From: Argopecten irradians
Lineage: Eukaryota; Mollusca; Bivalvia; Pectinida; Pectinidae
Assembly: GCF_041381155.1 (NCBI RefSeq)
Contig: NC_091135.1
Span: forward strand, 3,241,620 to 3,305,619
Direction of reading: 5' to 3'
Length of the DNA stretch: 64,000 nt
The translations under genes and the position numbers were made by a program. Of the stretch, positions 1 through 64,000 are shown piece after piece; position 1 is the first letter of the stretch, and each line of letters begins with the position of its first letter. Below the pieces are notes generated by a model that worked only from the letters and a program-made list of their open reading frames with translations, had not been told where the DNA came from and made no database searches.

Positions 1-297
1 ATTAAAATCCTAAATGGCCGAAGTTTTAATGCTGCCTTATCAATTTAAGTCACAGATACAAATTTTCACTGTTTTTTTTTTACAACAGTGAAAAATAAGA
101 CGCAGGTTCATTCTTATCAAGGATATCCCGTAGACAGTCTGTATGACTGTGATTTCTCAATGATTAAATTACTTCAAATATACACAGTCACAATTTTAAT
201 TTCGTATCATTACTGGAAATTTATAAAAGTACATTGCAAATATATAAAATAGAAGTAAATAGACAAAATAAAGTGTCTTACCTTCACTCGGATATGG

Positions 298-375
298 TCA
301 TTCCACTGTTAATCTGACGGCAATGATATCACATGGTCTCATTCCGTCACCAGGTAAGCCAAGCGTGCCGTCTAC
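298..375 (-). other. possible exon or exon remnant, unidentified
   Basis: On the minus strand an acceptor-like TTTGTAG at 376-382 is followed by 25 codons ending in TGA at 298-300. The peptide includes GTLGLPGDGM and RPCDIIAVRL, which looks more protein-like than the surrounding AT-rich DNA. A donor-like GTAAGA lies about 20 nt past the stop, so this could also be an internal exon with a nonsense change. I do not recognise the family, and no partner exon is visible. Confidence 0.2.
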
Positions 376-1500
376 CTACAAACGTTATGTAACACAGTGA
401 TTAACAGGATATAATACACCCTGACATTACGGGAAATCGTCGCTGTACATTTATGTTAATGGGGAACATCACAGTACATGTACTACATTGTACATTATTG
501 CAATTGATACATTATCATCATGCCAGTAGCTGTTTTGTGCGATTACATTTATACATAGAGATACACTTATCTAATGTCTATCTAATATTATCTCATGTAT
601 TATATACATTTACGTTTCGTATATATGTAAACAGAATGATGTTACATACAAAATACATGGTAGAACATGTGTATCGTTTTGTTTTATTTTCGTTTCATAA
701 TTTGTATTATAACAAACGCTCCACGTACAGTTAATTGTAGATTATACGGTGTTATGTCTGTATAACAATGGAAATTTGTTCTTTTTTGTTGTTATAGTAA
801 TGTTTCAAATTTAGTACGAGTCTAGTATTTTTTTTATTTTTTTTTCAAATATGAATTAATTATATGTATATGCATTCGTGTCTGACAACTTTCGAAAATA
901 ATCATGTGCATGCAAATGTCCCATCCAAAATAACCGTGCATTACAAAGATTAGATACAATGAATAATAAGTGAATATGAATCCATACTCTACAGATATAC
1001 GTGAGCGCCTGATACACACTATATTGTCTTTATCATGTTGGTGTCATGTTTATTAACGAGCGACCCAATGATGCTGAAAGCTTATGACAAGTCCCCATTG
1101 CTGATTAAAGTGCTACGAGATACCTTTATACCGCATTATTATTTTTTTTTGTTTATTGTTGTAAGTGAAGCTTCATAGAAGTCATGCTATAACTAGGGTC
1201 TATCAATCATAAAATCAATTAATATCTAATGAGTTTCATATATCAGAGATAATGATACAACATTCTTTAAATGGAAATAGCCATTACATATATATAATAT
1301 ATACTTCCATGTATATAACCATTAATATAGCATGGGTCAATGAAGTAATATCAACAGTTATTTTCCATATAACACTGGATTATTATAGACATATCTGTAG
1401 AATACGAATTACTTAAAGTAGTAAATATAGGGCAAAAAAGTAGGGGCAGATCGCCTCGAAAATTCGACAATCTTTTGTCCACGCTGTACTTCTTTGCCCT
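376..1500. other. AT-rich intergenic DNA, no gene seen
   Basis: Only short AT-rich chance reading frames are present, with no splice-flanked coding segment. Nothing else stands out. Confidence 0.6.
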
Positions 1501-1783
1501 ACATTAATATAACACTTAACATTCAATAACATTACTTATATAACCATTAATATAACACTTAACATTCAATAACATTACTTATATAACCATTAAAATAACA
1601 CTTAACATTCAATAACATTACTTATATAACCATTAAAATAACACTTTACATTCAATAACATTACTTATATAACCATTACTATAACACATAACATTCAATA
1701 GCATTACTTATATAACCATTACTATAACACTTAACATTCAATAACATTACTTATATAACCATTACTATAACACTATAACCACA
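1501..1783. repeat. 43-bp minisatellite, first block
   Basis: About six tandem copies of a 43-bp AT-rich unit built around TTAACATTCAATAACATTAC and TATATAACCATTA. The same array resumes at 2615 and again briefly after 3680, so it is one array split by later insertions. Confidence 0.85.
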
Positions 1784-2480
1784 ATTATTATTTTTCTGGA
1801 TTTTTTGGCACTTCTCATTGGTCAAAAACACGTCACGTGATCACCGATAAAAACTATATTGCAATATTTTTCCGGAAGTAGTTTATAGAAAAAGTATATT
1901 GCACGGTTATTTTTAGATAACGTTATCGTCTACGTTACCAAAATTCCTCGTATTCCTGGCGCTTTGAAATAAACGCTTTGATGACCTGAGTTTGAAGCGT
2001 AAATACAAAATGTGACAGACGACGTTGATTGTTTCGGTTTCTATCAAAGATGATGATGACTTCCAGCTGATGACTACAGTTTAAACTTTTAAATTTTCAA
2101 CATAAACACGGTAGGAGAGTAGGAAATAATAGAATAACATTCATTAAGCATCTGGAGCCATTGAATAGTGGATACGTTTGATGTTTATTTTTAAAATTCC
2201 ACCTAGGCTAACATTTAATTGACAGTGTGATATGGAGCTACAGGTATAATGGAGTACATGTAGGCCCTACATGTATGCAAATTACAAACACGCATGCACC
2301 GGGTGTATGTAACAAAAGCGTGAAGTGCATCAATTGATACTGTTTTCATATGTTGTTTTTGTTACAAAATCATAAGATTGTAACTGTCATCACGAAGCAG
2401 AATTTACAATGTGATGCCTATTTAGTTTCACACATATTTCAAAATGTAAAAAATCCGGAAAAATAATAAAACAATTATAG
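1775..2480. mobile_element. non-autonomous element with inverted ends, inserted in the minisatellite
   Basis: The left end (ATAACCACAATTATTATTTT then TCTGGATTTTTT) is matched in inverted form near 2440-2480 (AAAAAATCCGGAAAAATAAT then AAAACAATTAT). The roughly 700-bp interior has no coding region. It interrupts the 43-bp array, so it is younger than the array. Confidence 0.55.
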
Positions 2481-2605
2481 CATTTTGATTTCGGTCCATA
2501 CATGGTTATATCGACCACAGAAAAAAATATCGATCTCGGACTACGTCCTCGGTCAATATTTTTTCTTTGGTCGATATAACCATGTATCGACCTCATCAAA
2601 ATGCT
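2479..2605. repeat. fold-back palindrome
   Basis: The arms AGCATTTTGAT ... CATGGTTATATCGACCA and TGGTCGATATAACCATG ... ATCAAAATGCT form a long stem with a short loop around CGGACTACGTCCTCGG. It directly follows the inserted element and precedes the resumed minisatellite. It is probably a small fold-back MITE. Confidence 0.7.
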
Positions 2606-2614
2606 ATATTTGTA

Positions 2615-2944
2615 TAATATAACACTTAACTTTCAATAACATTACTTATATAACATAATATAACCATAAATATAACACTAAACATTCAATAACATTACTT
2701 ATATAACCATTAAAATAACACTTAACATTCAATAACATTACTTATATAACCATTACTATAACACTTAACATTCAATAACATTACTTATATAACCATTAAT
2801 ATAACACTTAACATTCAATAACATTACTTATATAACCATTAAAATAACACTTAACATTCAATAACATTACTTATATAACCATTACTATAACACTTAACAT
2901 TCAATAACATTACTTATATAACCATTAATATAAAACTTAAAAAT
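2615..2944. repeat. 43-bp minisatellite, second block
   Basis: About seven more copies of the unit seen at 1501-1783, ending where a TTAA-family repeat begins. Confidence 0.85.
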
Positions 2945-3682
2945 CTTGTCAAAAAATTACAGTTCTAACTTTAGCAGATTTTTTTTATACGGGGATTTTA
3001 AGAAATGGCCCATTTGGCGGCCATTTTGACATTGTGTCTTTTTTCGCTTTGAGTAGAGCTAAAGTTTTACCGTTTTTTACTGAAATTGTTTTTACTTAAA
3101 TCATCACTGCACCAGCATTTTTAGCTGTATCGAGCTAATTTTTGCTGTAAATCTTTACTTGGTTCGTAATCATCAAAATATTGAGCATTAATGTGTGAAA
3201 TGATTCACTTTTTTTTACTTTATTTTTACATTTAATGGTAATTTGAGCACTTTTATTTTTTAATCTAAAATACTGAAAAATAACAAATATTCAAGTGGGG
3301 CAAAGAAGTATGCACACGGACCCCCCATTTTTCTGCCTGATTTTAAAAGAACAATCCTTTTCCTATTGATATGCAAAATATAAACAAAAGTTTAATACCA
3401 GAACTTTTTCTACATAGGGTTAGATTTGGCAAAAATGGCTGAAAATGATGCATTTTGTAGCTCAAAATTAAGGGGTAGGAGTAGCATATGTTAGTATTCT
3501 GAGAAAAAATATTAGTCTTATTAATCAAAACTGGTATGTTTTAAAAGAAGACTACTGGAAAATAAAGTCTACAAACATTAATACATATCAAACACCCCAT
3601 TAGGAATTTATGGCTTTAATCTCTTGTGTATATGGAAAATTGTATAAGAAAATTTTGACTTCTCAGAGGAGTACATCCTTAA
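2945..3682. mobile_element. TTAA-family repeat, copy A (left end missing)
   Basis: Shares long stretches with the copies at 9564-10416 and 10658-11654, including AAGAAATGGCCCATTTGGCG and CATCACTGC. Its right end GTACATCC runs into TTAA, after which the 43-bp minisatellite resumes. The left terminus is absent. No transposase is present. Confidence 0.7.
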
Positions 3683-3806
3683 CATTCAATAACATTACTA
3701 ATAAAACCATTACCGTAACATATAACATTTAATAATACATAATATACTGTAATATAGATAGTGGGGATCGATTTTAATTCATCGAATATTATGTGTGGTG
3801 GGAATT

Positions 3807-4550
3807 GTCACCTGGTGTAGTACCAGTTACCTACACCACCAATGGTTTTATTGTAACCTGGTGTAATACCAGTTACCTACACCACCAATGGTTTTATTGT
3901 CACGTGGTGTAGTACCAGTTACCTACACCACCAATGGTTTTATTGTCACCTGGTGTAGTACCAGTTACCTACACCGCCAAGAGATTTTATTGTCACCTGG
4001 TGTAGTACCAGTTACCTACACCACCAATGGTTTGTATTTTCGCCAATTGTCACCTGGTGTAATACCAGTTACCTACATCACCTATGGTTTGTATTTTCGC
4101 CAATTGTAGTACCAGTTACCTACACCACCAAGGGGTTTTATTGTCACCTAGTGTAGTACCAGTTACCTACACCACCTATGGTTTGTATTGTCATCTTGTG
4201 TATTACTAGTTACCTACACCATCAATGGTTTTATTGTCACGTGGTGTAGTACCAGTTACCTACACCACCAATGGTGTGTATTATAACCTTGTGCGGTACC
4301 AGTTACCTACACCACCAATGGTTTTATTGTCACGTGGTGTAGCACCAGTTACCTACACCACCAATGGTTGTATTGTCACCTTGTGCGGTACCAGTTACCT
4401 ACACCAACAATGGTTTTATTGTCACCTTGTGCGGTACCAGTTACCTACCCACCAATGGTTGTATTGTCACGTGGAGTAGTACCAGTTACCTACACCACAA
4501 ATGGTTTGTATTGTCACCTGGTGTAGTACCAGTTACCTACACCATCAAGG
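3807..4550. repeat. 46-bp minisatellite with an internal dyad
   Basis: About 16 tandem units of roughly 46 bp, consensus TTATTGTCACCTGGTGTAG followed by TACCAGTTACCTACACCACC. Each unit contains the inverted pair GGTGTAG ... CTACACC, so every unit can form a hairpin. Reading frames through the array are a by-product of the repeat and are not called as genes. Confidence 0.9.
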
Positions 4551-7196
4551 TCCTCTCTTTTATAATAAACAAATAAATGTCTTTGAAATGACATATGTTT
4601 AAGCAGGATAATCAGATGACAACTTTACAATGAAACATTATGAATCACAATAATTACACCTTACCTCGATTCTCCTTCTATTATTCACTTTGTTAGTATG
4701 TCGTTTCTCCTAGTACCGTAGATAATCCTACTTTCTGACGACTTTCTGTTCGCGTATTTTTTTCCAAAACTTTTAAAATCCCTATTTGCATTTGTGGATT
4801 TCCCTAGAAGTCACTGATCACCGGGTTCACTCTGTAAGTTATGTTTTACTATTTTGTCATCACTCCAGGCGCTGGTAAGTATTCTTACAGAATGGTCATC
4901 TCTCCGGATAGGGACGGGATCGTGACGAGGGCATGGACAGTGTCATAGAGGTTGACAAACGGCCTACGTCAGTGTCAATTAGTGTTCGGACGTGGTATAT
5001 ATAAATCAAAATACTGCATTGGTACGACAGATATTATAGAGGAAAAAACGACTTCATCAGCAAAGACATTAGTCTAGTACTAGAGGCTGTCTACCATCGG
5101 CGGTGCGGCTGGCAGAGGATATGTCTAATAATACAATGATAAAACAAATAACCGGTAGAGATGGACGTAAGTACAGATTGACATACAACCGTGTCTTATA
5201 CCAGATAAAAAATAACCAAACAGAAGAGATAAACTGCGATGTATATCTAGTACAAAGTATGTCTAGAGCTTAATATTCATAGATCATGAAGTAAATAATT
5301 CCCAAAAGATTTAACATGCATTTTCAACGCTCTCACGGCTTCCTTTATTCGTTGATTATCACAAAACTTCATTTATGTTTAGATATCAAAACAACATCGA
5401 GGTTCGGAATAATCGGGTCATGATTAAGATCAGCGTTGCTATTTTTTTAGAAAAAAATATTGTCAGCACTTTCACGACTTTCTTTATGAAGTGGATGTAT
5501 CCCCCATACTTTACATATTTATTTATAATCATAGTATATTTGAAAAAAAAAATTACGTTTCATAGTTATTGGGCAAGACACTATATGTCGGCGCTCTCAC
5601 ATCTTCAATCTTCACGGATATGTCATCAAACTATATTATAGAAAATTAAAATATCTTCGGCAAGTCTGATTCTTAATTACATCGGATGATTGGGTCAAAT
5701 TCTGAAAAAGTGCCTGTTACTAGTTTAGAGAAGAGAGGTGTCGATCCTCTTTCGGCTTCTGTGTCATCGTATAAAGGTCGGGTACAATGCAACTGGTGTT
5801 ATACTGAAAAAGTATAAATATATTAAATCTGTAAATCATTTCTGTAATTGACATATGATTTAGAAATAATTATTTGTGGGACAAGTTTGAGTTTTCCAAT
5901 ATCATTGTATCAAGGTCAAAGTCACTATTACCAATTAAATAGTATTGTCCGCGCTCTCACAGAATCAAAATATGCCGGACCTTTAGATTGGGAAAGTTTC
6001 AGGGGTACAAAATCAAGGTCATGACCACTTTTGTTATTTTCCGAAATACTGTCTGTGATATCACAGCTTCGGCTTTCATGGCGTTTAACCACACATATGT
6101 ATATTTCATCAGATAAACTTAAAGACGAGCATGGATCGACCGGTGACATGCATTACATTACCATCATATAGTTATAATAGGTTTAAATTCTATTACTAAA
6201 TACTATGATCTGATAAACCGAAAGGCAGTAGAACATTGATCACAGAAACATTATGGAAGGGAAATCAGGAATCTGTAGATCCTTGAAAATAAATATGATA
6301 ATTATAACCTTACATCTGCTGTAGAACTGAAATATGATTACATTAACAATCGTTATAAAAGAAAAAAAGTTTCTGTCTAATATTGATAATGAAAAGGCAC
6401 TTGTAATACCATGAAAATCTATTTGAAAAATTTGAATATAATAAAATGAGCTAAGAAAGATACTTAGTAACATTATTACTACACAGCTACAGATCCAATA
6501 AGATAGTGATGATATTAATAACACTACAGCAGAATATAATATCTAACATTGAACCAAAACGTACCGTCGAATATTTAATACATTGTACACTACAACATGT
6601 AAGAATAGTCTTTAAACATTTTATTGTGAAATAAAATATGTACTATTGAACTTAATTAACTTAACCATTGAACACATTATAAAATGTGAATATTTAGGTA
6701 TTCATTACTGGTCATTGCGAAATTAAATTTTCGAGAGCAAAACAGTAGTCCACAAATTCGCATAAATACCATCCTCGCGAAAACAGCTGGTTACACGGTA
6801 CCATGAAATAGGCGCGTTAGCGCTCCTCGGAAGATATGTAGATAGCTTCTGCTATTCAAAGCAGCTATGAAAATTAGAAAAATACTTTCAGTCCATATAT
6901 TTACATTCGAATAATTTATGAAAATAAAAACTATTTAAAGCTTTTTATATTATATTTAAAATTATGACACCCATATACGACAAGAAACGAGATTAATGGA
7001 ACAGCTGGATGACGAAGTCGTTTCACAACGTCGTGTTTTCAAGCTTCCGCCTTCCGGTCGACAGTTTTGGGCAAAAGACAAAGGATAAACAAGAAGTATA
7101 GTTAAAATGAGACTTGATTGTCTTAAAAGTAAACCTTAGTTGATTCTATATCAAGAAACAACACATTAGATATTATACATGTACATTTAAATATGG
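4551..7196. other. intergenic DNA, no gene seen
   Basis: Low-complexity AT-rich sequence. No exon-like segment with splice signals, and no clear tandem array. Confidence 0.55.
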
Positions 7197-7232
7197 TGGG
7201 GGAATATTTGTTATTGATATGAAACTGGCGCA
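7197..7232 (+). repeat. 36-bp direct repeat, left copy
   Basis: Starts TGGGGGAATATTTGTTATTG and ends AAACTGGCGCA. An exact second copy is at 8506-8541. The pair brackets about 1.27 kb. Confidence 0.85.
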
Positions 7233-7542
7233 GCTAGGTTTGGATAGGCCTGCATGCCTGGGGGTACAGGGGGCGATAGCCCCCCTGCTCAGGGTCCAGG
7301 GGCGAAGCCCCGGAAGGGGGTTCGCCCCCCAGAAGCTGACGGGAACTTGTTACAATGTAGTAACCATTTTACTCCAATGGTTAAATGGGGGTCACGATAT
7401 TTAGTTGATAACTATGCAAAACTATACACAAAATTAGAACAGTGGTGATTTTTTTATATACATACACAGGCGTCTGCTTCTGGTTTGATAAAAAATATAA
7501 TAACCTACCCCTACTATATGAACTAATATATAGTAGGGGTAG
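7228..7542. repeat. dispersed repeat, near-identical to 37412-37727
   Basis: About 315 bp shared almost base for base with a segment 30 kb away. It starts at GGCGCAGCTAGGTTTGG, contains GC-rich hairpins (GGGGGCGATAGCCCCCC and GGGGGTTCGCCCCC) and ends at TAGTAGGGGTAG. Such high identity suggests a recently active non-autonomous element. No protein is encoded. Confidence 0.8.
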
Positions 7543-7582
7543 GACATTGTATTTTTTCCAAAACCAGATGCAGACGCCTGTG
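7465..7582. repeat. fold-back palindrome
   Basis: The arms ACAGGCGTCTGCTTCTGGTT and AACCAGATGCAGACGCCTGT are inverted, with a second inner pair CTACCCCTACTATAT / ATATAGTAGGGGTAG. The left arm lies inside the shared repeat at 7228-7542. The right arm is not present in the 37.4-kb copy. Confidence 0.8.
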
Positions 7583-9563
7583 ATACATATAATCGTACTA
7601 TACTAGACTCCCCTGACAAGTGCTCGAACAAAAAACACGGATTTTTTTCTGTAAAAATCAAAATAGTAAGCAATGGGAGAATTTTGTGTTATTTCTGAAA
7701 AACTTAAGGCGAATATTTTAAACAAAATTGAAATTAAGTTTACGTGTTGGTTTGTTTATGACAGCCAGTCAAAGACCACTGTCAAAATGGCGTAAATTGC
7801 GTAAGAAGGGACCAGTCGACGACCACCTCAATAAAAAAATTAAACATAGTATTTATAACCTATTTTTTTCTACCTATTCTGTTCTAATTTTAACAATTAC
7901 AACAACAACAAATATTTTCTAAATCAACAATCTGTTCATATTCGACAAAAATAAAAGTCAACTATTTCGTGAGTAGACACCGAAAATCATGGATTAACAC
8001 GCGTTTTAACGGGGCGGGAAGTGAACTAAAATTGAAAAATTCACTTTGGCCAAGAACATGTTGCAATTGCTATTTTAGTTGATTTGATATCATTTTAACA
8101 TAGTTATATGCTTTTAGAATATTTTTTCATGCGATATTGTTTATTTTGGTATTCGCAAGTGTTTCCCGATTCAAAAGCCACATTTGCTTGAGGGATTTTT
8201 GTGAAGAAGTCTAATAATGTCTTCGACAAGATTCAAACAATCAAATTTAACAACTACATGTAAATGCACGTGGTAACCGGAAATATATAGACTATTATAA
8301 TCAATTTCCAGAATGGCCAATCTTCAAGTCTTTCTCATGTGCACAAAGTTATGTTAGGTATATAGTTGGACATATCATATGTATTTATACGTAATTTATA
8401 TTCTGAAGCGTTACGTGTATTCAAATGTTGTGTTTTTTCTGACTGTATAAAAATGTAAGTCAGAATATTTCTTGCATGCTTGAGCATGCAAGCATGCACG
8501 GGCGCTGGGGGAATATTTGTTATTGATATGAAACTGGCGCATTGTTTGAAATCAGCTGATCGTTGCACGAGAATCGTTGCAAATGTTTGTTTTCGTCAGT
8601 TGGTTGATTCATATAGTGACGAAACACTCAAAATGTAAATATAAACTTATTAATAAGATAAAATAAATAGAAGCAAGTTGAAGGTTAAGGTTTGTGCAAT
8701 GTACCAACAGCATACTAAATGTAAATAATCAGTCGGCCATGACGACCAAGGATGGAACCACTAGAATATTCCAATTTCAAAAACTATAACGATTACCAAC
8801 AGTCTTTTAATTGTACAATCTTTGAAAATGTGATATTCCTATTGTGATGTGACACATATATTTTGTTTGTGTGTGTGTGTGTGTGTGTTGTTGTTTTTTG
8901 TTTGTTTTGGGAATTTTTTTATTATTATTATTTCTTATTGCTCGTCAATATGAAGATTTTAATTTAATAAGTCCATTTTGACCTATAGAGTGGTGTTACA
9001 GTATATAAAGAAAACCTTGGTGTTGTCCTATGCTGAAAGCTGTTAGTTTAAATTTGTTTGGAAGGTGGCGGAAAAAGTAAATTCGTCAAAGGTTTCTGTT
9101 TTTCTTCTTCCTCGCCAAACCACAGCTCTTACTGAATAAATTCGTCACGAGCACTTACCTTTAAACTAAAACTTGAAAACAATATCTGTTTAAACCAAGT
9201 TGTATTCATGGTAATTAAAGCACTCCAACATCAAAAGTAAATCCATGTTTGCGCGCCACAGGGAACAGGTGACCGTATGAGCCTTGATTTGTTGCCAATA
9301 CACATTACCCCATGCTGCGTCTGATCACACTTTGATGTTGGACGATAAAAAACAAATGGTTGATCAGATCTGTGGAATCGACCTAGGAGGTTAGTGTCTA
9401 AGGCACTAAAAGAAGAGGAGGTCATCATACTGCTGTCAATCACCTGTACATATATAGAACTGATATTCTGAAGCAACCTTCTGTCAGAGATGTTTTCTGT
9501 TACCGATGTTTTCCAACAAAGTATACTCGCCATCGCTTTTTATAGATGTACGTATATTACATG
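7583..9563. other. intergenic DNA, no gene seen
   Basis: Holds the second 36-bp repeat (8506-8541) and a (GT)n tract at about 8869-8888. The 100-codon minus-strand frame at 9231-9533 has no recognisable domain or splice partner and is not called. Confidence 0.5.
8506..8541 (+). repeat. 36-bp direct repeat, right copy
   Basis: Exact copy of 7197-7232. Immediately upstream is GCATGCTTGAGCATGCAAGC, a short self-complementary stretch. Confidence 0.85.
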
Positions 9564-10416
9564 TAAGGATGTATTCCCCTGATGTTTCTGTCTCGTTGAA
9601 GTCTCTATTGATCAAAAATAAGTTATGAAATTTTCAAATAAAATCTATCCATTATCTGAAGCAAGTTGTCAGGTTCAAAATTGGTCAAAACATTTTGAAA
9701 ATGTGTTTTTTTCGCTTTAAGCAGAGTAACATTTTTTACTCAAATTGTTTTTTACGTAAATCATCACTGCGCAAGCATTTTCAGCTGTATCGCACTATTT
9801 TTTGCTGTAAATCGTTACTAGGTTCGTGGAATTAGAATATTGAGCATTCATGAGTGAAACGATACACTTTTGGCACTTTATTTTTACATTTGATAGTAGT
9901 TTGAGCACTTTTACTTTTCAGGCTAAAATACTGAAAACTAACAAATATTCAAATGGGGCCAAAAAAATTAAGCACACGGAACTCCTATTTTTGCCTGATG
10001 TATTTCAGAAAGAACAACCTTTTCCCAATTGATATGCAAATTATTAAAGGGTACCTCAAAATTAAGGGGTAGGAGTAGCATATGTTGCTATTCTGAGAAA
10101 AATATTACTATTATTAATCAAAACTGTATTATTTTAACTAATACTAATAGAATATAAATTCTACAAACATCCATACATATCAAACACCTCATGAGGAAAT
10201 TATGGCTTTAATATCTTGTGTATGTGGTCAAAATGGCAAAATTCCCATAAAATCCAATATTTTGTCACCAAGGTATCTTTTAGTGACAATAGCTCAAAAA
10301 CGAGCAGACTGGCATATGTTTTTCTTCCATTTTCTTTTATGGTATGAACTCCTATTTCCAAAAATCTCAATGAGAAAAAAAGTTTATAATTTTGAATCTC
10401 AGAGGAGTACATCCTT
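9564..10416. mobile_element. TTAA-family repeat, copy B
   Basis: Begins TAAGGATGTATTCCCCTGA and ends CTCAGAGGAGTACATCCTT, which are imperfect inverted termini. It is internally homologous to copies A and C. There is no coding region, so it is a non-autonomous element or an eroded relative of one. Confidence 0.75.
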
Positions 10417-10657
10417 CACGTAAAATACTCCACTCACTGAAAATGACTCATCTGTGTCTGCAAAAAGAGGGCCGGGTTCAAATATTTACCTCGTCTGTTA
10501 CAAACTTTAGTTTACACGTTAGCATGTAAGAGGGGAAGTTGGTTTGTAAGTCAAGAAATAGGTCTTTCTATATTTCCTTGGGCATGGGAGAACATGTAAG
10601 AGAATTCAGTGATGTTCAGGTGAACATTTCAGACAGGATAATAATATGATACTATCT

Positions 10658-11654
10658 TTAAGGATGTATTCTTCTGAGGTTTCAGTCCCGTTGAAGTCTC
10701 GTTTCAACATAGATCAAAGAAGTTATGAGATTTTCAAATATGATTTATTATCTGTAGCAAGTTGCCAGACGCAAGTTTTGTCAAAAAATTACATTTCTAT
10801 TTTTAGTAGATTTTTTTATACAGGGATTTTAAGAAATGGCCCATTTGGCGGCCATTTTGAAATTGTGTCTTTTTTCGCTTCAAGTAGAGCCACAGTTTTA
10901 CCATTTTTTACTGAAATTGCTTTTACTTAAATCATCACTGCGCCAGCATTTTTAGCTGTATTTAGCGAATTTTTGCTGCAAATCGTTACTTGGTTCCTAG
11001 TAATTAAAATATTGAGCATTAATATGTGAAACGAAACACTTTTGTGACTTTATGTTTACATTTAATGGTAATTTGGGCACTTTTATTTTTTACTCTAAAA
11101 TACTGAAAAATAACAAAAATTCAAATGGGGCAAAAAAGTAAGCACACGGACCCCCAATTTTTCTTCCTGATTTAGAAAGAACAACCGTTTCCCTATTGAT
11201 ATGCAAAATAATAACAAAAGTTTAATAAACTTTTCTATAAAGTGTTAAATTTGGCAAAATGGCTGAAAATGTGCATTTTGGCTCAAAATAAGGGGTAGGG
11301 AAGCATATGTTATTATTCTGAGAAAAAATATTAGTCTAATTGATCAAACTGGTATATTTTTAAAGAAGACTACTAGAAAATGAATTCTACAAACATTCAT
11401 ACATAATAAACACCTCATTAGGAAATTATGGCTTCAATCTCTATCTTATATGGTCAAAACGGCAAAATTCCCATAAAATCCAATATTTTGTCAACTAGGT
11501 ATCTTTGAGTGACAAAAGCTCAAAAACAAGCACACGGATATATGTTTTTTCTTCCATTTTCTTTTATGGTATGAACTCCTTTTTCCAAAAATCTATATGA
11601 GAAAAAAAGTTTAATACAAGAAAATTTTGACTTCTCAGAGGTGTACATCCTTAA
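10658..11654. mobile_element. TTAA-family repeat, copy C (complete)
   Basis: Runs from TTAAGGATGTATTCTTCTGA to CTCAGAGGTGTACATCCTTAA. The ends are inverted and TTAA stands at both borders, the target preference of piggyBac-like elements. About 1 kb long with no transposase, so it is a MITE-like derivative. The superfamily is an inference from the TTAA borders alone. Confidence 0.75.
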
Positions 11655-14600
11655 ATTATATATGTATTGTTAGGACAAGAAAACATAATGCAACCATGTG
11701 AGGAGGTGCATTTTTGTTTGCTGAAAACCTTTTCATTTCATCCGTTGTCATTTGTAACGACGCTTCTGATTGGCTGGTACAACGTTGTGATAATTTCGTA
11801 GAAAAAAAAAGTCCATCAATAAATTTCGAATTCGGAAGAGATTATCTACAATATGTTAACTTATTAGTATCAATTTTAAAAGACTCGTCATGCCATGGCG
11901 ATATAGAACATCTGAGTGCACTTTCATCATCAACTGATTCGCGATTTATTTCGAGTGCACACAATTTTTGTGTTGTATCTCCCTAACATAAAAATTACAT
12001 TCAAGCGAATCAAAACCGATTTTACTCAGTGCCGTAGTACAAATCGTCCTGTCAACAGGCAAGCATGTGATTGGCTATTGTTTCGTTTGATCTGCCTCTA
12101 TATTGCTTAATGTCAACAGTTATAGTCATATAGCCTGGACATAGATTGCGCTGAGTTAGTCGTTGTTTCCTGTGGAAAGTTAAGGCCAGTGTAACGTTGT
12201 TGCCGTACTGGCGACCATGGGATAAAGGGCTAGGGAATATTAGTCGTCCCAACATGTCGGCCATCACGGGACCTGTAACTGTTTACATATATATGAGGAC
12301 ATGTTATTGGTTTGTTTTACCGTGAGAACTGTGGACATGACGCTATTGTCATGTATAAATTGTCGTGCATTGTCCCGTTGACCACAGGTTGTTGACCACA
12401 ACAGTAGAATTCGAGTCACTGATACAACAACAAAGGATGTGATAAAAGTAAAGAGTACCTTTAGACTATTAGATGTCCAGAATTCATAGGTCTGAATCAT
12501 TCAAGGCAAATAGATGAAGGGGTCAAAAGTGCGGGGAAATTTGCGGGAATCATTATAGTAAAAATGTCACTTACGCGATCAAAAGGAGAAAAGCCGGTAA
12601 CGCATGGAAAGGTCATTAAACCGACAAATCAAAGTATATCGTGTACAAAGGAGACAACGATTTATTTAATTCCAGAACATAATGCTGAGATTTGGGATGG
12701 TCATATTTAACAGTCAAAATAAGGTTATTTAAGACAAATAGAATATGAGGGGAAATTCGAAACTGAACTTATATCACTATGACTTGCGAAAGTCATTGAC
12801 TTCGCAAAGGTCCAAAGGTACATGTAATTTTCTGATTAATTGATAAATTATAAAATCCTTTAGATGTGTGTCGGACTATTTGATAATAGGCCAATTTAAG
12901 ATAAATTACATGAGAGTTTTCAAAAAGATGAAAAGTTACTCAAATACAAGAGCCGGGTAGTATGGAGAACAAAATTAAAGTGAAGTGCCTTTTCACAGAA
13001 ATATGAATATAGATCGTTATATTCTCACTCCATGTCTGAAAGACGATCTGATGACGTCAAAACAAACGTCAAAGCAAGCAGGATTATGTTAAGAGTTGGA
13101 TGTGTTTAATAAACAAGTAAATTGACATTTTCAACGTGTGCAAACTGTGAGAGCAATATGTCTCGAACATTTTTTGTTTTTTGTTTTTTGAACGACATTC
13201 TCGACTAAGCAAATATGATATCAAATTTCCACAGGAAAAATAGGGATCGTAGAGCAGTTAATTAAAAACAATATACGAAATTGTGGTGATGTATTCGCAG
13301 AAAAAAATAAATGTTTCGGTCCTGTTCGCAATGAAAGTCGCCGGATTAATGTGATTGATATTGCCTACGTATTTAAAAAAAAATGTCTTCTTACGTAGTA
13401 TGTCCATCATAGATGAAATATTGTACTTTGCATGAACCTATAGGCGAACTTTTCGAAACAGCAGTTGGATATTGCAATATCTTTCTTTCTTTGTAAAGAT
13501 AGGTTTGTAGTGCTTTATCGTAAAGTGGCAGAATGTTTGTTGTCAACCAGGCGTGCTCTCTAGCCTGGGGAGTTATTTCCTTCATGCTTACAGATGGCTC
13601 GCGGTAAGCTTGATCATTTGTTTAAGTATTTCAAAGCAAATGGATGTCTAAAGGTTTGTTTCCGTTGTAGATTTCATGCTGGTTCACAATATACAGGGGT
13701 TCGAGAGATACAGAAATGCGATTGAAATCGTAGGGGGTTTTGGAAATTAGTCAGACTAATAAGTGAGACATTAAAACATCAAAGTGTTTTATTTGAATCT
13801 CTGTGCCAGGATTTATTTGGTAGAGGTTAATTAAGGAGTAGATATTGAAGATACAATAAAAACGCACAATATGATGGACGGTGGAAAATTCCATTGTAAA
13901 TTATCTTTATCCTACATCTATGTATCTTCCGGAGTCTGAAATGTTCTTCTAACCAGCAGATACATATATGTCGGCATTCTGTATATTTTGTCTTACTACA
14001 TGTATGGTCTGTTGTCGGTTGAATTAGATTACTTGATTATACTCTTATTTCAATCCCTTTACTATCGCACGTCTCTTTCTCTAGGGAGTCACTAGATCTC
14101 TTGAATTCCACGTCGTGAGTCCTCAGGTGCATCGTTAGACGTATTACCGAGGTACATTGTATTATGACAGATGGTGGTATGTCGGGTAACCTAAACATAC
14201 CATCATTGTCATGCCCGAGCTTCATTCCTATGCAGTTGTTCTATGATACTTTACACTCTGTCGAAGACGTGTGCTGCTTAACCTTAAATAGTATCATCGC
14301 TTCATTTCTCGGTTTATGTGACGTAAAACCTGTCTTAGTGACCACCTAGGTATATTCTGGCCGTCACAAACGGATAATTTCAGTTTCGTTTTGATCGGTT
14401 GGCTCTGAATACCACTTTTCTTTGTCCATTAGTCCATTAAATGGTTTTTATAGACAGGTTTTCATTTCCACGTTCCTTGTGGTACATAGATACTCTTTTA
14501 TTATGATTAAATACCATATATCCCATTGGATGGCGCTTCGTGATTATACATGTTAAACATGTTTTTACGTACAGTATTTTTTTCGATTGATTTAGAAATT

Positions 14601-15440
14601 CTCGTTGTAAAGTGTTGGCTGCGGTTTAGCTTCTGTTTTGTGATAATTATCATACATTTCGAGCATATTCATTGGCTTAGAACATTTCAGATTTCATTGG
14701 CTTAGAAATTTAAGTTTTCATTGGCTTAGAAAATTTCAGTTTTCTTTTGCTTAGAAAATTTCAGTTTTCATTGGCTTAAAAATTTCAGTTTTCATTGGCT
14801 TAGAAAATTTCAGTTTTCTTTTCCTTAAAACATTTTAGTTTATCTGATTGAAGACTTCGTTATAAATATGATATGTAAGCTGAATAAAAGAGTTAATACT
14901 TTTACAAGGAATGTGAAAATGAAAAAAATGTCTATTAACACCATTTAATGACAAAGAAAACGGTATTGATAGACAAGCGTTTTTCTATCTTCCATACTTC
15001 CAATGCAAGGCTGGCATACATAAAATATCTAAAATCATTTCATAAAATCTCATATTAGTTCGTTCAACTTAATTTGGCATCAACAACTGATGTGGCACAA
15101 AAAATCAAAATCTAAATCTGATGTTGCGTCAACAACTTATCATAATTATGCATAAAACCAATGTAAAATCAAATGTCATCAATAATGTACTAAAGCGATA
15201 TTTTTTTACTTTTACGTCAAGTTGACAAATCACACTCACACTGGCCATTTTGTTGGGCAGCGGTGGTCATGTCCCATAACAAAAGAAAAAGGCTGTTTAA
15301 AGATAACGTGTCATCAAAACGTCACTGAATGAGTGGTGGGCTGTGGGGCGACTCGTGTGTTAATATAGTATTTTGCTAGGAAACTAGTTCTAGGAAAGTC
15401 TCTGATACAGCGATAACATAAAACTCACGGTATCTATACA
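11655..15440. other. intergenic DNA, no gene seen
   Basis: AT-rich. Around 14670-14830 there are about seven short copies of a 23-25-bp motif (TTCATTGGCTTAGAAAATTT). No exon-like segment was recognised. Confidence 0.5.
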
Positions 15441-15452
15441 TTTAAATCATCA

Positions 15453-15458
15453 TTTATT
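15453..15458 (-). promoter_or_regulatory. candidate polyadenylation signal of the thiolase gene
   Basis: AATAAA on the minus strand, about 610 nt past the thiolase stop codon. It is the first clear signal noticed downstream. It was chosen by position only. Confidence 0.35.
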
Positions 15459-16069
15459 TAACAAGAAAAGAAAAATCATTGAAATATAAATATTAACAAT
15501 AATAACTTAACATTACAATTTTTAATACCGTTAATCCTTTGATCAATACATACTAATTAGAAATACATTAGCACCATTATTTCTAGGCCTAACATCGTCG
15601 TTAACAGTTAACTATTGCGATTATTTCAATGTGTGTAGAATTACCATATAAATAAAGGATTCCTGTGTCAATGAGATACAAATGTATTTAACAGTTTATA
15701 AATAATCTTGGTTTTCTTAATCAATCACTTTCCATCATCATATCATGCATCGGTAATTAAGTTATTGTACAATATTTCATCTTTCAAGATTTTTGCTCAG
15801 TTAAAAATATAAACTGAACTTAAAGATATCCATATTAATTATAAACGGCACAGGTTTGGATACATTTAGCTAGTGTTCTTTCTGCAGGTAACAAGGCAAT
15901 TATGTTTGAGAATGTCTTAGTCTGGTGCCTGGGCCTGAGGAACATTAATATGGAATGTAAAGATGCTTCAAACCTTTCCTCTCAGTCAATGTTTGATTGT
16001 TCAGGTTTCAAATATTTCCTCTGGATATAGTCAATTCAGTCATCATAGCCATTGTTAGGAAATGCTTGT

Positions 16070-16151
16070 TCAGTTGGCAGGTCCAGGATACTCAAACAAA
16101 GCTGCTGCTCCCATCCCTGTCCCCATACACATAGACACCACACCGTAGGAC
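16070..16151 (-). CDS. ACAA1: thiolase exon 12 (C-terminus)
   Basis: 82 nt from TTTTACAG to TGA at 16070-16072. Encodes (K)[19 protein letters not shown] then EYPGPAN. The CxG catalytic motif (CMG) is present, and the end resembles other metazoan ACAA1 proteins. Confidence 0.93.
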
Positions 16152-19100
16152 CTGTAAAACAGAACATGTGATTGGTCAGTAGAGACATCACAACGAAGGA
16201 CCTGTAAAACAGAACATCTGATTGGTCAGTAAAGACACCACACCGTAGGACCTGTAAAACAGAACATCTGATTGGTCAGTAAAGACACCACACCGTAGGA
16301 CCTGTAAAACAGAACATGTGATTGGTCAGTAGAGACATCACAACGAATGACCTGTAAAACAGAACATCTGATTGGTCAGTAAAGACACCACACCGTAGGA
16401 CCTGTAAAACAGAACATCTGATTGGTCAGTAAAGACACCACACCGTAGGACCTGTAAAACAGAACATCTGATTAGTCAGTAAAGACACCACACCGTAGGA
16501 CCTGTAAAACAGAACATGTGATTGGTCAGTAGAGACATCACAACGAATGACCTGTAAAACAGAACATCTGATTGGTCAGTAAAGACACCACACCGTAGGA
16601 CCTGTAAAACAGAACATCTGATTGGTCAGTAAAGACCACACCGTAGGACCTGTAAAACAGAACATCTGATTTGTCAGTAAAGACACCACACCGTAGGACC
16701 TGTAAAACAGAATATCTGATTGGTCAGAAGAAACACCACACTGTATGACATATATAAAACAGAACATCTGATTGGTCAGTACATACACCACACTGTATGA
16801 CATATACAAAACAGAACATCTGATTGGTCAGTACAGACACCACACTGTATGACATATATAAAACAGAACATCTGATTGGTCAGTACAGACACCACACTGT
16901 ATGACATATATAAAACAGAACATCTGATTGGTCAGTACAGACACCAAACCTGTTATACAGAACACCTAATTGGTCAGCAGGGTACATTAATTCTTTACTT
17001 TTTGTTTGCACAAGAGCTTGGAAAAAACAGCGCCTCTTAATTTGCTTATTCTTTGTTTCTAGGAGAGTTTAAAACGTATGTCTTGTTATTTATATATATG
17101 ATATAAACCTGATTACCACATGATTTTGTGTGACTTGATTTAATTAAGACCCTTGCATGTTCACCTACCGTATTCGTTCCAACAAGCGCCCAGGGCGTAT
17201 ACAAATTGAAAAGAATGAAAAGGTGCTAATAGAATGAAATTGTATTGCAAATTTATACAATTTTGTGTAGTTTTTGGTATTGATTTATGCCTGGGCAATT
17301 GAAATCGAGGCCTCAAATAGGGGGAAGGGCGCTTATAGGGACATGAGTACTTATTAGGTCGAATACGGTATATTATTATTCTAGTTCCTACCAAATCTGC
17401 ATAAAAAATGTACAACATTTACTTCAGCTAGGGAGCTAAAAAAATGGAATTATTATGATAGATTTTTTGTTAGATCAATTTTCTTACTTGATCCCACTCA
17501 CTAAATCTAGCATTATAAGTGGGAAAGTAGGAAAGTGATCATGAGACATAAACAATACATATGTGCATGTATATACAACTCTCTGATGTTGGAAAATGTG
17601 TCCAAGACATCCTTAATTATGAGGAATATACTGTTTGCTTGCTTGTTTGTTTGTTTAATTTACGTCCTATTAACAACTAGGGTCATGTAAGAACAGCCTC
17701 CCATGTATGCAGTGTGTAGCGTGTAAGTAGCGTGCTGTGCATTTTTTGGGAGACTGCGGTATATTTGTGTTGTCTTCTTGTATAGCGAAATTTCCCATTT
17801 TTAGTGCTATATCACTGAAGCATGCCGCTGAAGACACCAAGCAACACACCCCACCCGATCACATTATACTGACAACGGGCAAACCAGTCGTCTTACTCCC
17901 TGTATGCTGAGTGCTTAGCAGGAGTAGATTAACTACTACCTTTATAGACTTCCGTGTGTCTCGGCCAGGGGACAGAACCCAGAGCCTTCCTCACAGGGGC
18001 AAACGCTCAACTCAAGGCCAAAAATGAGGCAGTGTCGAGGGAGACAGTAAGAAGAAGAAAGTACATGCAAGTTAAGAAGAGAAAAGCTAAGACACCATTT
18101 ATGATAGGTGCAATTCTACTACCCTACCTGCAGGGCTACATGTATAATATTATCCAAGGACAATTTTTTTTTTATTCCTAGGTATACATACAAACCAGAG
18201 ATATAACTACTACCGAATAGGTAGAAAGGGGCTTAACTCTTGAAGTTTTGACAGACAGTGATCAATTTCATAAATCACTTAAAAATATATAAGTTGATAC
18301 CATATACACATTGTAAAAAATTTTGCCAAATTAAAAAGACAATGGAAATTAACATTTTACAAAATCCTGCATATAAACCACGTTTCACCTGTCACTTGAT
18401 ACAACAAAAGCCTCATATCTATTTCAGAACATAAACACCACTTTTCAGTTATATAGCATATGTCTGATGCTATGTAAAGGAATTGAGTTAAACTTGATGA
18501 GGTTTCTTTATCTAATATTCAGGCACGTGCACATGCAATTCTAAAAATGAAATTTTCCACTAGCCACTATACATACAAATAGTTTCACCTGCACTGATCA
18601 GAACTCTACTAACCTACATGGATATTTGATTTTTTGTTTCAATACAACATGTAAAATGTTGAACATTTCTTTTATATATTATGTCACTATTAGTAAAGAA
18701 AAATTATGAACTGAAATTATTCCCCTGTTTTGTTTTACAAGGGCCTATTCAATGTGTAACTTTACCACGAGTTGATAAAACTAATGTAAATCCATTTTGA
18801 ACATTCTAATCTAAGATACATACACAGACTAACTTTATATGTGATATGTAAATATCAAGTATCTTACTTTTTTCCTCTGCGTTTGAGCTCGTGAAGGAGT
18901 GTGGCAATCTGTCTAGCACCGGTACAGCCTAATGGATGACCCAGAGCGATGGCGCCGCCCTTCGGGTTGACTTTCTCCGAAGGAAGTCCAAGTTTATCGA
19001 CACAGTATTTAGCTTGACTAGCAAAGGCTTCATTGATCTCGAAAATCTCTATCTCTTCCTTGGTCATTCCTGATGGCAAATAAAGCAATACATTATACAC

Positions 19101-22100
19101 CAAGCTATTCTCTCTATCACAGATAAATCCAGTTATATTAATAAACTGAAAACACGTGTGCGTTATACACTATAACCAAAACTGAAGACACATGTGTATT
19201 AAACACTATAACTTCAACTGAAGACACATGTGTATTAAACACTATAACTTATACTGAAGACACATGTGTATTAAACACTATAACTTCAACTGAAGACACA
19301 TGTGTATTAAACACTATAACTTATACTGAAGACACATGTGTATTAAACACTATAACTTAAACTGAAGACACATGTGTATTAAACACTATAACTTCAACTG
19401 AAGACACATGTGTATTAAACACTATAACTTAAACTGAAGACACATGTGTATTAAACACTATAACTTATACCGAAGACACATGCGTACTAGACACTATAAC
19501 TTATACTGAAGACACATGTGTATTAAACACTATAACTTATACTGAAGACACATATGTATTAAACACTATAACTTCAACTGAAGACACATGTGTATTAAAC
19601 ACTATAACTTAAACTGAAGACACATGTGTATTAAACACTATAAATTCAACTGAAGACACATGTGTATTAAACACTATAACTTAACTGAAGACACATGTGT
19701 ATTAAACACTATAACTTAAACTGAAGACACATGTGTATTAAACACTATAACTTAAACTGAAGACACATGTGTATTAAACACTATAACTTAAACTGAAGAC
19801 ACATGTGTATTAAACACTATAACTTAAACTGAAGACACATGTGTATTAAACACTATAACTTAAACTGAAGACACATGTGTATTAAACACTATAACTTAAA
19901 CTTGAAGACACATGTGTATTAAACACTATAACTTAAACTGAAGACACATGTGTATTAAACACTATAACTTCAACTGAAGACACATGTGTATTAAACACTA
20001 TAACTTAAACTGAAGACACATGTGTATTAAACACTATAACTTAAACTGAAGACACATGTGTATTAAACACTATAACTTAAACTGAAGACACATGTGTATT
20101 AAACACTATAACTTATACTGAAGACACATGTGTATTAAACACTATAACTTCAACTGAAGACACATGCGTACTAAGACACTATAACTTATACTGAAGACGC
20201 ATGCGTACTAGACACTATAACTTATACTGAAGACACATGTGTATTAAACACTATAACTTAAACTGAAGACACATGTGTATTAAACACTATAACTTATACT
20301 GAAGACACATGTGTATTAAACACTATAACTTCAACTGAAGACACATGTGTATTAAACACTATAACTTCAACTGAAGACACATGTGTATTAAACACTATAA
20401 CTTCAACTGAAGACACATGTGTATTAAACACTATAACTTATACTGAAGACACATGTGTATTAAACACTATAACTTAAACTGAAGACACATGTGTATTAAA
20501 CACTATAACTTAAACTGAAGACACATGTGTATTAAACACTATAACTTCAACTGAAGACACATGTGTATTAAACACTATAACTTAAACTGAAGACACATGT
20601 GTATTAAACACTATAACTTCAACTGAAGACACATGTGTATTAAACACTATAACTTAAACTGAAGACACATGTGTATTAAACACTATAACTTCAACTGAAG
20701 ACACATGTGTATTAAACACTATAACTTAAACTGAAGACACATGTGTATTAAACACTATAACTTAAACTGAAGACACATGTGTATTAAACACTATAACTTC
20801 AACTGAAGACACATGTGTATTAAACACTATAACTTAAACTGAAGACACATGTGTATTAAACACTATAACTTCAACTGAAGACACATGTGTATTAAACACT
20901 ATAACTTAAACTGAAGACACATGTGTATTAAACACTATAACTTAAACTGAAGACACATGTGTATTAAACACTATAACTTAAATTACATATTTTCTAATAA
21001 GACCAAACACTCTATCTCAAAAACCTACATCTACACACGTTCACCTTCATTTATGTTTGTGTAAAGTTTTATTCAAATATATTTCACATGATTTGGGTTT
21101 TTTTTTAATTTTATCAAAACTTATTTCAAAATGGAAAATAGAATGCATAACAAGGTCAGTCTAAATTTGTTCTTTCTCCATTCTATCTTGGCAGATATGA
21201 CCAGCAGGTTTTAACTTAAAATTAGCACAATCCTATCTTTTTTTAAATAAAATGTGTATGCCAAGAAACAATGTGTGTGTGACAAGATTGATCACAATCC
21301 AGTAAAAATATAATGGCAAAGACACAGACCAATATATGACAGTCCTAAACTGCCAATTTGTATGACTAGTACCGTATTCGACCCAATAAGCCCCAGGGCG
21401 TTTAAATATTTTGAAAAAGGGCTAATAAGACGAAATTATTGCAATACTATACAGCTTTTTGTCAAAATTTATGCCAGGGCAATTAAAATCAAGCTCTTAA
21501 AAATAGGGGCACTTAAAAGGACATGGGCGCTTATTGGGGCGAATACGGTATATCAGTTTGAGATACAAAATTACTAAGAGACAAACCATATATCTTTGAT
21601 AAAGCCTGATGTTAATTAAAAGGTTTTTTTCTATGAGACTAAGACTACTGTCTTTTATCTAGAAATATCAAAGTTATGATGATATACTCCCTAACTTTTA
21701 CCTGTTTTTGCCAATAGCATAGGAATAGCGATAGCTGGTCCAATCCCCATGATCTCGGGAGGGCAGCCCCCTACAGCGTACCCCCTCAGGACTCCAAGGA
21801 TTGGCAGATTGAGGCGAACAGCCTCCGATCTTCTGGCTAGTAAAACAGCAGCAGCACCATCACTCACCTGGCTACTGTTACCTGTGTACAGGTAAAAAAT
21901 AATCAATTACTCACCTGGCTACTGTTCCTGTGTACAGGTAAACAAGAGATCCCAGAGGGATCTTGGCGCCCACCAAAGTTTGATCTACGTCTGACAATGG
22001 AAAGAGGGATCTTTTCTCTGCTTTTCAAACTTTTTCAAACATACAACATATATGAAATATGAAACAGATCATCTCATTACTTTTTTAGAAATAGCAGTAA

Positions 22101-25100
22101 CAAACTTCAACTATCAAAATCCAACCTGTTGGCCATCTTGTTGACCGATCGGTCCTAAAATGCAATATGCACAACTAAGGTCCTAGGGGAACATACAACA
22201 AAATTTGAGAGAGATTGCTTCAGTACTTTCTGAGAAATAGCGGTAACAAACTTTAACTATCAAGATCCAAGATGGCGGTCTGGCGGCCATCTTATTGACC
22301 GATCTGTCCCAAAATACATTATGCACAACTAGGGCCCTAGGGGAACCTACAAATGAAATTTGAAAGAGATCCCTTCAGTACTTTCTGAGAAATAGCGGTA
22401 ACAAACTTTAACTATCAAAATCCAACATGGCTGCCTGGCGGCCATCTTGTTGACCAATCCGTCCCAAAATGCAATATGCACAACAAGGGCCCTAGGGGAA
22501 CCTACAAATGAAATTTGAAAGAGATCCCTTCAGTACTTTCTGAAAAATAGCGGTAACAAACTTTGGCTATCAAATCCAAGATGGCTACCTGTCGGCCATC
22601 TTGTTGACCGATCGGTCCCAAAATGCAATATGCACAACTTGGGCCCTAGGGGAACCTACATATGAAATTTGAAAGAGATCCCTTCAGTACTTTCTGAGAA
22701 ATAGCGGTAACAAACTTCAATTGTCAAAATCCAAGATGGCTGCCTGGCGGCCATCTTGTTGACCGATCCGTCCCAAAATGCAATATGCACAACTAGGGCC
22801 CTAGAGGGACCTTCATATAAAATTTGAGAGAGATCCCTTCAGTACTTTCTGAGAAATAGCGGTAACAAACTTCAATTGTCAAAATCCAAGATGGCGGCCT
22901 GGCGGCCATCTTGTTAACTGATCCGTCCCAAAATGCAATATGCATAACTAGGGCCCTAGGGGAACCTACAAATGAAATTTGAAAGAGATCCCTTCAGTAC
23001 TTTCTGAAAAATAGCGGCAACAAACTTTAACTATCAAAATCCAAGATGGCGGCCTGGCGGCCATCTTGTTCACTGATCGGTCCCAAAATGCAATATGCAC
23101 AACTAGGGCCCTAGAGGAACCTACATATGAAATTTGAGAAAGATCCCTTCAGCCCTTTCGGAGAAATAGCGGTAACAAGAAATGTTAACGGACGGAAGGA
23201 CGGACGGACGGACGGACGGAAGGACGGACGGACGGACGGACGGACGGACGGACGGACGGAAGGACGGACGACAGACCACGGACGAAAAGTGATTTGAATA
23301 GCCCACCATCTGATGATGGTGGGCTAAAAATAATCAATTAGTGGGGTTCCAATCACTTACGATCTCTACCACCCTGTTATCGGAACCCCTGGAGTACAAA
23401 GGATGCTGTTTCCTGTGTACAGGTAAAAATATAATTAATTATCTCATACCTATGGGTGTATTACTGGCTGATCTAGGGCAATACACTCATGTCGTTTAAG
23501 GCTGTATTGCATGGCTACCAATGCAATAAAGCTTTGTGACGTCACAGCATTAACAAAAGTACTAATTTTTTGGTACAATTTTAATATTTTTGTTAGAAAC
23601 TAAGCTGGATTTACTTAAAAAGCTACCAACAACAAGATTTGCGTTGAAAATATCACACAATTTTCATGTATGGAGATTTGACTTGCAGTCACATTTTTTT
23701 CGAAATTATTTCAAAATGGTGGAAAATAATAGTAGTAAAACTGCAATAAAATGCCAAGGTATGAGAGAAAAATACTCTTTCATATGTGGATATGAAGGAT
23801 GGGGATATTCTACCCTCAGAATCACAAAATGTTGTAAAACCCTCGGCAAGCCTCGGCTTTTACTACATTTTGTGACGCTTGGGTAGAATATCCCTATCCT
23901 TCATATCCACATATGAAAGAGTTTTAATATGACATACATGATTATCGTTACCCGAGTACACGTGAAACCCAATCTAGCAGCATTTAGTAGATTTAGACCA
24001 TCCAGTTACTTTTGATGGAATAAAAAAAGGAATTAATTCTGACAGAATGGAATATTACTAAACTAGAGGTGAGCTGCCTTAGAGCAGAATACTCTAAAAT
24101 ATGATTTACCAAAAAAATTGATTTTAAGATATGCTTGATTCCCGAGTTTTAAACTAGGGTACATATGTATACTGTTAATTAGATAGGGGAGATATTCTAT
24201 TATTGGGACCAGCTGGGAAACAGGCGAAATAATCTAGTATTTGGATCAGCTGAGAAATAGGGGAGATAGTCTAAAATTGGATTCAGTTGAGAAAAGGGGA
24301 GACAATCTAATATTGCATGGGTTCAGCTGGAAAATAGGGGAGATAATCGAGAATCTGGTTCATTTGGAAAATAAGGAAGATAATCAGGTATTGGGTTCAG
24401 ATTAAAAAAAGGGGAGATAATCGAGTATAAGGTTAAGATGAGAAATAGAGGTGATAGTCTAGTATTGGGTTCAGCTTGGAAATAGGGAAGATAATCAAGT
24501 ATTGGGTTCAGCTGAGAAATAGAGGAGATAATTGAGTATTGAGTTCAGCTTGGAAATAGGGGAGATAATCGAGTATAAGGTTCAGATGAGAAATAGAGGT
24601 GATAGTCTAGTATTGGGTTCAGCTGGGAAATAGAGGAGATAATCGAGTATTGGGTTCAGATGGGAAATAGGGGAGATAATCGAGTTTTGGGTTCAGCTAG
24701 GAAATAGGGGAGATAATGGATATCGGGTTCAGTTGGGAAATAGGGGAGATAATTGAGTATTGGGTTCAGCTAGGAAATAGGGAGATAATCGAGTATTGGG
24801 TTCAGCTGGGAAATAGAGGTGATAGTCTAGTATTGGGTTCAGTTGGGAAATAGGGGAGATAATTGAGTATTGGGTTCAGCTAGGAAATAGGGGAGATAAT
24901 TGAGTATTGGGTTCATCTGGGAAATAGGGGAGATAATCAAGTATTGGGTTTCAGCTGGGAAATAGGGGAGATAATCAAGTTTTGGGTTCAGATGGGAAAT
25001 AGGGGAGATAATCAGGTATTGGGTTCAGCTGGGAAATAGGCGAGATAATTGAGTATTGGGTTCAGTTGGGAAAAAGGGGAGATAATCAAGTATTGGGTTC

Positions 25101-28100
25101 AGTTGGGTAATAGAGGAGATAATCTAGCAATCAGCTGAGAATTATGGGAGATAGACTAGTATTAGAATTCAACTGAAAAATTTGGGAGATAATCTACTGC
25201 CAGTAAAATTCAGCTATATAACAGAGATACATGTAATCTTAAGTGATAACCTGACTCAGATGAGATAGTGAAGTATTTAGAATCCACTAGCAAAAAAGGG
25301 GAGATTATTTATATATATATATAGTGATATGATCTCTAACAAAGAAACGGGTTGTAATCTACTATAAGGGTCCAGTTGGGAAATAGGGGAGATAATCTAC
25401 CAGTTATAGGATTTATAGAATTACAACTGTACAATGTTTATGAGAGCTGATGCAAGTTTAGAGTTCAATATCCATTTCAAGAAGATTTTGTCGATTTGTC
25501 ATATACATTTATATCAAATGGATTGGACAATGTTGACATCAGACTATGTTTTTTAATTCTATTCCTATTCAGTTTTTAAAAAATACATATTCTGCATTCC
25601 TCATATCATCAAAAGATTACTTACAACACATTATATCTGAAGGAGAACAGCTCCAGAATTATCTATAAAGGTAGTAGATATTTAGTTAGATTAATAAGTT
25701 ATGGTCATAATCCTTATATGATAGTTTTTCATATGAGATTGAAGAAATGCTCATTTGTTGATAGACAAACATAAACATTCCAGGAGGTAATGGGCCAGTA
25801 ATTTCCTGTGCTTAAACACACTAATCCCCAGACACAGAGTTCAAAAACAGATAATAGTTATCATGTAAGGAGCCAAAGGAGCCTAGAATTCTATACAAAA
25901 CAATTAAACATAAAAACAAATGTCTTGTACATGTAAGTGCTTAACTTATTGATTAATGTGAGATATACAGTTGTATGTACCTGCTGTTGTTGACCCGCCT
26001 TTTTTAAATGCTGGCTTTAACTTCAGTAATCCCTCTAGTGTTGTAGGGCGAATACCATCATCTTTTGTGACCTGGAAGAAAAGAAAGAAATAAACTGTTA
26101 GACAATATGAAAAACAAACCAAAATTATGCACTAAAAATAACTACATATCCATGATACTATAAATATAAATATATCAAGCTATTGTTAGCATATTTGAAC
26201 TTCAGTTTCAGTATTTTAACTTTTTAAAAACCTCAGAATATTAACCTTTGACTTCAGTATGTTGACCTCCTTCAATCATATCTCATGAACTTTGACCTCA
26301 GCATTTTAATGACCTTCAACTTCAATATATAAGGCAATAAATTTTATACTGAGAGCTCAAATTAAAATTGTATGATAACTCATTTATATTTTCTTTTATA
26401 GTGTTATGTTCTATTAATAGATTTTCTATATAGTGTTGTACAATACTAATTGCAGATATGGTAAATTTCAAGAAATCAACAAGAGGCCCAAGGGTATTAA
26501 CGGTCATCTGACTACCTTGGCAAACCTCACATAGGAAATTAATAAGATATAGTGTCATGGTAGCCATCTTCGATTTTGAATCAACCAGAGATGTAACAAC
26601 ACTTTGTCTGGACCAGTCAGGATCATTTGATGCAGGTTTCAGCCAATTAGTACTGGTAAACTTGAGAAGAAGTTCAAAATGTGTTTTCAAGATGGCAGCT
26701 GTTGCGGCCATCTTGGATTTCAGATCGACCTGAAAAATAACAACACTTTGTCGGGATCATGTCGGGATCATCTCATGCAAGTTTCAGCCAAACTGCTATT
26801 GTAGAACTTGAGAAGAAGTTCAAAATGTGTTTTCAAGATGGCGGCTGTGGCGGCCATCTTGGATTTTGGATTGACCCGATAAATAACAACACTTTGTCAG
26901 GACCATGTCAGGATCAATTCATGTAAGTTTCAGCTAAATCGCACAAGTAGAACTTGAGAAGAAGTTCAAAATGTGAAAAGTTAACGCACAGTGGACGGCG
27001 CATGACGACGGATGAAACATGACTATAAAAATCAATAATACCATATTGGACCCAATAATTGCCAAGGGCTTTAAAATCATTGAAAAAATGAAAAGGTGCA
27101 TTGCAAATCATACAGTTTTGTGTTGTTTTGGTCTTTATTTATGCCTGGGCAATTGAAATCAAGGCCTCAAATAGGGGGAGGGGCACTTATAGGGTCATGG
27201 GTGCATATTGGGTCGAATACGGTATCCCCTATTATGTGACTTACTGTAATTGTTGTCTCGTTACCCTCCTTATCCTTTATCGTCGTGGTAACAGGAACAA
27301 TTTCGTTATCAAAAAGTCCCTCTTTCTGTGCCCTGGCAGCCCTGTTGTCAAACAAATGTAACAGCTTTACTGAAATGTCTCTTTATTTTCTACAGTTCAT
27401 ATTATGATCACATCTTTTTTAAGTTTTTATTGAAGCAGTGTCCATGCCAAATTCATAGAAAGTTTTGAATTTGATAAAGAAATGATAATAAGAAAGAAAC
27501 CCTAAATTTGCCTTTTCTAAAAAACTTTTTTTTTCATTTCAGTTTCTATTTAACTACATTCTTCCAATTTTGCGTTTTTACTTAATTAACTCATTTTGTC
27601 TTTCTTTGGTCTGGAAAAGAGAAAGGAAATATTGATAAGGTTATGTGCTGAACATTTAATTAGTAGCACTATCAATTTTATCAGAGTAATTGACCTGTTT
27701 TGTGATAACAGAGCAAACTGGTCCTGATCTTCTCGTGTCAGTTCGTACTTCTCAGCAACATTCTCAGAAGTCAATCTGGAAACAGATGTAAACACGTGTA
27801 TGTATGTTCTAAATCAATCTATACAAAATGATTAAATATGTAAGTATATAGAAAAATGTATAAATAAATGAATTTAAATTAAAGAGTAAATGGCCATAAC
27901 AAACTCTCTGAAACAACTTTAAGTGCATACAGATTAACTATCAAGTCTTTGTCTGAACCGCATGGACTATAAAGGGAAGTAACTCACCCCATAGGTATGA
28001 GACAGTTTTTAGCTTTCTCAATCCCTAACAACTTTGGGTTCAGTGAAAGGTCTTGACCCTTGTTCATCGTCATTTGTTCAAATCTGAGGGGAAAAAAAGA

Positions 28101-31100
28101 CAAAACGGAAAGTTTGAAGTGGTTACATAATCAGACAAGCCTGGCACCAAGTAATGAATAAACACTTAAACAATATAATTCTTAAACTAGGCACACAAAA
28201 TCTTAAATCATCTTGTACTATATGTGTTATTCAATTGAAAAAGGTTTTTTTTGTTTGTTTGAGTTTTAAAGCCCATCGACAACTGAGGTCTTTTAGGGCT
28301 AAACTACAACAAGTCATGCATTCGTTTTGAAAACGAAGGATTTACATATATATTTATATATGATTGCACATGTACATGTATGTGTATATTATTAACTTCT
28401 TTTAAAGATGCTCCGCCGCTGACAAATAGTATTTTTTCAAAGGAGCAGACAATTTCGTACTTTTCTTCAGTTACAAATGTTACTTACTTAACACCATTAC
28501 CATCGTTGAAAAGTTTGAGCTTCTAATTTTACTTCAAGTTAAAAATATCTCAAAAATAATTAATTGCATCCCAAAAAAATTCTAAAAAATTTCTAAAAAC
28601 TATATCCTATCTGGAATGATGTACTCATTGCGCATGCACCAAAAGCAAAATGAATTATTTCATATTATTTTTTGTGTAAATTAGACATATATATGCAAGA
28701 TTAAACGATTAAACACCAATTATTATTCAAATGATGAATATCATTTATGCTCTGTCGGCGGTGGAGCATCTTTAAACTTATAAAACTGCATGGTTTTTAT
28801 AAACAAGAGGCCCAGAGGGCCTGTATCGCTCACCTGGTTTGTAATGCCAAGTAATGTTCTGAATACAGGTTCATTGTTTTCTTTTCTGAAGGAATTTTAA
28901 TATTAACCTCTAAATCCTCTATTGGGCCCCACCCCTCCCGCCCCCAGGGGGTCAGAGCCAAAATTTATACAAGTTCTGTTCCCCTTCTTCCAAGGATGTT
29001 TGTGGCCAAATTTGGTTACAATCCATGCAGAACTCTATGACTAGTAGCGATTTAAATGATTTACCTCTATTTCCCCTATTGGGCCCCACCCCTCCCGCCC
29101 CCAGGGGGTCAGAGCCAAAATTTATACAAGTTCTGTTCCCCTTCTTCCAAGGATGTTTGTGGCCAAATTTGGTTACAATCCATGCAGAACTCTATGACTA
29201 GTAGCGATTTAAATGATTTACCTCTATTTCCCCTATTGGGCCCCGCCCCTCCTGCCCCCGGGGGGTCAGAGCCAAAATTTAAACAAATTCTGTTCCCTTT
29301 CCCCAAAGGATGTCTGTGGCCAAATTTGGTTACATTCCATTCAGAACTCTATGACTAGTAGCGATTTAAAGGATTTACCTCTATTACCCCTATTGGGCCC
29401 CGCCCCTCCTGCCCCCAGGGGACCAGCCAAAATTTATACAAGTTCTGTTCCCCTTCCCCAAAGGATGTTTGTGGCCAAATTTGGTTACATTCCATTCAGA
29501 ACTCTATGAAAAGTAGTGATTTAAAGGATTTACCTCTATTACCCCTATTGGGCCCTGCCCCTCCTGCCCCCAGGGGACCAGAGCCAAAATTTTATACAAG
29601 TTCTGTTCCCCTTCCCCCAAGGATGTTTGTGTGGCCAAATTTGGTTACAATTCATGTAGAGCTCTAGGACAAGTAGAGATTTAAAGGATTTACCTCTATT
29701 TCCCCTATTGGGCCCTGCCCCTCCTGCCCCCAGGGGGTCAGAGCCAAAATTTATACAAGGTCTGTTCCCCCTCCCCCAAGGATGTTTGTGGCCAAATTTG
29801 GTTACATTCCATTCAGAACTCTATACTCTATGACTAGTAGCGAGTTAAAGGAAATGTTGACGGACGGACGGACGACGGATGCCGCGCCATGACATAAGCT
29901 CACCGGCCCTTCGGGCCAGGTGAGCTAAAAACAGGAAATTTTGACTATCTCCTGATTACAACATTTATTTTCTTGTAATAACGAAATTAAAAAGAAAGGT
30001 AATTACCCAGCACCGATTCCCATATCACATTGATTATTTTTTAATTGAACCTACAACAGAAAGAAAAAACATAAGTTCAAGAGCTATAACAAAGATATTT
30101 GCAGGTGGAGCACATTCAGTAATGCGGGTGGCTATGCCGATAAATAATATAAAGGATGCGAGTCAATTCCAATCATTTTTATAATTTTACCTGCGACGTT
30201 CATGAAGGCCTGAAGTCCAGAGGAAACATTGTCGGTTGTTTGGGTTGTGTATACAGGTGTTGTCTCAGGGATCCCACTGTTAATATATACAGAATATCAC
30301 TTAGCTTGTAATAAGTTAATACATTGTTAATATATACAGAATATCACTTAGCTTGTAATAAGTTAATACATTGTTAATATATACAGAATATCACTTAGCT
30401 TGTGATAAGTTAATACATTATTAATATATACAAAATATCACTTAGCTTGTAATAAGTTAATACATTGTTAATATATACAGAATATCACTTAGTTTGTAAT
30501 AAGTTAATACATTGTTAATATATACAGAATATCACTTAGGTTGTAATAAGTTAATACATTGTTAATATATACAGAATATCACTTAGCTTGTAATAAGTTA
30601 ATACATTGTTAATATATACAAAATATCACTTAGCTTGTAATAAGTTAATACATTGTTAATATATACAGAATATCACTTAGCTTGTGATAAGTTAATAGGT
30701 TGTAATATATACAAAATATCACTTAGCTTGTGATAAGTTAATAGGTTGTAATATATACAAAATATCACTTAGTTTGTAATAAGTTAATACATTGTTAATA
30801 TACATTGTATACAGAATATCACTTAGCTTGTAATAAGCTTTAGAAACTCTCAGTTCCATCACAGGAATTATAAACTATTTGGGTATATAACCAATAAGTA
30901 AATTTAGTAGTAACATTCTCAGGATATTGAACAGAACAAAAAAAAAGAAGATGCATTCGGTTGGAAGGACAGGGTGAAAGCAGTATATTTTATTATCAAT
31001 ATTAATTGTTTTGTAAGGGGTTTGATAACTAGAGTGGAACAGTCAGTGACATTACCTATAAAACTGGGCCACTCTGGTTGTGAAGGCATCCTTGGAGTCA

Positions 31101-34100
31101 TTTACATTGCCTAAAATAAAATGATAATAGGATAAGAAATAGGTACACATACATGTGTGCATACATAATGTACCTATACATATGTCACCTACAAGTTGTG
31201 GAGACATCTCTACACTATTACACATATACATTCCTACACATATGTCACCTATCTGTTGTGGATACAACCCTATACTAGTACACATATACATACCTACACT
31301 TATGTCGCCTATCTGTTGTGGATACAACCTTATACTAGTACACATATACATACCTACACTTATGTCGCCTATCTGTTGTGGAGACAACCCTATACTAGTA
31401 CACATATACATTCCTACACATATGTCACCTATCTGTTGTGGATACAACCCTATACTAGTACACATATACATACCTACACTTATGTCCCCTATCTGTTGTG
31501 GATACAACCCGATACTAGTACACATATACATACCTGCACATATGTCACCTATCTGTTGTGGAGACAACCCTATACTAGTACACATATACATACCTACACA
31601 TATGTCACCTATCTGTTGTGGAGACAACCCTATACTAGTACACATATACATACCTACACATATGTAACCTATCTGTTGTTAATACAACCCTATACTAGTA
31701 CACATATACATACCTACACATATGTCACCTATCTGTTGTGGACACAACCCTATACTAGTACACATATACATGCCTACACATATGTCACCTATCTGTTGTG
31801 GAGACAACCCTATACTAGTACACATATACATACCTACACATATGTCGCCTATCTGTTGTGGAGACAACCTTATACTAGTACACATATACATACCTACACT
31901 TATGTCATCTACAAGTTGTGGATACAACCCTATATTAGAACACATATACATACCTACACATATGTCGCCTATCTGTTTTTGATACAACCCTATACAAGTA
32001 CACATATACATACCTACACATATGTCACCTATTTGTTGTGAAGATATATCTCTATAATATTACACATATACATTCCTACACATATGTCGCCTATCTGTTG
32101 TGGACACAACCCTAAACTAGTACACATATAAGTACCTACACATATGTCACCTATCTGTTGTGGATACAACCCTATATTAGTACACTTTATACATACCTAC
32201 ACATATGTTGCCTGTATCCTGTGGAGACATCTCTATACTAGTACACATATACATACCTACACATATGTCGTTTATCTGTTTCTGATACAACCCTATACAA
32301 GTACACATATACATACCTACACATATGTCGTTTATCTGTTTATGATACAACTGATACAAGTACACATATACATACCTACACATATGTCATCTACAAGTTG
32401 TGGATACAACTCTATACAAGTACACATATACATACCTACACTTATGTCATCTACAAGTTGTGGATACAACCCTATATTAGAACACATATACATACCTACA
32501 CATATGTCGCCTATCTGTTTTTGATACAACCCTATACAAGTACACATATACATACCTACACATATGTCACCTATTTGTTGTGAAGATATCTCTATAATAT
32601 TACACATATACATTCCTACACATATGTCGCCTATCTGTTGTGGACACAACCCTAAACTAGTACACATATACATACCTACACATATGTCATCTACAAGTTG
32701 TGGATACAACCCTATATTAGAACACATATACATACCTACACATATGTCGCCTATCTGTTGTGAAGATATCTCTATACAATTATACATATACATACCTACA
32801 CATATGTCGCCTGTATCCTGTGGAGACATCTCTATACTAGTACACATATACATACCTACACATATGTCACCTATCTGTTGTGGACACAACCCTATACTAG
32901 TACACATATACATACCTACACATATGTCACCTATCTGTTGTGGATACAACCCTATACTAGTACACATATACATACATACACATATGTCACCTATTTGTTG
33001 TGGATACAACACTATACTAGTACACATATACATACCACACATATGTTGCCTATCTGTTTTGGAGACATCTCTACACTATTACACATATACATACCTACAC
33101 ATATGTCACCTATCTGTTGTGGATACAACCCTATACTATTACACATATATGTACCTACATATATGTCGCCTATCTGTTGTGGATACAACCCTATACTAGT
33201 ACACATATACATACCTACACATATGTCACCTATCTGTTGTGGATACAACCCTATACTAGTACACATATACATACCTACACTTATGTCACCTATCTGTTGT
33301 GGACACAACCCTATATTAGTACACATATATATACCTACACATATGTCACCTATCTGTTGTGGATACAACCCTATACTAGTACACATATACATACCTACAC
33401 ATATGTCGCCTGTATCCTGTGGAGACATCTCTATACTAGTACACACATATACATACCTACACATATGTCACCTATCTGTTGTGGATACAACCCTATACTA
33501 GTACACATATACATACCTACACATATGTCACCTATCTGTTGTGGATACAACCCTATACTAGTACACATATACATACCTACACATATGTCACCTATTTGTT
33601 GTGGATACAACACTATACTAGCACACATATACATAACACACATATGTTGCCTATCTGTTTTGGAGACATCTCTACACTATTACACATATACATACCTACA
33701 CATATGTCACTTCTGTTGTGGATACAACCCTATACTATTACACATATATGTACCTACACATATGTCGCCTATCTGTTGTGGATACAACCCTATACTAGTA
33801 CACATATACATACCTACATATATGTCATCTACAAGTTGTGGATACAACCCTTAACTAGTACACATATACATACCTACACATATGTCGCCTATCTGTTGTG
33901 GATACAACCCTATACTAGTACACATATATGTATCTACTACACATATGTCGCCTATCTGTTGTGGATACAACCCTATACTAGTACACATATACATACCTAC
34001 ACATATGCCACCTATCTGTTGTGGATACAACCTATACTAGTACACATATACATACCTACACATATGTCCGCCAATCTGTTGTTGACACAACCCTAAACTA

Positions 34101-36945
34101 GTACACCCTATACTAGTACACATATACATTCCTACACATATGTCACCTATCTGTTGTGGATACAACCCTATACTAGTACACATATACATACCTACACATA
34201 TGTCGCCTATCTGTTGTGGATACAACCCTATACTAGTACACATATACATACCTACACATATGTCGCCTATCTGTTGTGGATACAACCCTATACTAGTACA
34301 CATATACATACCTACACATATGTCGCCTATCTGTTGTGGATACAACCCTATACTAGTACACATATACATACCTACACATATGTCGCCTATCTGTTGTGGA
34401 TACAACCCTATACTAGTACACATATACATACCTACACATATGTCGCCTATCTGTTGTGGAGATATTCCACTCTCCTTTATTACACCTTGGAACACTGCTG
34501 CCAGCATGTCATCTCCATAGGTATCCTGTTTCCAAAGACATGTTCAATATTCTTTTATCAATATGAGATCTAGAGAAATTTTAATTACAGTCCTGATAAA
34601 TTCATTTCAAGACTAATTTATCAATAAACTACCATAATTTTTCAAACTTTATATTTTCCCTACAGACTCTTTGACTTTTATAATACAATCAGTTGATAAT
34701 CTGCTATTGAGAACTGATACTGTTGACCATTATAACCTGGACCCCTACAAGAACAGTTGCCTTTATTTCTGAAAAAACTCTACAGTATTATACAGAGGCA
34801 AATTCTGCATGGATTGTATCCAAATTTGGCCAGAATCATCCTTGGAGGAAGGGGAACGAAGATTTGGCTCTGACCCCAAGGGGCAGGATGGGCAGGGCCC
34901 AATAGGGGAAATAGAGGTTAATTCTTTAAATTGCTACCAGTCATAGAGTTCTACATGGATTGTAACAAAATTTGGCCAGAAACATCCATTGGGGAAGGGA
35001 ACAGAGTTTGTATTAATTTTGGCTCTGTCCCCCGGGGGCAGGAGAGGCAGGGCCCAATCGGGGAAATAGAGGTTAATACTTTAAATTGCTACTCATCATA
35101 GAGTTCTACATGGATTGTAACCAAATACGACCAGAAACATCCTTGGAGGAAGGGGAACAAAGATTGTATAAATTTTGGCTCTGACCCCCAAGGGGCAGGA
35201 TGGGCGGGGCCCAATATGGGAAATAGAGGTTAATTCTTTAAATTGCTACTAGTCATAGAGTTCTAGCTACGTGGATTGTAACAAAATTTGGCCAGAAACA
35301 TCCATTAGGGAAGGGAACAGAGTTTGTATTAATTTTGGCTCTGTCCCCCGAGGGCAGGAGGGGCGGGGCCCAATGGGGGAAATAGAGGTTAATTCTTTAA
35401 ATTGCTACTAATCATAAAGTTCTGCTTGGATTGTAACCAAATTTTGCCCAGAAACATCCTTGGGTTTAAATGTTGGCTTTGACCCCCTGGATCAGAAATA
35501 CATGTAGTGGGGCCCATTAGGGGATCAAAGAGAAATATTCAAATTTGTTCAGAAAAGAAACAATGAACCTATGTTCAGAACAGTACTTAGCATCACATAC
35601 CAGGTGAATGATACATGCCCTCTGGGCCTTTTGTTTGCATCAATTATGTACAGTATACATGACCTTTAATTTACCTACATGTACAAATGTAGATCCTAAT
35701 ATTTGACTCAGTGACCCTGACCTTTGGTCAATTAAATTGACCCTTTTTTGTGTGTATACACCAGTGAAACATGCAGTTTGACCTCTGCTCATTTTCAATG
35801 TATACAATTGAAAATGTATGCAAATTGTATTTTGATATTATTCTTTGTATAAAGCAAATAAGTTGAAAAACTTAATGCAAATAAAGAATTTGAATTATGT
35901 ACATGTATGCATTGTATCATTTAATTTTTGTGTGTGTATTTAATAATAATCATATATATAATATAAGTTGTCATTGGCAGCAAATTAAATATATATATAT
36001 ATATACAGTGCAATATATGATGTCACAAATACAGTTTTTGGAATATAATATTGTTACTTTGAAAGCTAATATAATTAAACCAGACTTTTAAACATTCATT
36101 GATAGTGTACATTAATTTGTAGATTTTCAATTAGCCCGTGATACTCTGGCCCCTACACCAGACATTATGACGGACAGATGTCTGGTGTAGGGCCAGAGCG
36201 CAGTGCTTTATCAAAAGGTGGAACTCGCCGACACCGTTTGGTATCGGGCCAGGTCATTTCCAATTCAGACTGACCTCCGAGAAGCCCCACTTACCTTGGC
36301 CTTTTCAACAAATGAATAATTTATCTACCCAAATATAGCAATCCGTTGAGATTAGAGGCGATTTGCATACTATGAGAAAATGGTGACGACGACGAGGAAG
36401 ATTTCAAGTTGCATAAAGGAAACTACTGTATTGACATTGGATTGCTGTGGGTTAAGATAAATTATTCATTTGTTGAAAAGACCAAGTTAAGTGACTCGAC
36501 CTTCTCGGTGGTAATATATGTTTTGTAAGCAGTCTCAATCGGAGATGACCTGGCCCGATGCCAAACAGTGTCGGCGGATTCACCTTTTGATATAGCACTG
36601 CGCTCTGGCCCTACACCAGACATCTATCTGTCAAAGTCTGGTGTCAGGGCCAGAGTATCTCGGGCTCATGTACAATGTACATGTATTAATTCAGTATAAA
36701 TTTATTGTACAAATTAAAAACATATCATTTTATGATCACAAGGCTCCTTAATTAAATCAGCAAAGCACGTGAAGACGATGTACCTTGAATGACCCCCTGT
36801 TTGCCTTGCCAATGGGTGTCCTAAGAGCAGATATAATAACTACATCGTCAGGCCTGTCTACAAATCGTCCTGTCGATCCAGCCACTGGGGAAGGCCGTAC
36901 TTCGGTCTGGGGCAGGTGCCCGAACACAACCCTCATACGATCCAT
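16070..36945 (-). CDS. ACAA1: peroxisomal 3-ketoacyl-CoA thiolase, 12 exons (two lesions as written)
   Basis: Thiolase cleaving 3-ketoacyl-CoA with CoA in the last step of peroxisomal beta-oxidation. Exons on the minus strand: 36945-36784, 34525-34432, 31110-31056, 30276-30191, 30050-30007, 28083-27988, 27775-27695, 27341-27245, 26071-25981, 21881-21702, 19069-18868, 16151-16070. All introns are GT-AG and the phases match at every junction except exon 4/5. The sum is 1270 nt, one more than 423 codons; vertebrate ACAA1 is about 424 residues. The N-terminus has R3-M4-x5-H10-L11, a PTS2-like signal. Family motifs are present in order: [58 protein letters not shown] and [12 protein letters not shown]. 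The expected NRQC motif is not in frame in exon 4, and exon 5 has an extra A that creates a stop. It is either a real gene with sequence errors or a decaying copy. Confidence 0.9.
16121..16980 (-). repeat. 50-bp minisatellite made of the exon 12 acceptor and exon start
   Basis: About 17 copies. On the minus strand a unit reads CTGACCAATCAGATGTTCTG TTTTACAG|GTCCTACGGTGTGGTGTCT, so each repeats the intron end, the AG and the first 19 nt of exon 12. Units from about 16140 to 16720 keep TTTTACAG|GTCC. Those at 16730-16960 have drifted (TTTTATATATGTCATACAG). The unit length is not a multiple of three, so using an upstream AG would usually shift the frame. Confidence 0.95.
17166..17370. mobile_element. 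MITE with TACCGTATTCG ends, copy 1
   Basis: TACCGTATTCGTTCCAACAA to TTATTAGGTCGAATACGGTA; 205 bp, inverted ends, TA borders. Confidence 0.88.
17372..18867 (-). other. thiolase intron 11, distal part
   Basis: Contains a degraded SINE-like stretch around 17640-18030 that begins with TTTGTTTGTTTAATTTACGT and CCTATTAACAACTAGGGTCA. This tail is also seen in the SINE at 40465-40680. Otherwise AT-rich, with no exon. Confidence 0.5.
18868..19069 (-). CDS. ACAA1: thiolase exon 11
   Basis: 202 nt from TTGCCATCAG to AA|GTAAGAT. Encodes [40 protein letters not shown] and [20 protein letters not shown] then LKRRGK. NEAF and the catalytic His in [11 protein letters not shown] are intact. Confidence 0.95.
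19140..20990 (-). repeat. 36-bp minisatellite in intron 10
   Basis: About 51 highly homogeneous copies of CTGAAGACACATGTGTATTA AACACTATAACTTAAA; the last three bases vary among AAA, CAA and ATA. A few units with TGCGTACTAGAC form a minor variant. Each unit contains the palindrome ACACATGTGT. It starts about 70 bp upstream of exon 11 in gene orientation but contains no exon sequence. Confidence 0.95.
21370..21550. mobile_element. MITE with TACCGTATTCG ends, copy 2
   Basis: TACCGTATTCGACCCAATAA to TTATTGGGGCGAATACGGTA; 181 bp with inverted ends and TA borders. Confidence 0.88.
21702..21881 (-). CDS. ACAA1: thiolase exon 10
   Basis: 180 nt from GTACACAG to ACAG|GTAAAA, phase 1 in and out. Encodes [20 protein letters not shown] then [19 protein letters not shown] and [20 protein letters not shown]. 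Strong match to the thiolase C-terminal domain start. Confidence 0.95.
21863..21941 (-). repeat. tandem copies of the exon 10 acceptor junction
   Basis: Plus-strand CTCACCTGGCTACTGTTACC TGTGTACAGG plus an AT-rich tail (21863-21909) is repeated as CTCACCTGGCTACTGTTCCT GTGTACAGG at 21910-21939, where pearl-like element B interrupts it. A third, shorter copy (GCTGTTTCCTGTGTACAGG) is at about 23405-23424. Each includes the polypyrimidine end, the AG and about 18 nt of exon 10. Confidence 0.85.
21941..23330 (+). mobile_element. pearl-like element B, complete (about 7-8 cores)
   Basis: Starts AACAAGAGATCCCAGAGGGA (then TCTTGGCGCCCACC). Core repeats of about 155 bp contain CAAGATGGCGGCCTGGCGGC and AGGGCCCTAGGGGAACCTAC. 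They are followed by a (GGAC)n-type tract and a terminal hairpin TAGCCCACCATC TGATGATGGTGGGCTAAAAA. It sits in a second copy of the exon 10 junction, so the first copy (21863-21909) serves as a nearby empty site. Confidence 0.85.
23773..23922. repeat. 150-bp palindrome
   Basis: The arms ACTCTTTCATATGTGGATAT and ATATCCACATATGAAAGAGT, with inner AATCACAAAATGTTGTAAAA / TTTACTACATTTTGTGACG and a centre CCTCGGCAAGCCTCGG. Arms are close to identical. Fold-back type insertion. Confidence 0.85.
24180..25410 (-). repeat. 37-bp minisatellite in intron 9
   Basis: About 30 variable copies built on TTGGGTTCAGCTGGGAAATA and GGGGAGATAATCGAGTA (plus strand). Unlike the arrays at exons 2, 4 and 12, it carries no recognisable exon sequence and lies about 0.6 kb from the nearest exon. 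Confidence 0.9.
25981..26071 (-). CDS. ACAA1: thiolase exon 9
   Basis: 91 nt from TCTTCCAG to GCAG|GTACAT. Encodes [20 protein letters not shown] then [10 protein letters not shown], the conserved (E/D)GIRP...L..L.PAF...GS.TAGN region. Confidence 0.93.
26477..27020 (+). mobile_element. pearl-like element C
   Basis: Starts AACAAGAGGCCCAAGGGTAT and then has about three tandem cores of about 148 bp (AGAAGAAGTTCAAAATGTG, CAAGATGGCGGCTGTGGCGG). The 3' part with a GGACGGCG-like tract is short and has no clear terminal hairpin. It shares the AACAAGAG start with types A and B but has a different core. Confidence 0.65.
27039..27224. mobile_element. MITE with TACCGTATTCG ends, copy 3
   Basis: TACCATATTGGACCCAATAA to TGGGTCGAATACGGTA; inverted ends, TA at both borders, about 186 bp. 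Same family as 17166-17370 and 21370-21550. All three lie in introns of the thiolase gene. Confidence 0.85.
27245..27341 (-). CDS. ACAA1: thiolase exon 8
   Basis: 97 nt from GACAACAG to ACA|GTAAGT. Encodes (R)[19 protein letters not shown] then [13 protein letters not shown], the charged loop of the family. Confidence 0.92.
27695..27775 (-). CDS. ACAA1: thiolase exon 7
   Basis: 81 nt from TTTCCAG to AACAG|GTCAAT. Encodes [20 protein letters not shown] then ALLSQN, matching the TSENVA...R..QD.FA..SQ block. Confidence 0.92.
27988..28083 (-). CDS. ACAA1: thiolase exon 6
   Basis: 96 nt, phase 2 in and out, donor GG|GTGAGT. Encodes (G)[19 protein letters not shown] then [12 protein letters not shown](G). 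The NCLIPMG segment is highly conserved in peroxisomal thiolases. Confidence 0.92.
28401..28776. mobile_element. 376-bp MITE, TIR TTTAAAGATGCTCC
   Basis: Begins TTTAAAGATGCTCCGCCGCT and ends GGCGGTGGAGCATCTTTAAA, clear inverted termini. A related copy split by another insertion lies at 37392-38142. No coding region. Confidence 0.85.
28802..29931 (+). mobile_element. pearl-like element A, complete (about 6 core repeats)
   Basis: 5' end AACAAGAGGCCCAGAGGGCC, a unique lead, about six tandem cores of about 155 bp (with TTTACCTCTATTTCCCCTAT and GCCAAAATTTATACAAG), an ACGG microsatellite, then a terminal hairpin AGCTCACCGGCCC TTC GGGCC AGGTGAGCT and AAAAA. This layout (leader, core tandem repeats, ACGG tract) is that of the pearl elements known from bivalves, which resemble Helitron/Helentron-related non-autonomous repeats. 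The family name rests on structure, not on a search. Confidence 0.8.
30007..30050 (-). CDS. ACAA1: thiolase exon 5 (frameshift in an A run)
   Basis: 44 nt between TTGTAG and donor GGTAATT. With five A the exon reads [14 protein letters not shown], exactly the family length and in phase with exon 6. With the six A present (30037-30042) the frame joined from exon 4 meets TAA at 30034-30036. IGAG matches the DIGIGAG-type motif of plant-like peroxisomal thiolases. Confidence 0.75.
30191..30276 (-). CDS. ACAA1: thiolase exon 4, active-site cysteine motif out of frame
   Basis: 86 nt, phase 2 in and phase 1 out. It reads [20 protein letters not shown] then [10 protein letters not shown]. Family members have NRQCSSGLQA with the nucleophile Cys. 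Here AACCGACAATGT, which would spell NRQC, is present but one frame off: about 5 extra nt precede it and one extra T (TGTTTCC for TGTTCC) follows, so the frame is restored by SSG. The TGT lies at 30226-30228. Confidence 0.85.
30278..30840 (-). repeat. 47-bp minisatellite abutting the exon 4 acceptor
   Basis: About 12 copies of TAATATATACAGAATATCAC plus TTAGCTTGTAATAAGTTAAT and ACATTGT (plus strand). The last unit forms the acceptor itself: minus-strand ATATTAACAG|TGGG at exon 4 against ATATTAACAATG in the other units. The array therefore starts at the splice site but the copies lack the AG at that point. Confidence 0.9.
31056..31110 (-). CDS. ACAA1: thiolase exon 3
   Basis: 55 nt between acceptor TTTTATTTTAG and donor AG|GTAATG. 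Encodes [18 protein letters not shown], joining exon 2 in phase 1 and exon 4 in phase 2. RVAQFYSGIPET matches the family, but the NDSKDAFT stretch lacks the usual QPGAGA-type loop. Confidence 0.8.
31186..34465 (-). repeat. 60-bp minisatellite made of the exon 2 end plus its donor site
   Basis: About 54-55 copies of a mostly 60-bp unit, reaching from inside exon 2 across almost all of intron 2. On the minus strand a unit reads CCACAACAGATAGGCGACAT then ATGTGTAG|GTATGT and an intronic ATATGTGTACTAGTATAGGG. Each unit thus repeats the coding end [10 protein letters not shown] and the 5' splice site. Read through, it is open and gives the 20-residue repeat [20 protein letters not shown]. The four units at 34201-34440 are identical. 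Some distal units lose the donor GT (GTAG|GAATGT) or carry GC, and subfamilies encode [10 protein letters not shown] or [10 protein letters not shown]. Confidence 0.95.
34432..34525 (-). CDS. ACAA1: thiolase exon 2
   Basis: 94 nt, from acceptor TTTGGAAACAG to a near-consensus donor AG|GTATGT. Encodes [20 protein letters not shown] then [11 protein letters not shown] and the first base of Gly, matching the region before GN(V) in thiolases. The last 28 nt and the donor are the seed of the 60-bp array in the next intron. Confidence 0.9.
34795..35638 (-). mobile_element. pearl-like element A, reversed and 3'-truncated
   Basis: Reading minus from 35638 it begins CAAACAAAAGGCCCAGAGGG, then about five diverged core repeats of about 155 bp (motifs GGGCCC, CCAAATTTGGCC in either orientation). 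It stops without the ACGG tract and terminal hairpin seen in the intact copies at 28802 and 48223. Confidence 0.75.
36133..36666. mobile_element. 534-bp fold-back element
   Basis: The arms start AGCCCGTGATACTCTGGCCC and end GGGCCAGAGTATCTCGGGCT. Inner arm pairs include CACCAGACAT, GCGCAGTGCT/AGCACTGCGC, GTTTGGTATCGGGCCAGGTC and AATGAATAATTTATC, so nearly the whole unit folds back on a short centre near 36395. No coding capacity. Confidence 0.85.
36784..36945 (-). CDS. ACAA1: thiolase exon 1 (PTS2 signal)
   Basis: 54 codons from ATG at 36945 to AAG before the donor GTACATCG (phase 0). Residues 1-11 ([11 protein letters not shown]) align with the start of mammalian peroxisomal thiolase. They keep the R-x6-H-L spacing of a PTS2, with Met in place of the usual Leu at the second position. 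[15 protein letters not shown] is the start of the thiolase fold. The start is chosen because the PTS2 must be N-terminal. Confidence 0.88.
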
Positions 36946-37391
36946 TATTCTTACGTCTTTCCTCTACTAGGGCTGCAGCTCAAGTAATGGGCGATCTTTG
37001 TCACAGTTCAATATATGTGTGCGTGAGTTATCGTTCTAATTCCTTGGGTTCATGATCTAGGACACTCTGTCTGATCATAGTACAACGTCTTGGAAGGGAA
37101 TCACGAACGATATATATATAGAATTCATGATCAGGTTACACGTCATGTCCGGTTTAACAATCATCGATCCGGATTCCCTTATTATGGGGCCAGCCACGGG
37201 TTCTTTTTAAATGTACCCAAGGACGTATATACTCACTTACAAATCCTTCACTGTACCACTAGGTTACAAAAAATATAGGTTCAAATTAGAAATGCTTGAT
37301 TGATTGCATTAATGGTAATAAGCTAAATAATAACTTGCGTAACAAAATTATCGATCATGATATCGTTTTACATTTTACATTCCTATTTTAA
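36946..37391. other. upstream region of the thiolase gene
   Basis: No TATA box or other element can be assigned with confidence. The next gene begins downstream at 43.7 kb and is transcribed the same way. Confidence 0.3.
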
Positions 37392-38142
37392 TTTAAAGAT
37401 GCTCCACCAGCGGCGTAGCTAGGTTTGGATAGGCCTGCATGCCTGGGGGTACAGGGGGCGATAGCCCCCCTGCTCAGGGTCCAGGGGCGAAGCCCCGGAA
37501 GGGGGTTCGCCCCCCAGAAGCTGACGGGAACTTGTTACAATGTAGTAACCATTTTACTCCAATGGTTAAATGGGGGTCACGATATTTAGTTGATAACTAT
37601 GCAAAACTATACACAAAATTAGAACAGTGGTGATTTTTTTATATACATACACAGGCGTCTGCTTCTGGTTTGATAAAAAATATAATAACCTACCCCTACT
37701 ATATGAACTAATATATAGTAGGGGTAGCCCACTGCTGACGAATGGTACTTTTTCTCTATCAAAACAGAAACAGATGAATTATTATTTTTCTTCAGTTACA
37801 AAAGCTACTTACCTTACAGAGAGACATAGATAGTCTATACCTATGTCTGTGCTTTACTCGTTTACCATCATTGACAAGTCTGAGCTTCTAATTTTACTTC
37901 AAGATAAAAACAATATTAAAATGATATTAAGTTGCGTCCCGAAAAATGTCCATGTTACTATGTATGCCCTTTATGTACGGATGTATATGGAATTAAGTAC
38001 TGATTGCAAAACATTACCAACAGCAATATGAATGATTTTATATGTATTTCTGTGCTAATTAGACACATATACATGTACATGTACATGTATGTTCAAATGA
38101 TGGGTATCGTTTTTGCTCTGTCGGAAATGGAGCATCTTAAAA
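37392..38142. mobile_element. MITE (TTTAAAGATGCTCC family) carrying a nested repeat
   Basis: Left end TTTAAAGATGCTCCACCAGC, right end GTCGGAAATGGAGCATCTTA. Compared with 28401-28776, it contains an extra block at 37412-37727, which is the second copy of the 7.2-kb repeat. Confidence 0.75.
37412..37727. repeat. dispersed repeat, near-identical to 7228-7542
   Basis: Starts GGCGTAGCTAGGTTTGG and ends TAGTAGGGGTAG. It is inserted within a MITE, which shows that it moved as a unit. Confidence 0.85.
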
Positions 38143-38623
38143 CAATGAATTAAGGTAAACTAATCATGTTCCCACATAAAAAACAGGGCACTGACTTGGA
38201 ATGAATGGAAATTATTTTTGTATAGAATAAAATGACTGGAAAATCTTTTCATTTATTTGAAAGTTAATATTTATATTCTTATGTACCATACCTTATTTTC
38301 TTATCTTACTATTTTTTTTTTTTTTTTTTTTTTTGCGAACAAGCCTAACAAAATACATATTCAGAACTGGTCTACATATTTTCTCGATTATCATGAAGCT
38401 AATAATATTATTCAGTAATGTCGTACTATTATTTTTTAAGATCTTTGTGATGTGAAGTGCTGTGTTCCATTGGTTTATTTGAAGAATATGCACGTAAAAT
38501 GTACATTGTACTCCTCATGCTATATATAATATACATGTATAGTAGTCATATACATCTAAATCTCTGCGTAAAGAATTCATCTTTTCTTTTTTATGTCCAA
38601 GGTGTACAATTTCTTTGTTGCAT

Positions 38624-38721
38624 CCACAGGGACCTGGCACGATTTATTTTAAACTAAAAGTATACATATAATATGTATATGTATACTATTGGTTAAAAAT
38701 TTTCGTGCCAGGTCCCTGTGG
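38624..38721. mobile_element. hAT-like MITE (CACAGGGACCTGGCACG family), copy 1
   Basis: CCACAGGGACCTGGCACGA to TCGTGCCAGGTCCCTGTGG; about 98 bp and almost fully palindromic. Possible flanking duplication GTTGCATC / GTTTCATC. Confidence 0.8.
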
Positions 38722-38760
38722 TTTCATCCATGATCTTGATACTGTTAACCAATTTATAGA

Positions 38761-38877
38761 CACAGGGACCTGGCACGAAATTTTTCAACCAACAGTGTGT
38801 ATATATATACATATATATTATAGTATCAGATACTATAATATGTATACTGTTAGAGAAATTCGTGACAGATCCCTGTG
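38761..38877. mobile_element. hAT-like MITE, copy 2
   Basis: CACAGGGACCTGGCACGAAA to TTCGTGACAGATCCCTGTG; the right arm is slightly diverged. About 40 bp from copy 1. Confidence 0.78.
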
Positions 38878-40464
38878 GTTATAAACACCTTGAAAATGGC
38901 CTGAGATCCTGTACATTGTACAACATTTGACTAGCTCAAAATCGTGAAAGTTGCCACGAAAAGGTCATAAGCCTGCTGGAAACAATAACATACCGATTGT
39001 ATGTAGGGTTACAATAGTGTATGGATATCTCTTTCTAGGAAATTTAAGTCATCGAGATCTAGTCCCACAAAGTTTAGTAGAGCATATGACCAAGGATTTA
39101 TAAGTGAGACGTCCTTGATATGACAGAGAAATACTCATACTGTAAATTTATCAAACCAACTTATTTCCACATTTTCATGCCTAATGAGTTAATCACCGTG
39201 ATTTTATGTCACAATTCAATAAAGATATATGTCTGTTTATGATTACACTGGGGGAAAAAAATAGGGTCGGTAGGTCGGGAATATTTTTTTTTTGGTCGAT
39301 CGGGTAACCCTAAACAGACATTTTTTTTGCCTGAAAACTCTGTAGTAATTTTAATGTAGTAGAAACATTTTCTGGAAAATGTATAAAATTCATAGGTGTA
39401 TGGCTGGTACTGCCACACGTATGGAACAGATGACCAACAAACAGTTTTATGAACCATGTTTATTGAAAAATATCAATATTATGTACAGTTCTGTGCGTCT
39501 TATATTTCTTGGAAGCATGTACATGTATACAAATAATTGTGTTTAAGTGGCCTCTCACATCTATTTAGTAACTCCATGTATAGTCATGTACATATATATA
39601 CTATTTGTTTTTAAAAATAAATGCAAAATAATTATCAATCTAATGACTGAACAACCATATCTACATTTACTTTTGTAATTTAAGTAGTATTCCCGCAATC
39701 ATCACAACATTTTAAACAAGCTACATACAAATGTATGCAATGTAAAATATTTTTAAAAAAAGAATACATTCTACAATGGTTATGATATAACCTGTATTAT
39801 ATATTTTTTATGAATCCCAGTAAAAATTGAAAAAGAAAAAAAAATCACCCATTTAACTTTTGAAAATCCGTACAGAAAATGCATTCAGAATATATTGCTA
39901 GCCCTCAACCTTTGATTCACAAATTATAAACAATAAAAAAAGTTTATGTAATTATATAAATGAACATGTGCATTAATAAATATTGCGTGACAATAACTGA
40001 AAACAATCAAAATAAAAAACACAATGTATGTAAACAACCATCTGATAGAGTATAAAGGAGTGTAAAAGTAATTGAAATAACCATGGCAACTATAATACAT
40101 TGTATACAGGAACTCCATTTACTCAGCATAATTACCATATTGTTACCATTGCCTTGGTTTCCCTTCCTAAATCTGATGCTTCTGAAACAATTGGTTGAAA
40201 TGGATTTGGTTTCTCTCTACCTGCACTGAGGCAGCGAGCAGTAGTCATTTGGAAGTTTAGGACAGCCAGTTCCTTCACATTACATAAACATTTAACTTTT
40301 CTCATACAGTAGGCCTGTTCTCATACAGTAGGCAGACTTTCCATTGAAACATTCATGTTGTAAGTTAATAATTATCATACCAATTGTATCAAAAATGCAC
40401 TCGATATTTGAATTATAACAATTTAATCACTAAATAACAGGTTTGAAAATTAGAGGTTTTGGGT
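38878..40464. other. intergenic DNA, no gene seen
   Basis: AT-rich, with homopolymer tracts. No exon-like segment recognised. Confidence 0.5.
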
Positions 40465-40680
40465 TTATAAGTTAAACTTCCTATTAACAGCCAGAGTCAT
40501 GTAATTAGGACGTGCCAGGTTTTTTGGTGGAGAAAAGCCGGAGTACCTATAGAAAAACCACCGACCAGCCTTTAGTACCTGGCAACTGTCCCACGTGGGA
40601 TTCGAACTCACGACCCAGAGGTGGAGGGCCTGTGGTAATATGTCGAGACATCTTAACCACTCGACCACCGCAGCCCTGAA
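40465..40680 (-). mobile_element. tRNA-derived SINE
   Basis: On the minus strand it opens GGGCTGCGGTGGTCGAGTGG then TTAAGATG, a tRNA-type A box. A B box GAGTTCGAATCCCACGTGGG follows, then a body with AAAGGCTGGTCGGTGG and a tail ending TGGCTGTTAATAGGAAG. The boxes resemble a Ser/Leu-type tRNA. It is not a functional tRNA gene, because the arms do not close. Confidence 0.85.
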
Positions 40681-41702
40681 AATCAGACACTCTTGGATGC
40701 CAAAAGGGACCAATTAAACCATACAAATGGTCCTTTAAAATAAATCTCAATAGAAACCTTTTCAGGACAATAACAATAACTGATTTTAAGCACCACATGA
40801 TGAGGAAATGTAATAACTCACTCACCATCACAAGCTATAGGTTTTGCTATAGGTAAACAATAAATATCAACATCGTAAACATATATCTATCCACAATTTT
40901 ACGACGTGCAAAAAAAAAAAAAAAAAATTTCTTGCAATTTTTTTTATTTTATCTTATTTTTTTTGCGCGTCGTAAACCTGTGACTTATCATAGCAGGAAA
41001 ATACAGATAACAGTGATTAGTCTTCAATACACAGGAGATATGTATACTGTATCAAATAAATATGGTCTCTGTGCAATGTAAATAACCTTAACAAGTAAAA
41101 CTCAATCATTAAGACAATGTACACAGGTACACAGGTCAGTTAACACGACGAGATACTTTTTAACATTGTGTCGTGTGACATATCCAATCAATGCAATCAG
41201 GTGGAATAAGACCTCATACACGTGTAGGAGTAGTCATACATGTGATCATTGTTCTGTTACCGATTACCTCTATTTCTTGTAGACAATGAAATGGCTAATA
41301 AAAGTATTTTAAAACTTACTTAAGTTAACTAATAGGCCTTACTCAATTCTTCAATACACTAGTACAGCAGTCACAAGATATCTAAAGACTAATATTAGAA
41401 AGGCAAGAACAATGGACAATACAAAAATATGTGGACATCCAAAATATAACATAGAAAAATAAAACTCTGGCACAACATACAAAGACAGCAGTATAAGTTA
41501 ATGGAGACATTTGAACAATCAAATGTTTTATATCAAATATTTTATGGCAATCTCAACTTAATATATCATTTTTTCGAAAAAAATCAATCAAACAAAAAAA
41601 CTAATTTCTATATATGTTATATGATTACATAAATTGTTGTTCAATAGCTCAAACAAAAGATGTCTGTAAGATATAAATGGCCCAATCTCAATATATAAAG
41701 TT
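40681..41702. other. intergenic DNA, no gene seen
   Basis: A/T homopolymers near 40910-40975, otherwise featureless. Confidence 0.5.
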
Positions 41703-41960
41703 AGGATGGGACTCGACAGCTGAGACATCAGGACTGGGACACAACTGGACAGGACAAGACAAAACAGGCAGAACTAACTACATCGGTAACACTATATGTC
41801 TGTCCCCTCACTTATACATACATGTATCTTATACAAATAATATTGAACACAAACAGCAGTTCCAATCTTTTGAATCTTTGAATCTTTGAATATTTTTGGA
41901 GTCCTATTGCACATATAAACATGAACAGATATATACACGTTTGGAAGAAAAAGCACTTCA
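41703..41960 (+). repeat. 255-bp direct repeat, left copy
   Basis: From GGGACTCGACAGCTGAGACA to GAAGAAAAAGCACTTCAAA. The right copy at 43038-43292 is nearly identical. Together they bracket about 1.08 kb. Confidence 0.88.
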
Positions 41961-43037
41961 AAGCACTAAACAGGCCTCAAAGTTGAGAGAAATTTACTCG
42001 CATATGCGAGTAAATATTCCCAAAGGCGAGTTAAAATTAACAATGTATCGCCAAACGGCGAGTAAAAAATTCCTTAATATTTCCGGATTTATTTTATGTG
42101 TTCGGTTCTTTTAATAGTTACACATATCTAATCTGTGTAAGAAAAGCGCTTAAAAAAAGCATAATCACTGCCTGCTGTAAAGCGTCTTGATGACCCTACC
42201 TCATATATCAGTAGCAATATGGCGGCAAAAAGGCCGGGGCAAATCCCCCTGACTTGTTTTGGCTTTAAAAAGTCAAAACAAACAGAGAACAATGGCAGTT
42301 TTGACTCTGGATTCATGTGAAAAAAGGGACTGAAGCCAATACATCAACAGGGAAGCAAACGCTTCGACATGGCTGAACGAATGTTGTGGCCAAGACATGA
42401 CGAAGGTACGATGTTCTGAAAGATGTGTAAACAGGTTATTAATTGATCAATGGCCGGCAAAACAGACTTTGTGTCCAACTACTGATTGTTACGAAAGAGA
42501 CAGACGCTTGTGTGACACAGAAAGACAGTAAGACATTCATGATATTGTTATCGCTTCAAGTTCAAACGAAAGTACAGTCGGACACAACTTTCAAACAACG
42601 CAAACAATGTGTTGCAAAAACATTGCAAGATATGCACATAAAGTTCGTCACAACTAAATTCCAAGCCGCTGGTAGACATATGCAACGAAAAACGGACTCT
42701 TGGAAGCTTGTACATTACTGCCTGAGATATTAGGCCCAATTTATTCAATTTTAAATAAAATATAATAACCCTAATCGGCGCGATATGAATTAGTAACTGA
42801 ATAAATTTGAGATATATTGATTAATTACTATACATTTATATATAAATTACTTATATTACCGTATATAACATTTAAACAGATTGAAAAATGGTTTTAAACA
42901 AAAAGGAAGCTGAAGTACAGAGGCTGTTTAGTGGGACATTGCAGTTGTTGAATAAAAAGAGTTTTGACCAACACAAAATTATGTTTTTCATGTTTTTAAT
43001 ACTTGTACATGTGTATCTGCTTGCTCAATAGTTAGTA
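41961..43037. other. segment between the 255-bp repeats
   Basis: No recognisable coding region. It includes a small inverted motif TACTCGCATATGCGAGTA near 41996-42013. The repeats do not have TG...CA ends, so I do not call LTRs. Confidence 0.45.
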
Positions 43038-43292
43038 GATGGGATCGACAGCTGAGACATCAGGACTGGGACACAACTGGACAGGACAAGACAAAACAGG
43101 CAGAACTAACTACATCGGTAACACTATATGTCTGTCCCCTCACTTATACATACATGTATCTTATACAAATAATATTGAACACAAACAGCAGTTCCAATCT
43201 TTTGAATCTTTGAATCTTTGAATATTTTGGAGTCCTATTGCACATATAAACATGAACAGATATATACACGTTGGAAGAAAAAGCACTTCAAA
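43038..43292 (+). repeat. 255-bp direct repeat, right copy
   Basis: Same sequence as 41703-41960 apart from a few single-base differences. It lies just past the 3' end of the second gene. Confidence 0.88.
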
Positions 43293-43708
43293 TTGCCCAC
43301 CACCACTAAAAATATTCTCCTTAGTTAGTCTTATACAATACATGTATTATAAAGTCATGGATACGTTTTACCGTTTCAAAAGACTGGCTACGGTAAATTT
43401 CACCGGGATCATGACATCATTCAATTTGGTGGCCACGGTAAATTTCACCGGGAACATGACATCATTCAATTTGGGTCAAGGTTTACACATGGACAAAACT
43501 GATTTACTGCATGTGTCAGTGTGTTAAAAACTTTAACCAATAAAGCTGTATAAAAGTACTCTGGTAAACTTTGCCACAACCACTTTTTTATATAGCACTA
43601 ACAATATCTTAACTGTCCACAGCTAAAAGGGTCCAGATTGGTAGGGTTTACAGTTATTGGGTCCCATTTAAGGATCTGTCGATGATGGTTGATCATATGA
43701 CAGGCACA

Positions 43709-44137
43709 TCAAGCTGAATACTGTGGCGGGGGCCCAGGATACTTTGGAGGATCTTCTGATGAATATACACCTTGAGGATGACCTTGGGGATGACCTTGCT
43801 GAGGATGACCTTGGGGATGACCTTGCTGAGGATAACCTTGGGGATGACCTTGCTGAGGATAAACTTGGGGATGACCTTGCTGAGGATAACCTTGAGGATG
43901 ACCTTGCTGAGGATAACCTTGAGGATGACCTTGCTGAGGATGACCTTGCTGAGGATAACCTTGCTGTGCCATTGGCCTTTGTGGAGGATATAGTTGCATC
44001 GGCTGACCTTGTGGGTACGGTGGGGCTTGAGGAGCTGGGGTCTGGATAGTGACAGTTCGAGTCACTCCGGACAGGAATGTTACAGGGAGGTCACTGAACT
44101 CTTGTTCTTCATCAATGCACTTTATTTTCCTGTGAGT
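43709..44137 (-). CDS. second gene, last exon (Pro/Gln-rich PPxY tail)
   Basis: 143 codons including TGA at 43709-43711, phase 0, after acceptor TTGTAG. It begins [20 protein letters not shown], then [13 protein letters not shown], then about ten degenerate copies of [13 protein letters not shown] units, and ends [15 protein letters not shown]. The repeats come from a 15/27-bp coding minisatellite (43775-43965). The opposite strand is open through it, giving an acidic chance frame that is not a gene. Confidence 0.8.
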
Positions 44138-47100
44138 CTACAATTAAAAAAAACATTCCCGTTTTCATTTGTTCAAATGGTAATTGAACAATATAAAATT
44201 GTTACCCACATTTGAAATATTTTGACCATTTCGATAAACAAAGCAGAATGTGTTTCTACAGGCCTCAATCTTCAGAGTCCTTGGAATCTACACCACGATG
44301 CTTCAACTCACCACATAGCAGGGCCCTCCACATACAAGCCACAATGGAAAGCAGCAACAGATACACAGCAGGGAAGTACAGCATTCTAATGGTGTCGAGT
44401 AATTGGTCACCCAAACTGTCATGTGACCATTGTCATCGTTAGAGCGACTGTCACAAAACAAGACCTGGCTGTCGACAATTCCACTATACCACTGCTTCAT
44501 GCTTGGTCCGAAATCCAGCTGTAAAGTATAAGAGGCTCCAATCAAAGTGGTAAACCAACAGTGTTATATGGATGTAGGAGGAGTATACTATAACAAGTCT
44601 CGATACACTAATTACAGGTAGCTCTATGTGTATAACATGTACAGATGAAAAGCTCCTAAACAAGAAGAAATAAAGTGGTTATGACATCTAACGTTAACTT
44701 CCACCAGTATCTTTATCTGGGATACAGGAACTAGGCAAGGTTTTTTTTCCCAACATCCTTATGTTTATAAATGACCCTATCATTGTTAGCATTAGGAATT
44801 ATTATAAGATAAACAAACCAGAAGCTACAGATGTAGTAGTACATTTGAAAATGTATAGAAAGAGACGGATTGTATTTGGCTACCCAAGAGTGGATTAAAT
44901 GGTGAAGCTTCATTGTAGTCCACCGATATCAATGATCTTAATATACAATTATTTTTTACTTTGGTGAAAAAATCTGTTTTTTCAAGGTTATATTATATAT
45001 AACGACATGCACTTCCATCTGAAAATTAACGGAAAACAGAATTCCTAAATAAAGTAGCTGATGAAAATAATATCCTCTTACCTTCAGACAAAAGTTCTTC
45101 CCTTCCTGCATGTACTGCATGGCCTGTGTTAGCTTGTGAGTCATAAGTTCCCTTATCCGAGGATGTCTTGTGTTGACCAATACAGCAAATTCATCTGTAC
45201 ATGAAAAACAAGCGGAAGCTGAATTAGACAGAGAACGAACTGATTGTATTAGCGGAAGCGGTGCTGCCCCAAAAAGTATGAATTAAAATGCCACATTTTA
45301 AAATACACATAAATATCTCAATTTTAATTCTGCAATTCCATCTGTAGTAGATTTACTAGGCTAAGTATATATATATACGTAGATTTACCACTTGTCTACT
45401 AATCTAGAATATTAAAATCACCACCAAAATAAATAATATGATAATACTTTTTGTCTCTTTGACATGTACTGGTATGTTAGATTCCTAATTTTCAATCTAG
45501 GGGGAGATAATCTAGTATCATTACTCTGCTGAGACGACTTATGAACTGGTGGTCATTTGATACCAAGTAGAATCACACGTGAGATAGTAATAAAAACTTG
45601 ATATACACTAGAGCCACTGGAAGAAGACGAGGTCCCAGGTCATAAAATGGTTGTCAGATGAAAACAAGAGATCCCAGAGGGATCTTGGCGCCCACCAAAG
45701 AATGATCTATGTTTGACAAACAAAAGAGGGATCTTTTCTCTGCTTTTCAAACTTTTCCTACAGCTGTACATATTACTACATATGAAATTTGAGAAAGATC
45801 CTTTGAGTACTTTCTGAGCAATAGTGGTAACAAGCTTCAACTATCAAAATCTAAGATGGCAGCCTATCGGCCATCTTGTTCATCGATCGCTCTCAAAATA
45901 CAATGCACAACTAGACCCCTAGGGGAATCTGCAAATGCAATTTGAGACAGATTCCTTCAGTACTTGAGAAATAGCGGTATCAAACTTCAATTGTCAAAAT
46001 CCAAGATGGGGTCCTGTCGACCATCTTCTTCAATGATCGGTATAAAAGTGCAATATGCATAACCAGGAACCTAGGGGAACCAGCACACGAAATTTGAGAC
46101 AGACCCCTTCAGTACTTTCTGAGTAATAGCGGTAACAAACTTTAACTATCAAAATCCAAGATGGCTGCCTGGCGGCCATTTTGTTGACAGATTTGTCCCA
46201 AAATGCAATATGCACAACTAGGGCCCTAGGGGAACCTATATATGAAATTTGAGAAAGATCTCTCCAGTACTTTCTGAGAAATAGCGGTAACAAGAATTGT
46301 TAATGGACGGAAGGACGGACGGACGGACCACGGACAAAAAGCGATTTGAATAGCCCACCATCTGATGATGTTGGGCTAAAAACAGCCCATCTCGAGTATG
46401 ATGTACCTATTCCACATGCAGCTACAAGCAGACCGTACCGACCCTCTGTGACTAGGGCTACCATGAATATTTGTCTGCAGACCATGCCTACCCTCTTTAA
46501 CTAGAGCTACCATGAATATTTGTCCGCAGACCATGCCTACCCTCTGTGACTAGGGCTACCATGAATATTTGTCTGCAGACCGTACCGACCCTCTTTAACA
46601 AGAGCTACCATGAATATTTGTCCGCAGACCATGACTACCCTCTGTGACTAGGGTTACCATGAATAATTGTCTGCAGACCGTACCGAACCTCTGTAACAAG
46701 AGCTACCATGAATATTTGTCCGCAGACCATGCCTACCCTCTGTGACTAGGGCTACCATGAATATTTGTCTGCACACCGTGCCTACCCTCTGTGACTACAG
46801 CTACCATGAATATTTGTCTGCAGACCGTGCCTACACTCTGCGACTACAGCTACCATGAATATTTGTCTGCAGACCGTGCCTACACTCTGTGACTACAGCT
46901 ACCATGAATATTTGTCTGCAGACCATGCCTACCCTCTGTGACTACAGCTACCATGAATATTTGTCTGCAGATCTAGACCGTGCCTACACTCTGTGACTAC
47001 AGCTACCATGAATATTTGTCTTCAAACGGTGGTCAATATTGGCATCTATATTTTATGTATTGTTAATCCTGACCGGTTGAGTCCTTGTATTATAAATTTT

Positions 47101-50100
47101 ATGAATCGTATATTGCTATTTGATATACATATATTTGTAATAATTATATCACATACTTTTCCACATCTTGCGAACCCTGACTGCCACATAGTGGTCGGTG
47201 CGCTGGTGTTCCACCTTTATATGAAACAGGATTGGCATATTGAGCAGATCATTGGTCAGACGATGTAGTTCTTCTACGCTTTTGACTGTCAGCTCACTAC
47301 AATACCAAACATTAATTTTTTGACATATAAATGGGTCAGGGGAGATAACTCTTTTGCCGTTAGAAATACTTTATTTACCTGGCATATTTCTATTTAGTAA
47401 CAGTTTAAACAATGGATTAACTGCTGCGCTCTCAGATAGGCTTTGCCTAAAATCATATTACCGTAATCTACTAATACGGGGGTTTCGAGATCCCAAAACG
47501 ACGTGGGTAAAGTACAATTTACCATTGATTAGTCCCACCACCTAGTGATTATTATGCCATCATTTAACGTGAGTTTCTCGACGTCATAATCACCGGAAGG
47601 TGGGACTAATCTACGGTAAATTGTACTTTACCCACGTCTTTTTGGGATCTTGAAACCCCCCTATTGAGCTTCGATACCTGGTTGCTGTCAATCCAGTCGA
47701 CCAGAACTGTACTCCCCTGACCAGGAATCGAACCCAGATCCACAATGTGAAATTCTACAGCTCTACTGACTGACCCAAAGAAGCATACTCCCCAGCTGAT
47801 TATGAGTGACATTTAATTTGTGTACTACTCTTTTTACAGATATTAATATTTAATTTAATTTTTGATATTTTTGCATACTACCAATTTGTATAATAACTGA
47901 ATTTTACAAGTTATACTGACATTTCTATTGGTTGAAAGTTTGAGGTTAGACTGAAAGAATTGAACGTCAAGTATTATAATAATGTTTTCACGAAGAAAAT
48001 TCATAGAAAATTTTAAAAGCTGTGATCATTGGCTATGATATCAATGTGCCACAATATAATTTATTTTATTGAAAATGTCAGTAAAAGCAATAAAAATTTA
48101 TGTGTATTAGCTTGTACTTCACTAAATCATTCATTAATCATTAATTCAAATCAAATAAGTATTATTGTCAATCTATACATGTATATCTTTGGGGTTTAAT
48201 TACATGTATGAAGTCATAGGCAAACAAGAGGCCCAGAGGGCCTGTATCGCTCACCTGGTTTGTTATGCCAAGTAATGATGTGAATACAGGTTCATTGTTT
48301 CTTTTCTGAAGGAATTTTAATATTAACCTCTAAATCCCCTATTGGGCCCCAACCCTCCTGCCCCCAGGGGGTCAGAGCTAGTCAGAGCCAAAATTTATAC
48401 AAGTTCTGTTCCCCTTCCCCCAAGAATATTTATGGCCAAATATGGTCACAATCCAAGCAAAACTCTAGGGCTAATAGCGATTTAAAGGATTTACCTCTAT
48501 TTCCCCTATTGGGCCCCGCCCCTCCTGCCCCCGGGTGGTCAGAGCCAAAATTTATACAAGTTCTGTTCCCCTTCCCCAAAGAATGTTTCTGGCCAAATTT
48601 GGTTACAATTCATGTAGAACTCTATGACTAGTAGCGATTCAAAGAAATTACCTCTATTTCCCCTATTGGGCCCCGCCCTTCCTGCCCCCGGGGGACCAGA
48701 GCCAAAAAAAAGTTCTGTTCCCCTTCCACCAAGGATGTTTCTGGCCAAATTTGGTTACAATCCATGCAGAACTCTAGGACAAGTAGTGATTTATAGGATT
48801 TACCTCTATTTCCCCTATTGGGCCCCGCCCCTCCTGCCCCTGGGGGGTCAGAGCCAAAATTTATAGAAGTTCTGTTCCCCTTCCCTTAAGGATGTTTGTG
48901 GCCAAATTTGGTTACAATCCATGCAGAACTCTAGGACAAGTAGCGATTTATAGGATTTACCTCTATTTCCCCTATTGGGCCCCACCCCTCCTGCCCCCGG
49001 GGGGTCAGAGCCAAAATTTATACAAGATCTGTTCCCCTTCCCGTAAGGATGTTTCTGGTCAAATTTGGTTACAATCCATGCAGAACTCTAGGACAAGTAG
49101 TGATTTATAGGATTTACCTTTATTTCCCGTATTGGGCCCCGCCCCTCCTGCCCCCGGGGGGTCAGAGCCAAAATTTATACAAGTTCTGTTTCCCTTCCCC
49201 CAAGGGTGTTTCTGGCCAAATTTGGTTACAATCCATGCAGAACTCTAGGACAAGTAGCGGTTTATAGGATTTACCTCTATTTCCCCTATTGGGCCCCGCC
49301 CCTCCTGCCCCCGGGGGATCAGAGCCAAAATTTATACAAGTTCTGTTCCCTTCCCCCAAGGATGTTTATGGCCAAATTTGGTTACAATACATGCAGAACT
49401 CTAGGACAAGTAGCGATTTATAGGATGTACCTCTATTTCCCCTATTGGGCCCCGCCCCTCCTGCCCGGGGGGACCAGAGCCAAAATTTATACAAGTTCTG
49501 TTCCCCTTCCCCCATGGATGTTTGTTGCCAAATTTGGTTACAATCCATGCAGAACTCTAGGACAAGTAGCGATTTATAGGATTTACCTCTATTTCCCCTA
49601 TTAAGCCCCACCCCTCCTGCCCCCGGGGGGGTCAGTGCCAAAATTTATACAAGTTCTGTTCCCCTTCCCCAAAGGATGTTTGTGGCCAAATTTGGTCACA
49701 ATCCATGCAGAACTCTAGGACAAGTAGCGATTTATAGGATTTACCTCTATTTCCCCTATTGGGCCCCCGCCCCTCCTGCCCCCTAGGACCAGAGCCAAAA
49801 TTTATACAAACTCAGTTCTTATTCTTAAAAGGATACTGGCCAAATTTGGTTACATTCCATGCAAAACTCTATGACTAGTAGCGATTAAAAGGATTTACCT
49901 CTATTTCCCCTATTGGGCCCCACCCCTCTAGCCCCCAGGGGACCAGAGCCAAAATTTATACAAGTTCTGTTCCCCTTCCCGTAAGGATGTTTGTGGCCAA
50001 ATTTGGTTACAATCCATGCAGAACTCTAGGACAAGTAGCGATTTATAGGATTTACCTCTATTTCCCCTATTGGGCCCCACCCCTCCTGCCCCCGGGGGGT

Positions 50101-53100
50101 CAGAGCCAAAATTTATACAAGATCTGTTCCCCTTCCCGTAAGGATGTTTCTGGTCAAATTTGGTTACAATCCATGCAGAACTCTAGGACAAGTAGTGATT
50201 TATAGGATTTACCTTTATTTCCCGTATTGGGCCCCGCCCCTCCTGCCCCCGGGGGGTCAGAGCCAAAATTTATACAAGTTCTGTTTCCCTTCCCCCAAGG
50301 GTGTTTCTGGCCAAATTTGGTTACAATCCATGCAGAACTCTAGGACAAGTAGCGGTTTATAGGATTTACCTCTATTTCCCCTATTGGGCCCCGCCCCTCC
50401 TGCCCCCGGGGGATCAGAGCCAAAATTTATACAAGTTCTGTTCCCTTCCCCCAAGGATGTTTATGGCCAAATTTGGTTACAATACATGCAGAACTCTAGG
50501 ACAAGTAGCAATTTATAGGATGTACCTCTATTTCCCCTATTGGGCCCCGCCCCTCCTGCCCGGGGGGACCAGAGCCAAAATTTATACAAGTTCTGTTCCC
50601 CTTCCCCCATGGATGTTTGTGGCCAAATTTGGTTACAATCCATGCAGAACTCTAGGACAAGTAGCGATTTATAGGATTTACCTCTATTTCCCCTATTAAG
50701 CCCCACCCCTCCTGCCCCCGGGGGAGTCAGTGCCAAAATTTATACAAGTTCTGTTCCCCTTCCCCAAAGGATGTTTGTGGCCAAATTTGGTCACAATCCA
50801 TGCAGAACTCTAGGACAAGTAGCGATTTATAGGATTTACCTCTATTTCCCCTATTGGGCCCCCGCCCCTCCTGCCCCCTAGGACCAGAGCCAAAATTTAT
50901 ACAAACTCAGTTCTTATTCTTAAAAGGATACTGGCCAAATTTGGTTACATTCCATGCAAAACTCTATGACTAGTAGCGATTAAAAGGATTTACCTCTATT
51001 TCCCCTATTGGGCCCCACCCCTCCAGCCCCCAGGGGACCAGAGCCAAAATTTATACAAGTTCTGTTCCCCTTCCCCAAAGGATGTTTGTGGCCAAATTTG
51101 GTTACATTTCATGTAGAACTCTATGACAAGTAGCGATTTAAAGGATTGACCTCTATTTCCCCTATTAGGCCCCGCCCCTCCTGCCCCCGGGGGACCAGAG
51201 CCAAAATTTATACAAGTTCTGTTCCCCTTCCCGTAAGGATGTTTCTGGCCAAATTTGGTTACAATCCATGCAGAACTCTAGGACAAGTAGCAATTTATAG
51301 GATTTACCTCTATTTCCCATATTGGGCCCCGACCCTCCTGCCCCCAGGGGGTTAGAGCCAAAATTTATACAAGTTCTGTTCCCCTTCCCCTAAGGATGTT
51401 TCTGGTCAAATTTGGTTACAATCCATGCAGAACTCTAGGACAAGTAGCGATTTATAGGATGTACCTCTATTTCCCCTATTGGGCCCCGCCCCTCCTGCCC
51501 GGGGGGACCAGAGCCAAAATTTATACAAGTTCTGTTCCCCTTCCCCCATGGATGTTTGTGGCCAAATTTGGTTACAATCCATGCAGAACTCTATGACTAG
51601 TAGTGATTTATAGGATTTACCTCTATTTCCCCTATTGGGCCCCGCCCCTCCTGCCCCCGGGGGGTCAGAGCCAAAATTTATACAAGTTCTGTTCCCTTCC
51701 CTCTTGATGTTTCTGGCCAAATTTGGTTACAATACATGCAGAACTCTAGGACAAGTAGCGATTTATAGGATTTACCTCCTATTTCCCCTATTGGCCCCGC
51801 CCCTCCTGCCCGGGGGACCAGAGCCAAAATTTATACAAGTTCTGTTCCCCTTCCCCATGGATGTTTGACCAAATTTGGTTACAATCCATGCAAAACTCTT
51901 GACTATAGTGATTTATAGATTTACCTCTATTTCCCCTATTGGGCCCGCCCCTCCTGCCCCCGGGGACCAGAGCCAAAATTTATACAAGTTCTATTCCCCT
52001 CCCCCATGATGTTTATGGCCAAATTTGGTTACAATCCATGCAGTTAGCGATTTATAGGATTTAATTTCCCCTATTGGGCCCGCCCTTCCTGCCCGGGGGA
52101 CCAGAGCCAAAATTTATACAAGTTCTGTTTCCCCTCCCCCATGGATGTTTATGGCCAAATTTGGTTACAATCCAGCAGAACTCTAGGACAAGTAGCGATT
52201 TATAGGATTTACCTCTATTTCCCCTATTGGGCCCCGCCCCTCCTGCCCCCGGGGGGTCAGTGCCAAAATTTATACAAGTTCTGTTCACCCTCCCCCAAGG
52301 ATGTTTGTGGCCAAATTTGGTTACAATCCATGCAGAACTCTATGACTAGTAGTGATTTAAAGGAAATGTTGACGGACGGACGGACGACGGACGGACGGAC
52401 GGACGGACGGACGGACGGACGACGGACGCCGCGCCATGACATAAGCTCACCGGCCCTTCGGGCCAGGTGAGCTAAAAATGAACGGACATTCTTTTTCGTA
52501 GACATTTTAGTTCTACGAAGAATGGCATCTTTTTTGTCTCCGACTTTAAAGTGAATAGTCGGGTAAAGAAAACCAGTCTAAATGCGTTCATTGGCCTTCC
52601 AAAAGTTCTCCCATATTAATACGACGGTCAAGTTCTGCCTACGTTTCCCAGTTCTGACCATTGAAATAAAGAAAAGTTGAAAGCATTGAAAGCGAGGCTG
52701 CGTGGAAATGTAACCACGGACATAGTCAGCCGGGAGGACATTTTAGGATTCCTATACTTTAAATTAATTTCTTCGTACGCAGACAATTTTTGATGAGAGA
52801 TTTTATTTTTCTATTTCATAAGAAATTATACTGGATACATTCACACCATTTTTACCGACTTTAGCTATTCTTGCCCGACTGTTCACTTTAAATTCAAAAC
52901 CCAAAAGATATATATATATTGAGAATAACTAATAATGCTTAAATTTCCTGATTTTACCAACATTTCGATCAACAGTCACTATGAGAATTTTAAGAAGCCT
53001 TGGTTCAAAGAGTCAGAACCTTGTCATATCACTTCTCACTATACTATGGCACAGATCCTGATGTAAGATTATCTCCCCTTAAACAAGATTAATTATCTCC

Positions 53101-53605
53101 CTTTGTTTGAATTATAGAGAGTCGTCTAATCCTGTCGTTATTTATATAAAAAAAAAAAACAAATTTAATTATAGAATAGGGCTAATAATCAACTCAAATC
53201 TTAATGAAATAAGATACAATCAGAATCATAACTTATAAGATAATGGTTATTTATTTCAAAATATCAGATACATTTTTTGTCGGTTCGTGCACATGGCCAT
53301 GTATAGTCTCTATGTGAAAAATAGCCAGAAATACATATAAATGTTTATTTATATGTATTTTTGGCTATTTTGTCATATAGAGACTATACATGGCCCTGTG
53401 GTTCGTGTGACGGCACCAACCTGAGTTTGTGACTGATCAGAGCGCCTGACATGTCGAAAACTTTGTTGGAATGATGAGACACATCACCGGGGCGAACTGT
53501 TGATTCGAACTGGTTGTACAAAAGTGGTGGACAAGCTTGAAACTGCGACCATAACATCGCAGTGTACGGCGGCAGACCGCTGGGTTCCACTGCCTCGGTA
53601 GCCAT
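43709..53605 (-). CDS. unrecognised membrane protein with PPxY tail, at least 6 exons
   Basis: Minus-strand exons: 53605-53421, 47296-47157, about 46445-46407 (start uncertain), 45194-45082, 44518-44312, 44137-43709. Phases match throughout and give about 370-374 residues. The start [10 protein letters not shown] has a good AAAAATGG context and no signal peptide. The N-terminal part is soluble-looking ([36 protein letters not shown]). Then come a [15 protein letters not shown] block, one NYS sequon and a Cys-rich hydrophobic stretch [20 protein letters not shown] that is probably a membrane segment. A basic stop-transfer THRKIKC and a Pro/Gln/His-rich tail with PPKY and PPQY follow. PPxY motifs bind WW domains such as those of Nedd4-type ligases. 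I do not recognise the family. Confidence 0.75.
44312..44518 (-). CDS. second gene, exon with the membrane segment
   Basis: 69 codons, phase 0 at both ends, acceptor TACTTTACAG and donor GTG|GTGAGT. It encodes [40 protein letters not shown] and [20 protein letters not shown] then LVCGGPCYV. Dense cysteines next to the hydrophobic stretch suggest palmitoylation sites (inference). Confidence 0.82.
45082..45194 (-). CDS. second gene, exon
   Basis: 113 nt from TGTACAG to CTGAAG|GTAAGA. Encodes (D/N)[17 protein letters not shown] then [20 protein letters not shown]. Enters in phase 1 and leaves in phase 0. Confidence 0.8.
45663..46383 (+). mobile_element. pearl-like element B, 4-core copy
   Basis: AACAAGAGATCCCAGAGGGA to TGATGATGTTGGGCTAAA with about four core repeats and a short GGAC tract. 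Its 3' end lies only about 24 bp from the donor site of the exon at 46407. Confidence 0.85.
46407..46445 (-). CDS. second gene, short exon at the end of a minisatellite (start uncertain)
   Basis: Encodes (K)[11 protein letters not shown](I), with donor ATAG|GTACAT leading in phase 1 to DEFAVLVN. Three possible acceptors 6 nt apart (exon starts 46445, 46451 and 46457) all keep the frame; the first follows TCACAG. A more distant AG at 46475 would need a different phase. The same acceptor region and the first 20 nt of this exon are repeated upstream. Confidence 0.6.
46420..47018 (-). repeat. 49-bp minisatellite made of an acceptor and exon start of the second gene
   Basis: About 12 copies. On the minus strand: GTCTGCAGACAAATATTCAT GGTAGCTGTAGTCACAG AGGGTAGGCATGGTCTGC. 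The exon itself reads AGGGTCGGTACGGTCTGC and then diverges. Units alternate between CTAGTCACAG and TTGTTAAAG-like variants. Confidence 0.9.
47157..47296 (-). CDS. second gene, exon 2
   Basis: 140 nt after TATTGTAG. Encodes [20 protein letters not shown] then [20 protein letters not shown] and RVRKMWK. The donor AAAA|GTATGT is the best available; AT|GTGGAA a few bases earlier is a weaker alternative. Confidence 0.75.
47475..47668. repeat. fold-back palindrome
   Basis: The arms GGGGGTTTCGAGATCCCAAA AACGACGTGGGTAAAGTACA and the inverse TGTACTTTACCCACGTC then TTTTTGGGATCTTGAAACCC. Inner CTAGTGATTATTATG / CATAATCACCGG also pair. About 190 bp. Confidence 0.8.
47640..47780 (-). mobile_element. tRNA-derived SINE fragment
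   Basis: On the minus strand GGGTCAGTCAGTAGAGCTGT (A box) and CTGGGTTCGATTCCTGGTC (B box) are spaced as in a tRNA, but the acceptor arm does not pair. It partly overlaps the right arm of the neighbouring fold-back. Confidence 0.7.
48223..52478 (+). mobile_element. expanded pearl-like element A, 4.26 kb
   Basis: AACAAGAGGCCCAGAGGGCC start, about 25 core repeats of about 155 bp, (GGAC)n tract at 52370-52425, and hairpin AGCTCACCGGCCCTTCGGGC end. It lies in the first intron of the second gene. Two blocks, about 48885-49980 and 49980-51075, are nearly identical, a 7-core higher-order repeat. All reading frames here are repeat artefacts. Confidence 0.88.
52546..52891. mobile_element. 346-bp TTAA-bordered MITE, copy 1
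   Basis: TTAAAGTGAATAGTCGGGTA to TTGCCCGACTGTTCACTTTA (A); inverted ends with TTAA at both borders. Close relative of 61120-61464. Confidence 0.88.
53290..53399. mobile_element. 110-bp fold-back MITE beside exon 1 of the second gene
   Basis: The arms CACATGGCCATGTATAGTCT and AGACTATACATGGCCCTGTG are flanked by the 8-bp duplication GGTTCGTG (53282-53289 and 53400-53407). The 8-bp TSD and CACAGGG-type ends suggest a hAT derivative. It ends about 20 bp from the exon 1 donor. Confidence 0.85.
53421..53605 (-). CDS. second gene, exon 1
   Basis: Starts at ATG 53605 and ends CTCAG|GTTGGT (phase 2). Encodes [40 protein letters not shown] and [21 protein letters not shown]. The next exon begins T GAG, completing AGT (Ser) in frame, which supports the junction. 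Confidence 0.75.
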
Positions 53606-54500
53606 TTTTGTTGGAGAAGCTCGATCGAGTCCTTTCTTCTTTTAAATCGCGAACGCGTACGGTTGTTACTGTTATATGATTGTAGTGTTACTTTCCACCA
53701 TCCACAAAAATCTAGTTACACAAACATGTCGCAATATGTCGATTTCTGTCCATCGGTATTGTTGTTTGGGTTTTTCCAGTGTGTACAAGGACTTCCGGCT
53801 TGGGCGAGGTCCATTAAAGGTGAATATTGAAACATGACAGTGTTCAGAAATAATGAAAAAAAATACTGTAGGCCTATACGTTTCAGTTAGAAATCTTAGT
53901 TTTACGTAATCTATTTTCATTTAAACGCTATAGCTAGGCTCTACCCCGGGATAAATGATATAATCAACCACTACAAATCCCATTGGGGCCTCCTTCGCAT
54001 CAAACTACTCTATGGTAAGCCGTTTGGTGTTTTTTTGGCAATAAGGCTGTTCAGACTAGACTACCCATTATAAAAATAATTTACTTATCTACAACTGGAT
54101 TTTTTCAGCTTAAGTTGAATAAGGAAAATTTAATTGCATTATAACTTTTTTTCTGCTTTTAAGTCAAAAAGATTTTTATTTACTGAACTCAGAGATTTAA
54201 ATATAATTATACTATTTAAATCTCTGCTTAACTGAAAACAAGAGATAATGCAAAAAACCTTTTTTAACTTAAGTTGAAATCTTTTTAACTTAAGCTAAAA
54301 TCTCACAAATCATCTGGAATGATAAGTCTTTTTAACTTAGACCACACTTTACTTTCGTACCACTGTATAATATCTTGTTAAAAAAAAATGAATAGATCGT
54401 CCGAAAATCATTTAATTTTTCTAAATAACTTAAATATTTGTGAAAAAATTCATTTTGAATACTAACGCTATATAATGTACATGTATTTAATCGACAATGT
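53606..54500. other. upstream region of the second gene and flank of the transposon
   Basis: No coding exon seen. From about 54110 to 54345 there are several AACTTAAGTT or CTTTTTAACTTAAG motifs. Similar motifs recur at 56865-56910 on the other side of the transposase gene and may be its end repeats. Confidence 0.4.
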
Positions 54501-54719
54501 TTAACCACACAGGTGACATTGGAACGGGACAGTTACTTCATGGGAAGTAGGAATACATTCCAAGTGCATCCACTTACTACAAGAATCGCACTTTGCCCAG
54601 TCTAGCTCTCTGCAGCCAACCGTGTATTCTCCTAAGCAAATAAAACAAGTTTTGTCCAGAACATTTTCTTTCTTTAGACGTCGTTTTTTGTTTGCTTTTT
54701 TCTCTTCTTTTACGGCTTT
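54501..54719 (-). pseudogene. zinc-finger tail of the transposase, out of frame
   Basis: A 73-codon open frame running directly on from the transposase stop but shifted by one base. It has a Lys/Glu-rich linker (KKRRLKKENVLDKTCFICLG), then CFIC ... CDSC ... W-M-H-L-E-C ... CHLC, a PHD-like set of Cys/His ligands found at the C-terminus of some pogo-type transposases. TAA at 54501-54503. A one-base shift at the GAGTAAAGCC site would join it. Confidence 0.65.
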
Positions 54720-56466
54720 ACTCAGGTTTTCGTTTGTGTTGTCTTTCTTCCTTTGCTTTCATTTTCTCTTCTTTTAATTCTTTTGCTTTTTGTTTTTCCT
54801 GTATAACCTCGTTACTTGTTAATAAACGATGGCTTGTAACAGACTTTTTTGCGGAAGTTTTCTTCACCGGCGTTGGCAACCTGAAAAGGTTCTCAATGTC
54901 ATCATACACTGTATCCCCAAAGTTTAAGTTTTCCTTTTCATCCGTTTCAAGTACAGAAACTGTACCGGTTGTTAGTGCCTGTAACAAAGGTTCAATGTCC
55001 GAGACGGGGATATTGAGTCCTTCAACACAAGGAGAAGCTATCGGCGACGAAGCCGAGATGGGATCTATTCCAGAAACCTGTGGTGGAAAGTCGGGAGTCT
55101 GAGATATTGCTTCTTGTGATGCTATAGCCGAGCCAGGTACTACTGTTCGAGTCACAAAAGGTGGAGGAGGTAGCGCGGTACTTTCAGCAGGGGAACTGTT
55201 CAATGATGTGTCAGCGGAGCATCCATCTTCGAGTTGGCTTTGATTAGACAATGGTGTATCGTACACCGACGACGGGAGGAAAGCTGAAGTAGGGATCTGG
55301 GAACCATCCACTGGATACAAACCACAGACTTTGAAGCCCTTCGTTATATTAGCAGTTGTCATTGCTGCTGTCCATGCCCCGTTAAACAGGCGAGGCCAAG
55401 ATGCCTTATTAACCACATGGTTTGGATTTGCAGCAAGGAATTCTGAACAAAGCCGATTGTAGGCTTTGTTGAAGGGACCAAATACCGTTCTGTCCAGTGG
55501 TTGTAAAACATGTGTACAGTGAGGGGGTAATGCCATAATGTGGATGTTTTCCTGTTTAGCTTTTTCCAATAGAGAAAGAACTTCATGTGAAGAATGGGAG
55601 TCCATTATCAACAATTGGGGTCGTTCAGGACCACAGTTCTTTAGGAAAACATTAGTGAACCACTCATCACCAAGGATATCGCACATCCATGCTTTGTTTT
55701 GATAAGTCCATAGAGTACCCTCAGGGGCGTCTACAGTATTAAAAGTCTGTAAACATTTTCGGGTTTTTCCTTTGGCAACACATAGTGGTGGCATAGCTTT
55801 GCCGGTGGCATTGATACAGGCTAGAATGGTCACATTTTCCCTTGAATTGCTTGTTCTGCTTTGTAAAGTCCTGGTCCCTTTCTTGGTACAGACATTACTT
55901 GGTGAATGCTCAAATTGCTTGCCTGTTTCGTCAGCATTCCAAACAAGATGCGGTTTGTTTTGTAAATTCAGCCCAGTGACAACTTTATTTAGATCAGCAA
56001 AGAAGCTGTCAATGACGGGTTTGTTTAACATTCTGACTCGAGATGTTGACAGCCTCTCTGGTTTACGGAGTACTAATTCAGGGTGCCTTCGTTTCAAACC
56101 TCGCCACCAGTCATCCCCTGGTACATTTTTCTGCAGCGGAATCTGAGCAGATTGGCATAGACGGGCCGTTTTTAATATCAGCTGGGATTTAGAAATTCCG
56201 AAGCCTTTGTCAGCTGCGCTGATGACTTTTGATACCAGGGCTTCCTCTATTTTGGGAGCCAAGTACGGTTTCCTCCCGGGCCTAGCTCCGCACTCGATCC
56301 GCCCAGAAACATGGTCAATCAATGTAGTTTTCGGGACTGCATACTTCTTAGAAGCCTTCCTAAGACTAAGGTGTCCATTGCGCACTGCCGAAACCGCTGA
56401 TTCTAGTGCCTCTGCTGTGTAACGCATATAGATATTTTTCGATTTTCGTGGCATATTGACCTGCAA
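54718..56466 (-). CDS. pogo/Tigger-like DDE transposase (CENP-B/jerky type)
   Basis: 582 codons without an intron. Residues about 8-55 form a psq-type helix-turn-helix (SLRKASKKYAVPKTTLIDHV). About 65-140 is a CENP-B-type DNA-binding domain (WWRGLKRRHPELVLRKPERL). About 170-385 is the DDE_1 catalytic domain with D179 (WNADETG), D289 (LLIMDSHSSH) and D325 (LQPLDRTVFGPFNK), a 35-residue gap between the last two. The Ser/Pro-rich linker and basic C-terminus end at TAA 54718-54720, with a displaced zinc-finger frame just beyond. MPRKSKN at codon 5 is the more typical start. All three catalytic Asp are intact, so it may be recently active or domesticated. No clear terminal inverted repeats were defined. 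Confidence 0.92.
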   Translation of the reverse strand: MQVNMPRKSKNIYMRYTAEALESAVSAVRNGHLSLRKASKKYAVPKTTLIDHVSGRIECGARPGRKPYLAPKIEEALVSKVISAADKGFGISKSQLILKTARLCQSAQIPLQKNVPGDDWWRGLKRRHPELVLRKPERLSTSRVRMLNKPVIDSFFADLNKVVTGLNLQNKPHLVWNADETGKQFEHSPSNVCTKKGTRTLQSRTSNSRENVTILACINATGKAMPPLCVAKGKTRKCLQTFNTVDAPEGTLWTYQNKAWMCDILGDEWFTNVFLKNCGPERPQLLIMDSHSSHEVLSLLEKAKQENIHIMALPPHCTHVLQPLDRTVFGPFNKAYNRLCSEFLAANPNHVVNKASWPRLFNGAWTAAMTTANITKGFKVCGLYPVDGSQIPTSAFLPSSVYDTPLSNQSQLEDGCSADTSLNSSPAESTALPPPPFVTRTVVPGSAIASQEAISQTPDFPPQVSGIDPISASSPIASPCVEGLNIPVSDIEPLLQALTTGTVSVLETDEKENLNFGDTVYDDIENLFRLPTPVKKTSAKKSVTSHRLLTSNEVIQEKQKAKELKEEKMKAKEERQHKRKPE

Positions 56467-57078
56467 TGAAAATCATTAAATGGTTTATATTATATAGTTC
56501 TACCAAAAACCATTAACAGTTTTACCGTGTCTTAGTCTTAGAATGATTTCAAATATTTGAAGTAGATCTACTCACCGTATGGTAACGACACCAGAAATAA
56601 GTAAGATTGTCGTTTTTATCTGCATTGTGGGATGTGTTTTGGATCCTGATGTTCCTTTATTATGATATATAAAGATAGATTCACAAGAAAAATCCTCCTC
56701 AGCCCCATTCATTGATGAAAATGCAGATAAAAGCGACAATCTTACCTCTGTTCAAATCCGGACTTTCCCAGTTTCGCTTCAAGGGGTACAGTTTGCCATG
56801 ACAACTGCCTACGAGAAACCAAAGCGGAGAACAGAGTCCTACCCGCTAAACCATTGCTAAAATCTTTTTAACTTAGCTAAATAACTTTTTAACTTAAGTT
56901 ATATATATATATTATACATCAAAACGGCTTCTATAACGATGTTAAAGCCTATACATTATTGTTGTCTAGTTCAAAGCACTGTCTATCGTCTCTATTTGCC
57001 TGGATACACTTAAGCAGTCGACCACTTCTTAATTCCAGAATATCCCGTAGAATACAAAACATAAAGCATAAAGTACTT
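56467..57078. other. flank of the transposase gene
   Basis: Contains an inverted pair TAAGATTGTCGTTTTTATCT (56602-56621) / AGATAAAAGCGACAATCTTA (about 56725-56744), and AACTTAAGTT near 56892. No gene. Confidence 0.45.
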
Positions 57079-58132
57079 CATCCTCGATATTCCAGGGGTT
57101 CCGATCACTTACGATCTCTACACCCCTGGACTATTTCATAGTGAAATTGAAGGCAGCTCAGCGGAAAACATTTGACCTATCACAGGCTAGCAAAGATTTT
57201 CTTTGAAGACTACAGAGAGAGCGACGCCTAACATCAAAGCCACATAGTCAACCACAGTGTACCGTTATACGTCTCTTTTGATGCAGGGGCGTAGGAAGCG
57301 GGGGGCAGGGGGGGGGGGGGCAACTGCCCCCCCCCCGTTCCCCAAGACGGGGGGCAAACATGTCTTTTTGCCAATGATTGACAACACAATATTATCGTTT
57401 CTAAATGCAGGTTACTTTAAATCGAAAAATTACCATGGTAAGAACGCTTTAAAAACATTAAAATACATCGTAAAACTAATCTCAGCCATACTAAATCGTA
57501 ATTTCTTTCCCGGGGAGATCCCCGCACCCTCCAAACACCAAAATTTCGAGCCTTCAGGCGCTCGCAAATTCATCAAAATGCATCGTAAAACTCATCTTAG
57601 CCATTCTAAATCGTAATATTTTTCCCGGGGGAGACCCCCGAACCCCCCAAACATTAAAATCTCGCGCCTTCGGGCGCTCGCAAATTCATCAAAAATGCAT
57701 CGTGAAACTTATCTTAGCCATACTAAATCGTAATATTTTCCCGGGGAGACCCCCGAAACCCCCAAACACCAAAATCTCGCGCCTTCGGGCGCTCGCAAAT
57801 TCATCAAAATGCATCGTGAAACTTATCTTAGCCATACTAAATCGTAATATTTTCCCGGGGAGACCCCCGAAACCCCCAAAACACCAAAATCTCGCGCCTT
57901 CGGGCGCTCGCAAATTCATCAAAATGCATCGTGAAACTTATCTTAGCCATTCTAAATCGTAATATTTTTCCCGGGGGAGACCCCCGAACCCCCCAAACAC
58001 CAAAATCTCGTGTCTTCGGGCGTTCGCAAATTCATCAAAATGCATCGTGAAACTTATCTTAGCCATTCTAAATTGTAATATTTTTCCCCGAGGGAGACCC
58101 CCGAACCCCCCAATCTAAATTGGTAATATTTT

Positions 58133-58166
<34 letters not shown>

Positions 58167-58523
58167 ACACCTTCGGCGCTCACACGCTAATTTGGCCAAT
58201 TTGCGTATTCGTTAATTTCCTTTTAGCGACCCCACTGTCTATAAATGTGAACAAGGATTATATTTAATGATATATGAAAAAGGTATATAAAATATATGTG
58301 TTGTGTGTTGAATTAATCTCCTCCTGTAGGTGCGGCGCGAGGGGGGGGGGTTACAAAATATTGAGGACCTTTGCCCCCCATTACGTCTCATCTTCCTACG
58401 CTACTATGATGTACATCAAATGACTAAATTACCTGTTCTATTCTGTTGCCTCCAGTTTTACTTTGAGATAGTTCAGGGGTGTAGAGATCGTAAGTGATCG
58501 TAACCCCTGGAGTATCGAGGATG
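57079..58523. mobile_element. 1.45-kb fold-back element with a nested GC-rich array
   Basis: The arms CATCCTCGATATTCCAGGGG TTCCGATCACTTACGATCTC and the inverse ending AGTATCGAGGATG are flanked by AAAGTACTT and AAAGTACCG, a degraded 9-bp duplication. The same arms form the 90-bp element at 62330-62419. The interior includes the unit at 57284-58410. Confidence 0.75.
57284..58410. mobile_element. nested GC-rich repeat element with hairpin units and a C31 run
   Basis: Starts CAGGGGCGTAGGAAGCGGGG and ends CTTCCTACGCTACT, short imperfect inverted ends. Inside are about six tandem units of about 115 bp (57450-58130) with CCCGGGGAGACCCCCGAA and the hairpin GCGCCTTCGGGCGC, then a run of 31 C (58134-58164). 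No protein is supported. Confidence 0.7.
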
Positions 58524-59723
58524 AAAGTACCGCTATGCTAGATAATCTTCCTACACTAAACCTTCTGAATTAAGAGTTTTGAAATTTAAAAAGATGTAAA
58601 TGACATTAAAAGTCTAAGTAAACTAAAAAATGTCGGTCTGTTCAGTTATTCTAGGCAAACCAGAAATATTCTCAAAACATGCTATCATACCTTAGAGTTC
58701 AAGGAACACATAATGACACATATTTCTGTAGTAGGGCAATCAATTGTTTAATGACCATTTTGATATTAGGAATTCAGCTTTTAGATATATTTTTTAAAAT
58801 AATGCACATCCTATAAAATCTATCAACAGCTCAGTCGATTGGTTAAACTTCAACTGAATGTTAACACGCGTACGCTCATTGAGCAGTTCAGGTCACACAA
58901 TCTAACATACAAAATGAGCAAAGATATATCGCAAAAATTCAATTACATCAATTAGGTCAAAGGTCAAACAAAAAAGTTCGCTATGGGGTCAAAATTCACG
59001 AATTTTTATTTTTTTGATTTTGCGAAATTTCTTTTTACATATCGATGCAGAATGTCATTCTGATGTCTTTTATTTTTCGGTAGCAATTCCGGTTAATGCT
59101 GTATGCCATTTTGGTATACAATCCTTTGATCTTTGCTAAATTACCGCCAAAATATTTAACATTATGTATTGTCGAACTGAATGACTAATATAGTCTGCAA
59201 TTGCTATAGAAAAGACCCCTCTAATTTGATATAATTTTCATCTTCATCAAAAACAAACAAAATGGCCGCTATGACGTCATATCTTAAAATTTAAAAATGC
59301 TTAAAACTCACTAACAGTTCTTTTCACAGATTTCATCCATTAATATTTTTTGCAGATAATCTTAAGCGTAAACTTTTTCTCTCTACATGTTATTACAAAA
59401 AATGGCAACTTCCGGTTTTCGGTAAGGGTCAAATGTTAAAGGTCCTGTTTTTAACAATAAACTTGAAAACTTTTCTCCTGAAGTTCTGTAAGGTCTAGGA
59501 TCTGCATATTTCATATATAAGATGTCCAGGGGATGGGCTATAAAGTCAGATACTAGGAATGACCTTGACCCATATTGAAGTTCACAGGGGTCAAATACAC
59601 ATATAATAAATAAATTGTTTAAATGGTCATAACCAACTTATCGTTGGTTTTACAGCTTTCATGCACTTATGTTATTTGAAGATAATCTACAGGGCAATGT
59701 TTTTCTAATAATAACTTGTTGTA
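58524..59723. other. intergenic DNA, no gene seen
   Basis: AT-rich unique-looking sequence without splice-flanked coding segments. Confidence 0.5.
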
Positions 59724-59990
59724 ACAAGAGATCCCAGAGGGATCTTGGCGCCCACCATTGAGTGAACTTTATTGGATCTTTGTAAGACTGATCTTTTCTC
59801 TGCTTTTCCTTCTTTCCCTGCTTCCTCCACCTGTCGGCCATGCTGTTTTCCGATTGGTCCCAAAATGCGATATGCATAACTAGGGACCAAGGGGAACCCA
59901 CACATGAAAGTTCAGAAAGATCCCTTTAGTACTTTCTGAGAAATAGCGATAAGAAACTTCAAATGACAAAATCCAAGATGACTTTAAGGC
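59724..59990 (+). mobile_element. pearl-like element B, 3'-truncated fragment
   Basis: AACAAGAGATCCCAGAGGGA start and one to two diverged cores, ending near AATCCAAGATGACTTTAAGG. No GGAC tract or terminal hairpin. Confidence 0.75.
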
Positions 59991-60333
59991 GCATTCGATC
60001 CCGTTATCATTTGCTCGAACGAATTTGGAAATATGAATTGGATTAAGATGAGAGTTCTCTTCGGCTGATCAAACTTCATGCAGGTCTTCACTAAAACACT
60101 TTTATTCAGGGCTGAAGGTCAAGGTCATTTATTGGTTACAACCTCAAAACCCATGCATTACCTAGTTCTTAACTTACCTGGCAATGACGGTATTGTAAAC
60201 TAAATACATTATGTATAATGAAAAGCCCGCCATGACAATTTCTAGTTGTAAAATGATTTCTGCAGGTATGTCTCCATCCAAACAAACATAAGACTTACAT
60301 CTTATGTTGTAGCTTCTGTGTATATACATGTTT

Positions 60334-60448
60334 CACAAGGACCTGGCACGAAAATTTTTAACCAACAGTATACATATATATGTATTATAATATCTTAATT
60401 ATATATATATATACTGTTAGTTAAAAGAAATCGTGCCAGGTCCCTGTG
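60334..60448. mobile_element. hAT-like MITE, copy 3
   Basis: CACAAGGACCTGGCACGAAA to TCGTGCCAGGTCCCTGTG, flanked by ACATGTTT (60326-60333) and ACATGTTC (60449-60456), an 8-bp duplication. Confidence 0.88.
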
Positions 60449-61119
60449 ACATGTTCTAACATATTCTTCCGCTTTAACTTTTTTTCATATTTAACATAGA
60501 CTGGTTTCATGTGGTTTAGCCAGTGTTCAAATATGTATTAATTCATGCAGGCGTCAATTATTTCTGAACGAGATAGTTTTAACATGATCATGTACACGTC
60601 TGTTCTGTAGCTAAAAACCGGCAAGGTATACATTATAATTGGAAATGGTGTAACATTAGATTAACTGTTGTGGGCGAATATAATCAGTATAATGCATAAG
60701 ATCAAAATTCAATTCAGGGATAACTCGTAGAATTACAAATAACGTTTCGTATTTCTTCACGGCTATGTGTAATATGTATTTTAATGCGTTCACGTATCGA
60801 TATAGCTGCAATATTGTAGCTCAAAAGACTTTTAGACAGAATATGGTGTCGTCTTTAGAGCTACAATTGGTGCCTATTACTGCTAATGGAGCAAATTAAT
60901 GATTATGCAAACCGTTATAAAACATTTGTTTGCATCATTTATCGTACTTGTTTGATATTGCTTACCTACTAGGCAATAAAACTGAACCACATAAAATATC
61001 AAATTCTCATGGAGGCATTATTTTTTTTACATATTACATATGAAGGTCTTTCTGAAGGGTATTTATACGGCAAGTCCACAAATTGTGAATTTGACGTCTT
61101 GTGAGCTGTACGGTAGATA
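60449..61119. other. intergenic DNA, no gene seen
   Basis: AT-rich. No features recognised. Confidence 0.5.
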
Positions 61120-61464
61120 TTAAAGTGAATAGTCGGGCAAAGAAAACCAGTCTAAATGCGTTCAATGGCCTTCCAAAAGTTCTCACATATTAATATGACG
61201 GTCAAGTTCTGCTTAGTTTCCCAGTTCTGACCATTAAAGTAAAGAAAAGTTGAAAGCATCGAAAGCGAGGCTGTGTGGAAATGTAACCACGGACATAAAG
61301 AGCCGGGAGGAAGTTTTAGAATTCCCATACTTTAAATTAATTTCTTCGTACGCAGACAGATTTTGACGAGAGATTTTATTTTTCCAATTCATAAGAAATT
61401 ATACTGAATACATTCACACCATTTTTACCGACTTTAGCCATTCTTGCCCGACTGTTCACTTTAA
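61120..61464. mobile_element. 345-bp TTAA-bordered MITE, copy 2
   Basis: TTAAAGTGAATAGTCGGGCA to TTGCCCGACTGTTCACTTTA (A); strongly similar along its length to 52546-52891. Confidence 0.88.
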
Positions 61465-62329
61465 GAATGGTAGTAATGTTTATTTTGGACAAAAATAATA
61501 TGTAAATGCATGCATGTATACGCATAAAATAATCGGAAACCTTCAAAAAAGTATGAAAAACTATGCCCGAGTGATTTTCGGAGGCAGTGCTCCACTACGA
61601 CACATAGGGACCAATTCGTACCCGGCCGAAAGGTATAGTAGGCCGGGTACGTATATTCGTTCTAGTATCGATATAGATATTATGCTCATCATAAGCGACC
61701 GTGCTTAGTCACATGACTTCAAAGACTCGATCTGACCGTTGGTCGGAATATTCCCGCCTAATCCATTGTTCATGAGAAGTCCGGCGAACTGACAACACAA
61801 TTTTGAGCTTCCGAATTGCAACACTTTATAAAGGCAAAAGGCAAGTCCGTTATGAACATTTCATTTATACGATATATTTAAATATATATATACAGTATTG
61901 TTTAGATTTAAAGACTTATTAACAAAGTCTTACATTCCCGTATGTGAAGTAATACTGGCATAAATCACAGGGACCTGGCAAGAATTTTATAACCAACGGC
62001 AACGGTATAACCACATGTACGTCTTTTGTTTTGTTTTTCTCTTTGTTTGATATAATATATGAGCCACGGAACATTGGACATACTCATGAACATATCTCAG
62101 TTTCTACATGCAATTTCTACATGCGCACACATCACAATCATTTGAGTTATCGCACAAAATTACAATTACATGTATTCTTTTATGAAAACCATGAGCTTCT
62201 CAATATTTTAAGGTTTAAGACCCTGTTTAAACTAATGATGTTTTTGTATGCCTATACATTGTATATCACTGTATTCACTTCTTAGGTGTATCTGCATAAC
62301 ATACATATACATGAACCTTAGTTACTAAA
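61465..62329. other. intergenic DNA with a short hairpin and a MITE half
   Basis: GTACCCGGCC ... GGCCGGGTAC hairpin at about 61618-61650. A left half of the hAT-like MITE (CACAGGGACCTGGCAAGAAT) starts at 61966 without a visible partner arm. No gene. Confidence 0.5.
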
Positions 62330-62419
62330 CATCCTCGATATTCCAGGGGTTCCGATCACTTACGATCTCTACACGTGTAGAGATAGTAAGTGATCGGAAC
62401 CCCTGGAGTATCGAGGATG
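62330..62419. mobile_element. 90-bp perfect fold-back with 9-bp target duplication
   Basis: CATCCTCGATATTCCAGGGG to CCCCTGGAGTATCGAGGATG, flanked on both sides by GTTACTAAA (62321-62329 and 62420-62428). A 9-bp duplication is typical of Mutator-like elements, though not exclusive to them. Confidence 0.92.
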
Positions 62420-62906
62420 GTTACTAAAAAGTGTCTATGCATCCGTACTAAACTTGCTAGATATAATACTGTTGACTCTGTATAGGCTGATGTGTTGTTT
62501 GTAAATTTTGGCAAATTATGTAAAAATGTAAATTTTCAGTTTTGCATGTCCACAGGATTCAGTACATATTTCTGTCACCAAACAACCATGTCATTATGTT
62601 TACTAGTGTTTATAACATGTAGTAGGAACGCTGGTTTGACCGGATTCGACTTTATAAAGGCATACACATATAAATTGTCCGGAAATTTTGACATTATTTA
62701 GGTTTTGTTCAACTACAGCTTAGACATGATATATTAAACAGGGTCTACCTTAATTGTCCATTCAAGATCTCATTTTACACTCTTCTATTTCAGGTTATAC
62801 ACGGTTATTTCAGTAATACAAACTAGTCCTACATATTTTACTATTAATTTGTATGGATATACATGTAAACCCCGCTCAAGGCACAAACGATATATTGACT
62901 ATATTC

Positions 62907-63190
62907 CACATAAATATTCGCAGCTTAAGAAATAAAATAACTCACCTCCAAAACATTCCACGTAGTATGCATCACCGAATCTCATTTAGACAGCACTATT
63001 TCTGATGACGATATACAAACCGTCTACATTCCTATGGTGGAGGTGTTGTCGTCTATATATCTTATTATATTTATGCCAAACGTTGTCTTGACTTAGAATT
63101 TCCATCATGTGAAGTCGTATGGGTAGAATATTCTATAATAATTCCTAATACCTCCTTTGCACAGCTTACAGACCCAATTATAGTATAATT
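62907..63190 (+). pseudogene. non-LTR retrotransposon endonuclease remnant
   Basis: Across two frames the translation shows HINIRSLRNKI, then VVCITESHLDSTISDDDIQ, then GGGVVVYIS and LEFPSCEVVWVE. These are hallmarks of the apurinic-type endonuclease domain of LINE ORF2. Frameshifts and stops show that it is dead. No reverse transcriptase part is visible downstream. Confidence 0.7.
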
Positions 63191-63562
63191 CCTTTTTGGA
63201 ACAATTTGAAAACTCCACTGAAACCGCACTTGATGAAAATCGGCATGTAATAATAATTGAAGACTTGGTCATTTATTGACTCACAGAAACCCGTCACATA
63301 TACTTAGTGATAGTATACGTCCATATTCCTTTTCCATTGTCATACACTAATTACCTACACGTGTAGGTCGAACGCGCGCTTCGTCACTAGATCCCGTGCT
63401 GGTCAGCGATGCGTGCGAAACATGTAGATCACGATAGATTTCTGACCATGATATCGATATATGCCACTATGGTTGAAATGTTCTAATAATTGTTTACGTT
63501 CGATCTGGTGACAATGCTATAAAAATGCTAATTACCGATACTTTAATGATCTTATACAAAAT
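63191..63562. other. AT-rich DNA, possibly decayed LINE continuation
   Basis: Only scattered short peptides; nothing can be assigned. Confidence 0.35.
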
Positions 63563-63686
63563 TAGTCCGCTAAACCTGCCTATATTATTAGTTTTTGTTT
63601 TTTTTAAATGACCTCCTAATATATACATTAGGCTAAAAAAAAAAAAAATTAAAAAGCCTAATAATATAGGCAGGTTTAGCGGACTG
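63563..63686. mobile_element. 124-bp fold-back MITE with 9-bp target duplication
   Basis: TAGTCCGCTAAACCTGCCTA TATTATTA arm and its inverse ending TAGGCAGGTTTAGCGGACTG, flanked by ATACAAAAT (63554-63562 and 63687-63695). The loop contains poly-T and poly-A. Confidence 0.88.
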
Positions 63687-63699
63687 ATACAAAATATGC

Positions 63700-64000
63700 T
63701 AGGTCCCTGTGGTTGTTATTTAGAGACGCTCAATCATGTAATGATATGTGTAAATTATTTTCTGAAAAAAATACTCAGAATATGCCCGTGTTTGTATTCC
63801 CACTAAAAATATTATTATAAGACCAAATGATAAGCCGTGTTTACATATGAATTACGACATGAAATAAGAGTGAGAAATAGGTTACATAAAAATCTTAAAC
63901 GTAGCTATTCATTGCTAAATTTAGATAAATTTGAAAAAGCAAAGAAATCATGTCAATAATTTAAAACGCAGAACCAGGGAATTATTTTTCGCTAATGTAA
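63700..64000. other. window end, no gene seen
   Basis: Begins with a right half of the hAT-like MITE (AGGTCCCTGTGG); the rest is AT-rich. Confidence 0.45.

Follow-up and report, generated by a model that had tools for sequence, protein, structure and literature searches.

A candidate donor 'mirage': a 60-bp minisatellite repeating the exon 2 splice donor through an intron of a scallop peroxisomal thiolase gene

The closest described systems to the repeat reported here are the mirage minisatellites of amphioxus, known from the genes encoding Adh3, the globins BflGb6 and BflGb9, troponin C and PGBD5 (PMC3087553, PMC3902484). These repeats are described as length-unstable and as leaving regular splicing undisturbed, and RT-PCR suggested that splicing is regular (PMC3087553, PMC3902484). 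On sequence grounds, the scallop array is assigned to this already described type. Like the amphioxus repeats, it is accompanied by an acceptor version; it differs in that donor and acceptor arrays are found in a single gene, and in its size, with 54 units as opposed to the six and three of two BflGb6 haplotypes. Comparable repeats are also known outside amphioxus. Human segmental duplications contain internal tandem repeats at exon-intron boundaries, where minisatellites can alter splice patterns, and the alternative form has transcript support in most of the intron modifications (PMC2812944). In a potato RdRp gene, a duplication across the boundary has multiplied the splice signals (PMC4974935). 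The scallop array, by contrast, stays within an old intron, and no new intron has been created. Turri, Cuin and Porter are said to have described, in 1995, a minisatellite with multiple splice donors in human IFI6 (G1P3, 6-16), an interferon-induced transcript. Whereas the IFI6 donors are reportedly placed in the transcript, and alternative forms are likewise reported for most of the human boundary repeats, two limited protein searches found no alternative product of the scallop gene. No mollusc mirage was found in the literature on mirages or on molluscs, within the small share of matching titles and abstract openings that was covered.

The window, a stretch of 64,000 nucleotides for which protein matches indicate a scallop origin, carries on its minus strand a 12-exon gene (36945 to 16070) encoding a peroxisomal 3-ketoacyl-CoA thiolase of the ACAA1 type, with coding exons spanning 20.9 kb in total. 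The joined exon translation is 98% identical to P0001, the best protein match (420 aa), and 90% and 86% identical to the sequences from Pecten maximus and Mizuhopecten yessoensis, respectively. The assignment to ACAA1 agrees with the sequence matches, P0001 itself matching PDB 2iik (3-ketoacyl-CoA thiolase, peroxisomal). The features of the gene that bear on intron 2 are given below, with a slash marking the splice junction.

36784..36945, minus strand: exon 1, with the start codon and 54 codons (tblastn match and GT donor AAG/GTACAT)
34432..34525, minus strand: exon 2, whose last 29 nt form the exon-derived part of the 60-bp unit (exon mapping)
34426..34434, minus strand: true 5' splice site of intron 2, TAG/GTATGT (junction GDICV/GNVN in P0001)
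31163..34431, minus strand: 60-bp array of 54 full units and an 11-nt remnant (wrap-around alignment and TRF)
34191..34371, minus strand: four decoy donors that keep the frame, at 34371, 34311, 34251 and 34191, adding 20, 40, 60 and 80 aa (frame computed for each decoy)
34037..34039, minus strand: in-frame stop encountered on read-through of intron 2, in unit 7 (reading-frame scan)
31056..31110, minus strand: exon 3, preceded by the acceptor TTTTATTTTAG (exon mapping)
16070..16151, minus strand: exon 12, the last coding exon, with its first 19 nt lying within the acceptor array (exon mapping)

As assembled, the gene does not have an intact frame. The thiolase frame is not kept across exons 4 and 5 (30276-30007), with exon 4 lacking NRQC, which we take to be the thiolase active-site motif, and a stop being reached in exon 5; furthermore, exon 7 encodes a glutamate at a position where glycine is invariant in 21 aligned thiolases. 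These defects are what would be expected were the window's copy a pseudogene, spliced without selection. We consider this improbable, as open frames near-identical to P0001, which has the NRQC motif, are found in the remaining exons, and as a search of the 845.8 Mb assembly with P0001 found just one ACAA1-type locus, that of the window, the other thiolase matches having 34 to 56% identity. Given that no second such locus was found, the defects are more readily explained by a null allele or an error in the local sequence than by a pseudogene.

P0001 has four member sequences and three contigs, and carries the source label lgn, which presumably denotes the Logan assemblies. Its longest contig is 1,896 nt, as against the 20.9 kb span of the exons; hence P0001 appears spliced, and is probably the product of a spliced transcript. 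Apart from the disrupted stretches, three residues set it apart from the exon translation. The junctions between exons 2 and 3 and between exons 11 and 12 are normal, with P0001 reading straight across GDICV/GNV; as, in addition, every copy of the repeat unit lies inside intron 2, intron gain by tandem duplication was rejected. We infer that the animal from which P0001 derives carried the array, but its source may instead have been an animal, or a sister species, in which the array is short or absent. If P0001 does reflect this gene, then the donor and the acceptor that are used are the outermost of their respective arrays.

Intron 2 (34431-31111, minus strand) is 3,321 nt long and follows an exon ending ...TGTGTAG/GTATGT (exon 2, 34525-34432). 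An earlier note, made from the sequence alone, had described this intron as almost wholly a 60-bp array of around 54 copies, with four perfect copies adjoining the exon and donors at 34431, 34371, 34311, 34251 and 34191. Wrap-around alignment bore this out, with 54 full units and an 11-nt remnant covering 3,269 nt (98.4% of the intron), units 1-4 perfect and all five donor coordinates correct. It also moved the end of the array from 31186 to around 31163, and lengthened from 28 to 29 nt the copy of the exon end that the note had seen alongside the donor in every unit, and which is indeed present, in exact or varied form. Each unit is made up of 31 nt of the intron start, then the 29 nt copying the end of exon 2. 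Unit 5 has a single difference, whilst unit 6 extends to 76 nt, has lost its GT and is shifted in phase; insertions aside, the 54 units differ from the first at between 0 and 11 positions and share subtypes. Arrays of such length are often mis-sized in assemblies, and exons 4 and 5 point to imperfect local sequence; nevertheless, it is very improbable that the array is an assembly artefact, as this range of differences and the sharing of subtypes are unlike artificial duplication, and arrays are typical of this genome.

The true donor of intron 2 has a U1 pairing energy of -8.6 kcal/mol, the second strongest of the 11 donors in the gene, and of the 7,701 GT sites that the window has, those of the array among them, 1.2% pair with U1 equally well. 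With a decoy donor counted wherever a later unit begins (n=54), GT is kept in 46, such that the AG/GT splice signals characteristic of a mirage are present; 38 are identical to the true nine-base site, and one has stronger U1 pairing than the true donor. Upstream of the donor, an exact match to the exon of 29 nt or more is found in nine of the 54 decoys, reaching 31 nt in one of these. In the first four, an exact match of 29 nt upstream is joined to one of 46 to 226 nt downstream, far above chance.

The effect of using these decoys depends on their position. The earlier note had proposed that downstream donors would add whole 20-residue repeats to the enzyme in frame, and this is so for the first four; elsewhere, 41 of the 54 decoys would lead to a stop inside the insert, one to a frameshift and eight have no GT. 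With in-frame extensions available from four decoys only, the ladder has four rungs in frame, not fifty-four. The point of insertion would be G86, a residue that does not vary among the 21 aligned thiolases and lies 33 residues before C119 of NRQC, presumably the catalytic cysteine. When the array reading frame (156 aa) was compared with approximately 5.77 billion proteins, no candidate was found, the reach of this search being proteins of around 86 to 273 aa; the insert region of an insert-bearing thiolase, compared with the same number, gave eight candidates and a single match, to P0001, a protein that lacks the insert. Such searches would miss rare isoforms, and those with a single insert could hide in the 90%-identity cluster of P0001.

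These results bear on two ways in which the decoys might be used. The first is a functional form of the ladder that the earlier note had suggested, where array length and decoy choice yield useful length variants of the thiolase; it would be favoured by a period divisible by three (60 bp) and by the frame being kept at the four nearest decoys. It is nonetheless scarcely credible, given the fate of the other decoys, the absence of codon and donor conservation, the position of the insert at an invariant residue and the failure of the two limited protein searches to find the product. The second, a low-level use of the few decoys closest to the exon, with the +20, +40, +60 and +80 aa products being tolerated or removed and having no function, is unlikely, but a good deal less so: the first four decoys share with the true site 29 nt on the upstream side and 46 nt or more on the downstream side, are in frame and would generate exons of 154-334 nt, an ordinary size, whereas neither of the searches found an insert-bearing protein and the insert would, again, lie at the invariant G86. 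The earlier note's other suggestion, a tolerated decoy field, accords better with the data, as 38 of the 54 decoys retain the true nine bases with no visible constraint, whilst the sole near-identical product found has the normal junction.

We therefore regard it as likely that the array in intron 2 is a donor 'mirage', the decoys being neutral and bypassed by the spliceosome. A segment across the boundary of exon 2 and intron 2 would have been duplicated in tandem, and unequal exchange or replication slippage would then have expanded it into a minisatellite of 54 units, with the decoy donors arising as by-products of this growth. The spliceosome would use the donor joined to the body of exon 2, most likely through exon definition, in which sequence specific to the exon, together with the acceptor of exon 2, would be paired with the closest good donor, 94 nt downstream; the farther copies would be too distant from this acceptor, and be removed with the intron. 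In our reading, the decoys are ignored because the exon body fixes the splice site. Judged on the nucleotides around them, true sites and decoys cannot be told apart by local sequence.

Two observations complicate this account. The acceptor of exon 2 is the poorest in the gene, having a pyrimidine content of 45%, and 35 CAACAG sites in the array are similar (mean 46%), which makes exon definition less obvious. Equally, since the first four decoys would give exons of 154 to 334 nt, distance alone is insufficient to exclude them. RNA structure does not distinguish the true site either: its predicted accessibility is 0.0076, as is the decoy mean, and 19 of 53 decoys are as open. With predicted openness equal, the possibility that the decoys are hidden by structure was rejected, and no structural reason for the choice of donor was found. 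Recursive splice sites consist of AG/GT after a pyrimidine tract. Over the 20 nt preceding the 53 AG/GT sites in the array the pyrimidine content has a mean of 35% and a maximum of 45%, whilst in the 11 true acceptors it is 45 to 95%, the two ranges touching only at the weak acceptor of exon 2; recursive splicing was rejected for want of a tract.

UAGGGU is an hnRNP A1-type motif, and a repressor of this type might coat the array, leaving usable only the donor of exon 2, an exon that does not contain the motif. TAGGGT is kept in 36 of the 54 units, and hnRNP A1 is described as a functional competitor of SRSF1 in splicing (PMC8724738). Active silencing of this kind is distinctly unlikely, however, as the motif is missing from 18 of the 54 units and is, position by position, as variable as the remainder of the unit.

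Constraint on the array was assessed by placing the 54 units on a neighbour-joining tree and inferring steps by parsimony. The positions of the donor had 1.44 inferred steps per site, compared to 1.55 at other positions, and the donor window came 25th among 60 shifted windows. Simply counting the units that deviate makes the donor slightly less variable, at 2.2 units per position as against 3.6 elsewhere, but its window then still ranks no higher than 22 of 60. In the exon-like part there were 19, 11 and 15 steps at codon positions 1, 2 and 3 (over 10, 9 and 10 sites, respectively), and hence no third-position excess. Silent types made up 11 of the 51 observed substitution types and 34 of the 180 possible, whilst stop-making types accounted for none of the 51 and nine of the 180, numbers too few to judge. 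Selection on the decoys was rejected, given that donor turnover is about that of the rest of the unit and that there is no codon signature; the evolution of the array fits neutral turnover, as far as its sequence can indicate.

Local alignment revealed five decoys in which the exon match extends over 31 nt (units 44, 45, 48, 49 and 52, exact in 44), and six in which it covers 34 nt with mismatches. As the decoys with these extended matches are mostly distant from the exon, they would fit an origin in a boundary duplication with recent regrowth beside the exon, in that presumed order. Units spanning the exon-intron boundary, as in a mirage, are found both here (29 and 31 nt) and at exon 12, where 19 nt are exonic.

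A 300-base piece of the array had 30 matches in the whole assembly (845.8 Mb), in a search that scores the best candidates only and skips very common words. Seventeen were at the thiolase locus; the remaining 13, with 70-73% identity, all lay in one 50-54-bp array on contig C5, and no match to P0001 was present in the 30 kb examined around it. The suggestion that the array belongs to a dispersed repeat family was rejected, since among the best candidates scored the other matches are confined to this different array. No exact match to a 38-base piece was found in the viral contigs. The C5 array (L009 3036-5611) is a separate repeat, which has TATGTATATGTGTAC-like stretches in common with the unit of intron 2.

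Two further arrays in the thiolase gene lie at or next to an acceptor.

16133..16950, minus strand: acceptor array of 50-bp period in the last intron, made up of the exon copy and 16 units, of which the first is incomplete (repeat and boundary alignment)
30278..30837, minus strand: 47-bp intronic array ending 1 nt before the exon 4 junction (TRF and boundary comparison)

The first of these is, on the evidence of its units, the mirror case of the donor array in intron 2. Besides TACTGAC, which we assume to be branch-point-like, the 50-bp units contain an ACAG acceptor and the 19 nt that open exon 12. Upstream of the true exon 12 acceptor there are 16 ACAG sites, of which 11 share TTCTGTTTTACAG/G and eight share 22 bases. 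Use of 15 of the 16 would result in a stop in the added sequence, 21 to 72 codons past exon 11, replacing the normal C-terminus; the frame from the nearest (+50 nt) was free of stops as far as it was read. This gene offers a natural experiment on splice-site choice, with dozens of donors having the same local sequence in one intron and many similar competing acceptors in the last. Were the outermost sites the only ones used, the choice would have to rest on exon body and position, since local sequence could not make it. It also suggests that mirages are perhaps not specific to lancelets, and may arise wherever minisatellites fill introns. A more speculative proposal, and one we think doubtful, is that the gene has opposed ladders, of 54 decoy donors and at least 11 near-identical decoy acceptors, the outermost sites being used, and that array copy number tunes the output of correct enzyme as a length-variable brake on expression.

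In the 47-bp array, eight of 11 upstream copies read TATATTAACAATG, one base apart from the true exon 4 acceptor, TATATTAACAG/TG. The array also contains 20 TATTAAC motifs, which to our eye resemble branch points. At exon 10, two more partial copies of the acceptor are found upstream (23456-23390 and 21955-21913), with a 155-bp array in between. A 36-bp array of around 51 copies (19142-20982), having the acceptor-like TCTTCAG in 48 places, ends 72 nt before exon 11.

Minisatellites, defined as repeats with a period of 10 or more, at least three copies and a length of at least 100 bp, cover 27.4% of the window, 48.4% of the thiolase gene and 17.3% of the rest of the window; the mean cover on contig C5, sampled as 20 stretches of 10 kb at even intervals, is 28.6% (range 0 to 99.9%). 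Of the 10 arrays in the gene, as obtained by merging the TRF list by hand, two span a splice boundary, where the null mean is 1.44 (P = 0.43). The boundary arrays may, on this comparison, simply be a consequence of array density. Array edges fall within 30, 10 and 3 nt of a boundary in three, one and one of the 10 cases (P = 0.09, 0.33 and 0.13, respectively). Attraction of arrays to splice sites is not shown, their placement not being above chance.

Among the 10 open reading frames scanned, out of 385 of at least 40 aa outside the gene and the arrays, the only other gene detected in the window was a DDE_1 transposase. This is a 584-aa open reading frame (54721-56472) with DDE_1 and HTH_psq domains, which we take to be pogo/Tigger-like. 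Arrays of 155 to 157 bp are found at 22052-23270 and 48382-52428, each beside a four-base ACGG/GACG repeat, and arrays of 155 or 157 bp are also present in three of 20 other sampled stretches (L013, L028 and L029).
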